NCBI RefSeq assembly: GCF_000737695.1
Contig: NZ_JPRM01000036.1
Location: 1-64,000 of the forward strand
Length of the DNA: 64,000 bases
Direction: 5' to 3'
DNA from: Flavobacterium hydatis
Lineage (GTDB): Bacteria > Bacteroidota > Bacteroidia > Flavobacteriales > Flavobacteriaceae
Shown: one piece after another, positions 1-64,000 of the stretch
Position numbering within the stretch: position 1 is the first letter of the stretch
Layout of the letters: each line of letters starts with the position of its first letter
The notes under the pieces: model-generated
The model's input: only the letters and a program-made list of their open reading frames with translations
Told to the model about the DNA's origin: nothing
Databases searched by the model: none
Translations under genes and position numbers: made by a program

Positions 1-305
1 CTATTACATTAGAAGATATTAATTTTAAAAAATCTATAATTTATACAGGTCATAAAATTCGGAAAAATGTTGAATATAAAAAAATTGATAATTTTCAAGG
101 ATATAATGAATTTAAAAATATTTACCCCATCCATGATTTTGAGAAAATATCTATATCCAAAGAATATTTAGGAAGAGATGTTATTAATATTCAAGCATCT
201 GTAAGGCCTTTCTATTCAGAAAGGCTAATAGATTTTTTATTAGATTGCAATATCACTAACTTGTATGTTAGTTATGATAAGTCAATTGAATTAGATTTTT
301 GTTAA
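1..305 (+). CDS. Immunity-like protein, 3' end only
   Basis: This is the C-terminal ~100 residues of a protein whose start lies before the window; the reading frame is open from base 3 to the TAA at 303-305. It is clearly a paralogue of the complete 231-residue protein that follows: both end with a block containing YPIHDFEKISI or KPIYDFERISI, then NIQAS or KIQAS, PFYSE, LIDFLLDC and a final IELDF. The tail resembles Imm11/DUF1629-type or Imm43-type immunity proteins of polymorphic toxins (C-terminal 'GITGxxV'), but this assignment is by eye. Tandem copies of immunity genes beside a toxin remnant are typical of toxin-cassette replacement loci. Function is inferred, not shown. Confidence 0.75.
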   Translation, partial: ITLEDINFKKSIIYTGHKIRKNVEYKKIDNFQGYNEFKNIYPIHDFEKISISKEYLGRDVINIQASVRPFYSERLIDFLLDCNITNLYVSYDKSIELDFC

Positions 306-450
306 ATATGATTTTGTTTTACGAAACCTACAAAGAGCAAGTCTAGAAGCTGCAAACGACAAAATATGTAAACTTATTTTAGGACGAGACAGCGCAACAA
401 TAGAGCGGAAATCCTTTCCGTGCCCAGAAAGTAAATCCCTTAAACCAATT

Positions 451-480
451 AAACCTCCTCAGAAATGGTGAGGTTTTATT
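451..480 (+). terminator. Terminator-like hairpin after partial immunity gene
   Basis: AAACCTC (451-457) can pair with GAGGTTT (470-476), followed by TTATT. The stem is short and the loop is 12 nt, so this is a weak intrinsic terminator candidate between the two immunity paralogues. Confidence 0.4.
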
Positions 481-513
481 ATTGAGTAGAATACCATAAA
501 TAAAAATTAAATA

Positions 514-1209
514 ATGAAGTATTATCAAATCGATGTATCAGCAGAACCAAAAATAATTGGAGTTAACAATGGGATTCATCAAATCGAGATAGCAAAAAAG
601 TCAATGCAAGAAGATATTACCTTTAAAGAATTTTTATCTTTTTTCAGCACTCAAAATGCTGATTTTTGGAAAAGACAAAATGAAATTAAAAATTTAAAAA
701 TACCTGTAATCAAAGCAAAATTGCTTAAAAAAGCAAAAGTAACTGACATTATGGGTTACACTGAGAATATTTCTTTTTTGAATGGAGTATATAGTGAAAA
801 ATATATCAATATTTTAAAAGCATTTAATATTGGTAGTTATACTACTTTTGAAGTAGCTATAGATAGCGTAATAGAAAAATATTACATGTTGTTTATCGAA
901 ACAGTTTGTCTTGATCAAATTAATTTTGAAAAATCGATATTGTATACTGGATTTAAACCTCGTAATTATAACGTTCAATATCACAACATTAATAGTTATG
1001 AAGAGTTTAAAGAATTTATAAAACAAAAACCAATTTATGATTTTGAAAGGATCTCTATTCCTAAAGAATCTCTAGGTAAGGACGTTGTCAAGATTCAAGC
1101 ATCAGGTAAGCCTTTTTATTCTGAAAAATTAATAGATTTTTTATTAGACTGTGGTATAACGGGATTGCAAGTAAATTATAATAATTCCATAGAATTAGAT
1201 TTTTATTAA
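514..1209 (+). CDS. Immunity-like protein (Imm11/Imm43-like)
   Basis: This is a complete 231-residue soluble protein with no signal peptide or membrane segment. Its C-terminal ~100 residues match the truncated gene at the window start, including LIDFLLDCGITGLQV and the final SIELDFY. The ending resembles Imm11 (DUF1629) or Imm43 immunity proteins, which bind and neutralise a cognate toxin in the cytoplasm. The context supports this: a paralogue lies upstream, and an orphan toxin C-terminal module plus other small genes lie downstream. ATG 514 follows an AT-rich leader without a Shine-Dalgarno, as is normal in Bacteroidota. I cannot name the toxin it would act on. Confidence is high that it is a gene and moderate for the role. 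Confidence 0.7.
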   Translation: MKYYQIDVSAEPKIIGVNNGIHQIEIAKKSMQEDITFKEFLSFFSTQNADFWKRQNEIKNLKIPVIKAKLLKKAKVTDIMGYTENISFLNGVYSEKYINILKAFNIGSYTTFEVAIDSVIEKYYMLFIETVCLDQINFEKSILYTGFKPRNYNVQYHNINSYEEFKEFIKQKPIYDFERISIPKESLGKDVVKIQASGKPFYSEKLIDFLLDCGITGLQVNYNNSIELDFY

Positions 1210-1311
1210 TTAAAAAATGGTAATGTATCCTATTGCTCAGATATTTGTGAATATATTGCTTTTTTTAAATGTTTTAACCCAGCTCTGCGAAGAGTTCTTA
1301 TAAGGTGCTGG

Positions 1312-1420
1312 CGAATGTCTCCTGACTTCGCACCGGCAAAGATAATCGACAAGATAAGTCTGCCGGATTAGTAAAACGATATAGAATATTGGAACGGGCA
1401 CGAAGTCGGGAGACTTCGTG
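1312..1420. repeat. Palindrome plus inverted degenerate copy
   Basis: CACGAAGTC (1399-1407) and GACTTCGTG (1412-1420) form a perfect 9-bp palindrome around a GGGA loop. A degenerate copy in the opposite orientation lies ~70 bp upstream (1312-1333, containing GTCTCCTGACTTCGCACC). The pair resembles a REP-type palindromic element and sits at the junction where the toxin-module frame begins. Confidence 0.5.
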
Positions 1421-1764
1421 CAGCGCGGGAATCAATTACTGATAAAGCAAATCAAAAGTTATCAGATAAAAAAGTTCCGAACCCAGATGGCGCTAAAGGA
1501 AAGCCAGATCATCAAGAAAAAGTAAAGGAACTTGAGAAAAAAGCTAAAGAAGAGTATCCTAATGATGATGTGGTGACAGAGAAAAAAATTAAGGTAGAAG
1601 GTTCAAATAGAAGACCTGATGTACAAGTAGTAGGTAAAGAAACAGGTACAACTAAAAAAATATATGAAGCAGAAAGAAGACCAAAGAGTAAAAGAAATGT
1701 TGAACGTGAAGCTGAATATAAGAAGTTAAATATACCAAGTGAAACTCATAAAGTAGGTAAATAA
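1375..1764 (+). pseudogene. Orphan C-terminal toxin module (nuclease-like)
   Basis: The frame is open from just after two stops (1369-1374) to the TAA at 1762-1764. A GTG at 1570 would give 64 residues, but protein-like sequence starts ~45 codons earlier. Visible pieces are KPDHQEKVKELEKKAK, then SNRRPDVQVV, KIYEAERRP and REAEYKKLNI. The pattern of a glycine/proline lead-in followed by an acidic/basic nuclease-like domain matches the variable C-terminal toxins of RHS or other polymorphic toxins, possibly a PD-(D/E)XK type with D in RPDVQVV and E in YEAER. No RHS core or delivery domain is attached. It is probably a displaced toxin cassette left after recombination, with the next gene as its immunity partner. 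Confidence 0.5.
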
Positions 1765-1766
1765 TT

Positions 1767-2300
1767 ATGACACTATTCAATTTTTATGTAAATGATGAAG
1801 AAAGAAAAGAATTAATAAATTTTATTCTGTCTAGATTGACAAAGATAATTCCTGATGTTTTATATGAAAGTAAAGAATATAAAACGGTGGAAAACGTGCA
1901 AGATTTTAACAAATGCATGGAAAATAAAGATATTAGGTATTTTTTATTAGATTCGAGTTATGTTATTGAAGATCTGGATTTTTTAGAAATAATAATAGAA
2001 AATAATGCTAGATATAAAATAAGTCAAAGAATCGGTGGGCCTTATTTAGATTTAGTTTTTTATTTGGGACATGCAGAAGATGCTACAATACCTTATAAAC
2101 GCAGTGAACTAGATTTTTATCCAAGGTTTATACATCTCAATAGCACAGAAGAATTTAAAGCGACTACGGAATTGAAAAGCTATTATTCGGATGTTGTTAA
2201 ATTTATAAAAACTAGGTGTAGGTCAGTAAAAAGAAATGGAAAACTTTATTGGATTAGTAAAGAAGTTTTAAAAGAAATAAATTTTAATGATGAAAAATAA
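1767..2300 (+). CDS. Probable immunity protein to upstream toxin module
   Basis: This is a 177-residue acidic cytoplasmic protein starting 2 nt after the toxin-module stop. Such tight coupling is usual for toxin/immunity pairs. I recognise no catalytic motif. Visible features are an aromatic-rich middle (GGPYLDLVFYLGHAED) and a C-terminal basic stretch (KTRCRSVKRNGKLYW). The immunity role is inferred from position only. Its 3' end overlaps the next gene by 14 nt, so the two are probably cotranscribed. Confidence 0.6.
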   Translation: MTLFNFYVNDEERKELINFILSRLTKIIPDVLYESKEYKTVENVQDFNKCMENKDIRYFLLDSSYVIEDLDFLEIIIENNARYKISQRIGGPYLDLVFYLGHAEDATIPYKRSELDFYPRFIHLNSTEEFKATTELKSYYSDVVKFIKTRCRSVKRNGKLYWISKEVLKEINFNDEK

Positions 2301-2613
2301 AGGAATATCAAATCAAGAACTCATAATGAAAGGCTATTTATGGGTTAACATACCAGCAATTATAATAATTCTATCTGTTTGGTTTGTTTTAGTTACAATA
2401 ATTAATTTAAATAATGTTTTCAGTATATTTATTGGTGGAGCACTAGGATGGATTTATTGGGAATTTTTAATTCGAAAGTGGATTAGTTGGGCTCTAAATA
2501 ATGATGTTGATAAAGAAAGATTATATAAAATAGGTAAAATATCATTATTATTATCAAATAGATTTACAATTGATAAAATTTCTAACAGTAAATCTAACAG
2601 TAAAGAAGAGTAA
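2287..2613 (+). CDS. Small membrane protein, unknown function
   Basis: This 108-residue protein overlaps the upstream gene by 14 nt. Two hydrophobic helices are visible, roughly residues 18-42 (IIIILSVWFVLVTII) and 45-65 (VFSIFIGGALGWIYWEFL), followed by a polar tail of ~40 residues ending in repeated Ser/Asn/Lys. No family is recognised. Its location suggests an accessory of the toxin/immunity pair, possibly a membrane-sited immunity factor, but that is speculation. Starts at 2287 or 2290 (ATGATG) are equally possible. Confidence 0.6.
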   Translation: MMKNKGISNQELIMKGYLWVNIPAIIIILSVWFVLVTIINLNNVFSIFIGGALGWIYWEFLIRKWISWALNNDVDKERLYKIGKISLLLSNRFTIDKISNSKSNSKEE

Positions 2614-2731
2614 TATTGCTCATTCTTTACTTTTTATTTACAGTGTGACCATTTCAAATATTTGATTAAGATGAATCTGTATTAAATTGTTTTGAGCTAA
2701 ACATTCATATTGTATACTTTATAAAAATAAA

Positions 2732-3223
2732 ATGAAAAATATATCCATTAATAATGAACCGCTTGAATTGAATATTGATAAATCATATTATATAATTGAT
2801 GCTCTTTACTTAAGTGACATAAAAAAAGAATTATCAAGTACTAATGGCTTGCCTAAGGATGAGGCGATAAGAAATAGTGTTTTCCCATATACAGATACAC
2901 CCTTTGCTAAATATAAATCAGATAAAAGTTCATTTTTTGTTACTCAAATAAAAAAGATGGACTATGATGAAGTTATAGAAGGAGATGCTTCTTTCTTTTC
3001 TACAGATACAGGGTTAATAGCTCTTATATTAGAAGATATATTAATGGAATTGATTAAGGATTATAATTATGAGGATTTAGTTGATTCAAAAGATGAATTA
3101 ATAAATGAAAAATATTGGGAAAAATTAGTTTCGAAATTCAATTCAACAGACATTGGCTTAGTACTAGCAAATATGAATTCAGAAAATGATTTTGACGGAA
3201 GTGGAACTTACAGGATTATTTGA
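2732..3223 (+). CDS. Hypothetical protein, possible immunity protein
   Basis: This is a 163-residue acidic soluble protein. The sequence has FFSTDTGLIALI near residues 88-99 and ends with ENDFDGSGTYRII. An 'STDTG' core followed by a terminal 'DGSGxY' is reminiscent of small cytoplasmic immunity-like proteins, but I cannot name the family. It is separated from the upstream gene by 118 nt and probably has its own promoter. It is followed by ~500 nt without a recognisable gene. Confidence 0.6.
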   Translation: MKNISINNEPLELNIDKSYYIIDALYLSDIKKELSSTNGLPKDEAIRNSVFPYTDTPFAKYKSDKSSFFVTQIKKMDYDEVIEGDASFFSTDTGLIALILEDILMELIKDYNYEDLVDSKDELINEKYWEKLVSKFNSTDIGLVLANMNSENDFDGSGTYRII

Positions 3224-3737
3224 ATATGGTAAGATTGTGAAGAACGACGTTATGATATTCGTAACTATTGTGCTGATTCTGATTTTTTTTAAGATGAAAA
3301 CAAGAGCTCACCACAGAATAATAGGTACTAATTTTATATCCAAGTAATTTAAGTAGAATTTTGTTTTATGGTATGTAAACTCCTATTTTTACCTCCCTAA
3401 TTTAATTAAAACAAATTGCGGAAAATTTACTTTGACTAAGGAATTGAGAAATGTATTAGAACTGTAGCACTATGAGCATGCGTTTCGAGATGTGAATTTT
3501 TTGTAATAATCTGCGTAAAAAGCACTTATGGGTATTTTGTGTTGTAGATTAACTATAGAATTAAAATTAAGTTTTATAAAAAAACTGTACAGAAGTGAGT
3601 GGAATTATTTTTTTATTTCGTAAATTGGTAATATGGAAAATGTTATGTTATTAGTGAGATAGGTACTGGGACGTGTAATTACATAAAAAACTATAGCAAG
3701 ACTTAAAGAATCGAATAGTTAATATTTTTCTTTTCCA
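3224..3737. other. Non-coding or decayed stretch
   Basis: No open frame of convincing composition is seen on either strand. A 14-nt string CTCCCTAATTTAAT occurs here (about 3394) and again about 5207, upstream of the H1-like gene, perhaps a short dispersed repeat or shared leader. Otherwise nothing is recognised. Confidence 0.5.
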
Positions 3738-4979
3738 TTGTTAATGATCCATTTTATTCACATTAACTCAATCGATATTATGTCATTAGGACCTAACAAT
3801 TTCAATCTTACAATCAATCTGGATTCATTATTTTGTTATCAGGGAGATGATATTGACGACTTTTTTGATGAAGAGTCAGAACCATACTTATGGGTGTTTC
3901 TAGTTAAAATTGATGATGAAGGTTTTGGCCAGCAAGGTAATTATTTGGTTGAAAAAAATAATTTAGAAAATGCTATTTATCACTTTCCAGGCGGAAACCA
4001 TGGTAATATTGGTGGCTCAATTCTTCGTGGAACAAGGAGGATACCAAATAATATTGGTAAATGGGAGACTTCATTAAAACCAATTACTGTTTCGAATACC
4101 TTTGTTCCAGGTCAGGAGATAGGAAAGATCCCGGGAATAATTATGTGTTTCGCTATTTTAATGGAAGAAAATGAAACAGACAATGAAACAATAGTTGAAG
4201 CCTATTTAACAATTCAAAACCTTATCAAGACAACTGTTCGAAATGTATTCGCAAGTTTGGGTATTAACGGTTTTATTATTGATGTTTTAACAGAAGTTAA
4301 AAGAGAGGCGGATAATGGAACTCCCATAACAAATGCAATTGCAACTAAACGCATTCTGGATAGGCGACTAAAACCAGTGCAAGACATTTTTAATTTTGCA
4401 GCTACTGGATTAAGTATTAAAACTATACTATCAGATTTAGATTTAGGTGATATTCCACCTGATAAGTATATGGGCGTTTTCTCTCAAACCTTTACTCAAG
4501 GAGAACTAGCAGATACTTTTGAAAAGGCACCGTGGCTTTCTGAAGGTAATCGTATAAAATTAAATGGTAATTTATGGAATATGCCTCAATGGGCTTACAA
4601 TCTCCATGGACAAGCATATGCGCATAGAAAATTTATTAGAATGGCTCCACCTTCTAATTCGCGTCTTCAGGTTACATGTACATCAAAAACATTAAGAAAC
4701 GGAGAGAAAAGAATTTCTTCAATTGGTGGTATTGACAATGAAAAATTTTGGTCTCTGAGCAAGGCAGAGGCTGTAAGCATGATTCTGCGAGGAGAGAAAT
4801 CGTTTTATGTTAAAGAGTCTGGAAATCATCAAGTCGAAGTTATGGCTGTTCAAGGTGGGTTTTATAATAATAAGCCTTGGTACTTTTTACAAACACAAAC
4901 AGACATGATACATGAAAACAATCTTATAAATTTACCTGATTGCACAATAGGGATTCAATTTGTTGAAATATGGTACTAA
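3738..4979 (+). CDS. DUF3892-like C-terminal domain protein
   Basis: This is a 413-residue soluble protein. The last ~90 residues look like the DUF3892 fold: LQVTCTSKTLRNGEKRISSI, then GGIDNEKFWSLSKAEAVSMI, GEKSFYV, and a final YFLQTQTD segment. The N-terminal ~300 residues are unrecognised and contain a glycine-rich stretch (GGNHGNIGGSILRGTRRIP) that could be a turn or binding loop. The function of DUF3892 is unknown, and the domain is usually found alone in ~90-residue proteins, so the long N-terminus is notable. The first residues before MSLGPNNFNL may be untranslated; ATG 3780 is an alternative start. Confidence 0.65.
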   Translation: MLMIHFIHINSIDIMSLGPNNFNLTINLDSLFCYQGDDIDDFFDEESEPYLWVFLVKIDDEGFGQQGNYLVEKNNLENAIYHFPGGNHGNIGGSILRGTRRIPNNIGKWETSLKPITVSNTFVPGQEIGKIPGIIMCFAILMEENETDNETIVEAYLTIQNLIKTTVRNVFASLGINGFIIDVLTEVKREADNGTPITNAIATKRILDRRLKPVQDIFNFAATGLSIKTILSDLDLGDIPPDKYMGVFSQTFTQGELADTFEKAPWLSEGNRIKLNGNLWNMPQWAYNLHGQAYAHRKFIRMAPPSNSRLQVTCTSKTLRNGEKRISSIGGIDNEKFWSLSKAEAVSMILRGEKSFYVKESGNHQVEVMAVQGGFYNNKPWYFLQTQTDMIHENNLINLPDCTIGIQFVEIWY

Positions 4980-5233
4980 TAATCTTATCTAATTTATCTT
5001 CTTTTTATTGCTTAAGTCGATCATGCTGCCAATAAAAGTACTTGTAATAGGAGAGAGTATCGAAAGAAATCAGTAATATAACTTTAATTGTCCTTCTGTA
5101 CTGGGCTGAATTTTATTAATTTAGATCTGTACTATTTCTATTTTGTCGAGTTTTTCTATGTAATTTCGTTTCTGGTGCGATACATAACGAACAAACCATT
5201 ACTTTTGGCTCCCTAATTTAATATAGTAAAATC

Positions 5234-5410
5234 ATGAAAGATTTATTCGAAAAAATCAATGCTGAATTTGATACATTTAAAACAGAATCTGACTCTCTAA
5301 TAGAGAAAGGTGTTAAAGCTGCAGGAGCGAGAGCTCGTAAATCAACTTTAGAGTTGGAGAAGCTATTAAAAGAATTTAGAAAAGTTTCTATAGAAGAGTC
5401 TAAGAAGTAA
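5234..5410 (+). CDS. Histone H1-like small basic protein
   Basis: This is a 58-residue, Lys/Glu-rich, helix-forming protein (MKDLFEKINAEFDTFKTESD at the start, KAAGARARKSTLELEKLLKE in the middle). It closely matches the short 'histone H1' family of Flavobacteriia, whose members are about this length with the same KAAGARARK core. These are thought to be nucleoid-associated. It is probably a conserved chromosomal gene inside otherwise accessory DNA. A strong terminator follows 17 nt after the stop. Confidence 0.85.
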   Translation: MKDLFEKINAEFDTFKTESDSLIEKGVKAAGARARKSTLELEKLLKEFRKVSIEESKK

Positions 5411-5427
5411 TATTTTGGGTAAAAAAC

Positions 5428-5462
5428 AACCTCGCTTAGATATTTTAAGCGAGGTTTGTTTT
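5428..5462 (+). terminator. Intrinsic terminator of H1-like gene
   Basis: AACCTCGCTTA (5428-5438) pairs perfectly with TAAGCGAGGTT (5446-5456) around a 7-nt loop. A T-rich tract (TGTTTTTT) follows. Confidence 0.9.
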
Positions 5463-5490
5463 TTATTAATAAATGTAAGAAGAACTAATG

Positions 5491-6081
5491 CTATTCTTCT
5501 AATTTATGCTTTGTAATCAGTTCTTGATATTGTTGGTATATATATTCGAATGAATGCTTTCTGTAACTATGTAAATCTATGGATTTATCTAATAAGTCAT
5601 TTAGCTTAACGCCACTATCAACATACTCAAAAGCCTTCATCAATGAGTTATCTGTAACTTTCGGTGCAATTAAGACTTGAAAACCTTTTTCTATATGTTT
5701 TCTTAAATAATAAAACAACGAAGATGTACTAGATAAACCACCACCAGCACCTTCAAGAGCAAAGTTAATTGAGCGGTATTGATACGTTTTCCCACTTCCT
5801 TTTTCTATTATTACAGGTGCAATTGAACTCCAAGCACTATAATCTTTTTCTTTTTGTATAAACAAATATACTATGACGTCATCTTTGATTTTTTTTATCA
5901 ATTCAATGTCTGAAGTTTCTAAAGTAGTTTTTCGATCTTTAAATGTGGGGGTTTCAATTACAATCGGAATTGCAGGTTCTACAGTTTCCTCTTCTTTCTT
6001 CCTGTTTAAATTAACCGAAACATTTAGAAAATTATTCTCATTTAATGTATTACTAATTCCATTCAAATTTAGATTGATCAT
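5491..6081 (-). CDS. Hypothetical protein, 196 aa
   Basis: This is a soluble protein of unknown family. The first ~25 residues are Asn/Leu-rich (LNLNGISNTLNENNFLNVSV). A Pro-rich linker follows, and the folded part starts near residue 45. Features are a glycine-rich loop (ALEGAGGGLSSTSSLFYYL, about residues 110-128) and a Tyr-rich C-terminus. It is the last gene of the minus-strand run 9273-5491 and starts 34 nt after the stop of the next upstream gene, so it is probably in the same operon. Confidence 0.65.
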   Translation of the reverse strand: MINLNLNGISNTLNENNFLNVSVNLNRKKEEETVEPAIPIVIETPTFKDRKTTLETSDIELIKKIKDDVIVYLFIQKEKDYSAWSSIAPVIIEKGSGKTYQYRSINFALEGAGGGLSSTSSLFYYLRKHIEKGFQVLIAPKVTDNSLMKAFEYVDSGVKLNDLLDKSIDLHSYRKHSFEYIYQQYQELITKHKLEE

Positions 6082-6115
6082 ACTTTTTCATTTTTTATAT
6101 TAAGACTGTGTGATG

Positions 6116-7270
6116 TTACATTTTATACCTATTATTGACCATTTTTGTTTTTATTTTTCTAAATGGATTATCCTTAGCAATTAGAATATCTAATTCTTCA
6201 TCAAAGACCCATTTCCCCTCAATAAATTGCCAGAAGAATTCAAAATTATCTGACTGTTCTTTGTCTTTATAAACAACTAAACCAATACATTTTCTTGCTT
6301 TACTATCATATTTATGTGCCATCGTATAATTCGAAAGTGTATTTTTCCAATGTTGAGATCGACTGGAATGTGCCGGAATAAAGACAAATCCGCAATCAGT
6401 TCTTGGTGAATAAATTCTATATGGAGTTACTAAGTCTATACTTTCAGTTTTTTCCATACTTCGTATAACACGCTTCTTAAATTCGATGAGTTCTGTTCTA
6501 TTTAGTTTCGCTATTTCCTGAATAATCGGATAATATTCAGTCTGATGATTTATTAGCTTAATATTTTTGTTGAAATTATTTATAATAAATGAAACATCAA
6601 ATTCTTCTGTTTTTATATTTTCATTTTTGAGGTTATTAATATATTCCGCATTAAAATGATCAGCATATGGAGTTTCCAAAAAATGAGCTAAAAAGTATTG
6701 CTCTGCTAAAGCATTACTTCTTATCTTATCAAATAAGAAAAGGTCTTCTCTAAAATTCAAGTATTCATTTATTTCTGTTGGCGTAATTAAGTATTTGCAA
6801 ATCCAGTAATAATCTTCAGAATGAAATAAATGAATTAATCCTACGTCAGTGCTTTCATAAAATTTTTGATTTCTCAACTCTTCAGGAAAATCTTCATTTG
6901 TAGAATAAATGATTATTTTTTTGACACTAGTATTTGCTTTTGCTTTCGTAACATCAAGCTTATGTCCTTTCTCATTTTCAATAAAAATTTCAGGATACTT
7001 TGAAATATACTTCAAAGTCGATTTTATCTGTTTTACAGCTTTGTTTCTTATTTTGCTCTCAAACCACTTTTCGTCACTCGAGGCTCCATTTTCTCTTTCT
7101 TTGATCTGGAATATAAAAAATAAATCATCTAGCCAAACAACATTGTCAGCAAACTCTAATTGCTGATTTGTATCAAGTTCTTTAAAGTCATTTTTACTAA
7201 AAGTAAACTCTTTAAAAAATACGCTTGAATTTATTCTCGAAACTATATTTTCTGAATCTGTTGATTGCAT
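6116..7270 (-). CDS. Possible PD-(D/E)XK-type nuclease, 384 aa
   Basis: This is a soluble protein of 384 residues. Near residues 41-60 the sequence reads DNVVWLDDLFFIFQIKERE, followed by WFESKIRNKAVKQI. An acidic residue at the end of one strand, then a hydrophobic strand ending in QIK(E), then a helix with an alternating Lys/Gln pattern resembles the core of PD-(D/E)XK nucleases (Q-x-K variant). The rest is unrecognised. If correct, it would be a DNA- or RNA-cleaving protein, perhaps in defence, which fits the second nuclease-like gene two genes upstream. The evidence is motif reading only. Confidence 0.55.
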   Translation of the reverse strand: MQSTDSENIVSRINSSVFFKEFTFSKNDFKELDTNQQLEFADNVVWLDDLFFIFQIKERENGASSDEKWFESKIRNKAVKQIKSTLKYISKYPEIFIENEKGHKLDVTKAKANTSVKKIIIYSTNEDFPEELRNQKFYESTDVGLIHLFHSEDYYWICKYLITPTEINEYLNFREDLFLFDKIRSNALAEQYFLAHFLETPYADHFNAEYINNLKNENIKTEEFDVSFIINNFNKNIKLINHQTEYYPIIQEIAKLNRTELIEFKKRVIRSMEKTESIDLVTPYRIYSPRTDCGFVFIPAHSSRSQHWKNTLSNYTMAHKYDSKARKCIGLVVYKDKEQSDNFEFFWQFIEGKWVFDEELDILIAKDNPFRKIKTKMVNNRYKM

Positions 7271-7281
7271 AAAACTTCTTT

Positions 7282-7569
7282 TTATTTGTCTTTTATAAGT
7301 TTATTTTCAATTTTAGTAATTCGGTCAACAGTGATAATTCTGTAAGTGTATGAATTTATCGTAATTCGGATGTTATTTTCTGTGTTTGAAATATAAAAGT
7401 TTTTCCCAATTTTCTGAAAGAATTTTTCTCGAGTTTCATTTATAATGTCAAAAAGCATTGTTTCAATTTCAGATTTTGTCAGGTTACTTTTTAGTTTTTT
7501 ATTAATTCTATTGTAAACTAGTTCAGTGTAGCAAATGTTATTTAGAATTTTAGTTTTGTCTATGTTCAT
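7282..7569 (-). CDS. DUF3781 family protein
   Basis: From the ATG at 7569 this encodes 95 residues beginning MNIDKTKILNNICYTELVYN. The pattern matches DUF3781: an N-terminal ICYTELVYNRINKKL, a central GKNFYI and a C-terminal ITINSYTYRIITVD. Family function is unknown, and members are usually 75-95 residues. I prefer 7569 over the in-frame ATG at 7635 because the longer form overlaps the upstream gene and adds a non-family N-terminus. It lies between two nuclease-like genes. Confidence 0.75.
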   Translation of the reverse strand: MNIDKTKILNNICYTELVYNRINKKLKSNLTKSEIETMLFDIINETREKFFQKIGKNFYISNTENNIRITINSYTYRIITVDRITKIENKLIKDK

Positions 7570-7621
7570 TTTAGTTGTTTGATTTTTAGTTTGTAGAACT
7601 GAAATTAAATGTGTTAGTATT

Positions 7622-8083
7622 TTAAATAATTTCAAATTGGCTATCTAAAGCAATAGCAGGTTTAAGGCTTTTGATAAAGTTTTTTGCGATGTATTTATCT
7701 CCAGGTATATCTTCGCTTGCGATTACGTAAAACAATAAAAAAACGTTAGAATATTTAGTATTAAACATAAGACTGTTGGAGGTCACAACCAAATAAAGAA
7801 AATCATATTCTGATTTATTTCCAACATCCTGATTAGTTTTCTTAGAGCTGTTATTAATTTTGATCTGAATTTTATTTCCCTGAATATCCAAAGCATCGTG
7901 CCCCACTGCTCTCTGGTTTTCGTTTAAGGTAAGTCCAAATAATTTACCACATAAGTATTCGGCTATATCTGCTGTGTATTTAGAGCTTCGTATAATTTCC
8001 TTCTCTATTAAAACATTAGTACTTTTAAAGAAGCTTGATAAGCTAGTTTTTACTTCATCAGACAAATTTGGAACACTATTCAT
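7622..8083 (-). CDS. Small PD-(D/E)XK-like protein, 153 aa
   Basis: This is a 153-residue soluble protein. The segment GHDALDIQGNKIQIKINNSS (about residues 61-80) has the layout of a restriction-endonuclease-like core: an Asp, a strand carrying Asp, then QIK. Similar 'sDaidpdGxxiQIK' cores occur in DUF6998-type proteins. Preceding residues YTADIAEYLCGKLFGLTLNE would form the N-terminal helix that carries a conserved acid. There is no separate DNA-binding domain, so it may need a partner. It is probably cotranscribed with the DUF3781 gene. Confidence 0.6.
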   Translation of the reverse strand: MNSVPNLSDEVKTSLSSFFKSTNVLIEKEIIRSSKYTADIAEYLCGKLFGLTLNENQRAVGHDALDIQGNKIQIKINNSSKKTNQDVGNKSEYDFLYLVVTSNSLMFNTKYSNVFLLFYVIASEDIPGDKYIAKNFIKSLKPAIALDSQFEII

Positions 8084-8211
8084 AAATGGAAATTAGTTTA
8101 ATGTATAATGGTAAAAAAGATTTCTCACATAGCTCGGCAACATATTTTTCTGATGGTGTCATAAATTATTTGTATTGTTTTTAATAAAACTAATTAAGAT
8201 TTTTATAAAAA

Positions 8212-9273
8212 TTAAGTGGGAATCTTTTCATTCCAGACATCAGAGGCTTCCCTGCAATCTTCGACTTTATGCGCTCTAAGTTTTGTAAAATAATTTATAA
8301 TCTCAGTTTTGTTTTTAGACAAAATTATGTTTAAATCATCTGATTTCTCATTTTTAAAAATTTCACTTTCAATTTTTTCTACAAGATCAATTGTTCCACG
8401 GATTATTTTTCGAGGATTAATAATTATGCCTTTTTTACTTAGTTTCGGGCTCTTTCCTAAATAATCTGATATAATGAGTAAGACATTTATAATTCTAACA
8501 AGTGGATGAGGATGAGAGTTCTCTTCATAATATATCTCTCTTTTTGCGTTTGAAAATGTAAGGAAATATAACAGGACAGTTGCACTAAATAGCTCAACAA
8601 GTAATTCCATTTTTTCAGTATCAATTGTTTCTCCAAATATTTTAAATCCATATTGCTGTATATGTGCAGCCAAAGAGAGTGCGCTAAAGCTATCAGCGTC
8701 TAATTCAAGTTTATGCCTTGTTAAAGAGAAATTATTACTTGTACTCGTTTCCTGCATCCAATTTTGAAGTTCTTCGGATTGTTGAATAAGGTGACCTAAT
8801 TCATGATAAAAAGTAGAATGCTGTACTTGTTGGTACATCAGTACATGAATTGGATTATCTAAAAAAGGATGTATTTTTTCAAATCTTTCCTTTAGTTTTT
8901 TATCGAGTTCCTCATTTTTTAAAAAGTCATTAATCTGACGTATCATTAGACCACTTGTAATTGCTATGACACCATGCTTATTGAATGTTTTTGCACGTGC
9001 ATTTGGAGAAGTATCATTTTGAAAAAAAATTGAACTTGATTTTACATCATATTTTGATGCCCATGTCAAAATACCCCGATAAAACTGATAGGTTTCAGCA
9101 AATTCATGTTCGTGTGGAGTCTCTCCAAAATCAAATATGTCCCCTTCATTAATATCAGTCTTTTTTAAAAGTTCAAGAACTTCATCTTTGTAAGTCATTT
9201 TTCTGTTTTTTTTAAAGAAAATGTAAATAGTAAGTGGAACTAACAAAAATAGTATTAATACAAAGTACTGCAT
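8212..9273 (-). CDS. Membrane-anchored zinc metallopeptidase-like protein
   Basis: This 353-residue protein has one N-terminal membrane helix (residues 2-20, QYFVLILFLLVPLTIYIFF). A gluzincin-type zinc site follows: HELGH at 157-161, and ELDAD (190-194), which supplies the third ligand ~30 residues later. It resembles M48-like peptidases in layout but is not a classic HtpX or Ste24, which have more helices. The catalytic domain should face the cytoplasm because the helix is followed by KKNRK (positive-inside). The substrate is unknown. It heads the minus-strand group 9273-5491, ~130 nt upstream of the small nuclease-like gene. Confidence 0.7.
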   Translation of the reverse strand: MQYFVLILFLLVPLTIYIFFKKNRKMTYKDEVLELLKKTDINEGDIFDFGETPHEHEFAETYQFYRGILTWASKYDVKSSSIFFQNDTSPNARAKTFNKHGVIAITSGLMIRQINDFLKNEELDKKLKERFEKIHPFLDNPIHVLMYQQVQHSTFYHELGHLIQQSEELQNWMQETSTSNNFSLTRHKLELDADSFSALSLAAHIQQYGFKIFGETIDTEKMELLVELFSATVLLYFLTFSNAKREIYYEENSHPHPLVRIINVLLIISDYLGKSPKLSKKGIIINPRKIIRGTIDLVEKIESEIFKNEKSDDLNIILSKNKTEIINYFTKLRAHKVEDCREASDVWNEKIPT

Positions 9274-9450
9274 ATTTCAATGTTTTTTATTCGTGCGGAT
9301 TAAACCCCAATTACTTTTACTTAAATATATGTAAAGCAAACTGAATCACTAATAGGTGAAAACACCTGTTTTTAATCTATTATACAATTCTATAAAAACG
9401 AAAAAAGATGCCAAAGCATCTTATCTAGTCTAAATTTTTAATTTTCCGAT

Positions 9451-9570
9451 TTAATCAAAATTGAATAATTCCTTAATATCAACATGTAACTCCTTAGCTA
9501 AACAAAACAATGTTCCAACTTTAGAATTAGATTGACTTCTTTCATTTTTTACTATTTGACTTTTTAGTTT
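9451..9570 (-). pseudogene. XRE-type HTH C-terminal fragment, out of frame
   Basis: On the minus strand, the frame ending at the TAA complement 9451-9453 reads SQIVKNERSQSNSKVG, then TLFCLAKELHVDIKELFNFD. This is the typical second half of a Cro/CI-type helix-turn-helix ('...LAKxLxVxIKELF'). It has no start of its own, because a stop lies directly upstream in this frame, and it overlaps the 3' end of the next gene in a different frame. It is either the tail of that gene disconnected by a frameshift near 9560, or the remnant of a separate XRE regulator. Confidence 0.55.
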
Positions 9571-9880
9571 TTGCTACAAAATCATCATTAATCTTAGTGC
9601 CATGCTTTTCTTCAATTATTTTAAAAAAAGCGGAAAGGGAAATCTTTTTATTGAAACACATAATTGCTAATGTAGACATAGGAATTCTGTATCCATCTAC
9701 ATCATTTATCTTCGTTATGATATGTCTATGAACACCTAGTTCCTTACTTTGTCCATTAATCGATTTATTCGGATCAATCCAATTAGTGCGTATATAATTG
9801 CATACAAATTTGTCAAGTAAAAAGACTTTACCAGCTTCTTCTAAACTTCTTCTATTATTTTCATTTTCCTTGTCCATCAT
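9542..9880 (-). CDS. Helix-turn-helix-like regulator, 112 aa
   Basis: This is a 112-residue protein. Residues ~40-70 (INGQSKELGVHRHIITKIND, then GYRIPMSTLAIMCF) read like an HTH in which the recognition helix is VHRHIITKIN. The helix after it (ISLSAFFKIIEEKHG) resembles the end of small XRE-like regulators common in Bacteroidota. The C-terminus KTKKSNSKK is low complexity, and the DNA just past it encodes a second HTH half in another frame. A damaged tandem-HTH protein is therefore possible. Confidence 0.6.
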   Translation of the reverse strand: MMDKENENNRRSLEEAGKVFLLDKFVCNYIRTNWIDPNKSINGQSKELGVHRHIITKINDVDGYRIPMSTLAIMCFNKKISLSAFFKIIEEKHGTKINDDFVAKTKKSNSKK

Positions 9881-9971
9881 AGCAAAAAAAGAAATTATTC
9901 ACAAATATTGTTGTCACTATCGTGACAGGTTGATAATATTTTATTATATTTGTAATTGATTATTTATATTT

Positions 9972-10157
9972 GCGATACTTCTTATAAAATATATGAAGCA
10001 TTCGCTTTGAATCTCGCCTTCAAAAACTGGTACTTTTAAGTAGGAACGAGAAGATAAGTGTAGATGCTCACGTCATACTGGCGTGGGCTCACTTATTGTT
10101 CCCGGTATACCAGTACCTTGAAGGCAATAAGCTGAGTTTAAACCCACGCCTTTTTTT
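9972..10157 (+). ncRNA. Structured RNA candidate, 6S-Flavo-like
   Basis: No gene lies here, but pairing is extensive. A leading hairpin spans 9972-10005. A long nested hairpin follows: 10016-10023 with 10118-10125 (GCCTTCAA/TTGAAGGC), 10026-10033 with 10105-10114, 10043-10047 with 10098-10102, 10054-10060 with 10090-10096, and 10066-10074 with 10080-10088 around a 5-nt loop. A long, interrupted hairpin of ~110 nt is the architecture of bacterial 6S RNA; in Flavobacteriia the Rfam family 6S-Flavo has about this size. The run TTTTTTT at 10151-10157 follows CCCACGCC (10143-10150), which can instead pair with 10080-10087 and would act as a terminator stem. TATATTTG-type boxes lie just upstream (about 9945-9972). 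Naming it 6S-Flavo is an inference from shape. Confidence 0.5.
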
Positions 10158-10398
10158 GGCTTTTTTGATTTCTCAGTTTTTATTCATCGCGTATTACTTC
10201 TTTAATTTCATAGTGTCGCAATTAGCTAATTGTTTAACCAATACTAAACTTGTGTACTTATGATATAAAATTCTTGCTTTGTTTTTTGATGCCTGCGCTG
10301 TCTTATTTTAATTTTTGAGTTAGTAACTGTACAGTTGCAGGCAATTAAAAAAGGAATGGATCTAGTGATTTAATAAAAATATTAAATCGAAACGCCAT

Positions 10399-10444
10399 AA
10401 AAAAAGACCCTCTACTCACCAGTTTGCGACAAGAGTAGAGAGTC
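10399..10444 (-). terminator. Hairpin with U-run on the minus strand, upstream of susC
   Basis: GACCCTCTACTC (10406-10417) pairs with GAGTAGAGAGTC (10433-10444) with one mismatch around a 15-nt loop. On the minus strand the stem is followed by seven Ts (complement of 10399-10405). It therefore looks like a terminator for antisense transcription, or a hairpin in the susC leader. Confidence 0.5.
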
Positions 10445-10484
10445 ATAATTAAAAAACTTGTGTTTATTAATCTTATCCAAAATT

Positions 10485-13400
10485 ATGAAAAATATTTCAT
10501 TTTGCAAGGGTCGGGAGGTTCTGTGGTATGCGTTTATTTCAGCGATATATCTAACTTGCCCTGACATCTTTGCTAAACCCACAACAAAATATTCCCCTAC
10601 ACAGCAGCAGTTGCAAATTAGTGGTACAATCACTGATGGTGTCGGTACTATGCCAGGTGTTACAGTAGGAATAAAAGGATCTATAATATCAACCGTTACT
10701 GATCTTGGCGGTAAATATACTATCAATGCTTTCAATACAGACATATTGATATTTTCTTATATCGGGTATAAAACGGTGGAAATCACTATTGGTTCACAAT
10801 CTATTATAAATCTGGAAATGAAGATAGACGCAACCAATCTTCAGGAAGTAACAATCAATGCAGGTTACTACTCTGTAAAAGATAGCGAGCGTACCGGAAG
10901 TATTACTAAAATATCATCAAAAGACATCGAAAAGCAGCCAGTTACAAATGTACTTGCTACGATGCAAGGAAGAATGGCTGGAGTGAATATAACTCAAAAT
11001 ACGGGTATGCCGGGTGGAGGTTTTGATATTGAAATCCGTGGACAAAATAGTTTGAGGCTGGATGGTAACAGTCCCTTGTACATTATTGATGGTGTTCCTT
11101 ATTCTTCTCAGGAGATCGGCAGTTCCTATACATCAGGAAATATGCCTGCACAAAATAGCCCGCTCAATAGTATCAATCCGGGGAATATTTCTAATATCGA
11201 AGTACTAAAAGATGCCGATGCTACTGCTATTTATGGCTCTCGTGGTGCAAACGGTGTTGTTCTTATAACCACTAAAAAAGGAAAAGAAGGCAAAACATCA
11301 TTTAGTACTAGTTATTCAAACGGATATGGAGAGGTAGCCCATTTTATCGGTCTTATGGATACACCGCAATATTTAGCAATGCGCAGAGAAGCTTTTGCCA
11401 ATGATGGTGTTACAGACTATCCAGCGGATGCTTATGATGTTAATGGAACTTGGGATCAAAATCGGAATACCAACTGGCAGAAGCTGCTTATAGGTGGTAC
11501 AGCCAGTTACACGAATATTCAGTCGTCACTATCGGGTGGCTCAGCCCAAACGCAGTTTTTATTGAGTGGAAATTACAATAAAGAAACTACAGTATATCCC
11601 GGAGATTTTGATTACATCAAAGCCAATGGACATTTTAATCTAAACCATGAATCGTTAGATCAAAGGTTCAAAGTTACTTTTACTACAGGCTATACAGCGC
11701 AATTTAATAATCTGCCCTCGGTAGACCTCACACGTGATGCAATTACTTTGGTACCTAATGCCCCGTCACTTTATGATTCTGCAGGAAAACTTAATTGGGA
11801 GAATAATACATTTGAAAATCCTCTGGCAAAACTTGAAGGGAAAATAAAAGGAGAAACGTATGACTTTCTCACTAATATTCTGCTTTCTTATGATTTAGGA
11901 ATGGGCTTTACTACAAAAACCAGCCTTGGTTATACAGACCTTCGTCAAAGTCAGATGAATTTACTTCCTTCTACGATTTACAATCCTGCATATGGACTTG
12001 GAAGTGAAGTTTCAGCCATGTTCTCAAATACAGTCAATCGTAATTCGTGGATTACAGAACCGCAATTGGGATGGGGTTATACAATTGGTAAAGGAAAAAT
12101 TGAAGTGCTAGCCGGAGCAACTTTCCAGCAACAAAAAAGCAATCAGTTGGTGAGCGCCGCAGAAGGCTTTGCCAGTAATAGCCTGATTGAGAATCCTGCT
12201 TCAGCAGCAAACTACCTTATTTTAAATAGTGACGAAACCTTGTACAAGTATCAGGCATTTTTTGGGCGTGTTAATCTGAATTGGCAAGGAAAGTACATTT
12301 TAAATCTTACAGGTCGAAGGGATGGATCGAGCCGTTTCGGACCCGGTCGACAATTTGCCACATTTGGAGCCGTTGGAGCCGCATGGCTTTTTGGAGCCGA
12401 AAGTTTTATAAAGCAAAATCTAAATTTCTTAAGCTTTGGAAAATTACGGACTAGTTATGGAACCAGCGGTAATGACCAGATTGGGGATTATCAATATTTG
12501 GATACCTATAGCACTTCGGGATATACTTATCAGGGTATTAATGGCTTGCAACCAACCCGTCTTTATAATCCGAATTTTGGATGGGAAACCAATCGAAAAT
12601 TGGAAGCTGCTCTGGAAATGGGTTTTTTGAATGACCGTATTTCCACTACAATAGCATGGTATCGTAATCGTTCTTCAAGCCAATTGGTAGGAATACCATT
12701 GCCGGGAACAACTGGATTCGCAGAGTTGCGAGCCAATTTGGATGCCGAAGTTCAAAACAGTGGACTGGAATTTAGCCTACGTACAGTAAATATACAAGGC
12801 AAGGATTTTAGTTGGATTAGTAATTTCAATATTACCAGTGCCAAAAATGAACTGCTTTCCTTTCCGGGTTTAGAAGGCTCACCTTATAAAAATCAATATG
12901 CAATTGGGCAACCCGTTAATATCGTAAAAGTCTATCATTATACAGGACTTAATCAAACCACAGGTACTTATCAATTTGAAGATTATAATGACGATGGAAA
13001 TTTATCAGCAGCAGATGATAAAAAGATTATTAAAAATCTGAGTCCTAAATATTATGGCGGATTTCAAAATCAAATACGATATGGAAATGTGCAATTAGAT
13101 TTTATGTTGCTGTTTGTGAAACAGCAGAATTTTAATGAAAATTTCAGAACATCAATGCCGGGAACTATGGTCAACCAACCCGAGGCTGTTATTAATCACT
13201 GGCAAAAACCGGGGGATGAAGGTCCTTATCAATCTTATAGCAATAGTAATGCTGAGAAAAGAGCTGCAAGTATAAGGTACTCTCAAAGCGATGCAGCAAT
13301 AAGCGACGCCTCTTTTATCCGTTTAAAGAATGTGTCAATCTCTTTCGATTTACCTCGAGACTGGACTAAGAAATTCTTCTGTAAAATTAGTCTACAAGCG

Positions 13401-13511
13401 CAGAACTTACTAACCATAACGCCTTATAAAGGTATTGACCCTGAGTTTCGATCATCCGGATATTTACCGCCATTGCGTATTATCACAACGAGTCTACAAG
13501 TTACTTTTTAA
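10485..13511 (+). CDS. SusC/RagA-type TonB-dependent outer-membrane transporter
   Basis: This is a 1008-residue protein that imports a substrate across the outer membrane, powered by TonB, together with the SusD-like lipoprotein that follows. I chose ATG 10485: it gives the basic-hydrophobic signal peptide (MKNISFCKGREVLWYAFISA...), whereas the upstream TTG adds 9 unlikely residues. After the signal peptide come a carboxypeptidase-regulatory-like domain (QISGTITDGVGTMPGVTV, about residues 45-120), the plug (VTNVLATMQGRMAGVNI; later VLKDADATAIYGSRGANGVV) and a β-barrel ending in ...TTSLQVTF with C-terminal Phe. Linkage to an S9 peptidase and a DUF6520 peptide suggests a peptide rather than glycan substrate. 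This inference comes from context. Confidence 0.92.
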   Translation: MKNISFCKGREVLWYAFISAIYLTCPDIFAKPTTKYSPTQQQLQISGTITDGVGTMPGVTVGIKGSIISTVTDLGGKYTINAFNTDILIFSYIGYKTVEITIGSQSIINLEMKIDATNLQEVTINAGYYSVKDSERTGSITKISSKDIEKQPVTNVLATMQGRMAGVNITQNTGMPGGGFDIEIRGQNSLRLDGNSPLYIIDGVPYSSQEIGSSYTSGNMPAQNSPLNSINPGNISNIEVLKDADATAIYGSRGANGVVLITTKKGKEGKTSFSTSYSNGYGEVAHFIGLMDTPQYLAMRREAFANDGVTDYPADAYDVNGTWDQNRNTNWQKLLIGGTASYTNIQSSLSGGSAQTQFLLSGNYNKETTVYPGDFDYIKANGHFNLNHESLDQRFKVTFTTGYTAQFNNLPSVDLTRDAITLVPNAPSLYDSAGKLNWENNTFENPLAKLEGKIKGETYDFLTNILLSYDLGMGFTTKTSLGYTDLRQSQMNLLPSTIYNPAYGLGSEVSAMFSNTVNRNSWITEPQLGWGYTIGKGKIEVLAGATFQQQKSNQLVSAAEGFASNSLIENPASAANYLILNSDETLYKYQAFFGRVNLNWQGKYILNLTGRRDGSSRFGPGRQFATFGAVGAAWLFGAESFIKQNLNFLSFGKLRTSYGTSGNDQIGDYQYLDTYSTSGYTYQGINGLQPTRLYNPNFGWETNRKLEAALEMGFLNDRISTTIAWYRNRSSSQLVGIPLPGTTGFAELRANLDAEVQNSGLEFSLRTVNIQGKDFSWISNFNITSAKNELLSFPGLEGSPYKNQYAIGQPVNIVKVYHYTGLNQTTGTYQFEDYNDDGNLSAADDKKIIKNLSPKYYGGFQNQIRYGNVQLDFMLLFVKQQNFNENFRTSMPGTMVNQPEAVINHWQKPGDEGPYQSYSNSNAEKRAASIRYSQSDAAISDASFIRLKNVSISFDLPRDWTKKFFCKISLQAQNLLTITPYKGIDPEFRSSGYLPPLRIITTSLQVTF

Positions 13512-13528
13512 CCTCAAAAAACAACGTT

Positions 13529-14959
13529 ATGAAAAACAGTAAATTATTGCAAGGTCTAAAGCATCACCGAAATTATAATTTGAGAACCTTATTCTTATTC
13601 GTAGTATGTAGTATGCTTTCTTGTTTTGCAACAGGATGCGACAATTTTGTTGATGTAGATTTGCCTACTTCACAACTAAATGCCGAAGACGTATTTAAAG
13701 ACAAAGTCACCGCAAATGCTGCAATGGTAGACATATATACTAAAATTCGTGAAAATGGCTTACTTACTGGGGGACCATCAGGCATTTCAAGTCAGCTTGG
13801 ACTTTATACAGATGAACTTAAATTTTATGGTGTATCTAATAGTGGTCAGGCTAATTTCTATAATAATTCGCTATTGGCTTCCGATACAGAAATTTTAGAT
13901 TTGTGGACAAGCAGTTACAATCAAATCTATTCCGCTAATGCAATCATTGAAGGTGTTTCTATATCTGATGTTCTAGAATCAAAAGATAAAGATCAATTAA
14001 TGGGAGAAGCATTATTTGTTAGGGGATTAATTCATTTGTATCTCACTAATGTTTTCGGAAATATTCCATTCATCATAACGACAGACTACAAGCAAAATAG
14101 TATTGTACATCGAATGTCTGAGAATGAAGTATATAATTTAATCAAAAAAGATCTGGAGCAGGCAAGTAAATTGTTACCAGAAGAATATATCGGTTCAGAG
14201 CGGGTTCGTCCAAATAAATGGGCATCACAGGCTTTATTAGCGAGAGTATGTCTCTATTTACAGCAATGGGATGAGGCTTCAGATGCCGCCTCTTCTGTAT
14301 TGAACCAAACGGATTTGTATATATGGTCGACAGATCTTAGTTCAGTATTTCTTAAAGGAAGTACTGCAACGATATGGCAATTGATGCCGGCAATCGATGG
14401 TATGAATACACATGAGGCTGAAACATTTGTTTTTACACAAGGTCCACCGTCATCATTAGCTATAAGCTATGAATTAGTCAAAGCTTTTACTACTCAGGAT
14501 TTACGCAAGGGGAATTGGCTAAAAGCAGTTACTGATGGTACAAGCATATGGTATCATGCCAACAAGTATAAAGAACGGTCAAATACAGGTTCTTCAGTTG
14601 AATACTCCATTGTGTTGAGAATGGCTGAACAATATCTCATAAGAGCTGAGGCACGTGCGCATCAGGGTGATATTATTGGGGCAAAAGAAGACTTGGACAA
14701 AACCAGAAACTTAGCAGGATTAAATAATACTTCTGCTACTAACGCAGAAGAAATTATAACAGAGGTATTGATAGAACGCCGTTTGGAGTTTTTTACAGAA
14801 CTGGGACATCGTTTTTTCGATTTAAAAAGGACTGGTCGTTTAGATACTTCATTATCGTCAGTAAAACCCCAATGGGGAACAACAGACCGTTTATTACCAA
14901 TTCCGGAATCAGAACTATTGCTCAATCCAAATCTAGCTCCCCAAAATGCAGGATATTAA
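13529..14959 (+). CDS. SusD/RagB-type outer-membrane lipoprotein
   Basis: This 476-residue lipoprotein is the substrate-binding lid of the SusC-like transporter. The signal peptide ends in a lipobox (LSCFATGC, Cys at about residue 37). The TPR-rich SusD fold is indicated by NAIIEG, GEALFVRGLIHLYLTNVFGN (about 155-174), WASQALLARVCLYLQQWDEA and the C-terminal block QYLIRAEARAHQG...ERRLEFFTELGHRFFDLKRTG, a hallmark of RagB/SusD proteins. It starts 17 nt after susC and overlaps the downstream peptidase start by 14 nt, so the three form one operon. Confidence 0.93.
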   Translation: MKNSKLLQGLKHHRNYNLRTLFLFVVCSMLSCFATGCDNFVDVDLPTSQLNAEDVFKDKVTANAAMVDIYTKIRENGLLTGGPSGISSQLGLYTDELKFYGVSNSGQANFYNNSLLASDTEILDLWTSSYNQIYSANAIIEGVSISDVLESKDKDQLMGEALFVRGLIHLYLTNVFGNIPFIITTDYKQNSIVHRMSENEVYNLIKKDLEQASKLLPEEYIGSERVRPNKWASQALLARVCLYLQQWDEASDAASSVLNQTDLYIWSTDLSSVFLKGSTATIWQLMPAIDGMNTHEAETFVFTQGPPSSLAISYELVKAFTTQDLRKGNWLKAVTDGTSIWYHANKYKERSNTGSSVEYSIVLRMAEQYLIRAEARAHQGDIIGAKEDLDKTRNLAGLNNTSATNAEEIITEVLIERRLEFFTELGHRFFDLKRTGRLDTSLSSVKPQWGTTDRLLPIPESELLLNPNLAPQNAGY

Positions 14960-17588
14960 TCAAATACAAATATCAGATACATTGAAGAAACATAAATCTT
15001 TTTTAAGGGGTTTTGTATGCTTTATAGTTTGGGTAATGGCTACCACTTCTTGGGGACAGGAAATACCAAAACGTGCATTGAGCAAAACCGATTATCATCT
15101 TTGGAATAAGCTACTAACAAGAAAATTATCAAATAATGGTGTATGGGTAAGCTATCTATTGATGTATGAATCTAAAAAAGATACGTTGTTTGTAAAAACT
15201 ACTAAAGGCAACATCACATACAATTTTCCCAGTGCGAAAGACGGAGTTTTTAACGGCGAGTCAGAGTTTGCATGCATTGCTAATGATACACTTACTGTTA
15301 CTAATCTAAAGAATGGTACACTAACAAAAATAGCAAATGTTCATGATTTTTTCTTTTCTGATAACAACAGTTTTTTGTTACTACTGCTAAAACAATCCAA
15401 TGGTAAACAACTACTTGTAGTCCAAGACTTAAAAGGAAAAAAAAAGCTTGAAATACCTAATGTAAACCAATGGCATCTTGAGCCCAATCGCAACGGTTTA
15501 CTCTATTGCACAGAATCTACAAAGGGGAATGAAATCGGCTATTTAACTTTTGGAAAGGAAGTGAAAAGCCATAGTATATTAGCTGACAGTAAAGGAAAAT
15601 TTCAGAATTTGAACTGGTGTGGTACTACAATTGCTTTCGTAGAAAATATCGGAGAAGCTCCTCAACTTTTTAGTTACAATATAGTAAGCGGTAAACTGCA
15701 TTGTTTTGATTCACGTAAACAGCATAATTTTCCAGAAGATATGAAAGTTTCAAATGAAACGTATCAATCCCTCACGATATCGGATGACGGGGATCGTATT
15801 TTTTTCTGGATGAAGGAAGACATAAGGCATTACCCAAATATTGACCCTAAGGCTGTACAGGTTTGGAATACTACAGATAAGCTCCTCTTTGATCATAGGA
15901 AGTATGTTGGACAATATACACTTATGGATAAGATGGCAGTCTGGCTTGTAAAAAGTAACCGATTTGTCCAAATTACCGATAGACAAATCCCAAAAGGATT
16001 TCTAAGTGGTGATTATAAAAATGCATTTATTTATGATCCTATAGCATATGAACCTCAAAGTAATTTTGATGGTCCTTTTGATTTGTATGTCGTAAATCTA
16101 CAAACAGGAAAAAGAAAACGAATTCTAGAAAAATACTCAGGTGATAACCTAACAATTCCTTCCCCTGATGGAAAATATCTTGCCTATCCAAAAGAAGGAA
16201 ACTGGTGGATATATGATATAAATACTGACACGCATGCCAACATCACTGCTTCAATACCATTGTCTTTTTTTCGACAGGATCAGGATAAACCCATTGAAGC
16301 AGCTCCTTATGGAAATGCCGGGTGGACGGTACAGGACAATTATATTGTCCTGTACGATCAGTATGATTTATGGCAAATATCAGTGGATGGTAAAATTAAA
16401 AAACGGCTGACCAGAGGTAGAGAAATAGAAAGAACCTACCGTATTAAACACCTAAAACCAGCCCCAATTTACCAAGAGCATGAAATTGAAACTAAGGGTA
16501 TATCTCTGCAATTAGAAAAAGGACTCCTACTTGATGCTGTGGATAAAAATTCAGGAGCATCGGGATTCTTCAAGTGGACTTTTAAAACTGGAGAAAAAAA
16601 AATGGTTTGGGAATCAAAAAAGATTAATCAAATAACGAAAGCTCTTGATAGGGATAGTTATATTTATGTAGAACAGAGTTATGAAGTAGCTCCAACACTT
16701 ATGTCTTACGAGAAGTCGTCGGAAAAAGTTTTCCAAACAAACGGCCAACAAAAGTATTTTTACTGGGGTAAAACTGAGGCTGTTCACTTTAATGTTGGAG
16801 GTAAAAAATTATCCGGTATTTTGTATTTTCCAGCCGAATACCAACAAGGAATTAAGTACCCAATGGTGGTGCACATCTACGAACGACAATTTCAATACTT
16901 TAATAATTATGTGAATCCTACTTCTTATACAGGAGATGGTTTCAATATTACAAACCTTACTACACAAGGGTATTTTGTCTTTCTCCCTGATATGGTTTTT
17001 GAAAAAGGGAACGTAGGACAATCGGCGACCCAATGCGTCTTATCAGCAGTTGATGCAGTTATTGCGAGAGGTTTTGTTGATCAAAAAAAAATTGGATTAA
17101 TTGGGCATTCATTTGGAGGATATGCAACGGATCTGATTATAACACAGACAGACCGTTTTGCAGCAGCCGTTTCTGGTGCAGCATGGACTGATCTTGTAAG
17201 TAGTTATCTTTACGTAGGAAGCACTTTTAGCAGACCAGATTTTTATCGTGCTGAATACGATCAATTGCGCATTGGTAAATCGCTATTCGAAGATACGGAT
17301 AGCTACTTGAACAATTCACCAGTTTTAAAAGCAGCTAATGTTAAGACACCTTTACTTGGATGGACAGGTGAGCAAGACAGGCATATACATTACCTTCAAA
17401 GCATGGAGTTTTATTTGGCTTTACGAAGGCTTAATAAATCTCATATCCTACTTGTGTATCCTGAAGAAGGGCACAGTTTATCAAAGCAGGAAAATCAAAA
17501 AGATCTTAACGAACGCATTAAGCAATGGTTTGATCATTACTTAAAAAATGATAAACCAAAAGATTGGATGAAAAATGGATACCAATAA
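14946..17588 (+). CDS. Secreted S9-family (prolyl oligopeptidase-type) peptidase
   Basis: This is an 880-residue exported serine peptidase. The N-terminus has a signal-like helix (FVCFIVWVMATTSWGQ) after a polar lead. A long β-propeller region follows, and the C-terminal α/β-hydrolase domain carries the catalytic triad: Ser in GHSFGGYA (about residue 722), Asp in GEQDRH (about 811) and His in EEGHSL (about 843). These match S9 peptidases such as dipeptidyl aminopeptidases. It overlaps susD by 14 nt (translational coupling), so its likely job is trimming peptides taken up or bound by the SusC/D pair in the periplasm. The ATG at 14946 is the only upstream start giving a signal sequence. Confidence 0.88.
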   Translation: MQDINQIQISDTLKKHKSFLRGFVCFIVWVMATTSWGQEIPKRALSKTDYHLWNKLLTRKLSNNGVWVSYLLMYESKKDTLFVKTTKGNITYNFPSAKDGVFNGESEFACIANDTLTVTNLKNGTLTKIANVHDFFFSDNNSFLLLLLKQSNGKQLLVVQDLKGKKKLEIPNVNQWHLEPNRNGLLYCTESTKGNEIGYLTFGKEVKSHSILADSKGKFQNLNWCGTTIAFVENIGEAPQLFSYNIVSGKLHCFDSRKQHNFPEDMKVSNETYQSLTISDDGDRIFFWMKEDIRHYPNIDPKAVQVWNTTDKLLFDHRKYVGQYTLMDKMAVWLVKSNRFVQITDRQIPKGFLSGDYKNAFIYDPIAYEPQSNFDGPFDLYVVNLQTGKRKRILEKYSGDNLTIPSPDGKYLAYPKEGNWWIYDINTDTHANITASIPLSFFRQDQDKPIEAAPYGNAGWTVQDNYIVLYDQYDLWQISVDGKIKKRLTRGREIERTYRIKHLKPAPIYQEHEIETKGISLQLEKGLLLDAVDKNSGASGFFKWTFKTGEKKMVWESKKINQITKALDRDSYIYVEQSYEVAPTLMSYEKSSEKVFQTNGQQKYFYWGKTEAVHFNVGGKKLSGILYFPAEYQQGIKYPMVVHIYERQFQYFNNYVNPTSYTGDGFNITNLTTQGYFVFLPDMVFEKGNVGQSATQCVLSAVDAVIARGFVDQKKIGLIGHSFGGYATDLIITQTDRFAAAVSGAAWTDLVSSYLYVGSTFSRPDFYRAEYDQLRIGKSLFEDTDSYLNNSPVLKAANVKTPLLGWTGEQDRHIHYLQSMEFYLALRRLNKSHILLVYPEEGHSLSKQENQKDLNERIKQWFDHYLKNDKPKDWMKNGYQ

Positions 17589-17615
17589 AAAAATTTTCTT
17601 TGGCTAATAAAAAAT

Positions 17616-17642
17616 GATGCCGTCTAATTAGTAGGCGGCATC
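17616..17642. terminator. Terminator-like hairpin between convergent genes
   Basis: GATGCCG (17616-17622) pairs with CGGCATC (17636-17642). It sits between the convergent S9 peptidase and DUF6520 genes. A-rich on the left and AAAA on the right give only a weak U-tract on either strand. Confidence 0.5.
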
Positions 17643-17664
17643 AAAATTTACTCCAAAAGATCAA

Positions 17665-17934
17665 CTATTGTACATTCCTTTTTAGGGGAGTTAAACATGT
17701 TGAAAACGGTTTGGCGTAAAGTTGCTCACCATCAGGAGCGGTGCAGTCAAAATTTCCAGAATTGGAACATATTTGTACTCTTTCACAAGGATCCGGACCA
17801 GAAACATGTTTCCAGCCCATAATTGGCGCCAATTCTTCGCTACTTTTATCCATAGCGCTTGTACTCATAGCACTAGTCAATCCAAGTGCTACTACAGCCA
17901 TTGGCAATACGAATTTTAAAAAATTAGTTTTCAT
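17665..17934 (-). CDS. DUF6520-like exported peptide
   Basis: This is an 89-residue protein with a clear signal peptide (MKTNFLKFVLPMAVVALGLT, cleaved near STSAM). The short mature part holds four Cys (PCERVQICSNSGNFDC ... TC). This matches the DUF6520 group of small exported peptides of flavobacteria and sphingobacteria, which typically sit next to a MauE/DoxX membrane protein, as here. Function is unknown. It could be a secreted Cys-rich peptide whose disulfides are made by the neighbour, or the cargo of the SusC/D-S9 system. It lies 92 nt downstream of the MauE gene on the same strand. Confidence 0.75.
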   Translation of the reverse strand: MKTNFLKFVLPMAVVALGLTSAMSTSAMDKSSEELAPIMGWKHVSGPDPCERVQICSNSGNFDCTAPDGEQLYAKPFSTCLTPLKRNVQ

Positions 17935-18026
17935 AATAATAAAATTTATAGTTAATGATCTACTCTTTTTTACAGGTTTTCGATCAGATCCCTGCTATTG
18001 GCCAATAGATTTTTAATACAGTTCAT

Positions 18027-19541
18027 TTATTTTTTATACTTAGAAATAATTTTTTTATCGAGGTCACAACGAACAATATGGTTGCCTATCAAGGCAAACA
18101 ATTTATTGTCATACACAACAAAATTTCTCACTTTTTTGCCCTCTATATCATAGATGCAAAAACTGAACAGATATCGGTTACGAATGATATCATAAACATC
18201 TATTATGCTGGCACTTTTCCATATATCATCTTCTTCATATCGTCCTGGAATTGCTGAATTGACATACAAAAGGTCATTATAAACGGCACTACTTTTATTA
18301 ACGAACAAAGGCGGTTTTGCAAATTTTCTTTGGCGGTGTTTCTCAACTTTTACAATATTCAGTTTTGCGCGTGTTATAGTATCAATGGTGTTGCCCCTAA
18401 AATCAATTTTTAAATCATTATCTGCAACCGTAAATTGATTGCGGTATGCATAGAGGAAAATAATTCTTTTGAGACCGCCGCTATACAGTAGCTGACCGTC
18501 TGTGTCAAATACACCATCAAATTGTTTTTGCAGAATTTGAGGATTTAAAATTGTTTGTGCAGGGTCTACTAAATCAATTACACCTAAAATACTTTCACCA
18601 TTTATAGAGGAATGAGTTCGCACTGCAATTGCAGTAGAATCGATTGCTTCAGCGGTTGTAAAATACTCACCTCCCTTTTTTCTAATTTTGGCTTTCCAAT
18701 CTTTTATGCTTCCTCTGTAAATACATGGTATTCTTCCATCCACCACAAAGAAGTAAGGTGCTTGTACTATAATTTTTACTGCTTGAAAAGGAAGATCTTT
18801 TTGGTCAAGATCAATAACTTTTTTTTGGGTTTGATGTAGTTCTCTGTCCAGTACAGTAATCAATAAAGGAGCTGTAGTATTTCCTAAATATATATTATGA
18901 CTGTCAACTCCTGCTATATAATAAGAATTAAGTTTAAGGTTGATATTATTAGTTGTCTGAATTGGCGTATGAGGAAAACGTCTGGTTAATTTATTATGGT
19001 AATGAATGATATTCTCAGACATTAAGAATAAGATAATTATTATAGCGATACTAGAAAATGTAGTAATGAAAAACACTAAAAAAAATGTTTTTGATTTTAC
19101 TTTATCTTTTACTGATTCATCCTTGGAGTAATGTAGAATTATTGCCAATATTGCCATTGCAATAAAAATGCAATTGAAAATTAAATGTTGTGTCCAATTC
19201 AATTTTTCGAGAACGCCTCCACAAGAACAAGGTACAAAAGCCGTATAATGAAGTACTATGAAAATATAAGATGTGAACATAACCATTAAACTATACGATG
19301 CGAACAGTCCAATAAAACGGGATTTCGGAATAATAAGCAACACGCAGATTAAGAGTTCTATAATGGGGACAAGTAAAGAAATCCAATCGGCAAATGCACT
19401 CAATAATGGAGACTGTCCTAATTGTACACGAAAGTTCTCAAAATCAAATAATTTACTTGAGGCAGCGTACACAAATAAAAAGACATATAGCATGCAAATT
19501 ACATCTACAATGATTCTCTTACTATTCCTATTCAGTCTCAT
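18027..19541 (-). CDS. MauE/DoxX-type redox-associated membrane protein with sensor-like C-terminus
   Basis: This is a 504-residue protein. The N-terminal ~150 residues form four membrane helices of the MauE/DoxX type (LYVFLFVYAASSKLFDFENF, ISLLVPIIELLICVLL), with a conserved Cys pair in FVPCSCGGVLEKLNW (about residue 105). A fifth helix lies at about 155-175. The remaining ~330 residues are an extracytoplasmic β-rich domain with repeated 'VYDNKLFALIGNHIVRCD'-like strands, like a propeller. MauE-type proteins help disulfide formation or electron transfer for partner proteins, and the Cys-rich DUF6520 peptide downstream is the obvious candidate partner. This partner role is an inference. Confidence 0.8.
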   Translation of the reverse strand: MRLNRNSKRIIVDVICMLYVFLFVYAASSKLFDFENFRVQLGQSPLLSAFADWISLLVPIIELLICVLLIIPKSRFIGLFASYSLMVMFTSYIFIVLHYTAFVPCSCGGVLEKLNWTQHLIFNCIFIAMAILAIILHYSKDESVKDKVKSKTFFLVFFITTFSSIAIIIILFLMSENIIHYHNKLTRRFPHTPIQTTNNINLKLNSYYIAGVDSHNIYLGNTTAPLLITVLDRELHQTQKKVIDLDQKDLPFQAVKIIVQAPYFFVVDGRIPCIYRGSIKDWKAKIRKKGGEYFTTAEAIDSTAIAVRTHSSINGESILGVIDLVDPAQTILNPQILQKQFDGVFDTDGQLLYSGGLKRIIFLYAYRNQFTVADNDLKIDFRGNTIDTITRAKLNIVKVEKHRQRKFAKPPLFVNKSSAVYNDLLYVNSAIPGRYEEDDIWKSASIIDVYDIIRNRYLFSFCIYDIEGKKVRNFVVYDNKLFALIGNHIVRCDLDKKIISKYKK

Positions 19542-19943
19542 GACATTTAAATATTTAGTTTAAAACGAATACAGTTATAGGGTATGTAAAAACACATAAC
19601 CTTATATTATAATTATATTGACTAGCATGTTCTTTTACGGGTAAAAATTTTGACATACTTTTGATGTCAGTTTCAGTTTCTGTAAGGTGTAAAATGATAA
19701 GTATTTAAGATTTGGGTAAATAAGTTGAAAATGAAACACAAACAAAATTATAGAAGTTTGTTTTACAGCGTGTTGCGAAAATCCTGCTAAAACATCCTAA
19801 AAATTTAGAAAATCCTGCCATTTTACAATCAAAAGCAAAAAGAGCGTTTCATTTCTTACAAAATGAATTCATGATAACAAAAAATGCCATTCAATAGTTA
19901 CTATTGAATGGCATCACTTCATTTTGAATTAAATGGCTTTGAT
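19542..19943. other. Intergenic region with small hairpins
   Basis: No gene is recognised. Small inverted repeats include TGACAT (19651-19656) with ATGTCA (19664-19669), and a hairpin around 19578-19600. The strong hairpin at 19884-19914 is the terminator of the next minus-strand gene. This region should hold the promoter of the MauE gene (minus strand). The mobile-element module begins after it. Confidence 0.5.
19876..19914 (-). terminator. Intrinsic terminator of the 100-residue gene
   Basis: ATGCCATTCAATAG (19884-19897) pairs perfectly with CTATTGAATGGCAT (19901-19914) around a 3-nt loop. On the minus strand it is followed by TTTTTGTT. Confidence 0.9.
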
Positions 19944-20246
19944 TTACTTACTGGTTTCACTCAGAGTAGTTAGTTTTTCACTGAATTCTATCAGACCTGC
20001 TTTTTGAAGGCATTCTTCCGCAAGTACTTTTAATTCATGCAGATTTTCATCTGGAATACTCTTTAAAAGAATTGATGGTTTTTCACTGTCTTTCACAGAT
20101 AAACCGCGTTCAATAACATGATTTAATAAGAGTACATTCTTTCGCGAAATTTTCAAATCAATCTTCACTACCTCATTCATGCCAGGGATACTAAGTATAG
20201 TATCGAGTACCTGGGCCACATCATTTGTTGTTAGCATAATTTCCAC
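19944..20246 (-). CDS. Hypothetical protein, mobile-element associated
   Basis: This is a 100-residue soluble, mostly helical protein with no motif that I recognise (ISRKNVLLLNHVIERGLSVK and LHELKVLAEECLQKAGLIEF are amphipathic helices). It has its own terminator and lies upstream of the mob genes on the opposite strand. Small helical proteins in this position are common in Bacteroidota mobile elements. Function is unknown. Confidence 0.65.
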   Translation of the reverse strand: MEIMLTTNDVAQVLDTILSIPGMNEVVKIDLKISRKNVLLLNHVIERGLSVKDSEKPSILLKSIPDENLHELKVLAEECLQKAGLIEFSEKLTTLSETSK

Positions 20247-20547
20247 GTTTTAAGTTAATAATCGATTTTACAAAGGTATAAAGCCATTGTCAAAGTATCA
20301 TGGGCATAATATACCCATGATGGGTAGGATTCATTCCGCTTATCTAACTTCGTATTTGAAATAGAGTATGAGAGTAAATAAAGGCAAGAACGTTTCTCTC
20401 ATTAAATGGAATCAGGATACATAAAAAAGACTAAAAGGAATAATAGATTAAGAATACTTTTTAAGACTATTTTTTTATCCGACATGCTGTTTCAAAAGCG
20501 GACTTAATTACAGTAGTGCATTAACTTTTTTTTACATCAGAAAATAA

Positions 20548-20627
20548 CAATAAAAACCTTCCTGAAAACAGTCAGGACTTTATTGTTTTAAAATGGGTTT
20601 AGTGCTTTGAAAGAGCACCTTTTTTTA
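20548..20627 (+). terminator. Two successive terminator-like hairpins
   Basis: The first has outer arms CAATAAA (20548-20554) and TTTATTG (20579-20585) and inner arms TCCTGA and TCAGGA, followed by TTTT. The second has GTGCT (20602-20606) and AGCAC (20614-20618), followed by a run of Ts (20620-20626). No plus-strand gene lies directly upstream, so they may insulate the mob operon from read-through or end a short leader RNA. Confidence 0.55.
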
Positions 20628-20905
20628 ATGCGAAAAAGTGAATTTGAATTGGTTTGGCTGTTGAGTATTCACAACAGTGAAAATAGGATCGGCAGCGTGC
20701 ACTTTCCTTGAGTATTAAAAATAGCACTGAAATGATTTTTATAAAAGCTACTGATATTTTAATTCCATCAGCTACAGCCGGAATGAAGGACTAAAGTAAT
20801 AGCAGGGAAATACAATTTTATAAAAAGAGGTTATAAATGGAAACTTTGAGTTTTGAAGGTTTTAGAAATACTGGAATGTCTAATAGACATTTAAAGTAGC
20901 ACGAA

Positions 20906-20989
20906 GATCACAACGTTCCTGTGATCGGCAAGATGTCCGGTTGTTAAACAACCGAATCTTGCTGCCCTATACTCCGAAGTCGTGGGCAG
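20906..20989 (+). other. Candidate origin of transfer (oriT)
   Basis: Three stems sit back to back 47 nt before mobC. GATCACA (20906-20912) pairs with TGTGATC (20920-20926). A composite stem GCAAGAT...CGGTTGTT (20928-20945) pairs with AACAACCG...ATCTTGC (20947-20962). CTGCCC (20962-20967) pairs with GGGCAG (20984-20989). Inverted repeats next to a MobC/relaxase operon are the usual place for oriT. The nick site cannot be identified by eye. Confidence 0.45.
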
Positions 20990-21035
20990 TGACACTGAAA
21001 GGATAAAAAGAGTTTGAAAATAATGAAAATGAGAG

Positions 21036-21431
21036 ATGATGGAAAGAGAAAATTCAAACAGAACACGCATTGTGGGGTTACGATTTACACCCGAAGAATA
21101 TGCGAAAATTGAACGTAAATGGAAAGCCAGTACGTGCCAAAAGCTAAGCGACTACATTCGTAGGAATCTATTTAGTAAGCCTATAACAACCAATTATCGC
21201 AACCAATCGACTGATGAATTTATAGCAGAGATTACACGATTGCGAAGCGAGTTAAATGCCATTGGTAACAACTTTAATCAGGTTGTAAAAAAACTCCATA
21301 CTCTACAGCAAATCTCTGAGTTTAAAAATTGGATTATCAGCTATGAACTTGAGAAAAAAATCCTCTGGAATAAGGTGGAAGAAATCAAAAAAGCCATCCA
21401 AAAAATCTCTGAAAAATGGTTGCAATCATAA
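21036..21431 (+). CDS. MobC-like relaxosome accessory protein
   Basis: This 131-residue protein helps the relaxase bind and open oriT. The N-terminus is a ribbon-helix-helix-like DNA-binding segment (RTRIVGLRFTPEEYAKIERK, about residues 9-28). The typical MobC motif 'ELNAIGNNFNQVVKKL' (about 76-91) is present, as in plasmid mobilization MobC proteins. The C-terminal half is helical and basic. It overlaps the relaxase start by 16 nt, which is the standard mobC-relaxase arrangement. The start could be either codon of ATGATG. Confidence 0.9.
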   Translation: MMERENSNRTRIVGLRFTPEEYAKIERKWKASTCQKLSDYIRRNLFSKPITTNYRNQSTDEFIAEITRLRSELNAIGNNFNQVVKKLHTLQQISEFKNWIISYELEKKILWNKVEEIKKAIQKISEKWLQS

Positions 21432-22726
21432 AGACAGGACATTCGATACACAACATTTTTAACTATAATGAAAACAAAGTAAAACAAGGTATAGCAGTAT
21501 GTATCGGTGAAGGAAATTATCCTATGGATGTAGATAAAATGAGTGGTACAATGAAACTAAACAGGTTCTTAAAACAGACTGCATTGAATGATAATGTAAA
21601 GCGAAATAGTGTACACATTTCGTTGAATTTTGATCCGTCAGAAAATCATTCTAAAGAGAAACTGATGGACATAGCCAATACATATATGGGAAAAATTGGT
21701 TTTGGGGAACAACCTTATTTAGTATACGAGCATTATGATTCAGGACATCCCCATCTGCATATTGTTTCAATAAAAATAAGGGCTGATGGAAGTAGAATTG
21801 ATATGCAAAATATAGGTAGAAATCAATCTGAAAATGCCCGAAAAGAAATCGAGGATTCTTTCGGGCTTGTTAAAGCGCAAGGAAACAAGAATAATCAGAT
21901 TCCCAAACTTCAATCGATCTCCGCAGGCAAAATTCAATATGCACGAGGGGAATCCAAAAGGGCAATAAACAATGTGCTAGGAGAAGTGCTCGCTACTTAT
22001 AAATATACCAGCCTTGCAGAACTCAATGCCGTCTTACAACAATATAATGTTTTAGCAGACCGGGGTGATGAAAATTCAAAGGTATTTAAAACTGGAGGAT
22101 TGATGTATCGGATACTGGATGAAAAAGGTAAACCTATTGGAGTACCCATAAAAGCTAGTCTCTTTTACAACAAACCAACTTTAAAGTTTTTGGAGAAAAC
22201 ATTCACATCAAATGCTACTACTAAAACTTCGGATAAGAGCAGAATAAAAAATGCTATTGACAAGGCATTTTTAAGAACAAAAACGTCACTGACTGAATTG
22301 GAGGGTCTATTACAAAAAGAGGGAATCAATATGGTTTTTAGAAAGAATACAGAAGGATTACTTTACGGAATTACCTATGTAGATCATACCACCAAATGTG
22401 TTTTTAATGGCAGTGCACTAGGTAAAGAATATAGTGCTAAAGCTATACAGGAACGTTGTACATCAATTCGTTTGGTAGAACAAAAAACAACTGAAACCAA
22501 TATTGAAAAATTGCAAAGTATCACATTTGAAACACCTAATTCGGAAATTATGGCAACGCTGTTTGGTAGTGATTTCCAAAATAATAAATACGTTGGATCC
22601 AATAGCTTAATGGGACAACTCGCAGATATACTTACAGAATCCCAGCAGACAGCAAACTACATTCCCAATCAGCTTAAAGGGAAGAAAAAAAAGAAAAAAA
22701 GAAGAGGACAATCTGATAATCAATAA
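21416..22726 (+). CDS. MobA/MobB-type relaxase (HUH nuclease)
   Basis: This 436-residue relaxase nicks oriT and pilots the single strand during conjugation. The HUH metal site is visible as HYDSGHPHLHIVS (His 106, 111, 113, 115). Upstream, SVHISLNFDPSE matches motif II of the relaxase/mobilization domain. The N-terminal Tyr region (HNIFNYNENKVKQG) matches Bacteroidota MobA/MobB proteins and has the candidate catalytic Tyr at about residue 17. The C-terminal ~200 residues are less conserved and end in a poly-Lys tract (KGKKKKKKRRGQ). It is cotranscribed with MobC and the coupling protein. Confidence 0.93.
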   Translation: MVAIIKTGHSIHNIFNYNENKVKQGIAVCIGEGNYPMDVDKMSGTMKLNRFLKQTALNDNVKRNSVHISLNFDPSENHSKEKLMDIANTYMGKIGFGEQPYLVYEHYDSGHPHLHIVSIKIRADGSRIDMQNIGRNQSENARKEIEDSFGLVKAQGNKNNQIPKLQSISAGKIQYARGESKRAINNVLGEVLATYKYTSLAELNAVLQQYNVLADRGDENSKVFKTGGLMYRILDEKGKPIGVPIKASLFYNKPTLKFLEKTFTSNATTKTSDKSRIKNAIDKAFLRTKTSLTELEGLLQKEGINMVFRKNTEGLLYGITYVDHTTKCVFNGSALGKEYSAKAIQERCTSIRLVEQKTTETNIEKLQSITFETPNSEIMATLFGSDFQNNKYVGSNSLMGQLADILTESQQTANYIPNQLKGKKKKKKRRGQSDNQ

Positions 22727-22737
22727 AAATTGAAATC

Positions 22738-24723
22738 ATGGCGATGCAGACAGGAGAAAATGAACAGGCGCTACGAAAGATCTTGGATATGACAAGACTC
22801 ATCAGTATCATTATTTTAAGCATACACTTTTATTACTATTGTTATGCCGCTTTTAGAGAGTGGCATCTTGTTAGTGCATTCAGTGATAAAATTCTAGGCA
22901 ATATATACAACACCAGATTATTCAGTAATTTTCATAAATCCAAACTATTTGCCTTAGGCTTTTTAATTATTTCACTCATTGGTGCTAAAGGACGTAAGGA
23001 TGAAAAACTCAATTATAAAACAGCTTTTGCTTATATAATTACGGGGTTGTTGGTTTATTTCATCAGTTATCTTTCCTTGCTTTTAAAAATTGAAATTGTA
23101 CCTGCTGCTACGATTTATATGGGCATGACCATAATAGGATTTCTTTTGATGCTTTCAGGAGGTACTTTACTTTCCCGAATTATAAAAAATAGACTTAACC
23201 AGAAGGATATTTTTAATAAAGAAAATGAGACCTTTCCTCAGGAAGAGCGGCTCCTGGAAAATGAATATTCCATTAACCTGCCAGCTCGTTACCATTTAAA
23301 AGATAAAATACGCAGCAGTTGGATAAACATTATTAATCCCTTCAGGGCATTGATGGTTCTGGGGACTCCTGGCTCAGGGAAATCCTATTTTGTAATTCGA
23401 CATGTGATTACTCAGCATATCAAAAAAGGATTCAGTATGTTCGTCTATGATTTTAAGTACGATGATTTATCCAAAATAGTCTATAATACCTTTGAAAAAT
23501 ACAAGCATGTTTATAAAGTATTGCCCAAATGTTATTTTATAAATTTTGATAAAATCATGCACCGTTGTAATCCCTTAGATCCTCAGAGTATGGAAGATAT
23601 TACCGATGCTTCCGAGTCTGCGCGAACGATCTTAATGGGGCTTAACAGAGAATGGATCAAACGGCAAGGGGACTTTTTTGTGGAATCACCTATTAACTTT
23701 TTATCTGCTATTATATGGTATCTCAGAAGATATAAAGATGGAGCATTTTGTACCCTGCCTCATGTAATTGAACTCATGCAGGTCGACTATGATAGCCTCT
23801 TTACATTGCTTAGAAGCGAAAAAGAAATTGAGGTTCTCATTAATCCCTTTGTGAATGCATACCTTAATGATGTTATGGAGCAATTGGAAGGACAAATTGC
23901 TTCAGCAAAGGTAGCAATGGCAAGGCTTTCATCACCGCAACTGTATTATGTACTATCGGGAAATGACTTTACTTTAGACATCAATAATCCGCAGGAACCT
24001 AAGATTGTATGCATGGGGAATAACCCTCAGAAAATACAAATTTACGGAGCTGTTTTATCGCTGTATGTAAACCGACTTGTGAAGCTGGTCAACAAAAAAG
24101 GTAAAATGAAATCCAGCCTCATCTTTGATGAATTTCCTACCATTTACCTGAACAATGTAGATAGCCTGATTGCCACCGCACGGAGTAATAAAGTAGCAAC
24201 TTGTTTGGGAATTCAGGACTTTAGTCAGTTGCGAAAAGACTATGGTCGGGAACAGGCTGATGTAATTATGAACATTACCGGAAATATCATTAGTGGACAG
24301 GTAACTGGAGATACTTCCAAGCAATTATCGGAACGTTTTGGAAAGATTATGCAAGACAGGGAAAGCCTATCAATCAATAGCGGGGATACTTCAATCAGTC
24401 GTTCAAAACAATTGGAATCGGCAGTACCACCTTCCAAAATTTCCGGTCTTAGTTCTGGTGAATTTGTGGGGATGGTCGCCGACGATCCTGATTGTAAAAT
24501 TGATCTAAAAACCTTCCACTGCGAAATTGTAAATGACCATGAGACAATTAAAAAAGAAGAAGAAAGCTATAAAGAAATACCTCCGGTGCGCAAATTGGAC
24601 AACGCAATGATCCAGCGCAATTACCTGCAAATAAAACAGGACATTCAGGATATAATTCATTCTGAAATGGAGCGATTACTTAATGATCCTAGACAGGTCT
24701 ATTTGGTAATTAAGAAAAAATAA
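22738..24723 (+). CDS. VirD4/TraG-type conjugative coupling protein
   Basis: This 661-residue inner-membrane ATPase links the relaxosome to a type IV secretion channel. Four hydrophobic helices occupy the first ~150 residues. Walker A is GTPGSGKS (about residue 213) and Walker B is SSLIFDEFPTIYL (about 460-472), followed by the family's 'ATCLGIQDFSQL' segment. It starts 12 nt after the relaxase gene. No T4SS channel genes (TraA-TraQ type) are in the window, so this is a mobilizable module that would need a helper, or the transfer genes lie elsewhere. Confidence 0.92.
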   Translation: MAMQTGENEQALRKILDMTRLISIIILSIHFYYYCYAAFREWHLVSAFSDKILGNIYNTRLFSNFHKSKLFALGFLIISLIGAKGRKDEKLNYKTAFAYIITGLLVYFISYLSLLLKIEIVPAATIYMGMTIIGFLLMLSGGTLLSRIIKNRLNQKDIFNKENETFPQEERLLENEYSINLPARYHLKDKIRSSWINIINPFRALMVLGTPGSGKSYFVIRHVITQHIKKGFSMFVYDFKYDDLSKIVYNTFEKYKHVYKVLPKCYFINFDKIMHRCNPLDPQSMEDITDASESARTILMGLNREWIKRQGDFFVESPINFLSAIIWYLRRYKDGAFCTLPHVIELMQVDYDSLFTLLRSEKEIEVLINPFVNAYLNDVMEQLEGQIASAKVAMARLSSPQLYYVLSGNDFTLDINNPQEPKIVCMGNNPQKIQIYGAVLSLYVNRLVKLVNKKGKMKSSLIFDEFPTIYLNNVDSLIATARSNKVATCLGIQDFSQLRKDYGREQADVIMNITGNIISGQVTGDTSKQLSERFGKIMQDRESLSINSGDTSISRSKQLESAVPPSKISGLSSGEFVGMVADDPDCKIDLKTFHCEIVNDHETIKKEEESYKEIPPVRKLDNAMIQRNYLQIKQDIQDIIHSEMERLLNDPRQVYLVIKKK

Positions 24724-24823
24724 GGCTTAGAAATAGCATAGACAAAAAGCTTCTTTAACAGTCATTAATATTCAATACATTAGCAGATTATATTAAAGTT
24801 TAGGATAATAAAAACTTGTCAAT

Positions 24824-25426
24824 ATGGAAAGGTCATATATCGATTATAATACACTAGTTTATGAAAAAAAACTAAATGAAGAATACATAACTTATGTAGA
24901 GAAGCTTAATACAAGTGAATGGCAAAAAAAACGTTCTGAGATAATTGAACGTGATAATCAAATGTGTGTTAAGTGTAATGCCAGACAATCTAAATACATT
25001 AACGGGCAATCTTACATTAATTATACAAAAGAGGAAGAAGAAGAATTTATTCAAAAAGTCAAAGAAGGTGTGAAAAAATTATTTGAAGAAATGAATCTAG
25101 TAGCTCCAATACCTGATAGAATTGAAAATCCATTGCATATTGATTATCAGCCAATATTTCTACATGTTCATCATAAATATTATATAAAAAATAGGCTGCC
25201 ATGGGATTATCCCTCAGAAGCACTAATTAGCTTATGTAAAAATTGTCACCAAAAAATTCACGATACCGAAAATATTCCAGTTTATTTAAATGATTTAATG
25301 CAAACAGAATTGAGTTTAAAAAAATGTAATAGATGTAATGGTAGTGGATATATACCTCAATATCATTACTACATGGATGGTATTTGTTTTGAGTGTAATG
25401 GAAATGAATATGAAGAATTTCTATAA
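24824..25426 (+). CDS. HNH-endonuclease-like protein with extra zinc fingers
   Basis: This is a 200-residue protein. The HNH/ββα-metal layout is C48-x2-C51 (MCVKCNARQ), then HVHHKYYI (His 114-117), then LCKNCHQKIH (C138, C141, H142, H146), as in McrA-like HNH nucleases. A long Glu-rich insertion lies between the first Cys pair and the His motif. The C-terminus adds a CxxC-x(n)-CxxC ribbon (KKCNRCNGSGYIPQ...CFECNGNEYE) resembling a DnaJ-type zinc finger. It stands alone between the coupling protein and the HEPN-like gene. It may be defence cargo of the element or a homing-type nuclease. Confidence 0.7.
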   Translation: MERSYIDYNTLVYEKKLNEEYITYVEKLNTSEWQKKRSEIIERDNQMCVKCNARQSKYINGQSYINYTKEEEEEFIQKVKEGVKKLFEEMNLVAPIPDRIENPLHIDYQPIFLHVHHKYYIKNRLPWDYPSEALISLCKNCHQKIHDTENIPVYLNDLMQTELSLKKCNRCNGSGYIPQYHYYMDGICFECNGNEYEEFL

Positions 25427-25531
25427 TTTAATTCCAAAGGAATTGAAGCATTATTAGCATTTTTTTACCTTTAAATTCCATATTAAAATCCACTTAAACG
25501 ACTTCAATAATAAGTTAATATACCAAATAAT

Positions 25532-26182
25532 ATGAATATTCAAAGAAGAAGTAATCTAGAAAAAGAAATCACAATCATTAATAATATTACAATCAAAGCT
25601 CAGGAAGCTTATTTAATAGTTAAGTATTTGCAAGAAAATGAAATCGATCAAGATGTTATGTATGAAAAACAAATGAATACTTTTTTCTATTATTCTCGAG
25701 TTATTTACTGGCAAATGACGATAATAGAATTAGCCAAATTATTGAAAGAAAAAGAAAAATTCAGTTTATATAGTATTATTCAAAAACTGAAAAAAGATGG
25801 TGAATATAGTGAACTCAAAGTACCTTCTTTACAAATTGAAAAGTGGGAAATAGTATTAGAGGAACAAAAGCAATCAATAGACAATTTAAAACTACAGCGT
25901 GATAAAATCTATGTGCATGAAGATGGCAGTGATAATATTAGTAATTTAATACCTCTTACAACAATTACTCTTTTTTTAGATTTAGCAAAAGAAATAATAT
26001 TGTTTTTGGGTAAGCTTTTAAACTTAACCCATAGAATGTTTGATGTTATAAATTCCCCTGCAGTAAGTTTGAAAGGTAGTATAAGTTCAATTGTAGCAGA
26101 AAAGAAAAATTCAATGGAAAAGTATAGAGAATTGGCTAAGGAATATAACCTTGAAAACGAACTCCCTCCTCAGTCATCATAA
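25532..26182 (+). CDS. HEPN/AbiU2-like protein
   Basis: This is a 216-residue all-helical protein. LQRDKIYVHED at residues 121-131 contains R-x5-H (Arg123, His129), the catalytic signature spacing (Rx4-6H) of HEPN ribonucleases. The preceding helices (FFYYSRVIYWQMTIIELAKL, then EIVLEEQKQSIDNLK) match the AbiU2 pattern, in which 'RDKxxxHxD' is conserved. Such proteins act in abortive infection or as RNases. No antitoxin-like nucleotidyltransferase is adjacent. Its position between mob and mutagenesis genes suggests cargo of the mobile element. Confidence 0.6.
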   Translation: MNIQRRSNLEKEITIINNITIKAQEAYLIVKYLQENEIDQDVMYEKQMNTFFYYSRVIYWQMTIIELAKLLKEKEKFSLYSIIQKLKKDGEYSELKVPSLQIEKWEIVLEEQKQSIDNLKLQRDKIYVHEDGSDNISNLIPLTTITLFLDLAKEIILFLGKLLNLTHRMFDVINSPAVSLKGSISSIVAEKKNSMEKYRELAKEYNLENELPPQSS

Positions 26183-26232
26183 TGTATAAATTGAGAGTTA
26201 AAAAATTTAACGAAAGTAAATCAAAAGTATAT

Positions 26233-27000
26233 CTAAAGTAATGAGTCTTTTATTTTTACTACATCTCTTTTTAGTTCCATAACTAATTCTCTTAGACTTT
26301 CTGTCTCTGTCGGTGCTTGTTTTTTATCTGAACGTCCAATATTACATTCATATTCCCATATCTCAAGAATGTCAGAAGCTTTTACTTCATATGGTGGATA
26401 AAAGTTATTATCTGATTCTAAAACGAGTATGTTTTTTTTATTTTTATTGAGTCGTTTATATACCATACCGTCACTTTTTGTAATTAAGATATACGTTTTG
26501 CCATCAAGAACTTCTCCCAGCCTTTCTACATAGCGGCCAACTATGATAGAACCTTCTTCATGTGGAGGCATTGAATCGCCTTCAACAGGAAACCCTCTAT
26601 GCTTTCCCGGTCCTAAAAAAGGCAATGAAATCTGTTGTAGGTTTTCAATATATTCCGGATCTGCATAACCATTTAAATATCCAGCTTTTACTTTTTGGGT
26701 CACGACTTCAATAAAACTTTCTCCTTCCTTATCTACTGTAATGGGAAGCACTAAACGATTACCTTCCAATTTCAATAGATCATCAATGGGGATTTTCCGA
26801 ACATCTACAGAAAGTAACAGGTCGATACTAATATGATAATAATGGGCAATTTTCTTTAATATTTCATAGGGAGCTTCAGAGCTACCATCTTCATATTTAA
26901 CGTATCTCCCTCGCGTTATTAGAAGGCTTTCAGCGACTTTTTCCTGTGAAATCTTCTTTTTCAGTCTAAGGCTTCTGATGTTGTCGGAAAATAAAGACAT
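26233..27000 (-). CDS. LexA/CI-type S24 repressor with XRE domain
   Basis: This 255-residue repressor has an N-terminal Cro/CI-type helix-turn-helix (residues 5-62) and a C-terminal S24 self-cleaving domain. The catalytic dyad is Ser143 in EGDSMPPHEEGS and Lys182 in MVYKRLNK, and an Ala-Gly cleavage site is visible at KVKAGYLNGY (about 106-107). It is divergent from dinB, with repeats in the 87-nt gap that are good operator candidates. It should repress the dinB-dnaE-exonuclease operon and its own gene until DNA damage triggers RecA-dependent self-cleavage. That control is inferred from the family and the layout. Confidence 0.88.
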   Translation of the reverse strand: MSLFSDNIRSLRLKKKISQEKVAESLLITRGRYVKYEDGSSEAPYEILKKIAHYYHISIDLLLSVDVRKIPIDDLLKLEGNRLVLPITVDKEGESFIEVVTQKVKAGYLNGYADPEYIENLQQISLPFLGPGKHRGFPVEGDSMPPHEEGSIIVGRYVERLGEVLDGKTYILITKSDGMVYKRLNKNKKNILVLESDNNFYPPYEVKASDILEIWEYECNIGRSDKKQAPTETESLRELVMELKRDVVKIKDSLL

Positions 27001-27004
27001 GTCG

Positions 27005-27056
27005 ATTTTGTTATAATTTGTAACAACAAATGTAAATCATTTTGTTATAATCTGTA
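27005..27056. promoter_or_regulatory. Operator candidate: direct repeats between S24 repressor and dinB
   Basis: ATTTTGTTATAATTTGTA (27005-27022) and ATTTTGTTATAATCTGTA (27039-27056) match at 17 of 18 bases with a period of 34 bp. A partial third copy (ATTTTGT) follows at about 27060. They fill the gap between divergent genes, as expected for repressor-binding sites. Confidence 0.6.
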
Positions 27057-27087
27057 CTAATTTTGTCATGTATAAAATGAGACGACG

Positions 27088-28269
27088 ATGGAAAGAGCAA
27101 TTGTACATATGGATTTAGATACTTTTTTTGTGTCCTGTGAAAGACTGGGGAACTCAAAACTAGAAGGAATTCCTTTGATTATTGGAGGTGGCGACCGTGG
27201 AGTGGTAGCATCTTGCTCTTACGAAGCACGCACATTTGGAGTGCGTTCCGCCATGCCTATTAAAATGGCGCTTCGACTTTGTCCACAAGCAAGAGTGATG
27301 AAAGGTGACATGGAATTGTATTCTAAATTATCCCATGATGTTACCCAGGTTATCGAAGAGAAAGCCCCAGTTATGGAAAAGGCAAGTATTGATGAGTTCT
27401 ATCTTGATATTAGTGGGATGGATAAATTCTATGGAGGTTATAAATGGACCAATGAGTTAGCTCAGTCAATTACTAAAGAAACAGGTCTACCAATAAGTTT
27501 CGCTTTATCTATAAACAAAACCGTTTCTAAAATTGCTACTGGAGAGGGAAAACCGAAAGGGAATCTGGAGATAACCGAAAAAATGGTTCAGCCCTTCTTA
27601 AATCCACTATCAATTAAGAAAATCCCTATGGTTGGTGATGTTACTTTTCAATTATTATCCAGAATTGGTATTCGAACAATCCAGACCCTTTCAGAAATGC
27701 CTGCTGAGGTATTACAGCGAATGATCGGTAAAAATGGTGTTGAGCTATGGAAGAAAGCCAACGGTATAGATAATAACCCTGTTGAACCTTATACAGAGCG
27801 TAAATCAATTTCAACAGAACATACTTTCACCCAGGATACAATCGACATTCAAAGACTCAAATCAATATTAGTGGGTATGGTGGAAAAACTGGCATTTCAA
27901 TTGCGATCTGAGCAGTGGTTGACTTCTACTGTAGTTATTAAAATACGGTACTCTAATTTCGATACAGAAACCAAACAATGCAGGATACAATATACTTCTG
28001 CCGATCATATATTAACCAAAAGTATTACCGATTTATTCGATAAACTATACCAACGCCGTATGCGTCTCAGATTGATAGGAATTCGTTTTAGTGGACTGGT
28101 TCGTGGCACCTATCAAATCAATCTCTTTGAGGATACAGAAGAAATGTTAGCATTATATCAGGCAATGGATAAAATGAAAAGCCGCTATGGTTTCGATGCC
28201 GTGATGCGTTGTGCCGGTGCTACATTCAAACCCAACAACAAAGCAGAAATTTTAAAACGTAAACACTAA
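27088..28269 (+). CDS. dinB: Y-family DNA polymerase (DinB/UmuC type)
   Basis: This 393-residue translesion polymerase is complete. The catalytic acids are Asp9 in HMDLDTFFVSCE and Asp102/Glu103 in KASIDEFYLDISG. The steric region SYEARTFGVRSAMP and the helix-hairpin-helix region (IPMVGDVTFQLLSRIGI) are present, and the C-terminal little-finger domain follows. It lacks an obvious β-clamp motif of the QLSLF type; NLFED near residue 350 is the nearest. First gene of the operon dinB-dnaE-exonuclease, 6 nt from dnaE. Given the S24 repressor it is probably damage-inducible, and it plays the role that ImuB plays in other mutasomes. Confidence 0.92.
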   Translation: MERAIVHMDLDTFFVSCERLGNSKLEGIPLIIGGGDRGVVASCSYEARTFGVRSAMPIKMALRLCPQARVMKGDMELYSKLSHDVTQVIEEKAPVMEKASIDEFYLDISGMDKFYGGYKWTNELAQSITKETGLPISFALSINKTVSKIATGEGKPKGNLEITEKMVQPFLNPLSIKKIPMVGDVTFQLLSRIGIRTIQTLSEMPAEVLQRMIGKNGVELWKKANGIDNNPVEPYTERKSISTEHTFTQDTIDIQRLKSILVGMVEKLAFQLRSEQWLTSTVVIKIRYSNFDTETKQCRIQYTSADHILTKSITDLFDKLYQRRMRLRLIGIRFSGLVRGTYQINLFEDTEEMLALYQAMDKMKSRYGFDAVMRCAGATFKPNNKAEILKRKH

Positions 28270-28275
28270 CGTACC

Positions 28276-31200
28276 ATGTACCTCAATTGTCACTCTTTCC
28301 ATTCGCTGCGTTACGGTACGATACCCTTGACTGACTTGGTGCAGCAAGCTGTGCAATGCAATGTGAAAGCTATAGCACTCACGGACATAAATACAGTTAC
28401 AGGTATTTATGATTTTATCAAAGCATGTAAAGCAGTAGCTATTAAACCGCTTGTTGGTATCGAATTTCGCTGCAATAATGAATTGCGTTATATTGGGCTA
28501 GCCAAGAATGCTGAAGGTCTTGCAGAAATGAATCATTTTTTGACCAAGCATAATTTCGACAATACAGTTTTACCTTTAGAAGCGCCTGAATTCAAAGAGG
28601 TCTTTATAATTTATTCTTTTGAGAATGCTCCGACAACTTTGAAAGAATACGAGTATATCGGTATTCGTCCCGAAGAGCTTCCTAAATTATTTGGTTCCCA
28701 GTGGAAACAAAGACTTGATAAAATGGTCATTTTTCAACCTGTTACTTTCCGGGTTAAAAAAGAATTTAATCTGCATAAGATCCTAAGAGCTATTGATACA
28801 AATGTTATTCTATCGAAGCTTACCCTGAATGATTATTGCAAAACCTCTGAAGTGATGCTACCACTTGAAGAACTGATTTCAAAATTCAGCGATTATCCTC
28901 AGATTATTGGCAATACACAAGAAATTATAGACCAGTGTAATTTCGAATTTGATTTTAAAACCCCGAAAAACAAAAAGTACTATACCAACAGTAGAGCCAG
29001 TGATATGGCTTTACTTACCAGCCTCGCTAAGCAAGGTCTTCTCTGGAGATATGGTGCTACTAACGCTCAGGCTATAGCACGTGTCGAAAAGGAATTAAAA
29101 GTAATTGAAGAACTGGAATTCAGTGGCTATTTTTTAATAACCTGGGATATTATACGCTATAGTAATAGTTGCGGTTTTTTGCATATTGGACGTGGAAGTG
29201 GAGCCAATAGCATCGTAAGTTATTGTCTGGGCATTACTGATATCTGTCCAATAGAACTCGATTTGTACTTTGAACGCTTCTTGAATTTAAACCGTAAAAG
29301 CCCTCCTGATTTTGATATTGATTGGTCGTGGAAGGAACGTGATACCATATTGGAATATATTTTCAATAGGTATGGAGCTGATCACGTGGCATTTTGTGGA
29401 ACAAATGTGGAATTTAAATATCGGTCTATATTTCGGGAAGTCGGTAAAGTCTTTGGTTTACCCAAAGAAGAACTGGATATGCTGGCTAAAAATCCAATGG
29501 CTTTGCATGATGGAAACTCGGTGGTAAAGTATGTACAGGAATATGGGATGATGCTTGAAAAATACCCTAATCAACGCAGTATGCATTCTTGTGGGATAAT
29601 AATTTCGGAAGAGCCACTCACGAACTATACAGTGCTGGAAATGCCACCCAAAGGCTTTTCGATTGTATTGTTTGACATGCATATTGCAGAAGATATAGGT
29701 TTTGAAAAGTTTGATATCCTTAGCCAACGTGGTATCGGACATATTGACGACAGTGTGAAACTAATCGAAAAAAATCGTGGTATTAAAGTAGATATACGCA
29801 ATACTTCGTTATCTAAAAATGAAGCTAATGCCAATCTATATTTAGAACGCGGAAAAACAATTGGATGCTTTTATATTGAAAGTCCAGCCATGCGTGGATT
29901 ACTACGCCGCCTAAAATGTGATAATTATAAAACGCTGGTGGCAGCTTCATCCATAATCCGCCCAGGGGTAGCTCAATCAGGAATGATGAAAGAGTATATA
30001 TTCCGTCACAATTATCCTGATAAGTTTGAATATTTTCATGACGTATTCAAAGAGCAGTTAGGAGAAACCTATGGGATTATGGTATATCAGGAGGACGTGA
30101 TTAAAATTGCTTTGTATTATGGAGGTCTGCCAGCGGCCGATGGAGATATCTTGCGTCGTGCCATGAGCGGCAAGGGGCGTTCAAAAGAAGCTTTACAAAA
30201 AGTAAAGGACAACTTTTTTGCCTCCTGTCAGCAAAAAGGACATCCCATAAAGTTAAGCGAAGAAATATATCGACAAATTGAATCCTTTGCAGGGTATTCT
30301 TTCTGTAAAGCACATTCGGCATCTTATGCAGTAGAAAGTTATCAAAGTTTATACCTGAAGGTACACTATCCAATAGAGTTTATGGTAGCTGTTATAAACA
30401 ATCAGGGAGGCTTTTATCGTACGGAGGTATACATTCATGAGGCGCGAATGTCAGGTGCTATTGTGCATAATCCTTGTGTGAACAAAAGTGAATATGAAAC
30501 AAATTTGTATGGCATTGATATTTATCTTGGTTTGATGCATCTGGAAGGTTTGGAAACCAAAATAGCACAGTTTATAGTCAAAGAAAGGGATATGCATGGG
30601 GAGTTTAAATCTCTGGAAGATTTTATCAATCGCATTCCCATAGGAATTGAAGGCATCCAAATTTTGATTTTTATTGGTGCATTTCACTTTACTGGTAAAA
30701 CTAAAAATCAGTTACTGGTAATTGCCAGACTAATACTGGTGAATTTTAAGCCGGAAAACAGAAATCTGATGCTCATTCAGGAACCTGTTAAAGAATATAA
30801 ACTACCTGTATTGGAACGCTCTTCTTTTGAAGATGCCTTTGATGAAATAGAGTTATTGAGTTTTCCTGTGTCTTGTTCTCCTTTCGATCTCTTGCAAACG
30901 ACATACAGAGGTGCTGTAATGGCTAAAGATTTGGTAAAGAACCATAAGAAATCGGTAAAAATGCTCGCTTATCTTATTTCTAGAAAACATGTCCCTACCA
31001 AAAGAGGAACAATGTACTTTGGTACTTGGATTGACGTAGAGGGTGAATATTTCGATACAGCACATTTTACAGATTCACTGGAAAAATATCCTTTTCAAGG
31101 TGGTGGCTGTTATTTATTATTAGGAAATGTTGAGGTTGATTATCATTTTCCAACAATAACCGTTACTAAAATGGCTAAGATGCCCTTTATACCGGATCCA

Positions 31201-31332
31201 CGTTATTCTAATACTAACGACAGGCAATTTAAAGTACATGAGCATATTCGGGAAGACGTGAGTATGACACATCGTGCCCCATACCCACAAGAGCATGAAT
31301 ACAACATGCCACGGCATAAAATGGGACAGTAA
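28276..31332 (+). CDS. dnaE: DnaE-type DNA polymerase III α subunit, accessory copy
   Basis: This is a C-family polymerase of 1018 residues. The PHP domain is at the N-terminus (HSFHSLRYGTIPLTDLVQQA, ALTDINTVTGIYDF). The polymerase acids are in PPDFDIDWSW (about residues 344-353). Later motifs GRGSGANSIVSYCLGI and YSFCKAHSASYA are the DnaE signatures. At ~1018 residues it is shorter than housekeeping DnaE (~1160-1450) and close to DnaE2/error-prone types. It sits between dinB and an exonuclease, as in SOS mutasome cassettes (compare imuA-imuB-dnaE2). The PHP metal site looks partly degenerate by eye (HSFHSLRYG keeps the first His pair). Confidence 0.9.
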   Translation: MYLNCHSFHSLRYGTIPLTDLVQQAVQCNVKAIALTDINTVTGIYDFIKACKAVAIKPLVGIEFRCNNELRYIGLAKNAEGLAEMNHFLTKHNFDNTVLPLEAPEFKEVFIIYSFENAPTTLKEYEYIGIRPEELPKLFGSQWKQRLDKMVIFQPVTFRVKKEFNLHKILRAIDTNVILSKLTLNDYCKTSEVMLPLEELISKFSDYPQIIGNTQEIIDQCNFEFDFKTPKNKKYYTNSRASDMALLTSLAKQGLLWRYGATNAQAIARVEKELKVIEELEFSGYFLITWDIIRYSNSCGFLHIGRGSGANSIVSYCLGITDICPIELDLYFERFLNLNRKSPPDFDIDWSWKERDTILEYIFNRYGADHVAFCGTNVEFKYRSIFREVGKVFGLPKEELDMLAKNPMALHDGNSVVKYVQEYGMMLEKYPNQRSMHSCGIIISEEPLTNYTVLEMPPKGFSIVLFDMHIAEDIGFEKFDILSQRGIGHIDDSVKLIEKNRGIKVDIRNTSLSKNEANANLYLERGKTIGCFYIESPAMRGLLRRLKCDNYKTLVAASSIIRPGVAQSGMMKEYIFRHNYPDKFEYFHDVFKEQLGETYGIMVYQEDVIKIALYYGGLPAADGDILRRAMSGKGRSKEALQKVKDNFFASCQQKGHPIKLSEEIYRQIESFAGYSFCKAHSASYAVESYQSLYLKVHYPIEFMVAVINNQGGFYRTEVYIHEARMSGAIVHNPCVNKSEYETNLYGIDIYLGLMHLEGLETKIAQFIVKERDMHGEFKSLEDFINRIPIGIEGIQILIFIGAFHFTGKTKNQLLVIARLILVNFKPENRNLMLIQEPVKEYKLPVLERSSFEDAFDEIELLSFPVSCSPFDLLQTTYRGAVMAKDLVKNHKKSVKMLAYLISRKHVPTKRGTMYFGTWIDVEGEYFDTAHFTDSLEKYPFQGGGCYLLLGNVEVDYHFPTITVTKMAKMPFIPDPRYSNTNDRQFKVHEHIREDVSMTHRAPYPQEHEYNMPRHKMGQ

Positions 31333-31394
31333 AAATAAGATATTTCACATTGTTCCATTAGCAAGAACGCAATAAAAATCACGTTTTATAATAG

Positions 31395-32771
31395 ATGAAA
31401 AAACTGGAATATGCCATAGTAGATATAGAAACCACAGGCGGTAATGCCAGTGGCAGTTGTATTACGGAAATTGCAATTGTAATCCATGATGGTACAAACG
31501 TAATTGACCGCTTCGAAACACTTGTAAATCCGCAAAAGGAAATACCTCTTCCCATTTTTGCATTGACCGGCATAAACAATGAAATGGTAAAAAATGCGCC
31601 GATATTCGATGACATATCGGAGAAGGTATTAGAGATGCTTACGGGGCGTATCTTCGTTGCTCATAATGTTAACTTCGATTATTCGTTCGTTCGTCATGAA
31701 TTGGAGCAATCTGGGTTTAAATGGACAGCAAGAAAATTATGCACCGTTCGGGCAGCAAGAAAAATAAGACCTGGGCTAAGCTCTTATAGTCTGGGGAAAC
31801 TTTGTCATTCACTGGATATACCTTTGGAGAATCAACATCGTGCTGGTGGTGATGCGGATGCTACTACTATATTGTTTTCCCGATTACTACAATGGGATGA
31901 AGAGGACGAAATTGGCAAAATGGTAAAGATGACCGCACAAGATCAGCGTCTACCTCCAAATCTGCCTCCTGGAGACTTTGAGCAATTACCTGAAAAACCT
32001 GGCGTATATTATTTTTATAATCAGGCTAATAAAGTCATTTATGTAGGTAAGGCTGTCAATTTAAAAAAACGTGTCGCTTCACATTTTAGTGGGCACAAAA
32101 TTACACCCCAAAGACAGCATTTCTTAAGGGATATATACGCTATTTCTTTTGAGATATGTGCCACTGAGTTGATGGCACTGCTGCTAGAGTGTACTGAGAT
32201 TAAGAAACTTTGGCCAATATATAACAAGGCATTGAAACGCTTTGAAGCAAAATTTGGGCTTTACCAATATGAAGCACGTAATGGCTACAAGTATCTGGCA
32301 ATTGGCAAGATGAATAAATTTCAGAACTGTATTGAGGTTTTCAATACAATGTATGATGGCATAAACGTACTACAGAGTTTGGCAGAAAAGTTTGAGATCG
32401 ACTACAGGTTTTGTAAGTACTGCACCTCGACAAAAGCAGAAGGTCCTCAACAACATGACCTCACAAATCTGCCTGAGATTGAGCATCATAATCAGCAAAT
32501 AGAAAATGCCATTGATTATGTTTTAAAGAACAGGTCAAGCTTCTTTATTATCGATAAAGGTCGAACCACAGAGGAGCATAGTTGCATATGGATTGAAAAC
32601 GGACACTTTTATGGGATGGGCTATATCGCTTCGGATATTGGAATTACCGAACCAGCGGAGATTAAGGATTATATTACGCCTTATAAAAGCAATCATTATA
32701 TCATGCAGTTAATCTATGCTTATACGGAAAAACATCCAGGTAAAGTTCACGGTATGAAAAAGGAAAGTTAG
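31395..32771 (+). CDS. DnaQ-type exonuclease fused to GIY-YIG (UvrC-like) domain
   Basis: This 458-residue fusion has two nuclease domains. Residues 1-165 form a DEDDh exonuclease: Asp/Glu in AIVDIETTGG (D9, E11), HNVNFDYSFVRHE, and HRAGGDADATT. Residues ~200-285 form a GIY-YIG domain (PGVYYFYNQANKVIYVGKAV, then LKKRV) as in UvrC and Cho. The C-terminal ~170 residues are specific to this exonuclease-UvrC type, which is frequent in Bacteroidota. In the operon it could supply proofreading or end-processing for the accessory DnaE. It follows dnaE by 62 nt. Confidence 0.9.
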   Translation: MKKLEYAIVDIETTGGNASGSCITEIAIVIHDGTNVIDRFETLVNPQKEIPLPIFALTGINNEMVKNAPIFDDISEKVLEMLTGRIFVAHNVNFDYSFVRHELEQSGFKWTARKLCTVRAARKIRPGLSSYSLGKLCHSLDIPLENQHRAGGDADATTILFSRLLQWDEEDEIGKMVKMTAQDQRLPPNLPPGDFEQLPEKPGVYYFYNQANKVIYVGKAVNLKKRVASHFSGHKITPQRQHFLRDIYAISFEICATELMALLLECTEIKKLWPIYNKALKRFEAKFGLYQYEARNGYKYLAIGKMNKFQNCIEVFNTMYDGINVLQSLAEKFEIDYRFCKYCTSTKAEGPQQHDLTNLPEIEHHNQQIENAIDYVLKNRSSFFIIDKGRTTEEHSCIWIENGHFYGMGYIASDIGITEPAEIKDYITPYKSNHYIMQLIYAYTEKHPGKVHGMKKES

Positions 32772-32893
32772 CCAGCCTTATATTTACTGCTGATCCAATT
32801 TTAATTTTTCCAATATAATTATTTTCATTTTCAGGTATAACTGTAAATACATTAGTACTTGATTTTTTATCGTTGAATCATCAGCTTTGAGTT

Positions 32894-34240
32894 TTAAATT
32901 ACGAATTTGCCCTGAAAATATTCAACAGTTATTTTTTTAAATTGTAGTTCATATTTTAATGCTGTGGTTTCATTTTGAATTTTAAGAAAATTATTTTTTT
33001 CTGTTAGATATTCGAAATAAGAAATAAAACCTTTTTCTTGTCTTATTGTTGCTGCCTTCAATGCTATTCCTGCATTCTCTAATGCACTTAGGGAAGAATT
33101 GTATTGTTGTAAGGTTCTTTTATACTCAATACAGGATTTATATATTTCCTGCTTTAATTTTTGTCTATTTTCTTCATCGGTTATTCTAGCTTTTTCCAAA
33201 CCAATTTTAGCACTTCTGATAGCATCTCTGGAAGAAAAATTATTAAAAATAGGAATATTAAGTCCTAATCCAACAAAGTGGGATAGGTTATTGTTAAACT
33301 GTTTTCCGAATGAAATTAATTGACGATCACCTGAAGGCAGTACCTCATAGTATGAAGAGGAATAGTTTGTACCTGATGAAAAATTTAAACTCAATTGAGG
33401 CAGTTCTTTCGCCTTGGTCAGTTGGATATCTTTTTCTGCTACTTGTACATTATAGGTGCTACTTTTAATCGAATGGATATAGGTTAATGCACTATTATAA
33501 ATAGCCTCAGGGTCTATTTCTTCAACTGATAAAAATACACTTTCATTTAAATTAGGAACAGGTACAATTTTTTGTTGCAAATCAATATTTAGTATAACCT
33601 TGAGATCAATTAAAGATTGCTCATAGTTTAGTAGTGCTTCTAAGTATATTCCTTTGTCATTGTAAAATTGTGTTTTGGCTTGGGAAAGCTCTAAGATATT
33701 ACTTCTCCCGGCTGTTGTAAGTTTTTCAATTCGGGTCTGATTATCAGTACTTATCTCAATTTGATACAATACATTAGTAATTTGTTCTTTGGCTAATAGC
33801 GCTCTGAGGTAGGCTGTTGCAACATTAAGCAAAAGATCATTTTTTAATTGTTCCATGCTCTCTTGTGCTATTTTATATTTTAATTCATTACTCTGTATAG
33901 CATACCTTTTTTGAAACCATCCAAAGAGTAATACACTTGATCCAGCGGATAATCCTAAAGAGGAAAATTTTGTATTTTCAAACTGGTTTGTTGTTGGATT
34001 TATTGAACGTCCAAAGCTAGTTCCATAATTTGAGGATAAGTTTAAACTTGGAATATGACTGTATTTACTGGATTGATAAATCATTTTCGCTGCTCTGGCA
34101 TCCAATTCATCTTGTTTAATCGACAAATTGTTTATTTGAGCATGTTCAATACATTTGGACAAGGTCCAGATAGAATCTTGTGCATAAGCTTGGCATAGTC
34201 CAAAATAACAGAGAATAAATAGTAATAATATCCTTTTCAA
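32894..34240 (-). CDS. TolC-type outer-membrane efflux channel
   Basis: This 448-residue protein is the outer-membrane duct of the peptide exporter encoded just upstream. The signal peptide is MKRILLLFILCYFGLCQAYA. Two TolC-like helical repeats follow, with FSSRDAIRSAKIGLEKARIT and the paired coiled regions. The sequence keeps the usual motif 'LSLNFSSGTNYSS' of outer-membrane strands. It is the last gene of the minus-strand export set (ABC, HlyD, TolC) serving the GG-leader peptide. It follows the HlyD gene by 67 nt. Confidence 0.9.
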   Translation of the reverse strand: MKRILLLFILCYFGLCQAYAQDSIWTLSKCIEHAQINNLSIKQDELDARAAKMIYQSSKYSHIPSLNLSSNYGTSFGRSINPTTNQFENTKFSSLGLSAGSSVLLFGWFQKRYAIQSNELKYKIAQESMEQLKNDLLLNVATAYLRALLAKEQITNVLYQIEISTDNQTRIEKLTTAGRSNILELSQAKTQFYNDKGIYLEALLNYEQSLIDLKVILNIDLQQKIVPVPNLNESVFLSVEEIDPEAIYNSALTYIHSIKSSTYNVQVAEKDIQLTKAKELPQLSLNFSSGTNYSSSYYEVLPSGDRQLISFGKQFNNNLSHFVGLGLNIPIFNNFSSRDAIRSAKIGLEKARITDEENRQKLKQEIYKSCIEYKRTLQQYNSSLSALENAGIALKAATIRQEKGFISYFEYLTEKNNFLKIQNETTALKYELQFKKITVEYFQGKFVI

Positions 34241-34307
34241 GAGGTGGTTAAATTTTAATTTAGTTAAATTTTAATTTTGAAAGTTTTCATAGTTAGATAA
34301 GCTAGCT

Positions 34308-35546
34308 TTATTTTTTCATCTGTTTTATAACATCATAATACAAGCTCTCTGCCAGTCGCATATCCTTGGTAACAATATCAGACTGTACTGTAAGTCCTTC
34401 GATAAAAGGAATCTCTTTATTATAATTTGTCTTCAGGTGATCTGGAAGTATTACTTTGACCAAATAATAGCCACTGTCGGCAGGAATTGGACTGATGTAT
34501 TCTACTTTACCGGTTACCTTACCATATTCATGAGAAGGGTAAGCATTAAATTTCAGGAATACTTTTTGTCCCTCTTTTACCTTACCAAAATTTCCCTGAG
34601 GCACAAGACTTTCAACATAGATTTCACTATTTTCTGGAATGATATACGCTATTATTTTACCGGCTTGTACTATTTGGTTTTCCTGCAAAAATGAAGTAAA
34701 AACTAACTTCCCTTTTTCAGTTGCTACTAAAAGATACCTGTTTTTCCAATCATCTATTTTACTTTTAAGATTATAAACTACTTGCTGAAATAAAGCTTGT
34801 TGCGAAACAATTTCCTTGTCCAATTCCACAATCTCTTTTTGAATTCCGTTTAATTCTGAAGAGTTGTTTATATAATTGGATTTCATTTGTGGTTGGGACA
34901 TCTTTTTTCCAATGTTTTGGCTTGTTAATTCTCTAAATTCTTGTTCAGATATAATATTTTCCTTTAGTAATTGCTTATTCTTTTCCAGCGTAGTTAAGTT
35001 TAACTGCAAATCGGCATTATACAATTCCTTTTGCTCATTTAGCACATTTCGTGATTGGTGGGCATTATTTAGGTCTTTGTTCAGAAGATTTTTCTTTTTG
35101 TTCGAGTAGTCGCCTAAAACATAATCACGGTAAGGGATATAAGCTTGCATAAATACTTGATAGTCACCTTGTAATTCTCCTAAATGACTAAACTCACTTT
35201 TCATTAATAGCTTCATAGTTTGAGGGTTATGTTCTTGTAACAGTGTATAAACCTCATCAATGAATTTTGAGAATTGCAATACCTCATCTACCTGGGCGGT
35301 TGATTCAAGGCTACCAATAATATCACCTTTATTTACTAATGAACCGTTTTTTTTATCCAATGAAATTAATCTGGCGGCTTGTTTTGCCATAATTGGCTTG
35401 GGTGCATTACTACCTGTCAATTTTGCTTTTGAGGAAACTGTTTCCGGATATTGAATAAACCATGTTAAAATCCCTATAAACAATAAAATCCCAAAAGTAA
35501 TCGGAGTTCCATATCTGCTTAAAATGTTGGGTTTGATGTTGTCCAT
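34308..35546 (-). CDS. HlyD-type periplasmic adaptor of peptide exporter
   Basis: This 412-residue membrane-fusion protein has one N-terminal helix (TPITFGILLFIGILTWFIQY, about residues 14-33). A lipoyl/β-barrel part and a long coiled-coil (about residues 85-250) follow, then a C-terminal HlyD β-domain (VESLVPQGNFGKVKEGQKVF, then LKFNAYPSHEYG). It bridges the C39-ABC transporter in the inner membrane with the TolC-like channel. It starts 10 nt after the ABC gene. Confidence 0.92.
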   Translation of the reverse strand: MDNIKPNILSRYGTPITFGILLFIGILTWFIQYPETVSSKAKLTGSNAPKPIMAKQAARLISLDKKNGSLVNKGDIIGSLESTAQVDEVLQFSKFIDEVYTLLQEHNPQTMKLLMKSEFSHLGELQGDYQVFMQAYIPYRDYVLGDYSNKKKNLLNKDLNNAHQSRNVLNEQKELYNADLQLNLTTLEKNKQLLKENIISEQEFRELTSQNIGKKMSQPQMKSNYINNSSELNGIQKEIVELDKEIVSQQALFQQVVYNLKSKIDDWKNRYLLVATEKGKLVFTSFLQENQIVQAGKIIAYIIPENSEIYVESLVPQGNFGKVKEGQKVFLKFNAYPSHEYGKVTGKVEYISPIPADSGYYLVKVILPDHLKTNYNKEIPFIEGLTVQSDIVTKDMRLAESLYYDVIKQMKK

Positions 35547-35556
35547 TTCTATATAA

Positions 35557-37827
35557 TTAATTACCTAATTCCAATTGATTTTTTACTAGTTCAAAATATT
35601 TACCCTTTAGTGCGGTTAGCTTTGAATGCGTTCCTTCTTCAACAATTTTGCCTTGTTCAAGTACTACAATTTTATCAGCGTTTTTTACCGTGCTTAATCG
35701 ATGAGCGACAACTACGACGGTTCTTCCCTTAAAGAAAGACTCCAGATTTTCAAGAATTACTTTTTCATTATTGGCATCAAGAGAATTGGTGGCTTCGTCA
35801 AACAATAATATATCAGGGTTTTTATACACCGCACGGGCTATTAGAATTCTTTGTTTTTGTCCCGCACTAATTCCATTTCCTTCCATTCCAATCTTAGTAA
35901 GAAAACCTAAAGGTAATGTCTCAATAAAAGGCAGGATATTTGCCACAGTAGCCGCATATTCTAAACGGGCTCTATCGGGTTCTTCAACCCCTACAGCAAT
36001 ATTGCCACTTACAGTCTCACTGAAAATATAACCATCCTGCATCACACTTCCAATTCTGGACCTCCAGTGTTCAGGAATGATCATCTTTAATTCCTGATTT
36101 TTAGATAGTAGTTCTTTTTCGGCGGCTAATAGTAGCTCATTTTGTGCTTCCCAAATTCTAATACTACCCTTATATTTATCGTCATAAAATTTTTGTAGAA
36201 TTTTCAAAATTGTTGTTTTTCCACTTCCGCTCATCCCTACAATAGCAGTGACTTTTCCAGCCGGAATCTCTAAATCAATATTTTTTAGTACTTGTTCATC
36301 TTCGCCAGAAAAATAGCCGAATGTTAAGTTTTTGATTGATATACCAATTTGTGCATTTTCTGTTTTTGAGCCTGAAACGGGACCTTCGGGTTCATCTTCT
36401 TCCTGATGTATTTCATTTAGTCGTTCTAATGCAATATTTGCATCCTGGAATTCCTGAATAAAACTGATGAATTGCTGGATGGGACTATTTAGCGCTCCCA
36501 GAATATATTGAATAGCTAACATCGCTCCTAAGGTTAGATCACCCTTAATTACGGATGTAGCAACTATTGCTGTAACAAGAAGATTTTTTCCTTCATTTAT
36601 AAATAAAGCACCTGCAGTTTGTGCCTGATTAAGAGATAGATTTTTAAAGCCAATACTGAATAGCCCTCTTTGCATATTTTCCCATTTCCATCGAAAAGGT
36701 TTCTCTGCATTGTGCATTTTAATCTCCTGCATCCCTTGCACCATTTCCAATGTGGCGCTATTTTCTCTGGATGCTAAAGCAAACTGTTTATAATTAAGCT
36801 TTCTTCTTTGTTTTAAAAATAACGTAACCCAAAAGATATATAATGCACTTCCAATGATAAATATTAAAAACACCTGAAAACTATAGAGTAGCATTACAAA
36901 TGAGTAAACCACTAGATTCATTAATGAGAAAAGAATATTGATGCTGTTTCCGGTAAGAAACCGCTCTATTTTATGTTGATCACCAATCCTCTGCATAATA
37001 TCGCCAGTCTGCTTGGTATCAAAATATGAAATAGGTAAACGCATTAATTTTTTCCAAAAATCAGTAAGTAGTGAAAGATTAATCCTTGTACTGATAAATA
37101 AGAGTAGTCCTTGTCTGGAAAATTCTACGATTGCTCTTCCCAGCATTAATACGAATTGCGCAACAAGGACAATATATATAAAATTAATATCTTGTGTATT
37201 TATCCCTTTGTCTACGATACTTTGTGTTAGAAATGGTATCATTAACTGAAGAACACTCGCTACCAATAAACCTAAGATGATCTGAAAAAAGTATCCTTTG
37301 TGTTGAAATAAATAGCCTGATAATTTACCCCATGAGAGTTTCTTATTTACCTGCTTTTCATGACCAAACTCGTCTTCACTGTTATTGAATTCAAGTGATG
37401 GTTCCAGAAGCAAAGCAATTCCTTTATGTTGAGTATCTCCTAACCACATCTGTTTAAATGTGTCCCCCTCAATAGTCAAAAGACCATCTGTGGCGGGATC
37501 TGCAACTAGAAAATTCCAATTTTTAGGACTGGATTTGGTATTGGTTATTTTATGTAATACCACAAAATGACTGCTTTTCCAATGCAGTATAGAAGGCAGA
37601 GGGATGTCCTTTAAATCTTCAATGCTAACTTTTACTCCTAGTGTATTAAATCCTATTTGTTCAGCAGCATTGCTAATGTAATACATATTAACACCTTGCT
37701 TACCTGTTTCACAGATTCGTCTTAATTTGTTTATACTGTACTCTTTTCCATATTGTTTAGCTACCATTCTTAAACAGGTAGCACCACAATCCATTTTGTC
37801 CAATTGTTTATAAAAAACGTATTTCAA
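35557..37827 (-). CDS. Peptidase-containing ABC transporter (PCAT, C39)
   Basis: This 756-residue exporter cleaves double-glycine leaders and pumps the released peptide. The C39 peptidase is at residues 1-140, with catalytic Cys14 (KMDCGATCLR), His87 (SSHFVVLHK) and Asp110 (VADPATDG). A six-helix membrane domain occupies about 170-470. In the ATPase domain Walker A is GMSGSGKTT, the signature is GISAGQKQRI and Walker B is DILLFDEATNSLD. Its substrate is most probably the 82-residue precursor with the VTGG leader upstream in the same locus. The signature SAGQ instead of SGGQ is a mild variant. Confidence 0.94.
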   Translation of the reverse strand: MKYVFYKQLDKMDCGATCLRMVAKQYGKEYSINKLRRICETGKQGVNMYYISNAAEQIGFNTLGVKVSIEDLKDIPLPSILHWKSSHFVVLHKITNTKSSPKNWNFLVADPATDGLLTIEGDTFKQMWLGDTQHKGIALLLEPSLEFNNSEDEFGHEKQVNKKLSWGKLSGYLFQHKGYFFQIILGLLVASVLQLMIPFLTQSIVDKGINTQDINFIYIVLVAQFVLMLGRAIVEFSRQGLLLFISTRINLSLLTDFWKKLMRLPISYFDTKQTGDIMQRIGDQHKIERFLTGNSINILFSLMNLVVYSFVMLLYSFQVFLIFIIGSALYIFWVTLFLKQRRKLNYKQFALASRENSATLEMVQGMQEIKMHNAEKPFRWKWENMQRGLFSIGFKNLSLNQAQTAGALFINEGKNLLVTAIVATSVIKGDLTLGAMLAIQYILGALNSPIQQFISFIQEFQDANIALERLNEIHQEEDEPEGPVSGSKTENAQIGISIKNLTFGYFSGEDEQVLKNIDLEIPAGKVTAIVGMSGSGKTTILKILQKFYDDKYKGSIRIWEAQNELLLAAEKELLSKNQELKMIIPEHWRSRIGSVMQDGYIFSETVSGNIAVGVEEPDRARLEYAATVANILPFIETLPLGFLTKIGMEGNGISAGQKQRILIARAVYKNPDILLFDEATNSLDANNEKVILENLESFFKGRTVVVVAHRLSTVKNADKIVVLEQGKIVEEGTHSKLTALKGKYFELVKNQLELGN

Positions 37828-37894
37828 TTTGGTAGATAATTAAGGAAATTAAAATTAAATTTTGATTTTATAACCCGGTTATAGTTTACAATAC

Positions 37895-38980
37895 TTATTG
37901 ATTTTTGATTAATTCCTGTAAGCCATAGTGAGAGATTCCTTTTTCTTTTAAAGGATTCGTACTCCATTCTTCCCACTCACAGGTATAAGGGTTATAACCA
38001 CATTTTAATGGAGCTGAATAAATATCATCCGGCACGTCGATAAATGCTCTGCAATCGGTACAGATATGTCGAAATTCGCAGTCCTGACATTTCGTGATTT
38101 GATCCTTTGTTATATTCCAGTATTTTTTAAAATCGGGATTAGCCAAAGCTTCTTTTAAAGTTGTATCTCGAATATTTCCATAACTTTCTTTCATCGATGG
38201 ACAGTTTTTAATATTGCCCTCTGTATCTATCGCGATTTTACGGTTTAAACACGTATTAGAATTTAATGATTCTGTATAATGCAAAACGTTAATTGAAAAT
38301 TGCTCTAACTGTACTAAACCACAATGCAAATTGTTTGTAATATTCTTATCCGTTAATACCGCAGTTCCTGAGAAATCATCTGGTTGTAGTATTTTATATT
38401 CATCCGCTGAAGTAATAATTAAATTCTTCACCTTACGATTGAATTCTAAAAAATGAACAATATTTTTTTCGTCTCTTAAATAATTATTTATGGGAAGTAC
38501 TATTTCCAGAGATTTAATCTGATTCTCATTTATTAACGTTAGAACTACATCCAAATCTTCTTGCTCGACTGGAGAAAAAAAACGTAACTGAATATGATTG
38601 CAGCAAAGTTCCTCGAGCTGCAGGAAAAAATGCTCGTTAAGAAATTCAATAGTACCATTGCTATCGATTATACAATTTGTAATATGGGCAGGAAAACGCC
38701 ATTCTTCAGACATCTTTGGGAAAATTGCTAATTCATCACTATCGCAATAGAAACCTAATTCATTGTCGATTAAAAATTCTATATATTCATCTAAGATTGG
38801 ATAATGTTTTTCCTCAATAATTTGCTTTGTTTTCAGCACATTAATGGCATATACCTGTTGATCTATGAGATCATAAAGGGATAATGGAATAAAGAAAATT
38901 TGTTCTCTCTGTATGTCTACAACAGCAGCTCTGCTACTGCCTTTTGTAATAGTACAACAACTGAATATTTTAATATACAT
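37895..38980 (-). CDS. gwsS: Grasp-with-spasm system SPASM-domain protein
   Basis: This 361-residue protein resembles the SPASM-domain maturase of grasp-with-spasm RiPP systems. The SPASM Cys set is clear: CLNRKIAIDTEGNIKNCPSM, then KCQDCEFRHICTDCRAF, then LKCGYNPYTCEW. The N-terminal two-thirds looks like a radical-SAM-type barrel with β/α alternation, but I find no CxxxCxxC cluster motif; the only N-terminal cysteines are SCCTITKG near residue 8. The protein may therefore be a non-catalytic scaffold or recognition partner of the ATP-grasp enzyme. It ends 68 nt before the ABC gene and starts 2 nt after the small 71-residue gene. Confidence 0.82.
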   Translation of the reverse strand: MYIKIFSCCTITKGSSRAAVVDIQREQIFFIPLSLYDLIDQQVYAINVLKTKQIIEEKHYPILDEYIEFLIDNELGFYCDSDELAIFPKMSEEWRFPAHITNCIIDSNGTIEFLNEHFFLQLEELCCNHIQLRFFSPVEQEDLDVVLTLINENQIKSLEIVLPINNYLRDEKNIVHFLEFNRKVKNLIITSADEYKILQPDDFSGTAVLTDKNITNNLHCGLVQLEQFSINVLHYTESLNSNTCLNRKIAIDTEGNIKNCPSMKESYGNIRDTTLKEALANPDFKKYWNITKDQITKCQDCEFRHICTDCRAFIDVPDDIYSAPLKCGYNPYTCEWEEWSTNPLKEKGISHYGLQELIKNQ

Positions 38981-38982
38981 TT

Positions 38983-39198
38983 CTATTTTAGTTTCACTAT
39001 TCGGGAAATGGGTTTGTAAAATTTATTTGTACTCAGGTCGATGGAATTATATTTACCAAAAGACATTTCTCTTACGGTTATTTCTATTGCGTTATTTTCA
39101 TATACATTAATATCCCAATAGTCAACATTAAGGGGGAGTATTTCTTTATTGGCATTTATCCATTCTCTTATTTCAGAAGTTATTTTGTCTTTATCCAT
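38983..39198 (-). CDS. Small protein in grasp-with-spasm locus
   Basis: This 71-residue protein is encoded between the ATP-grasp and SPASM genes. It overlaps the 3' end of the ATP-grasp gene by 8 nt and ends 2 nt before the SPASM gene, so it is under tight translational coupling. It has a helix (KITSEIREWINANKEI) and β strands (YWDINVYENNAIEITVREM), with no Cys, no signal peptide and no GG motif. It is not an obvious precursor. It might be a peptide-binding chaperone. I do not recognise a family. Confidence 0.7.
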   Translation of the reverse strand: MDKDKITSEIREWINANKEILPLNVDYWDINVYENNAIEITVREMSFGKYNSIDLSTNKFYKPISRIVKLK

Positions 39199-40162
39199 AA
39201 TACATTAAATCTTCTGCAATTTCTTTGCTTATTGGATAATTGCAATTTTTCTCCAGCCATTGGTACTGTCCAATTGGATTAACTTCCAAGAAGACATATT
39301 CATTATCTGTAGAGTAGATTAAATCCAAAGAGCCTGTGTCTAAACCTATACACTGCATAAAGGCCGTAATCTTGCGTTGTATCTCATATGGTAACGTATA
39401 GGGAACAGTTCTGTTGGGCATATCTTTATCGTAATTCCTAAAATCTATTTTGGTTTTTTCATTTCGTTGTGAAAAAATAGCCATTGAATAAAATTTACCT
39501 CTTAAATAAAACACCCGCAATTCATATTTTTTTTCAATATATTGTTGAAATAATGCCGGTGTACAGTTTTCAATGTTATTGTTTTTAAAACTTTCGGGAG
39601 TAATAATCGTAGTTGCTAAAGTCAATGAGCAATTAAATCCTGGATAGTTTTCAAGAGTCATAAGGTCAATATCTATAGCTTTGGTTATTATCTTCGAAGG
39701 ACACAATGCCATAAATTCATTTAATTTTTTCGTTTTCCCAGTGACAATGCTTTTAGGTACCTTTAAGCCTGAACGCACTGCCAGAACCAGCATCTGTATC
39801 TTGTCAATTGTATTATCAGTGTATTTACCTATAGCATTCTTCCCTGAGGCCAAATCCACTTTAGCATAGGCAGAATCAATCTCTTTAGATAAAGGTATAC
39901 TAAGTTTCTGAGCCAAATAAGTAAGGTTTTTTAGCTTGTTTTTAGGAGTGCGTAAATTTCCTCTTCTGTACCAATACGAACTTATTTCTTCAAGATCCAA
40001 TTGAGTATTTTCAAAGCTAAATAGAACTTTCTCATCGATACTAATACTCTCGACAGCAATGGAGTCATTTAATCGTAAGACCGGACCACTCTTGGAAAAA
40101 TATAGCCAATCCAAAACGTCATTCGTTGAAAAGTCATCACGAATGCTTTGTATAACAATCAT
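39191..40162 (-). CDS. gwsG: Grasp-with-spasm system ATP-grasp peptide maturase
   Basis: This 323-residue ATP-grasp ligase is related to graspetide enzymes that make ω-ester or ω-amide crosslinks between Asp/Glu and Ser/Thr/Lys side chains of a precursor. The start at 40162 is fixed by an ATGA overlap with the upstream gene's stop. Visible ATP-grasp elements are KSGPVLRLND, SYWYRRGNLRTPKN (about 63-76, a hallmark of the graspetide group), VTGKTKKLNEFM and PALFQQYIEKKYELRVFYL. The C-terminal metal-binding block is GSLDLIYSTDNEYVFLEVNP followed by GQYQWLE. Confidence 0.88.
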   Translation of the reverse strand: MIVIQSIRDDFSTNDVLDWLYFSKSGPVLRLNDSIAVESISIDEKVLFSFENTQLDLEEISSYWYRRGNLRTPKNKLKNLTYLAQKLSIPLSKEIDSAYAKVDLASGKNAIGKYTDNTIDKIQMLVLAVRSGLKVPKSIVTGKTKKLNEFMALCPSKIITKAIDIDLMTLENYPGFNCSLTLATTIITPESFKNNNIENCTPALFQQYIEKKYELRVFYLRGKFYSMAIFSQRNEKTKIDFRNYDKDMPNRTVPYTLPYEIQRKITAFMQCIGLDTGSLDLIYSTDNEYVFLEVNPIGQYQWLEKNCNYPISKEIAEDLMYYG

Positions 40163-41106
40163 TCTTTTATAACCAATGGTTGATTCAACGAATAAATGCA
40201 AAGGAATGGATCTAAAAAACAATAATCGCCTCTATAGTATAGCTCATTTTTAGTATGATAGGCAACTTTACGAATATAGTCTTCGATAGGCTCTAGATAA
40301 ATTTCGGCTCTTTTTTTATTGATAGCATCTAGTTCCTCTTTAGTAATTGGATCATAGGGAACAGCTACAGGATAATCACTGCCTTGGTAAAAAAATCCCA
40401 TTGCGAATCTTCGGGCATCATAGACCCCCTTTTTCACATTTTCAAGTCCTATACTATATATTTCTTCCTCTGTAAATCCACGTGCATGCCAAAGCATCAT
40501 ATCAAAATTACCTACATTGGTAGCTTGAATTACACCTTCCTCCAGCACACCAACTTTTTTATAACTGGGAAAACCATAAGTAGCGATAAAAGCATATAAT
40601 TGTTCTCGTACGTTTCGATCACAACTTAAGAGATTATCTTCGGAGCCATTATTTCTGCAGTCTTGATCCATCTTGAAGATTGCATCCATTTTTTTTGCTA
40701 ATAAGGGCATTTCACTCTTCATTACTTTCTCATGGATATTTTTATAATCTTTTGTAACAAAATCAATGTATGGATTCGGTTTAGGGTCAGAGTGTAAAAA
40801 GTATTTAATGAATTTTTCTTTATCCTGACCGAGTGCTGCAAGATCGTTAAAGTATTGGATAGACTTTATTGTATCTTTCATAAAATAAGAAACGGCAAAC
40901 GCGTTAAATTTATCGGAAGGAAAAGAATAGCCCGTTCCAAATGCTTTTTCATAATTTTTTTTTGCCTCAGGTAGTTTATTATCAATTATTGAAAGTTCCG
41001 CCAAATTTATAGTATAGTAGTAATCTCTTAGTAAGGTTTCACTCTGGGCATAGCAATTTAGAGTCAGATTTAAACAACAAATAAATATATAAAAGTGTCT
41101 TTTCAT
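40159..41106 (-). CDS. Exported TPR-like protein in RiPP locus
   Basis: This is a 315-residue protein with a cleavable signal peptide (MKRHFYIFICCLNLTLNCYA). The next ~100 residues form helical, TPR-like repeats (YTINLAELSIIDNKLPEAKK, NYEKAFGTGY). The C-terminal half (LLAKKMDAIFKMDQDCRNNG; FIATYGFPSYKKVGVLEEGV; then DMMLWHARGF) looks like the DUF6624-type domain of periplasmic proteins. It sits between the precursor and the ATP-grasp gene with ATGA coupling to the latter. It may act on the exported peptide or confer self-protection in the periplasm. The role is inferred from position only. Confidence 0.7.
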   Translation of the reverse strand: MKRHFYIFICCLNLTLNCYAQSETLLRDYYYTINLAELSIIDNKLPEAKKNYEKAFGTGYSFPSDKFNAFAVSYFMKDTIKSIQYFNDLAALGQDKEKFIKYFLHSDPKPNPYIDFVTKDYKNIHEKVMKSEMPLLAKKMDAIFKMDQDCRNNGSEDNLLSCDRNVREQLYAFIATYGFPSYKKVGVLEEGVIQATNVGNFDMMLWHARGFTEEEIYSIGLENVKKGVYDARRFAMGFFYQGSDYPVAVPYDPITKEELDAINKKRAEIYLEPIEDYIRKVAYHTKNELYYRGDYCFLDPFLCIYSLNQPLVIKE

Positions 41107-41218
41107 ATTGATTTATGATATGGAATAATATAGTATTGAATAATATGAAATGGAATGATACTTAATTAGTTTAAGTACCATTCCAAAATCAAAAAATAAA
41201 CAGTTTAATAAAAATAGA

Positions 41219-41467
41219 TTAAACTATTGTAACCCAATTGCCTTTCATGTCTTGCAACTCCAGGCAGGTATATTCTCCTGTATCCAAATCTTGAGTAAAT
41301 TTGTCAGCTTTTACATAGTACTTAACTCCTTTATGAACAAACAGCATAGGTTGACCTTCTCGAGGTGATTGGCTGCTTCCTTCTCTCTCTGCACCACCTG
41401 TAACATTTTTCAATTGTTCTTTAGTAAGTGGTTCAAATCTTGTAGATTTTAATGTTTCTAATTGCAT
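41219..41467 (-). CDS. Grasp-with-spasm precursor peptide (GG leader)
   Basis: This 82-residue peptide starts the RiPP operon. The leader holds STRFEPLTKEQLKNVTGG, a typical Bacteroidota double-glycine leader ('LxxxELKxVxGG') that the C39 transporter should cleave after GG (residues 25-26). The ~56-residue core is rich in Ser, Glu, Asp, Lys and Tyr (AEREGSSQSPREGQPM; later TQDLDTGEYTCLELQD), suitable for Asp/Glu side-chain crosslinking. The single Cys argues against disulfide or lanthionine chemistry. It is separated by 112 nt from the next gene. The core resembles no peptide family known to me. Confidence 0.82.
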   Translation of the reverse strand: MQLETLKSTRFEPLTKEQLKNVTGGAEREGSSQSPREGQPMLFVHKGVKYYVKADKFTQDLDTGEYTCLELQDMKGNWVTIV

Positions 41468-41821
41468 AATTAATAGATTAAAAATGGTTGATTAATCCCT
41501 TAAACGCACATGGGTTTAGCGCTTCCTTTATTTCATTTTTTCTTTGGTCTAATAAAAGGTAAGACCGCAATCTATCGCGACTAAATATTTTTATATTGGT
41601 TTGAACTTTTATCACTACATAAAACAGCTTCATTTTTATTAAAAAACAACACAAAACGCTATCATATAATAATAATGATAGTAATTCAATTAAAATTTAA
41701 AAGTATTTTTACGATATTATAGGGTCGAATGTAAAAAGAAAACCCATACAGATAATTACTACAAATACAGAATTAACAAATGAGATAGTAGAACCCCCAT
41801 TTGTGTTAATTATTTTAACAA
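41468..41821. other. Intergenic region upstream of RiPP operon
   Basis: No gene is seen in these 354 nt. They should carry the promoter of the precursor-to-TolC operon (minus strand). An inverted repeat CTATCAT (41659-41665) with ATGATAG (41675-41681) lies in the middle and may be a regulator site. The response-regulator gene ends at 41822. Confidence 0.5.
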
Positions 41822-42481
41822 TTATAAAAATCCCTGCTTAATTACTTCTTTTACAAGGTTACTGTCATCTAGTACTCCAAAGATTTTCTTTAAGTCTACA
41901 ATGCGTCTTTGAATCGTGCTGGCAGCTAATGGTATTACTTCTTCCAGCTCTTTAACTCTGTAGCCTTTAGCTAAGTAAAAAAGAATTTGTCTGTTGGTGT
42001 CTTCTACCATTAACTCCTTTTTCCAAATTTCGCTAACATATTCTTTTACCAATACACTTTGATACAGATTACCTTCTAAAACATGGGTAATCATATCGCT
42101 AAAACTTGAAGTAGTTACATCCGATTTTATAGCAATTCCTTCGGGTTTGATTTTCCTTATAATATCATACACTAAAAGCTTTTGTGTATGTGATGTTATA
42201 ATTATGATTTTACAGTTTTCAAAATATTTTCTAATTAAGTTCGCCAGGTCAGCTCCGGATAAAATATTTTTCTCTTGATAAGTTGGTAAAGAATAATCCA
42301 GAATTGCTAAATCAAAAAATAGTTCATGATTTAACTTAGCATACTCAGTCGCTATATAACCTCCTTTGCAGTCAAATGCTTTTGTAATAACAAGAGGCTT
42401 GTAGGATGCAAAATCTTGTAGAAGTACATTTTCATATAATTCTACATTCATAGGATGGTCATCTACGATAAGAATATTCAT
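41822..42481 (-). CDS. Response regulator with LuxR/NarL-type HTH
   Basis: This is a 219-residue two-component regulator. The receiver domain has the acidic pair DD (residues 7-8), phospho-acceptor Asp62 (AILDYSLP), and Lys in IAIKSD. The C-terminal HTH (RQILFYLAKGYRVKELEEVI, then AASTIQRRIVDLKKIF) is of the NarL type. It is a close paralogue of the regulator at 59799-60473 (shared LIVDDHP, LDxSLP, KPEG, KSD blocks). No kinase gene is adjacent. It lies directly upstream of the RiPP operon on the same strand, so it may control it; it could also respond to a kinase encoded elsewhere. Confidence 0.85.
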   Translation of the reverse strand: MNILIVDDHPMNVELYENVLLQDFASYKPLVITKAFDCKGGYIATEYAKLNHELFFDLAILDYSLPTYQEKNILSGADLANLIRKYFENCKIIIITSHTQKLLVYDIIRKIKPEGIAIKSDVTTSSFSDMITHVLEGNLYQSVLVKEYVSEIWKKELMVEDTNRQILFYLAKGYRVKELEEVIPLAASTIQRRIVDLKKIFGVLDDSNLVKEVIKQGFL

Positions 42482-43235
42482 TATTCAAATTTTTAAAATT
42501 GTAATCTAATCTGTATGATTTTTAAAGAGAACTGTAGAATAAATCTAATCCATTAATTGTTAAGTTGTTTGAGAAGATTCAAATTTCGACATTTTATTTT
42601 GTGATAAAAATACTACTTACTTTCTTCTCTTACTATATACTGAAGTATTTACTATATTTACCATACTCACTTTTACCAGTATCCTACAAAAAAAAAATAT
42701 ACTGTGGTGGTTTGAATAAAGGAAAAAATCACAATCATAATTGCCGAATACCACATCCCCTGAGACCAGCGCATAACGGCTGGTCTTTTTTGTATAGTTA
42801 ATTGTAGTAATTAGCCTGTTTGGGCATCCCTGTTCAGGTCGCGCTTTTCATTCCAATCTTTTCTACAATGAAAAGGATTTCCATTGCAATCACTGATGCT
42901 TTTTCTCTTCAATAACTTCAGGCATATTCCTTTAAGCATTCTTTACAGTATGGCTACAACGCAAGGAGTCTTTCCCAAGAGCGTCCTGAAAATTTGTGAT
43001 ATAATTTGAATTGAATTCCAATTCGAAACGGACTAAAAGGGCAGCCAAGATAGTGCCCGCCGTATGCTGCATGCGCATAATGGCTGCGCCACCCTTCGGG
43101 ACTTATAGCACTCCGCATCCGTTAACCGGTCACTTGATTCTTGCTTTCTTTTTTCCCGTTTTTTCTTTTGAAAACAATTTTTTATAGGGATTGGGGGAGA
43201 AATCAAAACAGTAGTAATCATTAAAATTTTACATC
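42482..43235. other. Intergenic region before SSB/PRTRC module
   Basis: No convincing gene is seen. From ~42810 the composition becomes more GC-rich, like the SSB-PRTRC genes, so the module border is near here. Features are an intrinsic terminator on the plus strand at 42763-42791, CTTTTCATT (42844-42852) with AATGAAAAG (42867-42875), and GCAGCC with GGCTGC arms around 43041-43086. Confidence 0.5.
42763..42791 (+). terminator. Intrinsic terminator without upstream gene
   Basis: AGACCAGC (42763-42770) pairs perfectly with GCTGGTCT (42779-42786) around an 8-nt loop, followed by a six-T tract. No plus-strand protein gene precedes it, so it may end a short RNA starting near 42600. Confidence 0.8.
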
Positions 43236-43631
43236 ATGGAAATCACAGGACGCATTACAAAAGATGCCACAATTTACAAAGTGAAGAGTGACAAAGAGGT
43301 GGTTAATTTTTCAATTGTCATCAATGACAGTTACAAACCCAAAAACAGTTCCGAGGTAAAGGAAATCACAACCTATATCGATTGTTCGTACTGGTTAAGC
43401 GCAAAGACTGCCCAGTGGCTTAAAAAAGGCGCACTCGTACAACTATTCGGGCGTATCGGTCTGAATGTGTACAGCAGTAGCGATGGTAAACCTTTGGGTA
43501 GCCTTACGTTTCATACCAACAGCATTAAAATTTTGGCTTTTGCCAAAAAAACAGAACAGACCCAAACCGAAATGCCGCCCCAATCCAACAAGGGAGTAAA
43601 ACAAGAACCCGCAGACGACCTGCCTTTTTAA
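43236..43631 (+). CDS. ssb: Single-stranded DNA-binding protein
   Basis: This is a 131-residue SSB with an OB-fold of ~105 residues (MEITGRITKDATIYKVKSDK; FSIVINDSYKP; YIDCSYW; LKKGALVQLFGRIGLNVYSS). An acidic C-terminal tip DDLPF is the conserved partner-binding tail. It is an element-borne copy: it heads the DUF932-PRTRC run, as is common in Bacteroidota integrative elements and plasmids, and is shorter than typical chromosomal SSB linkers. Confidence 0.92.
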   Translation: MEITGRITKDATIYKVKSDKEVVNFSIVINDSYKPKNSSEVKEITTYIDCSYWLSAKTAQWLKKGALVQLFGRIGLNVYSSSDGKPLGSLTFHTNSIKILAFAKKTEQTQTEMPPQSNKGVKQEPADDLPF

Positions 43632-43666
43632 TCCATTCTAACAGTAACATTCTAAATTTAAATATC

Positions 43667-44728
43667 ATGGCACATCATATAAATTACAACGAGCAAAGTC
43701 AAAAACACAGTTTTTTCAGCGTAAAAGAAAAAGCATGGCACAATTTAGGGCAGATAATTTCAGACTACCCAACAAGCGCAGAAGCTATTGCGCATGCAGG
43801 ATTAGATTACGAAGTCGAAAAACGCAAGCTATTTACACCCTGTTCTCAGGAAATTATTGTAAATAATGAAACCACCCACAATAAAATCGAAGTACCAAAT
43901 TATTTCAGCACGGTACGTACTGATAACAATGCCGTTTTGGGTGTAGTGGGTAAGGACTATCAAATTGTACAAAATAGGGATGCTTTTTCTTTTTTCGATA
44001 GCATCGTTGGCGGTGACGGCATCTTATACGAAACTGCAGGGGCTTTGGGTAAAGGAGAACGCATTTTTATAACCGCTAAACTACCTGATTACATTAGGGT
44101 CGGCAATGACGACCTTATTGAAAAGTACTTGTTTCTTACCACCTCGCACGACGGAAGCGGAAGCATAACAGCCGCTTTTACGCCTATACGAATTGTATGC
44201 GCCAATACCCTTAATGCCGCTATGCAAAGTAAAACCAATACGGTACGCATTCGTCATACGTCTAATGCCAAACAACGTTTGGAACAGGCACATAAGGTAA
44301 TGGGCATATCCGATATGCTATCGTCACAAATGGAATCCATTTTCAACGATTGGACAAAAGTACGCATCACAGATAAAGAGGTTAAAAAACTCATTTCGTT
44401 CGCTCTTGTTCCCAACAAGGAGGTTTTAAAATCCATACAGGACGGTAAAGAACATGAACTTTCTACCTGTTTTACCAATATGGTGGATAGCGCTTTTGAG
44501 TATGCAATGAGTGACCCTGCACAACTCATGGACACCACCAAAGGGACGGTATTCGGGGCATACAATGCCGTAACGGGTTACTTTCAGAATGTCCGAAACT
44601 ATAAAGACGATGAAGCCAAATTAACTTCTCTTTTAATGGGAGGAACAGGACAGCTACGCACACAGTCTGCATTCAATTTGTGTATGGATTTTGCGAGAAA
44701 AGGCACAGATGCATTATTACTAAACTAA
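43667..44728 (+). CDS. DUF932 family protein
   Basis: This 353-residue protein matches the phage/plasmid DUF932 (YfjQ-like) family: AWHNLGQIISDYPTSAEAIA at residues ~23-42, VVGKDYQIVQNRDAFSFFDS at ~96-115, GGDGILYETAGALGKGERIF, and TPIRIVCANTLNAAM. The biochemical function is unknown. It is found near SSB and PRTRC genes on plasmids and ICEs and may take part in replication or stability. Intergenic spacing is 35 nt from ssb. Confidence 0.9.
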   Translation: MAHHINYNEQSQKHSFFSVKEKAWHNLGQIISDYPTSAEAIAHAGLDYEVEKRKLFTPCSQEIIVNNETTHNKIEVPNYFSTVRTDNNAVLGVVGKDYQIVQNRDAFSFFDSIVGGDGILYETAGALGKGERIFITAKLPDYIRVGNDDLIEKYLFLTTSHDGSGSITAAFTPIRIVCANTLNAAMQSKTNTVRIRHTSNAKQRLEQAHKVMGISDMLSSQMESIFNDWTKVRITDKEVKKLISFALVPNKEVLKSIQDGKEHELSTCFTNMVDSAFEYAMSDPAQLMDTTKGTVFGAYNAVTGYFQNVRNYKDDEAKLTSLLMGGTGQLRTQSAFNLCMDFARKGTDALLLN

Positions 44729-44789
44729 TCCAATAGGTACAGGCACAACCTGCCTGTACCTATTTTTTATCCACTTAAAACGCAACATT

Positions 44790-45323
44790 ATGAATTTCTT
44801 TCAATCCCTAATCGCCTTGCAGGTTGCGGGCGACTGGAAAATAAACATAGTCAAAGAAACTGCCGACAGGCTTATCGTATCGGTATTGTTTTTCAATGAT
44901 ACTATTGGCGACGAAGCGCGTAAAAAAGTACCGCCCATACTGCTTAAAGGCACAGCCGAGGAATTGGATGCAGGATTTTTTGAAGCTATTGCACAAACTG
45001 TAAAAGATACGGCACAGCTATTTGCCAATATGGAACAGTTCTTAAAAGAAGCAGCACAGGCAAAAATCAGCTCGCAAATGGAAAAGGACAACATCCTTAA
45101 AATGGGCAAGGAAAAAACTGAAATGCAGAAGAAATACGAAGAAGCCATGAAGAAAGCTGATGAACTCGAAGGACTGGGCAAATTCAAGGAAGCATGGATG
45201 AAAGTACCACAAGCCAACCTATATCCTGAACATAAGGACATCATCCACAAACGCAAAGCAGAACTTTCAGATAAGTTTCCCATTGACCTTTTTAACGACC
45301 CTAATACTGAAGAACCATGTTAA
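44790..45323 (+). CDS. PRTRC system protein E
   Basis: This is a 177-residue protein with the PRTRC-E pattern: MNFFQSLIALQVAGDWKINI at the start, VSVLFFNDTIGDEARKKVPP, and a Lys/Glu-rich coiled C-terminus (EMQKKYEEAMKKADELEGLG). PRTRC (ParB-Related, ThiF-Related Cassette) genes occur on plasmids and integrative elements; their role is not established. It overlaps the next gene by 7 nt. Confidence 0.85.
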   Translation: MNFFQSLIALQVAGDWKINIVKETADRLIVSVLFFNDTIGDEARKKVPPILLKGTAEELDAGFFEAIAQTVKDTAQLFANMEQFLKEAAQAKISSQMEKDNILKMGKEKTEMQKKYEEAMKKADELEGLGKFKEAWMKVPQANLYPEHKDIIHKRKAELSDKFPIDLFNDPNTEEPC

Positions 45324-45535
45324 CAGCCACACTATTAGAAAGAGTCTTTTCCTTTAAGGATAAAGAACAGGATATTAAACTTGCCGATCCGTGCGCCTCA
45401 TTCAGTCCCGAAGCGGTATTGAACTTTTATGCGCAGACCTATCCCATACTAACAACAGCAACTATCGAAGGACCTGTAATAAATGACGATGCCGTACAAT
45501 ACAGATTTGTATCACAAATTGGAACAAAAGGATAA
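45317..45535 (+). CDS. PRTRC system protein C
   Basis: This 72-residue protein is typical of PRTRC-C: ERVFSFKDKEQDIKLADPCA, then PEAVLNFYAQTYPILTTATI, and a final YRFVSQIGTKG. The arrangement is ubiquitin-like in length, and association with a ThiF (E1-like) protein in the same cassette raises the possibility that PRTRC-C is the modifier. It ends in Gly-Thr-Lys-Gly rather than a free GG. Confidence 0.85.
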   Translation: MLTATLLERVFSFKDKEQDIKLADPCASFSPEAVLNFYAQTYPILTTATIEGPVINDDAVQYRFVSQIGTKG

Positions 45536-45538
45536 ACC

Positions 45539-45715
45539 ATGAAAACGAAATCCATAACAGGCAGTATCAGATTGCCTAAAACGAAAAAGCAATGGAAACT
45601 ATACCAACAGTTAGGCGCTTGGGCAGAAAACACCAACCGCTTGCCCGATGCGCAGGAAATCAAAAACAACAAACCCACGTCAGTACCCTTGGAACTCTTA
45701 CCGATGGTTTTCTAA
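45539..45715 (+). CDS. Small ORF in PRTRC operon, possibly frameshifted N-terminus
   Basis: This 58-codon frame starts 3 nt after PRTRC-C (ATG 45539) and encodes MKTKSITGSIRLPKTKKQWK followed by LYQQLGAWAENTNRLPDAQE and a tail PTSVPLELLPMVF. Composition looks like a real protein N-terminus. The next gene overlaps it in the −1 frame, and the first residues of that gene (METIPTVRRLGRKHQPLARC) look out of frame. Either this is a separate small gene or the two are one PRTRC-F gene split by a −1 frameshift near 45660-45710. Confidence 0.55.
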   Translation: MKTKSITGSIRLPKTKKQWKLYQQLGAWAENTNRLPDAQEIKNNKPTSVPLELLPMVF

Positions 45716-46683
45716 AACACCAGTTTCTGCCACTATTTGAACAGGGCGAAGAAATACCAAATTCTAAAGAAACTGAAAAAGGATTTTTTGATTCGTTGAG
45801 CATCCTGACAGGATTATATGGATTCGAACAGATAGAAGTAGAGCGCAAACCCTATCCGTACAATATCTTGTTGGCACATAAGTACGCTCAAAGACAACTT
45901 GAAAAATCAGGTCAGGATATTGAACTTGTCATTATGCAGGATGATGATGGAGTCGTAAAATTGACAACCAACCATAGTTATAATACAGGTACAACCCTGT
46001 ATTACATTCCGGTGCTTCCTTTGTACAGATTGTTACAGGACAAAAAACAGAAACGAACTGCCGAACTTCTGCTGTCGGTGTTTAGCTATCTCTATCATAT
46101 TGCAGGGATTCCCTACTACAGGGAGAATCATACCTATCTATTTTATCAGTATGAATGTATGGAAGAATGGTTGATAGATGATTTGGAAAATTGCAATAAT
46201 GAAGATGCGAACCGTGAATTTTCAGAATTTAACGAGGCAAACTACTACGGGGATATAATGCTACAAAAAATATACAATCCTTATCATCTGAATGTTTTTA
46301 AACAGCGAATCGATACCTACAAGCCAACGTCTTCTTTTGGTCGGGATTGCCTAAATGTTGCACAAAAAGCCTTTGCCCTGTTAAGTGATTATCCCGATGC
46401 CAGCATTTTTAGAAACACCCTAAATCAGGAACTTGATGAAGATGATAGCATCATACACGCAGAACAATACATCTCTTTTATTGCCGATAGCGATGGTATG
46501 CTGTATGAGAATATTGCCCGTGTTGTGAATGATGAATTTAATGAATGTGGGGAAATCGAAGAACCTACACTACAGCAAATCTATGATAGTGAAAACAACC
46601 CATCAAAACAAGCGCTTGATTTTGAATACCGAATTTTCCCTTTGATTAATGAACTATGTACCCTTTTAAACCATATACCATGA
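45592..46683 (+). CDS. PRTRC system protein F-like
   Basis: This frame of 363 residues encodes an acidic, helical protein: FLKHQFLPLFEQGEEIPNSK, DSLSILTGLYGFEQIEVERK, PVLPLYRLLQDKKQKRTAEL, FSYLYHIAGIPYYRENHTYL. Position and size fit PRTRC system protein F. The true start is uncertain: ATG 45592 lies inside the 58-codon ORF, and protein-like sequence begins only about residue 33 (STLGTLTDGFLKHQF). The stop overlaps the next gene's start (ATGA at 46680-46683), confirming operon structure. Confidence 0.7.
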   Translation: METIPTVRRLGRKHQPLARCAGNQKQQTHVSTLGTLTDGFLKHQFLPLFEQGEEIPNSKETEKGFFDSLSILTGLYGFEQIEVERKPYPYNILLAHKYAQRQLEKSGQDIELVIMQDDDGVVKLTTNHSYNTGTTLYYIPVLPLYRLLQDKKQKRTAELLLSVFSYLYHIAGIPYYRENHTYLFYQYECMEEWLIDDLENCNNEDANREFSEFNEANYYGDIMLQKIYNPYHLNVFKQRIDTYKPTSSFGRDCLNVAQKAFALLSDYPDASIFRNTLNQELDEDDSIIHAEQYISFIADSDGMLYENIARVVNDEFNECGEIEEPTLQQIYDSENNPSKQALDFEYRIFPLINELCTLLNHIP

Positions 46684-47396
46684 AAGATATAACAGCAACA
46701 TTCGGGACATTGTACACTCCTGTAAAAGCTCTTGTAGTATATCAGAAAAATACGTCTGACAAGACCATTTATGTGGAAAGCTACGACATGGACAAAAATG
46801 GTTATCCAACCAACGCCCATCCCTTAAGCCTAAAGGAAAGTACACAACTTGCCAATGCTTTAGATACTTCTGACGAACTGGGTCGCAACTTTTTGAAACC
46901 TTTAGGACTGCTCCCTAAAAATGTATTGTACATTAATCCCGACCATGACGTTTATGCCATTTGGCATACCCCATCCCAGAAGGTAGATTTGTTTTTTGTC
47001 GAGAATTTAGGCATTCCAAACGGCAAAGCGTCAATACCTGCTTTGCTTTGGAAAGCCTCTAAAAATACACTTTGGATATATGCTTTGGACGCAACTACAG
47101 CCATTACAGAAACGACCCCTTTACACCATGCCCCCTACTTTAATCTATACCCCGATGGTAGGGTTTGTATGGGAACCGTTTCAATCAATATTAAAACAGA
47201 TTGCGGATTAGAAGAATTTATTTGCTTGTGGGAGCAGTATTTTTTTAATAGTTATTTCAGTCATCTCATTAGCGAAAAAAGTCCTGTGAAAGGAAACATC
47301 ATTCAATTGTGGCAGAGTCTTATTAATACCCGAAAAAAGTTCCCTATGAAAGTACTAATAAAAAATGGTCTAACCCTTAAAAAACTACTGTCATGA
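46680..47396 (+). CDS. PRTRC system protein B
   Basis: This is a 238-residue protein starting at ATG 46680 by ATGA overlap. It matches PRTRC-B: VENLGIPNGKASIPALLWKA, LWIYALD, and the conserved APYFNLYPDGRVCMGTVSIN near residues 144-163. The function is unknown. The longer form starting at 46656 would add 8 residues overlapping the upstream gene and is less likely. It is coupled to the ThiF gene by another ATGA overlap. Confidence 0.88.
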   Translation: MKDITATFGTLYTPVKALVVYQKNTSDKTIYVESYDMDKNGYPTNAHPLSLKESTQLANALDTSDELGRNFLKPLGLLPKNVLYINPDHDVYAIWHTPSQKVDLFFVENLGIPNGKASIPALLWKASKNTLWIYALDATTAITETTPLHHAPYFNLYPDGRVCMGTVSINIKTDCGLEEFICLWEQYFFNSYFSHLISEKSPVKGNIIQLWQSLINTRKKFPMKVLIKNGLTLKKLLS

Positions 47397-48196
47397 ACAC
47401 ATTAAAACCAATGCATTACACCGATAATTACCTGATAAACCCAACCAATCCAATTACAATAAATCTTATTGGTGCAGGAGGGACAGGCAGCAGAATGCTT
47501 ACAGAACTCGCAAGAATGAACCACAGCCTTATGGCTTTAGGGCATACAGGATTACAAGTCAATCTATACGATGATGATAGGATAACTCAAGCCAATCAGG
47601 GGCGACAGCTTTTTGCCGATGCAGAGGTAGGACTATATAAATCGGTGGCACTCATTAACCGAACCAATCGTTTTTTCGGTACGAATTGGAAAGCCATAAC
47701 AGAGCAGTTTTCTACGGCAAATCTTAAATCCTTGCCCAACCGTGGGAAAGCAAATATGTATATCAGTTGTGTAGATACCGTATCGGCACGATTTGACATT
47801 GCAAAGGCTTTACAGGACTGCACAGAAAACAGCAGTTGGGAACGCAACAAATCACTCTATTGGCTTGACCTTGGTAATTCCCGAAATACAGGACAGGCGC
47901 TGTTGTCTACTATTGGCGAAATCAGACAACCCAATTCCAATCTATATAGGACTGTGGCAAATCTTCCAATGGTTACCGATGAATTTAGGGAATTGATAGA
48001 AACACAGACCGAAAACAATGAACCGAGTTGTTCGCTTGCCGAGGCACTCGAAAAACAGGATTTGTTTATTAATGCTACACTAGCCAGTATGGGCGCTTCT
48101 TTACTTTGGAAGCTATTCCGTGAGGGCATGACAACCCAAAGGGGATTCTTTTTGAATTTGGCTAATTTCAGGTCAGAACCGATACTGGTGGGCTGA
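47393..48196 (+). CDS. PRTRC system ThiF family protein
   Basis: This 267-residue member of the E1/ThiF superfamily has a Rossmann nucleotide-binding motif NLIGAGGTGSRMLTELARM (residues ~23-41). A conserved Asp/Arg pattern follows (LYDDDRITQANQGRQLF, like the DxDxxxxxNLxRQ of ThiF). It would adenylate the C-terminus of a small partner protein, possibly PRTRC-C. The typical catalytic Cys is not clear; Cys in SCVDTVSARFD (~residue 125) is a candidate. It is the last gene of the cassette, followed by a strong terminator. The ParB-related member of the usual cassette is not seen in this operon. Confidence 0.9.
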   Translation: MNTLKPMHYTDNYLINPTNPITINLIGAGGTGSRMLTELARMNHSLMALGHTGLQVNLYDDDRITQANQGRQLFADAEVGLYKSVALINRTNRFFGTNWKAITEQFSTANLKSLPNRGKANMYISCVDTVSARFDIAKALQDCTENSSWERNKSLYWLDLGNSRNTGQALLSTIGEIRQPNSNLYRTVANLPMVTDEFRELIETQTENNEPSCSLAEALEKQDLFINATLASMGASLLWKLFREGMTTQRGFFLNLANFRSEPILVG

Positions 48197-48203
48197 TGCC
48201 CGC

Positions 48204-48250
48204 CGCCCCGCAATTGCACTTCCTTCGTCGGGACAATTGCGGGGCGTTTT
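48204..48250 (+). terminator. Strong terminator after PRTRC operon
   Basis: CGCCCCGCAATTG (48204-48216) pairs perfectly with CAATTGCGGGGCG (48234-48246) over 13 bp, followed by TTTT. It begins 7 nt after the ThiF stop. Confidence 0.9.
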
Positions 48251-48258
48251 ATCGGATA

Positions 48259-48308
48259 CGCCCGCTTGCACAGAACATGCCTTTATTGGCAGTTCATGCA
48301 AGCGGGCG
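48259..48308. repeat. Second GC-rich hairpin
   Basis: CGCCCGCTTGCA (48259-48270) pairs perfectly with TGCAAGCGGGCG (48297-48308). Inside the loop GAAC and GTTC can also pair. It may act as a backup terminator or an element-end structure. Confidence 0.7.
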
Positions 48309-48524
48309 CGAAGTTTTTCTTCTTTTTTTAGATTAATTTACTCAACTAAGTCTGTTTTTGTTAAAAAAAACATTTTAGATTACATCTAACTACTATGATA
48401 TTCATATCTTTTTAGTGTTTATACTGCTTGACATGAAATGTTTATAAGTTGATTTCGCGACAGTAAACAATGGAATTGTATATTCTGATTATATATAAAT
48501 ATTGCTTTTATAAAAACTATTCAC

Positions 48525-48595
48525 TTAATCTTAATGAATCTATTAAGTAAAATTTAAAACGAAAAAAAATGAAAAATGAATTTTATTAAGATTAA
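48525..48595. promoter_or_regulatory. Inverted repeat upstream of dndC
   Basis: A perfect 11-bp inverted repeat (TTAATCTTAAT / ATTAAGATTAA) has its arms 49 nt apart, ending 78 nt before the dndC ATG at 48674. It is a candidate operator for DndB or another regulator of the dnd operon. Confidence 0.4.
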
Positions 48596-48673
48596 ATGCA
48601 AAAAAACTTTTTATATTTTGTTACTTTGTCAGTTACAGAATTTTTAATAAAAACTACACTAAGTAAAAAAAAT

Positions 48674-49996
48674 ATGTCGTTAGACTTAAATCATTTAGAG
48701 AATGAAATAATTGATCAATTTTTATTTGATGATTCAAAAAGACCATGGATTATAGGATTCAGTGGAGGGAAAGATAGTACAATGTTATTACAAGTAGTAT
48801 GGCGTTCACTTTTGAAAATAGACCCTTTTCTAAGGCAAACAAGAAGAATTTACGTGGTCTGTAATGATACATTAGTAGAAAATCCTAGAATCGTAAAATT
48901 TATAAACTCAACCTTAGCAAAAATACAGGAAGCAGCAATTCAATATGAACTGCCTATAACTGTCCATCAAACGACCCCCCAATTAGAAGAGAGTTTTTGG
49001 GTTAAACTTATTGGTTTGGGTTATCCCGCTCCAAACAAGTTTTATAGGTGGTGTACTGAACGCTTAAAAATCAATCCAACGACTAAATTCATAACTGAGA
49101 AAATTCATGAAAATGGCGAAGCCATAATTCTCTTGGGAACTAGAAGTGCTGAAAGTGCAAATAGGGCTAAATCTATAAAAAAACATGAAATAAAGGGACA
49201 ACGATTAAGAAAACATCAATTACCAAATTCCTATGTTTATGCTCCAATAAAAGATGTTTCTACAAATGAACTTTGGCAGTATTTAAATCAAGTTTCTCCT
49301 CCTTGGGGTGGGACAAATAAAGAACTAATAACTCTATATAGGAATGCAAACGCTGGAGATTGCCCTCTTGTAATAGATGAGACGACACCAAGTTGTGGAA
49401 ATAGTCGATTTGGTTGTTGGACTTGTACTGTTGTTAGTAAAGACAAGAGTATGGAAGGCTTGATAGAAAATGGTGAAGAATGGATGACTCCATTAATGGA
49501 TATTAGAAATTTTTTAGTCGTCACAAGAGATAATCCTGAAAAATATAGACAAAAAGAAAGAAGGAATAAAACTGTTACAGAAAACTTATGGGGCCCTTAT
49601 ACTTTTGACACTAGAGTTAAAATTTTAACTAGAATATTGAGGGCACAAAGAGATATTCAACGTGAAGAAGGCATTGAATTAATAACACACCAAGAACTAG
49701 TTATGATACAATATTACTGGTTTAGAGATTGTTATTTTAAAACAAAGGTTTCCGATATTTACAACTCTATTTATAAAACTAAAATTGATATGAGTAAACA
49801 AGAAGAAAAATTCAAACAAGAATCTGACTTGTTAAAACAGTCTTGTAAAAATGATGTTAATGATGTAGAATTAATTCAAGACCTTTTAGCCCTCCAGAAG
49901 ACTAAAACTTTAATGATTAGAAAAAGAGGTTTACAAGCTGATATAGAAAATCGTCTTGATCAATATATAGATGCAACTAAAAAAGTGAACAATTAA
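48674..49996 (+). CDS. dndC: DNA phosphorothioation protein DndC
   Basis: This 440-residue protein belongs to the PAPS-reductase/ATP-pyrophosphatase superfamily and activates DNA for sulfur insertion. The PP-loop is SGGKDS (residues 30-35). Cys residues for a 4Fe-4S cluster are present in FYRWCTERLK and later in SCGNSRFGCWTCTVV (about 240-254). I chose ATG 48674 because the upstream in-frame region (from 48596) reads as a non-conserved hydrophobic leader in AT-rich leader DNA. First gene of the operon dndC-dndD-dndE-membrane protein-dndB, 2 nt from dndD. The enzyme uses sulfur from DndA. Confidence 0.93.
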   Translation: MSLDLNHLENEIIDQFLFDDSKRPWIIGFSGGKDSTMLLQVVWRSLLKIDPFLRQTRRIYVVCNDTLVENPRIVKFINSTLAKIQEAAIQYELPITVHQTTPQLEESFWVKLIGLGYPAPNKFYRWCTERLKINPTTKFITEKIHENGEAIILLGTRSAESANRAKSIKKHEIKGQRLRKHQLPNSYVYAPIKDVSTNELWQYLNQVSPPWGGTNKELITLYRNANAGDCPLVIDETTPSCGNSRFGCWTCTVVSKDKSMEGLIENGEEWMTPLMDIRNFLVVTRDNPEKYRQKERRNKTVTENLWGPYTFDTRVKILTRILRAQRDIQREEGIELITHQELVMIQYYWFRDCYFKTKVSDIYNSIYKTKIDMSKQEEKFKQESDLLKQSCKNDVNDVELIQDLLALQKTKTLMIRKRGLQADIENRLDQYIDATKKVNN

Positions 49997-49998
49997 AG

Positions 49999-52095
49999 AT
50001 GACGATAAAAGAAATTGAATTATATAACTTTAGAATTTATAAAAATTCTAATCCTATTGATTTTTCGAATCATGTAGATAAAAATATTTTTGTCGTAAGT
50101 GGAAGAAATGGTTTTGGAAAAACTACTTTTCTAATGTCTCTTGTTTGGTGTTTGTATGGAAGGCAAATGCAAGAAGTTGATGATATTTATAAAAAAGAAA
50201 TCGACGATCAAGGTGGCTATAGTAAGTATATTGCAAACTCACTAAATAGATTATCAAAATCTGAAGGAGATTATAAATTCCATGTATCTATTACATTTCA
50301 TAATTTAAATATCCCTGAAGTACCTTGTAAAGAAATAGTAATAAAAAGAAGTTATAATACAAAAACAAGTACATCGGAAGAAGTAGAAGTTTTAATTGAT
50401 GGCTATCCTAGTGAATTAGCAAAGGAAGTTGGACAAGAAATATTTATTCGCGAGTTTATCATGCCTATCGAAATTGCTAAATTTTTCTTTTTTGATGCAG
50501 AAAAAATAGTAAGCCTTGCCGAAGTAAATACTCCTGAGCAAAAAAGAAGATTAAGCAAAGCTTATTCAGAAGTTTTAGGAATCAAAAAGTATGAAGATAT
50601 AAAAAGTGAACTTGAAGGGCTGCAACTGAAAATAAGACAAGACTCTGCAAGTGCTTCAGAAAAAAGTCAACTAAGATTGTTAGAGGCTGAATTTGATAAT
50701 TGTGACGACAAGATTAAAGACAATGAAGCTGTAATTCAAGATTTAAGAGAAAAGAGAAGTGAAAAAAATAAAGGTTCTCGTGATATTCAAGAAAAGCTTA
50801 TTAAGTCTGGAAGCTTAATAACTGTTGAAGAACTTCAAGAAATAAGGACTCAAGAAGAAGGGTTAACCAAAAAACTTGCCGAACTTCAGAATGAATTAAA
50901 AGATTCCTATGATATTATTCCATTTGCTATTGCTGGTGAGAAGTTTTTAGAAGTAAATAATCAACTAGTAAATGAAGCAAATTTTAAAGCGGCTAAATTT
51001 AAAGATGAAAATGTAAGAGGAGTTACTAATAAAATATTAACGGATTTAATTAAAGAGCCAAAACCAAATGATTTGGTCATTGACTACCAAATAGAAAAAC
51101 ATTTTGCGGAAACATTTGAGAAATTAATTCGTAAACATTTCTTTTCAGATGCTCCGGAACTACCCGAAGATTTTCAGATGCTTCAAGAATTTTCTGATTT
51201 GGAACAGAATGAACTTCAAGCTTTATTCAATAACATTAGATATTCCTTTAAAGAATCATTTAAAAGAATTACTTCTGAATATAATTTAGCAAGGAATGAG
51301 CTCAATTCGATTAGAAAAAAAATAAGGGATGCTGAAACTAATCAAGAGAGTCCAATGATTGCGGAGTTCAGAAAACAGAAAGAAGATTTAGATAAAGAAA
51401 TTATTAGAATAGACGAAACTATTGACTCTTTAAATCGTGAAATTGGCGAATTTCATAATGAAAAAATTCAGAAAGGGAAACGTATCGAAGAGCTTTCCAA
51501 AAAACTTAATGTTTCTAAAAAAAATAAGGTTAAAGATGAAATCATAACAAGAAACATTGGTAACTTAAGAGACTTTATTGAAAAATTCAAAAGTAAAAAG
51601 AAAGAGTCTTTGGAAGAACAAATCTTAGAAGGATTAGAAACATTACTACACAAAAAAGGATTTGTAAAGAAAGTAGAAGTTGAAATCATTGGTGAAACCA
51701 TAGATATTATTTTGAAAAATGTTCGTGGTGAAGAAATTAAAAAAGAATCGTTAAGTAAAGGAGAACAACAAATGTATGCTACCGCTTTACTTCGTGCTTT
51801 AGTTGAAGGAAGTGATATTCAATTCCCAGTATTTATTGATTCTCCTATGCAAAAATTTGATGAACAGCATGCAGAAAACATTGTTAAGTATTTTTATCCA
51901 AATATTTCAGATCAAGTAGTAATTTTCCCATTAATCAATAAAGAATTGACAGAACGAGAATACAATATTTTATCAAATAATATTGCTAAAACTTTTTTGA
52001 TTAATAACATTCATGAAGATAAAAGTGAATTTATGCCATTAGAACCAAAAGACTTTATTTCAACATACAATAAAATGTATAATAATGCTGATTAA
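49999..52095 (+). CDS. dndD: DNA phosphorothioation ATPase DndD (SMC-like)
   Basis: This is a 698-residue SbcC/SMC-type ATPase. Walker A is SGRNGFGKTT (residues 34-43). The FFFDAEKIVSLAE block (about 162-174) is characteristic of DndD. Long coiled coils occupy ~180-300 and 420-545. The ABC signature is LSKGEQQ (about 585-591) and Walker B is PVFIDSPMQKFD (about 610-621). DndD is thought to supply nicking or energy for phosphorothioate insertion. It overlaps dndE by 11 nt. Confidence 0.93.
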   Translation: MTIKEIELYNFRIYKNSNPIDFSNHVDKNIFVVSGRNGFGKTTFLMSLVWCLYGRQMQEVDDIYKKEIDDQGGYSKYIANSLNRLSKSEGDYKFHVSITFHNLNIPEVPCKEIVIKRSYNTKTSTSEEVEVLIDGYPSELAKEVGQEIFIREFIMPIEIAKFFFFDAEKIVSLAEVNTPEQKRRLSKAYSEVLGIKKYEDIKSELEGLQLKIRQDSASASEKSQLRLLEAEFDNCDDKIKDNEAVIQDLREKRSEKNKGSRDIQEKLIKSGSLITVEELQEIRTQEEGLTKKLAELQNELKDSYDIIPFAIAGEKFLEVNNQLVNEANFKAAKFKDENVRGVTNKILTDLIKEPKPNDLVIDYQIEKHFAETFEKLIRKHFFSDAPELPEDFQMLQEFSDLEQNELQALFNNIRYSFKESFKRITSEYNLARNELNSIRKKIRDAETNQESPMIAEFRKQKEDLDKEIIRIDETIDSLNREIGEFHNEKIQKGKRIEELSKKLNVSKKNKVKDEIITRNIGNLRDFIEKFKSKKKESLEEQILEGLETLLHKKGFVKKVEVEIIGETIDIILKNVRGEEIKKESLSKGEQQMYATALLRALVEGSDIQFPVFIDSPMQKFDEQHAENIVKYFYPNISDQVVIFPLINKELTEREYNILSNNIAKTFLINNIHEDKSEFMPLEPKDFISTYNKMYNNAD

Positions 52096-53647
52096 TATAA
52101 GAACATCTGAGGCAAATAAAATAATTGTCCAAGAATTAACAAGACGTCTCAATTTAGGTGCTGAAAATGTCGTGTCAAGAATAGCCTTTTCATTTTCGTT
52201 ATCAAAAAATATTAAACTTAACTTAGAAAAAGACTTGTTTGATAGTAAAGGTAAAGAATATAAAGATGATATTTTATTTGGAAAATACCGTGATTATTAT
52301 ATTGCTTTGATTTGTCAGCATTATAGTCTTTATAAAACGGATAAGGATATTGGCAAGTATATCAAAATGCATATTGATCATGGTTTGACCATAATGAATA
52401 AAATATTTGAGGAAAACAAAAATTATTCGGGACTTGATTTCCTTTTAGAAAATATTGAGACTGGTATTGAGAAACTTGAAGAAAATGAAATTTCTAATGA
52501 TCCAATCATTTACGATGAGTACACAAGACAAAACAGAATAGTTAACAAAAAGTATTTTGCTGAGAGTATTAAATTATTGGTTGGGAAATCTTTTGACGAT
52601 GAAGATATTTATTTCAAATTAAATGACACTTCAATTCATAATAATGCACATATTGCTGTAGCTGGAAATTCTGGAACTGGAAAAACTTATTTTGCTAATA
52701 GCATTTTAAAACAAGTAGTAAAGGAAAGTAAGGAGCAAGTAAATTTTATTTTTTTAGATTTTAAAGGAATAACTGAAGAAGATGAAAAGAAAAATAGCGA
52801 ATTTTTCAATGCTACAAATTGTGAACTAATCAAAGCACCACACAAACCATTTCCTGTAAACCCTCTTTCTTTTATTGATAATATCAATGAAAAAAATAAA
52901 ATTATGGGTATTAATAAATTTGTTGATATTATTACGAGTTATAGTAATATTGGTAAAAATCAGCAACAAACGTTAAAAGATGCCACTAAAGATGTTTTTG
53001 CTGATATGAAAGGTGGGCAATATCCTTCATTCAAACAAATTTATGAAAAGGTCTTGGATTACGAAGGAGACAAGGCTAGTACTTTAAGACAAATTTTGGA
53101 AGATTTGAGTGAATTGGATTTATTTGAAACTACCGTTGACCTTAAAAATAATTTTTTAAACAGTAATTATTATTTAAGTTTATCTGGTGATTTACCTAAA
53201 AATGTTCGTTTTACATCCGTTTTTTTGATAATTAACTACATTTATAATACATTTATGAATATGGATAATGCACCAATAGAAGGTGACTTTCAGGGGATGC
53301 GTTATGTATTATTAATTGACGAGGCTCATACAATATTTAAGGAAAAGAAATCACAAGACTTGTTAGAAAAAATACTACGCGAAATACGTTCTAAAGGAGT
53401 TTCAGTTATTTTATTAAGTCAAGGAATAGAAGAGTTTAATCAGCCGTCTTTTGATTTTAGCAGTATGTGTGAAACAGCATTCTTATTTGATATCAAAGAT
53501 AAAACCAATTTAAAGATGATGCAAAAGTTCATGGGAATTGGTGAAAAGGAAGCCTCTAAGTTGAAAACAAGTATGGAGAAAATTCAGAAATATCAATTAG
53601 TATCTAACCTTAAAGAGTTTAAAATTGGGGAATTATTCAAGGCGTAA
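52085..53647 (+). CDS. dndE: DndE fused to HerA/FtsK-type ATPase
   Basis: This is a 520-residue fusion. Residues ~1-115 look like DndE (NIRTSEANKIIVQELTRRLN at 4-23; VVSRIAFSFSLS; later HIDHGLTIMNKIFE), the small DNA-binding subunit that is normally ~110-150 residues alone. Residues ~160-520 form a RecA-fold ATPase: Walker A GNSGTGKT (194-201), FIFLDFKG, Walker B YVLLIDEAHT (407-416) and sensor LLSQGIEEF. That layout is of the HerA/FtsK/DUF87 pump type. In well-studied loci DndE has no ATPase, and HerA-like proteins belong to the restriction half (DndH/DptH). The fusion may couple modification with DNA translocation. It overlaps dndD by 11 nt. Confidence 0.85.
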   Translation: MLINIRTSEANKIIVQELTRRLNLGAENVVSRIAFSFSLSKNIKLNLEKDLFDSKGKEYKDDILFGKYRDYYIALICQHYSLYKTDKDIGKYIKMHIDHGLTIMNKIFEENKNYSGLDFLLENIETGIEKLEENEISNDPIIYDEYTRQNRIVNKKYFAESIKLLVGKSFDDEDIYFKLNDTSIHNNAHIAVAGNSGTGKTYFANSILKQVVKESKEQVNFIFLDFKGITEEDEKKNSEFFNATNCELIKAPHKPFPVNPLSFIDNINEKNKIMGINKFVDIITSYSNIGKNQQQTLKDATKDVFADMKGGQYPSFKQIYEKVLDYEGDKASTLRQILEDLSELDLFETTVDLKNNFLNSNYYLSLSGDLPKNVRFTSVFLIINYIYNTFMNMDNAPIEGDFQGMRYVLLIDEAHTIFKEKKSQDLLEKILREIRSKGVSVILLSQGIEEFNQPSFDFSSMCETAFLFDIKDKTNLKMMQKFMGIGEKEASKLKTSMEKIQKYQLVSNLKEFKIGELFKA

Positions 53648-53659
53648 TCAACATTAATT

Positions 53660-54145
53660 ATGAATAAAAACTTTATCGAAGAACAATTTGAGCGATTTAA
53701 AGCTCCTTGGAAGAATTCCGCTTTTAACTATTATTTTTATTGGATTATTATTGGTTTTGGAGGTATTGGTATTTGGTTGACAATCTATGAAGAGTCAAAC
53801 AAATCGAATCTAGATGTAACTGTTATTTCTAAATGTATTGCAACAACAGCTATAGCAATAATTTCGGCCAGTTTAGTTGATTTAAATTTATCGTTTAATC
53901 TAAAAAATGTTCCTAGTTTAATTATAAATAGTATTGCCTTTTTTGGTATTTCAATTTTTCTTTTAATACTTTCTTTTAATGTTACTGGATCTTATAGTTT
54001 AATTGCAGCTGTCCCAGGATATTTGATAGCATTACTTATTTGGGTCTTGGCTAATTCTGACAATGGAAAGCTGTCAGATGAAAGTTATTTTAATCAAATG
54101 ACTGATAAGGTAAAGGAAATGAAAAACGCTGTGAATGATCTTTAA
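53660..54145 (+). CDS. Four-helix membrane protein within dnd operon
   Basis: This is a 161-residue protein with four clear membrane helices: about 24-43 (NYYFYWIIIGFGGIGIWLTI), 54-72 (ISKCIATTAIAIISASLVDL), 85-105 (LIINSIAFFGISIFLLILSF) and 112-131 (LIAAVPGYLIALLIWVLAN). Both ends are charged and cytoplasm-like. No family is recognised and no counterpart is known in standard dnd loci. It starts 12 nt after the DndE-ATPase stop and ends 4 nt before dndB, so it is an integral operon member. It could anchor the modification machinery to the membrane or act as an effector, as short membrane proteins do in abortive defence systems. Both ideas are inference. Confidence 0.8.
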   Translation: MNKNFIEEQFERFKAPWKNSAFNYYFYWIIIGFGGIGIWLTIYEESNKSNLDVTVISKCIATTAIAIISASLVDLNLSFNLKNVPSLIINSIAFFGISIFLLILSFNVTGSYSLIAAVPGYLIALLIWVLANSDNGKLSDESYFNQMTDKVKEMKNAVNDL

Positions 54146-54149
54146 CATT

Positions 54150-55436
54150 ATGGAAAATAAAATCAAAGCTAAAAAAGTTGTTCAAAATAATCAAGAATTT
54201 CTTCTTGGTATTTTTAAAATTAGCCAAGTTCAAAATTTCACTAAATATACAGAACGCTTAATTGTTGGTTTCAAGGAAGTAGAGGAAGAAGACAGAATTT
54301 ATTCTGATCAAACTCAAATATTGCCCGATTATAACCCGCAAATACAAAGAAAGACTAACAATCTAAAGGTTGAAAAAATTGCAGATTTCTTAATTACAGA
54401 CCCTTCAGCAATGTTTCCAACAAATATTGTTATTGCCATACCTCTTGAAGTAATTGATAGTAAAATTGAAGATGAAAATAATGATACTATAATAGTTCTA
54501 AACTCTATAGTAAAAGAAGAATTGGAAAAAGAGAATGGAGATGTTTTTCTAACAATTATTGATGGGCAACATAGAATCAAAGGTATTGAGAGAGCAATTG
54601 AACGATTAAATGAGTCTATTAATGAGTATAAATCTCCTGATAATGTAGAAAAAACTTTAGAATTTGAAAGTAATAAAGCAATTTTAAAAAGACTACTTAA
54701 TTTAGAACTAATAGTTACATTTTTTATTGATCCAATTCTTGAATATCAAGCAATGATTTTTTCAACAATTAATAAGACGCAGACTAAGGTACCTGAAAAT
54801 TTAGTATTTAGTTTATTTGGACTGACCAAGGACGATACGCCTCAAAAGACTTCTTTAGAAGTTGTATTAGCTTTAAATGGTATCGTAAAATCTCCTTTTT
54901 ACAATAGAATAAAATTAGTTGGGGGCAATTACAAACGAAATGAAAATATTCCATTATCACAAGCAACGATGGTAAAATCAATTCTTTATAACATCTCCAA
55001 AAATCAAAGAGATTCAGAAATTGAAAGAAACAAAGAAAGGAAAGACTTAAAAAATAACCCAAATAATTTAAAATTCCGTCTTTATTATGCGAATAACAAT
55101 GACAAAATGATTATTAGAATAATGTATTCTTTCTTTAGTGCTGTTAGGTCTACATTTACGAATAATGATGGAGTTTCATATTGGGATATTGATAGTACGA
55201 ACGAAACAAATGTCTTACAAACAAACGTAGGTTATCAGGCTTTAATGAAAATTCTTATTGATATTTTATCAATTATACCAGAGGATAAAAAAGATGACAA
55301 AAATACATATATTGAGCTTTTAAAGAAAGCAAAAGATATAAATTGGGAAGATAACGGAGAAGAAAAAAGATATCCCTTCACAAGTAGATCTATAAAAATT
55401 CTTTACACCGATTTAAAAGATAAAATAGGTTTGTAA
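54150..55436 (+). CDS. dndB: DndB-type protein with DGQHR domain
   Basis: This 428-residue protein has the namesake motif DGQHR (residues 138-142, in LTIIDGQHRIKGIERAIERL). The surrounding pattern is also typical: ITDPSAMFPTNIVIAIPLEV before, and AMIFSTINKTQTKVPENLVF (about 195-215) after. DndB in other bacteria is a transcriptional repressor of the dnd operon. I start at ATG 54150 because the alternative at 54135 overlaps the membrane-protein stop. A bidirectional terminator follows at 55501-55536. Confidence 0.88.
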   Translation: MENKIKAKKVVQNNQEFLLGIFKISQVQNFTKYTERLIVGFKEVEEEDRIYSDQTQILPDYNPQIQRKTNNLKVEKIADFLITDPSAMFPTNIVIAIPLEVIDSKIEDENNDTIIVLNSIVKEELEKENGDVFLTIIDGQHRIKGIERAIERLNESINEYKSPDNVEKTLEFESNKAILKRLLNLELIVTFFIDPILEYQAMIFSTINKTQTKVPENLVFSLFGLTKDDTPQKTSLEVVLALNGIVKSPFYNRIKLVGGNYKRNENIPLSQATMVKSILYNISKNQRDSEIERNKERKDLKNNPNNLKFRLYYANNNDKMIIRIMYSFFSAVRSTFTNNDGVSYWDIDSTNETNVLQTNVGYQALMKILIDILSIIPEDKKDDKNTYIELLKKAKDINWEDNGEEKRYPFTSRSIKILYTDLKDKIGL

Positions 55437-55500
55437 AAAATGAAAAATTGATGAAGCTATAATTGAAATTTTAGGTAGTGTTTCAATATCTACGTAAATT

Positions 55501-55539
55501 AAAAAATGATGGGGTTTAAAATCCCCATCATTTTTTTTT
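55501..55539. terminator. Bidirectional terminator between dndB and dndA
   Basis: AAAAAATGATGGGG (55501-55514) pairs with CCCCATCATTTTTT (55523-55536) around an 8-nt loop. T-tracts are present on both strands, which fits the convergent genes. Confidence 0.95.
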
Positions 55540-55586
55540 AACTTTAACTTTTACACAGTCTTATGAAAAAAGAAGATTTATTAATC

Positions 55587-56768
55587 TCAAAATATCATTA
55601 ATCTTAAACTTTCAACAACATTTTTAATTTCATTAATCACAATATCTAATTCTTCAATAGTGTTGTATTTTCCTAACGAAATACGAATACTATTAAACGC
55701 TTTATTTTCATCTAAACCCATTGCTATTAATACGTGCGATGGTTCTATACTGGCAGATGTACAAGCACTTCCGTTACTTATAGCAATAAGAGGTGAATTA
55801 TTTTCTAAATTACTAAGTCCCATAATTAAAGCTTCACTATCTGCCCCTACGAAACAAAGATTAGTAACATTATATAAACGATGAGAGATGTTGCCATTGA
55901 CAAATGTATCTGATATCAAAAGTAATTGTGACTCGATATGATCTCTCATCAATTTAATAAATTCAAAATTACATTTCATTTCTTCTTGAGATAATTCACA
56001 AGCTTTTCCAAGAGCAACTATACCTGGTACATTTAAGGTTCCACTCCTCAATCCTCTCTCATGTCCACCACCATGAAATAAGGCAGGGATTTTTATTCTA
56101 TTTTGTCGTTGGCGCACATAAAGTGCACCCACTCCTTTTGGAGCATAAATTTTATGACCACTAAAACAAAGTAAATCAATACCCAGCTCATCAACATTTA
56201 CTTCAATTTTCCCAACAGCTTGGGTAGCATCTGTCATAAAGAAAGCATTATAGCTGTGAGCTAAATTTGATATTTCCTTTATTGGTTGTATAACTCCGGT
56301 TTCATTGTTTACATACATTACAGAAACTAGAACTGTATCGTCCCTCAAAGAATTTTTTAACTCATTTAAATCGATTAAACCGTCTGACATGACCTTAAGA
56401 TAAGTAATCTCATAACCTTTCTTTTCAAGATATTTACATGTATCTAAAATTGCACTGTGCTCAGTAAGAACTGTTACAATATGTTTTCCTTTGTCAGAAT
56501 AATTTTCAACAATACCTTTTATAGCAATATTAATTGCTTCTGTAGCACCACTTGTAAAAACAATTTCATTAGTTTCTGCCCCAATTAATTCTGCGACTTG
56601 TTTACGAGCTGTTTTAACCGACTCATAAGCACCAACTCCAAATTGATGAGTACTACTTGCATTTGCAAAATTGCTTGTAAAAAAAGGCACCATGACATCG
56701 AAAACTCGTTGGTCAACAGGAGTGGTAGAATTATTGTCAAGGTAAATTAATCTTTTATTTGTTTCCAT
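55587..56768 (-). CDS. dndA: Cysteine desulfurase (DndA/IscS-type)
   Basis: This 393-residue PLP enzyme releases sulfur from cysteine as a persulfide and hands it to DndC. Key residues are His104 (TEHSAILDT), Asp180 (MTDATQAVG), PLP Lys206 (CFSGHKIYAPKGVGAL), and the persulfide Cys336 (SNGSACTSASIEPSH). By sequence alone it could be a general NifS/IscS, but its position convergent to dndCDEB with a shared terminator points to DndA. Codon use and AT content match the dnd genes. It has its own promoter on the minus strand in the 56.8-57 kb gap. Confidence 0.88.
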   Translation of the reverse strand: METNKRLIYLDNNSTTPVDQRVFDVMVPFFTSNFANASSTHQFGVGAYESVKTARKQVAELIGAETNEIVFTSGATEAINIAIKGIVENYSDKGKHIVTVLTEHSAILDTCKYLEKKGYEITYLKVMSDGLIDLNELKNSLRDDTVLVSVMYVNNETGVIQPIKEISNLAHSYNAFFMTDATQAVGKIEVNVDELGIDLLCFSGHKIYAPKGVGALYVRQRQNRIKIPALFHGGGHERGLRSGTLNVPGIVALGKACELSQEEMKCNFEFIKLMRDHIESQLLLISDTFVNGNISHRLYNVTNLCFVGADSEALIMGLSNLENNSPLIAISNGSACTSASIEPSHVLIAMGLDENKAFNSIRISLGKYNTIEELDIVINEIKNVVESLRLMIF

Positions 56769-57474
56769 AATATTAAATAATCATATTTCAATTACTTTTA
56801 ACAAAGTTAGGCTAATTTAAATTTGCCAGTATATTTTATTGGTTTAATTAGATTGCATTTTTTCGGAGATTTCTTTTAATATAAATTAAAGTAAAATCTT
56901 TCATTACTGGAATTCTGGTATCTCCTCGTGGCTAAAATTTACTATTGATGTAAACATAAAATATAAAAAATGATAAAAGTAATTAATGAAAGTTTGGAAT
57001 TATATGATGGAATAAACTACTTGAGTTCTAAAAAGGAATATATAAATCTGTTATTCTAGACTGTCAAGAAAGTTTAAGATTGGTATAAGGTGTTCGATTG
57101 TAGCCTCATCGACTCCACAAAAAAGCCTACTTATATTAAGTAGGCTTTTTTAATTTTAACATGTTGGGATAGTAAACTCAACATAAACAACCTGCATTTT
57201 CATTATCTCTTCTACATCTCTATAACTTAGGGTAAATCGTAATTTGAAATACGCAACCTGAAAAACTACAGTTTTAGGACAACAATCACCTTTAATGTTT
57301 ATCTGATATTTTTTTAGTCTTTAAAGAAAAAAGTTTTTCTTAAATGAGACAGAACTGGGTTTTATTTTAAGATACTTGCTTTTTTGAACCTAGAAAAACT
57401 GCATATTTTTTTGGTTAGAATTTTGGTGTTAAAATTTATTATCATACATTTATGTGATTAAAAACCAATTAATT
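56769..57474. other. Intergenic region with tRNA-end-like string and terminator
   Basis: No convincing gene is seen; frames of 29 codons or fewer exist. At 57089-57117, TGTTCGATTGTAGCCTC-ATCGACTCCA looks like the T-loop and acceptor end of a tRNA or tmRNA, but spacing to CCA is two bases too long and no 5' half folds with it. A terminator follows immediately. Confidence 0.4.
57119..57151 (+). terminator. Intrinsic terminator
   Basis: AAAAAAGCCTACTTA (57119-57133) pairs perfectly with TAAGTAGGCTTTTTT (57137-57151) around a 3-nt loop. It ends an unrecognised transcript or a decayed RNA gene. Confidence 0.9.
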
Positions 57475-58401
57475 ATGAAAATATTCTTGATTTTGGTGTT
57501 TATTTTTGTAACACCTATATATATGTCAGCGCAACACGATGTGACTACCAAAGAAAATAATGGTGGACAAAGTCATGAATTTCATGATCCAATTGGTGTA
57601 GAGGGTCGTGTTCCCGAAAGAGGGCCAAAAGGCGAGCCCGGGGGGAAAGGAGGTAGTGACGGAGGAAAAAAAACAGATGCTGGTCCAAATACAACTGTTC
57701 AAGTTGGTGCTGGGAAAGTATTAGTTTCTCAAAAAGCAGCGAATCAAATGATTGCTCTTTTGCAAGAATATTTTGGAACTGACTTTTGGTCGAGTTTATT
57801 TAGTCCTTCTTCATTGCCAACAAATGGGATGGAAACACAAATGATTGAACGTATTCGTGCTTTAGCAACTGAAGCTGCATTAGATAATCGTCCAGCTGAC
57901 GCAAAATTTTTTAATGATACTGCCACAAATTTTTTAAATAAATCAAGTGTAAAGATGCAATTCACTGTTCCTTCTGGATCTAAACAAGAAATTTCCTTAA
58001 ATGAACCTTTGATTTATCATAATGTTGCTGTTAGAACTCCTGCTGGCACTTTTGCTGGAATGGTTATCACCATCCCTGGATTTATGAGTAACGCTCAAGG
58101 TAATAATGCAGAACTTTTAGTTCGATTTTATACTCCTAACGGAAGAACTTTATATGCTCATCCAAATGAAACTTTTTACAGGGATATTACGGGATTAGTT
58201 GTTACTGGTACTGGTGTACTTCCTATAACCAATAAATTTGTCGATCTTAGTTCTAGAACATTTCAAATTCCGTATTATGCGCTAAATCTTATGCCAACTA
58301 ATGGAAGTGCAAAATATGAGATACTTGCAAAAGCTAGTTTATATATCAATAATATTGAAGTTATGACCTCACAGTATACGCAGATGTTAATAAATTATTA
58401 A
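57475..58401 (+). CDS. Secreted protein with Gly-rich collagen-like linker
   Basis: This is a 308-residue protein starting at ATG 57475 (the upstream GTG at 57454 only adds polar residues). The signal peptide is MKIFLILVFIFVTPIYMSAQ. A low-complexity stretch follows (PERGPKGEPGGKGGSDGGKK, about residues 50-69), reminiscent of collagen-like linkers. The remaining ~230 residues are β-rich (GTFAGMVITIPGFMSNAQGN; NAELLVRFYTPNGRTLYAHP), like an exported adhesin-type or Ig-like domain. There is no lipobox and no C-terminal sorting domain. I do not recognise a family. Confidence 0.75.
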   Translation: MKIFLILVFIFVTPIYMSAQHDVTTKENNGGQSHEFHDPIGVEGRVPERGPKGEPGGKGGSDGGKKTDAGPNTTVQVGAGKVLVSQKAANQMIALLQEYFGTDFWSSLFSPSSLPTNGMETQMIERIRALATEAALDNRPADAKFFNDTATNFLNKSSVKMQFTVPSGSKQEISLNEPLIYHNVAVRTPAGTFAGMVITIPGFMSNAQGNNAELLVRFYTPNGRTLYAHPNETFYRDITGLVVTGTGVLPITNKFVDLSSRTFQIPYYALNLMPTNGSAKYEILAKASLYINNIEVMTSQYTQMLINY

Positions 58402-58585
58402 TCAAATAAGTTTTTATAAATTTTCTAACATAAAATCATTTAGAGAATTAATTAAAATTCCTGAACATTTAAAATAGCACTGCCTATTATACCCGATCGT
58501 ATGTAAAGCACTATAAAGTTTTGAACAACTTTAAAAAAGGGGTATATGTCGGTTCTTTTTCGACAAAAAAATCTCTTTCGAGGGT

Positions 58586-58822
58586 TTGTTGGAAGTTTGG
58601 AAAAACTTTTTTGTCAGCAAGCTAGAAGCTTTTTTTTCGCTAGAAATCATCTCCTTCGAATATACGAATTTCCAAAGCTCACAACTTAGCAAAGCGCCAT
58701 TACGTTACGAAAAACTTCATTTTATACTTTCGAAAAAAGTCGAAGCAGGTATCAAATGTTCGATAGAAATACAATCGACTCCAAATAAGGGAAGGACTAA
58801 TACAACTGAATTTTTCATATAA
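58586..58822 (+). pseudogene. Possible histidine-kinase C-terminal remnant
   Basis: The frame ends with IEIQSTPNKGRTNTTEFFI, which resembles the last strands of GHKL kinases (IEIxSxPNKGTTFTIEF). The preceding ~55 codons do not read like a kinase and no start or upstream domain is visible. It may be a decayed fragment. Confidence 0.3.
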
Positions 58823-59025
58823 ATATACTATATGAAAAATAAAACCAGTGCCCAAAATTACAAGTTTAAACAGATATTCATTATCTTTACATTGTAATGA
58901 TTTAATACGCTGAAAGTTAAGTGACCCTATAGGTGACCCTAGCTTAAATAATATATTGAAACACTTGTATTTACTGGGATTAAAATAAAGGCATCGGAAC
59001 CTCTTTCTCCGCCAGTATTTAAAAC

Positions 59026-59052
59026 CCGAAACGAAAGTTTCGGGTTTTTTGT
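59026..59052. terminator. Hairpin with T-run
   Basis: CCCGAAAC (59026-59033) pairs with GTTTCGGG (59038-59045), and TTTTTTG follows. It is a good intrinsic terminator on the plus strand, with no recognised gene directly upstream. Confidence 0.65.
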
Positions 59053-59329
59053 TTTTATAGCTTTTCTTGTTTCTGTTCTTTTTGGTTGTGCGGAATATAA
59101 TTTTCCTGAATCAATTCTAAAACTTGTGTGAGAAAAAAAAATACCACGGAGAACGCAAAGTTTTGGATAATCTAATTCATTAAAATCTTGAGTTTTGAGG
59201 AACGAAGACACGAGCGATAGAGAACTGATGAAGCAATGTTCTCGAGAAATCCCATAATCTTTGTCGAGTCACTCGTGGAGACCCTTCCTGCGTCAGGGTG
59301 ATAAGATTGTGGTTTGTAGCAGGAAATTA

Positions 59330-59466
59330 AACGCAGAGAACACAAAGTTTTTAAATATGCTAAGCGTAGTAAAAACACAAAGTTCACAAAGCTTTGTGTA
59401 CTAAAATGGTATAAACACAACTTAAATGGTAGTAAACTCTGCGAGAATCTTTGTGTTCTTTGCGTT
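59330..59466. repeat. Inverted dispersed repeat pair
   Basis: AACGCAGAGAACACAAAG (59330-59347) and CTTTGTGTTCTTTGCGTT (59449-59466) are inverted copies with 17 of 18 matches, enclosing ~100 nt that itself contains ACACAAAG and CTTTGTGT arms. A related string (GAGAACGCAAAG) lies at about 59148. It may be a small non-autonomous palindromic element. Confidence 0.6.
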
Positions 59467-59798
59467 AAAAAAAAATTAATGAGTATTTTTTTGCATGTTT
59501 CTCCACAACATTTAGCGTTGATCAATTTTCGCATTGCTAAGACGAATAAATATCGCTAATGACAGCTGTTTCTAATAGTTCGTTTAAAACACCTCTTGTA
59601 TTGTTGCTATTACTCATAATTATGATATATGTGTAATGAGCGCTAAATTGAAATAGTTGGGCTAAAAACTGCTTCTACGTCCTTATTTTAAATATGTTTA
59701 TTCCATACGGAGTATAATGCTCTTTGCACAAGTCTATACTCCGGATTAATTACTTCTTAAAAAAGGAGTTGTTTAAATTCAATTGCTAATTATTTAAA

Positions 59799-60473
59799 TT
59801 ATAGCAAGCCTAACTTTTTAGCTTTCTCAATTAAATCTTTATCACTTCCTTTTCCTTTTAAAAGTTGATCTTTTATGTTTGCTTTTCTTTTTTCGATGGC
59901 ACTCATAGAAAGAGGAATGTAGTCAGGAAGATTAATAGTTTTAACTCCTTGAGAAATTAAGATTAAAATTTGATTATCATGATTATCCCAATTTATATTT
60001 TTCTTGAATAATTTTCGTTGAGATTTTATTATAGTATTGCTTTGAAATGTTTCTCCTTCAATGATTTTTTTACAAATGCTAGGGAATGACTCAAAGTCAA
60101 TATCACTTTTTGATATGAATCCCTCAGGTTTTATGCCTTTAATAACTTTGTCTACAGTTAAGGGTTCGCTATGCATTGTAAGGAGTACGATTTTACAATC
60201 TATGAAATTTTCTCTAACGAGTAAAGCCAAATCAATGCCACTATCAATGTTGAATTCTTTATAAGGTGGAAGGCTAATATCTAATAATGCAAAATCAATA
60301 TTTAGGTTTTGTTTTAATTGAAAATTTATTTTGTTGTAAGCATCTTCACAGTTATAACTCTTTATAAAATTTGGCTCTTTTTTTTGAAAATCATTACCAG
60401 ATAACAGGTTAATATAGCTATCAACTGTCATGGGATGATCATCAACTATCAAAATAGTAAGGCTCGTATCCAT
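59799..60473 (-). CDS. Response regulator with LuxR/NarL-type HTH
   Basis: This is a 224-residue regulator. The receiver has DD (residues 11-12), phospho-acceptor Asp65 (FALLDISLPP) and Lys in FISKSD. The C-terminal HTH is of the NarL type (NQILILISQGVKTINLPDYI, then SMSAIEKRKANIKDQLL). It is divergent from a small lipoprotein and a TPR histidine kinase, which is very likely its partner. It is paralogous to the regulator beside the RiPP locus (41822-42481). Confidence 0.88.
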   Translation of the reverse strand: MDTSLTILIVDDHPMTVDSYINLLSGNDFQKKEPNFIKSYNCEDAYNKINFQLKQNLNIDFALLDISLPPYKEFNIDSGIDLALLVRENFIDCKIVLLTMHSEPLTVDKVIKGIKPEGFISKSDIDFESFPSICKKIIEGETFQSNTIIKSQRKLFKKNINWDNHDNQILILISQGVKTINLPDYIPLSMSAIEKRKANIKDQLLKGKGSDKDLIEKAKKLGLL

Positions 60474-60489
60474 TTTGTTTAATTTGTAT

Positions 60490-60524
60490 CAAAATTACTC
60501 AAATATTACGGATATACCGTACAA
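60490..60524 (-). promoter_or_regulatory. Candidate promoter with palindromic operator
   Basis: Reading on the minus strand, TAATTTTG (complement of 60490-60497) fits the Bacteroidota -7 box TAnnTTTG, with a TTG ~24 nt upstream (complement of 60522-60524). Between them lies TACGG-ATATA-CCGTA (60507-60521), a palindrome that may bind the regulator. Confidence 0.45.
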
Positions 60525-60584
60525 TTCAGACACGTAGAAGATGTTTTTTTGCTTGAAATGATTATTAATCTAAATTAATTTTTT

Positions 60585-60824
60585 ATGAAAAGTAAATTAT
60601 ATATTACTGGGCTTGTTTTGCTTTCTGTGTTGACTTATTCATGTTCAAATGATGATGTTTATGAGACTTCAGAAGTTAAGAATGAAAATTTTAAAACTCC
60701 ATTACAAGCGGGGTCAAAAGATGAGTTAAAAAAAAGAATAATTGATTCAACCGCTGTGTTTTTTATCGTCAAAGAGGATCCTCGCGAAGGTGATCCTAGT
60801 AATCCAAAACCACCAAGAAGGTAG
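60585..60824 (+). CDS. Small lipoprotein
   Basis: This is a 79-residue lipoprotein with lipobox LTYSC (Cys at residue 20) after the signal MKSKLYITGLVLLSVLTYSC. The mature part is short and charged and ends in a Pro-rich tail (DPREGDPSNPKPPRR). It lies between the divergent response regulator and the kinase gene. It could be a ligand or modulator of the kinase, or the regulated output. No family is recognised. Confidence 0.75.
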   Translation: MKSKLYITGLVLLSVLTYSCSNDDVYETSEVKNENFKTPLQAGSKDELKKRIIDSTAVFFIVKEDPREGDPSNPKPPRR

Positions 60825-60932
60825 TTTTTTGATTCCGTAATTATTTAAGGAAGGCTATGTGAATTATTGGTAATTACATAGTCTTCTTTCTTTCAATGAA
60901 GTATATTTGGTTTGGTAAAATAAAATTACATT

Positions 60933-62936
60933 TTGATTATTAGCACAAAAAATATTTGTTTGTTTTTAATGTTTTTTCTTTTTTCATGTAAAGAAAATAC
61001 ACCTGTCTTATTCGACAAAAGTCACATTGATGGTTTATCTGGGAGTAAAAAAGAGATATACCTGGATTCAATAGTTAATATTCTAAAATTTAGAAAAGAC
61101 GATTCGATTGTCAGAGATTTATATTTAAAGATTGCTTCGGAATATTATTACATCAATAATTGCAAGAAATCTTTAAAGATTAGTTTGAAATCTTTGCAAT
61201 TGGCAAAGGACTCTAATGATAGTATTAGAATGGCAAAGGCATTTTATTATGTGGGTGATTGCTATGAAAATTCCAAAAAAGATAGTGCATATTTTTATTA
61301 TCTACAGGCTCAAAAAGTATATACAAAAATTCATGACTATGATAATGTTGGCAGAATGTTATTTAATAAAGCTTATGTTTTATTTTATGATGGTAATTAT
61401 ATAGAATGTGAAGCTGAAGTTTCTAAAGCATTACGTTATTTAAAAAAATCTAATGATTACTCTTTGGTTTATTCGTGTAATACTTTAATGGGTAATTGTT
61501 TAGAGAAATTAGTTAATTATGATGAGGCATTGCTGTACCATAAATTAGCATTGGGTGAATTAGAAAAAATGAAAATTCATAATAATGACAAAGATGAAAT
61601 AAATAACTACAATGTAACCTCTACGATTAATATTTGTAATTTATATGATCTAAAAGGGGAATTTCCGAAGTCTATAAAAGAATTACAAGGCTTACTTTCT
61701 GAAGATTTGAAAAAAAAATGGCCAAGATTGTATGCCAATGTTTTGAGCAATTTAGCCTATTCTAAGATGAAAAATAAAGACTATAAAAATGTTGAATCAA
61801 TGTTTTTTGAGTCCTTAAAAATTGTCGATAGTATAGGGATCGAATTGGATATTTTGTATAAAAAGATACACATTGGAGAATACTTTTTAAGTCAAAAAGA
61901 TACTATAAAATCAATTCAAAATTTAAAAGAAGCAAATCAATTAGCGATTAAAATTAAGAGTAGTAATGAAAATTTGGTTTCATTAAAATTGTTGTCTGAA
62001 CTAGATAAAAAGAATAGTTTATTTTATGCAAATGAATATATTAAAGTAAGTGACAGCATTAATACGGTTCAAAAAAATTCTCATAATAAATATGCCAGAA
62101 TTGAATATGAAACTTCAAAAATTGAAGATAAAAATAAGGTTTTGGCCAAAAGCAATTTTTATATTTTAATTATTTCATTAGGATTGATTGCATTACTGGT
62201 AGTAACTATCATAGTGAGGTTTTTGAGGCATAAAAGCAAGGAGGTTCAGTTTTTAAAAAGACAACAAGCAGCCAATGATGAGGTTTATATGCTATTAATT
62301 GAGCAACATAAAAAAATAGATATCGCAAAAGAGAGAGAGAAAGCTAAAATAGCCAAAGAATTGCATGATGGTATATTGAATAAAATTTATGGAGTTCGAA
62401 TGAATTTAGGCTTTTTTAATTCTAAAATAGAACCAGAAATAATTGAAAAACGGAAAATTTATATACATGAATTGCAAAACATTGAGTATGAGATTAGAAA
62501 TATATCACATGACTTAAGTCGCGGTTCTTTTTTTGATGGTAATGATTTTAATGTGTTGTTGTCGGATTTGATTGAAAATCAAAAAGATATAAGTAGTACC
62601 CAGTTTAAATATATAAGTGATAAAACCATCGATTGGGGAGTTATTGAAAATATATATAAGATAAATATATATCGTATAATCCAAGAAACCATTTTGAATG
62701 TTAATAAACATGCAAATGCAAAATACTGTAATGTAATACTCAGAAAAAAGAAAAATAATCTTTTAAAACTGTGTATTATCGATGACGGAGTAGGGTTTGA
62801 TGTTAAAAATAAAAAAAATGGAATTGGTTTAAGTAATATAAAGGAAAGAGCGAGTTCAATAGGAGGCCAATTTACTATTGAATCGAAAATCGGAAAAGGA
62901 TCAAAAATTGAAGTTGCGTTTAATCCCTGGGCGTAA
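60933..62936 (+). CDS. TPR-containing lipoprotein histidine kinase (NarL-partner type)
   Basis: This is a 667-residue sensor kinase. The start is probably TTG 60933, giving the signal and lipobox (ICLFLMFFLFSC); the first ATG, 60969, would cut the signal short. Residues ~40-390 are TPR-like helices (YYVGDCYENSKKDSAYFYYL, RMLFNKAYVLFYDGNYIECE), followed by one membrane helix (about 408-430, NFYILIISLGLIALLVVTII). The HisKA_3 domain has His478 in AKELHDGILNKIYG. The HATPase has DDGVGFD and NGIGLSNIKERASSIGG. This architecture is typical of flavobacterial sensors paired with NarL-like regulators, here the divergent gene at 59799. Confidence 0.88.
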   Translation: MIISTKNICLFLMFFLFSCKENTPVLFDKSHIDGLSGSKKEIYLDSIVNILKFRKDDSIVRDLYLKIASEYYYINNCKKSLKISLKSLQLAKDSNDSIRMAKAFYYVGDCYENSKKDSAYFYYLQAQKVYTKIHDYDNVGRMLFNKAYVLFYDGNYIECEAEVSKALRYLKKSNDYSLVYSCNTLMGNCLEKLVNYDEALLYHKLALGELEKMKIHNNDKDEINNYNVTSTINICNLYDLKGEFPKSIKELQGLLSEDLKKKWPRLYANVLSNLAYSKMKNKDYKNVESMFFESLKIVDSIGIELDILYKKIHIGEYFLSQKDTIKSIQNLKEANQLAIKIKSSNENLVSLKLLSELDKKNSLFYANEYIKVSDSINTVQKNSHNKYARIEYETSKIEDKNKVLAKSNFYILIISLGLIALLVVTIIVRFLRHKSKEVQFLKRQQAANDEVYMLLIEQHKKIDIAKEREKAKIAKELHDGILNKIYGVRMNLGFFNSKIEPEIIEKRKIYIHELQNIEYEIRNISHDLSRGSFFDGNDFNVLLSDLIENQKDISSTQFKYISDKTIDWGVIENIYKINIYRIIQETILNVNKHANAKYCNVILRKKKNNLLKLCIIDDGVGFDVKNKKNGIGLSNIKERASSIGGQFTIESKIGKGSKIEVAFNPWA

Positions 62937-62974
62937 AAGTCCGTAATTTTTATGCATAAAGTCCGTAATTTTTA
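62936..62974 (+). repeat. 17-bp direct repeat after kinase gene
   Basis: AAAGTCCGTAATTTTTA occurs at 62936-62952 and 62958-62974, a period of 22 bp, two helical turns apart. It starts at the kinase stop codon. It may be a regulator site for the downstream gene or a small duplication. Confidence 0.6.
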
Positions 62975-63320
62975 GGTGAATGTTACTGCTATTTTTACGT
63001 AAAATCAATTATGGTTTGTGTTACAATTAAAGCAAATGAAATCAATTATTTTAAAGTCTCTTAAATAAAAAATAATAGCTAAATATACAGTTATAAGGGC
63101 TATTTATTCTTTTTGTTAAAGAAGCTGATTGATGAATTTGATGCTGATGTAATATCAAGCTATAAGTGGTATACAGCTAAAATTAGTTTTTGAAATGAAA
63201 AAACATATTATGTGGAATTTAATCTCCATATATAAAATCAAAAACTTAGCTGCTCATAGTTGTTTTTAAATAAGCAACGTGAGTTTATTACAATAGTAAA
63301 AAGGCAAAAAGCATCCGAAA
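62937..63320. other. Intergenic region upstream of partial biosynthetic gene
   Basis: No gene is seen. It contains the 17-bp direct repeat and AT-rich DNA that should carry the promoter of the gene starting at 63321. No terminator is obvious after the kinase gene. Confidence 0.45.
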
Positions 63321-64000
63321 ATGAATACTTACTGTTTAAAAAGAGATTACTCTCTAAATATCCCTCAGATGTTATATGGGAGAATGTCTGAGAATTGGCT
63401 TTTAAAAGAATTAGGAGACATTCATTGGGAAATGATATCAAAGGGGTTAGGAGCGCCTTCAGATGCAATCTTTGATAGTAATGGCGAACGTCTTTATGCC
63501 AGTTTTGTAAGAATACAATGGAGCTGCCAAAACGATATAGGATTAAAATGTTTTGTTGAGAACGATGAAACGATAATCGAGTCATGCTTAGAGCAGTTTA
63601 AAACCAAAATGTTTTTAAGCAATGGAACTGTAAAAAATATAACAAGAGGTAGTGCTTTACAAACCTCAATGATTTCTATTTTTTCTGCTAGAAAGAATGA
63701 TGATAATCAAAATTTAGTCAAAGGGACACCTGTTCAAAAAGACGATTCTAAAGTACCTTTATTAAAAATAATACCTAAATACGTTAAAGCTTTCTTTAAT
63801 GTAAAGAACCACATATCCTCTTTGGCGACAGCTGAAGAAGAAACTTCAAACAAGCATTATTTCTACGATTCAGAGTTTACTATTCTGGCTGAACCATTGT
63901 TTACCAGAACTTATGAAGTAGAACCTTATGACGATATTAACGGCGTAGGGCTTTTATATTTTGCCTCTTACCCTAATATTAGTGATAAATGTGAGCGTCA
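63321..64000 (+). CDS. LnmK/Pnap_2097-like biosynthetic protein, 5' part
   Basis: This frame starts at ATG 63321 (encoding MNTYCLKRDYSLNIPQMLYG) and runs without a stop to the window end, giving at least 226 residues. The pattern fits the Pnap_2097/LnmK group of double hot-dog proteins, including LENWLLKELGD-like NWLLKELGDIHW, QWSCQNDI, FYDSEFTI and the late INGVGLLYFASYPNISD motif. LnmK is a bifunctional acyltransferase/decarboxylase that loads propionyl groups onto carrier proteins in polyketide synthesis. A polyketide or other secondary-metabolite cluster may therefore begin here. The C-terminal half is outside the window. Confidence 0.72.
   Translation, partial: MNTYCLKRDYSLNIPQMLYGRMSENWLLKELGDIHWEMISKGLGAPSDAIFDSNGERLYASFVRIQWSCQNDIGLKCFVENDETIIESCLEQFKTKMFLSNGTVKNITRGSALQTSMISIFSARKNDDNQNLVKGTPVQKDDSKVPLLKIIPKYVKAFFNVKNHISSLATAEEETSNKHYFYDSEFTILAEPLFTRTYEVEPYDDINGVGLLYFASYPNISDKCER

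Follow-up and report, generated by a model that had tools for sequence, protein, structure and literature searches.

A complete grasp-with-spasm graspetide operon in Flavobacterium hydatis and its SPASM protein without a radical-SAM motif

Gene content and relatives of the locus

We analysed a window of 64,000 nucleotides from Flavobacterium hydatis (contig NZ_JPRM01000036.1, positions 1 to 64,000). Computation of gene content and family membership revealed nine genes in the order response regulator, precursor, 315-aa protein, gwsG, LPL-type protein, gwsS, C39-ABC transporter, HlyD and TolC (Table 1). The precursor, ATP-grasp, SPASM, C39-ABC, HlyD and TolC genes named in the original prediction were all found on the minus strand where it had placed them, and the response regulator, which lies inside the same interval, was missing from the earlier gene list. 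Spacing is tight: 4 bp are shared by the 315-aa gene and gwsG and 8 bp by gwsG and the 71-aa gene, which a gap of 2 bp separates from gwsS. A simple Bacteroidota promoter pattern had no match upstream of the precursor or the response regulator. Neighbouring genes are presumably Dnd and PRTRC genes, which the Pfam names back in part.

Table 1. Genes and features of the grasp-with-spasm locus in the window
Feature	Position	Strand	Evidence or remark
Complete locus	32894-42481	-	nine genes, one complete grasp-with-spasm operon
Orphan response regulator, 219 aa	41822..42481	-	PF00072, 33.6 bits (cut-off 30.2); first cassette gene
Precursor, 82 aa	41219..41467	-	TIGR01847, 16.9 bits (cut-off 15.7); double-glycine leader; upstream of gwsG
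Leader, residues 1-25	41393-41467	-	ends NVTGG
Predicted core, residues 26-82, 57 aa	41222-41392	-	
315-aa protein	40159..41106	-	signal-peptide-like start, helical; family reaching DUF6624
GwsG, ATP-grasp graspetide synthetase, 323 aa	39191..40162	-	TIGR04192, 245.1 bits (cut-off 230)
LPL-type small protein, 71 aa	38983..39198	-	between gwsG and gwsS; end FYKPISRIVKLK
GwsS, SPASM-domain protein, 361 aa	37895..38980	-	TIGR04193, 326 bits (cut-off 175)
Predicted RRE, GwsS residues 1-90	38711..38980	-	bbb-aaa order in model; fold matches
Predicted shortened radical-SAM-like barrel without cluster motif, GwsS residues 95-235	38276..38698	-	model, fold comparison, motif count
SPASM domain, GwsS residues 240-335	37976..38263	-	PF13186, 25.3 bits (cut-off 21.5); TIGR04085; Cys conservation
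C39 peptidase-ABC transporter, 756 aa	35557..37827	-	PF03412, PF00664, PF00005
HlyD-type periplasmic adaptor, 412 aa	34308..35546	-	PF13437; TIGR01843 below its cut-off
TolC-type outer-membrane channel, 448 aa	32894..34240	-	PF02321

The cassette is colinear in Flavobacterium poyangense L063, with 86.8% DNA identity over 9610 bp and proteins 73-94% identical; in F. hydatis all nine genes are open. The response regulator is 92% identical there and also comes first in the cassette; in F. shii L134 an 85% identical regulator lies upstream of a different gwsG/gwsS pair. Because the nine genes are colinear in F. poyangense and a gwsG match is also found in 77/77 loci kept from a scan with GwsS only (best 80 of 573 matches), chance association is excluded. 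Each of the 109 gwsS ORFs longer than 180 aa is accompanied by gwsG, no more than 1.5 kb away and in the same orientation. Of 395 genomes sampled from Flavobacteriales, 51 have a GwsS-like match at E≤0.001. A comparison of GwsG with plasmids gave 56 records, every one below 60% identity, the nearest being two Elizabethkingia plasmids at 32-33%.

The claim of a complete grasp-with-spasm RiPP locus with a dedicated exporter is backed by the HMM cut-offs, by synteny and by the conservation of synthetase residues. The locus belongs to a class already in print, in passages of PMC8939145, as ATP-grasp 'branch 5', whose 190 loci make it the largest among the poorly characterised ATP-grasp groups; TIGR04193 appears in a table of the same paper. 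From excerpts of PMC13097080, we infer that this class is its graspetide group 14. As described in passages of PMC8939145, these systems (TIGR04192/TIGR04193) share GwsG, GwsS, a GG-leader precursor, an LPL-type protein, a secreted cluster-23-like protein, a C39-ABC transporter and HlyD, and no difference in gene content from F. hydatis was found.

GwsG and the precursor peptide

An ATP-grasp protein outside the GwsG clade would have spoken against the original prediction; GwsG passes the TIGR04192 cut-off, which leaves the prediction standing. Its start is probably the ATG at 40162 rather than the TTG at 40222. Conservation was computed over distinct GwsG proteins of at least 280 aa: the DFR motif is conserved (D240 in 113/113, R242 in 110/113), as are the ATP-grasp Glu and Asn (E293 in 111/113, N295 in 113/113). 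Relatives with solved structures are the microviridin/chryseoviridin synthetases AMdnB (7m4s), MdnB, MdnC and CdnC (7mgv); structures 5ig8 and 5ig9 we take to be MdnB/MdnC. These synthetases recognise the leader unaided.

The core had been put at about 56 residues, and the count after GG is 57. The unmodified 57-residue peptide has a monoisotopic mass of 6521.18 Da, or 6503.17 Da with one link. The core has its own sequence, close to that of F. poyangense and, at a greater distance, related to some Chryseobacterium cores; the whole precursor is 76% identical in F. poyangense L063, with which it has Cys68 in common, and aligns with Chryseobacterium precursors. Precursors share a leader pattern, and among 13 of them mean pairwise identity is 0.52 in leaders versus 0.23 in cores. 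Residue 55 is Asp in 17 of the 19 precursors chosen. Thr at GG+4 to +8 occurs in 79 of 120 candidates against a shuffled mean of 52.6 (sd 5.0), a moderate enrichment in a list that includes doubtful ORFs; the F. hydatis precursor has Ser rather than Thr at these positions.

The LPL-type and 315-aa proteins

Two proteins that had been called uncharacterised are indeed present, but both can be placed, one in a family reaching DUF6624 and the other as LPL-type. The LPL motif of the 71-aa protein reads EILPLNVD, and its gene lies directly upstream of gwsS. Of 109 gwsG-gwsS pairs, 99 have a small ORF in between. The loose motif [LIVM]P[LIVMF] is present in 54/109 pairs, and a strict KPISK-like motif at the C-terminus is about as common (56/103).

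The 315-aa protein itself had no family match in NCBIfam or Pfam searches, PF20329 (DUF6624) included. With the profile of its family, 842 ORFs of 180-500 aa yielded 49 matches at E<1e-4, and PF20329 is matched by 8 of 37 aligned relatives (E≤0.05, best 1.1e-19); H207 is invariant in the aligned family. Used alone as a query, the protein matches 4/395 Flavobacteriales genomes, its own included. The structure model (pLDDT 82.1) is all helical, its last 26 residues being unreliable, and Foldseek returned no match at E≤0.001 (best 0.054, weaker ones mostly TPR-like chains). The protein is probably cluster 23 as described in passages of PMC8939145.

GwsS lacks the radical-SAM motif and keeps SPASM cysteines

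The radical-SAM motif CX3CX2C was found in none of 119 distinct GwsS proteins, the F. hydatis protein included, and neither was CX2-9CX2C within residues 81-180 (0/119). As a positive control, the same TIGR04193 search supplied 15 other SPASM proteins, and all 15 carry CX3CX2C. GGE occurs in 1/119 distinct GwsS. No radical-SAM Pfam domain matched GwsS at E≤0.1, though SPASM is found, and a profile comparison with 12 of the 15 control SPASM proteins gave alignment confined to the SPASM part. At E≤0.1, the NCBIfam hits of GwsS do not include TIGR04150 (pseudo_rSAM_GG).

The SPASM domain contains C244, C260, C298, C301, C307, C310 and C327, and C220 lies ahead of it. These eight cysteines make up two predicted four-Cys Fe-S ligand sets, which we name AuxI and AuxII by assumed analogy with anSME. 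Cysteine counts (AuxI, AuxII) across the 119 GwsS are 4,4 in 99 proteins, 0,4 in 17, 3,4 in one, 1,0 in one and 0,0 in one. The predicted AuxI set is kept or missing as a block, the direction of the change (loss or gain) hinging on a midpoint root. Residues G14 and D22 of the predicted RRE are kept in 17/17 GwsS without AuxI. In the two GwsS without SPASM cysteines, G14, P32, Y66 and L70 are kept in both, and D22 and R17 in one each. Outside the SPASM region, Cys9 (61/68) and Cys127 (52/68) are common.

Predicted structure of GwsS

Comparison of the GwsS profile with PDB sequences found no credible relative (best E 0.022, a chain named OT3), and folds were therefore compared. In the GwsS model (pLDDT 94.1, pTM 0.88), the N-terminus resembles an RRE; a radical-SAM-like barrel of reduced length follows, and the SPASM domain comes last. 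In the model, an extra strand (2-5) precedes strands 9-13, 18-22 and 27-31 and helices 33-38, 48-54 and 57-72; this predicted order agrees with the strict RRE definition in the text of PMC12710340. The RRE part matches TbiB1 (Z 8.5), TruD (Z 7.0) and MccB (Z 6.2), and the comparison tool itself cautions that Z near 8 can reflect a common arrangement. The barrel region matches PqqE, BtrN and anSME at Z 10-11, but has about four b/a units. Full-length GwsS matches TigE (Z 11.4 over 300 residues), 5wgg (Z 11.1) and SuiB, with high rmsd (6.7-7.6), and TM-scores are low (0.32-0.39 among the top five). We take 5wgg to be CteB. TigE, CteB and SuiB carry an RRE, and the modelled order RRE, barrel and SPASM is as in these enzymes; unlike in them, the barrel of GwsS is shortened in the model and the SAM-binding cluster motif is missing.

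Possible roles of GwsS

On balance, we favour a reading in which one graspetide is made and exported, with GwsS as a leader-binding pseudo-radical-SAM partner and GwsG as the cross-linker. The predicted RRE at the N-terminus of GwsS would hold the precursor leader, and GwsS, without a SAM-binding cluster, would serve as a scaffold with a structural SPASM domain, presenting the core to GwsG, which would join side chains using ATP. The link would most likely be an ester from Ser31 or Ser32 to Asp55 (-18 Da per link). The C39 domain would then cleave after GG (residue 25), and ABC-HlyD-TolC would export the 57-residue peptide; secretion of a cross-linked peptide is expected by analogy with the family. 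The LPL-type protein probably acts as a bridge between GwsG and GwsS, and the DUF6624-like protein is probably secreted, with a putative role in immunity or late maturation.

A scaffold role does not account for the common Cys9 and Cys127, and complete Cys sets in 99/119 GwsS suggest that the clusters matter there, since a pure scaffold need not require them. The SPASM Fe-S clusters might act in chemistry or sensing without SAM, e.g., in redox gating of the modification. NCBIfam has families named as pseudo-radical-SAM, namely TIGR04347 and TIGR04150 (pseudo_rSAM_GG), the latter belonging, like GwsS, to a Bacteroidota RiPP system; IPR026418 we take to be the pseudo_rSAM_GG family. The IPR026418 pseudo rSAM proteins accompany a true radical-SAM enzyme, and pseudo rSAMs have no shown function but may act with a partner enzyme, according to excerpts of PMC10352776. 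However, AuxI is absent in 17/119 GwsS and nearly all SPASM cysteines in 2/119, and we consider such a role unlikely.

It is rather improbable that the LPL-type protein delivers the leader, in the PqqD-like role proposed in passages of PMC8939145, and that GwsS does something else. The small ORF and its C-terminal motif recur at the frequencies given above, but 58/107 of these ORFs are shorter than 65 aa, the lower bound for an RRE in the text of PMC12710340 (that of F. hydatis has 71), and an RRE-like fold is predicted within GwsS itself.

The relevant passages of PMC8939145 treat GwsS as a radical-SAM enzyme, and a second, possibly radical, modification is the published expectation for the class. 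GwsS would then add a C-C, C-O or thioether bond, e.g., at Cys68, to the ATP-grasp product. Complete SPASM Cys sets, the predicted fold resemblance to SuiB, TigE and 5wgg, all radical-SAM peptide maturases, and the shared Cys68 are consistent with this. The motif is, however, absent from all 119 GwsS and present in every control, GGE is nearly absent and no radical-SAM Pfam domain matched. This evidence argues against the SPASM gene encoding a second, radical cross-linking enzyme, and we regard a working maturase as very unlikely. An inert or decayed mobile passenger, suggested by a nearby relaxase and coupling protein and by stops inside gwsS of some relatives (e.g., G524 and G072), is hardly credible given nine open genes and their conservation in F. 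poyangense.

Implications for grasp-with-spasm graspetides

A leader-binding partner of the kind proposed for GwsS has a precedent in rosaritide (group 21, MirB/MirC) of Micromonospora, as described in excerpts of PMC13097080: a graspetide synthetase, likewise with a conserved DFR motif, depends on a partner protein with weak RRE resemblance in its N-domain. The C-domain of MirC is SurA-like rather than SPASM, and three linkages were shown by experiment; the same excerpts call such reliance on a partner 'unprecedented' for a characterised graspetide. No characterised product of the grasp-with-spasm class was found in the portions of the literature searched. The missing radical-SAM motif in GwsS is an addition of this analysis, barring an earlier remark in Haft and Basu 2011, the 2021 graspetide survey or the TIGR04193 text.

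Across Bacteroidota, we put forward tentatively, at slightly less than even confidence, that the making of grasp-with-spasm graspetides involves no radical chemistry. GwsS would be a dead radical-SAM enzyme reused as a scaffold, bearing an RRE and stabilised by Fe-S clusters, from which the ATP-grasp ligase receives the leader; clusters would have been lost stepwise (the SAM cluster throughout, AuxI in some proteins and both sets in a few), with the leader-binding domain kept. If GwsS is a leader-binding partner, the product prediction changes to water loss only, co-expression with only GwsG should fail, and the turning of a dead radical-SAM enzyme into a scaffold would be testable by a single co-expression.

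Gene content of the operon and the published class

ORF and family searches revealed nine open genes on the minus strand, transcribed in the order response regulator, precursor, 315-aa protein, ATP-grasp ligase (GwsG), 71-aa LPL-type protein, SPASM protein (GwsS), C39-ABC transporter, HlyD and TolC. Both GwsG and GwsS passed the NCBIfam cut-offs for the grasp-with-spasm system. Solved relatives of GwsG are AMdnB (7m4s), 5ig9, 5ig8 and CdnC (7mgv), and we take 5ig9 and 5ig8 to be MdnC and MdnB. The DFR motif, called critical in PMC13097080, is D240-F-R242 in the window GwsG; among distinct GwsG proteins of at least 280 aa, its D is conserved in 113/113 and its R in 110/113.

The window locus belongs to a class already in print. 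PMC8939145 describes this layout under the name ATP-grasp branch 5, with 190 loci: a SPASM protein, a small LPL protein directly upstream of the SPASM gene, diverse GG precursors, and a cluster-23 protein that often has conserved His and Arg residues along with a signal peptide. The SPASM protein is taken there as a radical-SAM enzyme, possibly forming C-C, C-O or thioether bonds. Graspetide group 14 of PMC13097080 probably corresponds to the grasp-with-spasm class.

The 71-aa LPL-type protein contains EILPLNVD and has the C-terminus FYKPISRIVKLK. An ORF of 40-110 aa, in some cases perhaps a chance frame, lies between gwsG and gwsS in 99/109 pairs. LPL-type proteins in the gaps of related loci L040-L139 (e.g., L063 of Flavobacterium poyangense, 8780-8995) often end in [FY]xKPISK[IL]. 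A strict C-terminal KPISK-like motif was found in 56 of the 103 gwsG-gwsS pairs with a gap <400, about as frequently as the loose LPL motif (54/109). This tail might be a docking tail. A profile of the 315-aa family, built from 10 relatives, matched 49 of 842 ORFs at E<1e-4, the 10 by construction, and DUF6624 was matched by 8 of 37 aligned members. In this family H207 is invariant, and D147, Q148, G186, G227 and R266 are nearly invariant. DUF6624 is frequent in graspetide groups 18, 20, 23 and 42, according to PMC13097080.

Relatives, cassette limits and surroundings

Genome contigs were scanned with the GwsS alignment, using a single pattern drawn from its SPASM region; the best 80 of 573 matches represented 77 loci, and a gwsG match was present at all 77. 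The closest among the matches listed was L063, which has the identical nine-gene order and proteins 73-94% identical. At the DNA level, the window and F. poyangense share a single stretch of 9610 alignment columns with 86.8% identity, beginning 12 bp ahead of the response regulator and ending 2 bp past TolC. Because this match stops at both ends, it marks the cassette limits. A SusC gene lies ~2.4 kb from the cassette in F. poyangense, and the SusC homologue of the window lies ~19 kb from it on the opposite side, indicating a rearrangement of the cassette or of the DNA around it. Two more GwsG-like places were found in the F. hydatis genome: one is a locus on contig 42 that also encodes a GwsS, and the other is a fragment close to the end of a contig. 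In the order, 51/395 genomes have GwsS-like matches at E<=0.001, some of them weak; TIGR04193 matched 30/395 genomes of the phylum sample at E<=0.001, 12 of which exceed the cut-off.

Close to the operon, the relaxase and coupling protein genes mark an element that is mobilisable or conjugative. The TPR-histidine kinase might serve both response regulators.

Features of the window and of a second F. hydatis locus
Feature	Position	Strand	Remark
SusC homologue	10458-13511		
SusC, SusD, S9 peptidase, MauE genes	10458-19541		Colinear with F. poyangense; distance and order relative to cassette differ
Relaxase (PF03432), T4SS coupling protein (YWFCY, T4SS-DNA_transf)	21416-24723		
HEPN AbiU2-like protein (PF18734)	25532-26182		Between coupling protein and S24 regulator
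S24/HTH regulator, then genes resembling Y-family DNA polymerase, DnaE-like polymerase, exonuclease	26233-32771		Judged from translations; Y-family polymerase and S24 genes also close to a related gws locus (L004) on an Elizabethkingia plasmid
Grasp-with-spasm operon	32894-42481	-	
LPL-type protein	38983-39198	-	
315-aa protein	40159-41106	-	
Precursor	41219-41467	-	82 aa
Prok-E2_D and ThiF genes	46656-56768		Presumably PRTRC-like
PAPS reductase, AAA_23, DndE with HerA/FtsK-like ATPase, DndB, class-V aminotransferase	46656-56768		Set that we take to be dnd-like
Second response regulator, adjoining TPR-histidine kinase	59799-62936		Regulator 37% identical to cassette regulator
Second grasp-with-spasm locus (L053)	contig 42, 8501-10844		GwsS without AuxI Cys set; candidate precursor 47 aa

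GwsS and the radical-SAM motif

GwsS is not a canonical radical-SAM enzyme. CX3CX2C was found in none of 20 first-round GwsS proteins, 75 full-length GwsS of the contig scan (best 80 of 573 matches) and 119 distinct GwsS of the pooled set, three sets that overlap. As a control, the motif was found in 15/15 other SPASM proteins, which were weak matches of the phylum TIGR04193 search. Cys9 (61/68) and Cys127 (52/68) are common beyond the SPASM region, yet they form no cluster motif. A Pfam search of GwsS at E<=0.1 matched SPASM and no radical-SAM domain, and when its profile was compared with those of 12 of the 15 controls, the alignment was confined to residues 241-344 of the window protein, the SPASM part (probability 96.8).

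Two Cys sets were defined, Cys 220, 244, 260 and 310 (set 1), which by analogy we take to be AuxI, and Cys 298, 301, 307 and 327 (set 2). In the alignment, these predicted cluster ligands vary block by block: 99 of the 119 GwsS have all eight, 17 have a complete set 2 with set 1 fully absent, one lacks a single Cys, and two lack all of set 2 and retain at most one Cys of set 1. A quickly built tree separates the 100 sequences that keep three or four AuxI Cys from all others by a branch with SH-aLRT 99; the AuxI-less sequences belong to divergent groups close to the midpoint root. Residues G14 and D22 of the predicted RiPP recognition element (RRE) are retained in 17/17 AuxI-less GwsS; the two SPASM-Cys-less proteins retain G14 in 2/2 and D22 in 1/2. 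Since RRE residues stay where Cys sets are gone, the predicted leader-binding part appears to outlast the clusters; examples at the extreme are few.

Predicted fold of GwsS

An AlphaFold2 model of GwsS from 68 sequences had a mean pLDDT of 94.1 and a pTM of 0.88. Residues 9-72 form three strands and then three helices, with one additional strand ahead of them; three strands then three helices is the strict RRE definition of PMC12710340. The N-terminus resembles the lasso RRE TbiB1 (Z 8.5, rmsd 3.0, 79 residues), and it also matched TruD (Z 7.0) and MccB (Z 6.2). A Z of ~8 may reflect a common arrangement, and the RRE assignment therefore draws on the order of the elements and the context as well as on Z. 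Whole-chain matches were TigE (Z 11.4, rmsd 7.6 over 300 residues) and 5wgg (Z 11.1, rmsd 6.7). PqqE (Z 10.9) matched the barrel and SPASM part. The five best Foldseek chains (E 1.1e-6 to 5.3e-5) were all radical-SAM/SPASM maturases, with TM-scores on the query of just 0.32-0.39. The model barrel is reduced to about four strand-helix units.

Precursor and predicted link

A leader rule gave 126 candidate precursors (120 unique, some doubtful) for 96/129 gwsG genes. Thr at GG+4 to +8 was enriched, in 79/120 candidates against a shuffled mean of 52.6 (sd 5.0, maximum 67 in 1000). We chose 19 precursor relatives; in the 13 that belong to the window, L063 or Chryseobacterium loci, mean pairwise identity was higher in the leader (0.52) than in the core (0.23). 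Asp occupies the window Asp55 column in 17/19, and Thr the Gly30 column, adjoining Ser31 and Ser32, in 12/19. This predicts a link from Ser31 or Ser32 to Asp55, of which the hydroxyl side is less certain, as the alignment is gapped. The unmodified core has 57 residues and a monoisotopic mass of 6521.18 Da.

Proposed role of GwsS

That GwsS acts as a scaffold, where the links lie and what the LPL-type and DUF6624-like proteins do are all inferred. The main argument against the scaffold reading is the retention of both complete Cys sets in 99/119 GwsS, a hint that the role of the clusters goes beyond holding the fold. A tested precedent is rosaritide, whose graspetide synthetase depends on a partner that has an N-domain of weak similarity to an RRE (PMC13097080). 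The best reading is that GwsS is a leader-holding, core-presenting partner of GwsG: it would hold the leader via the predicted RRE and would present the core to GwsG.
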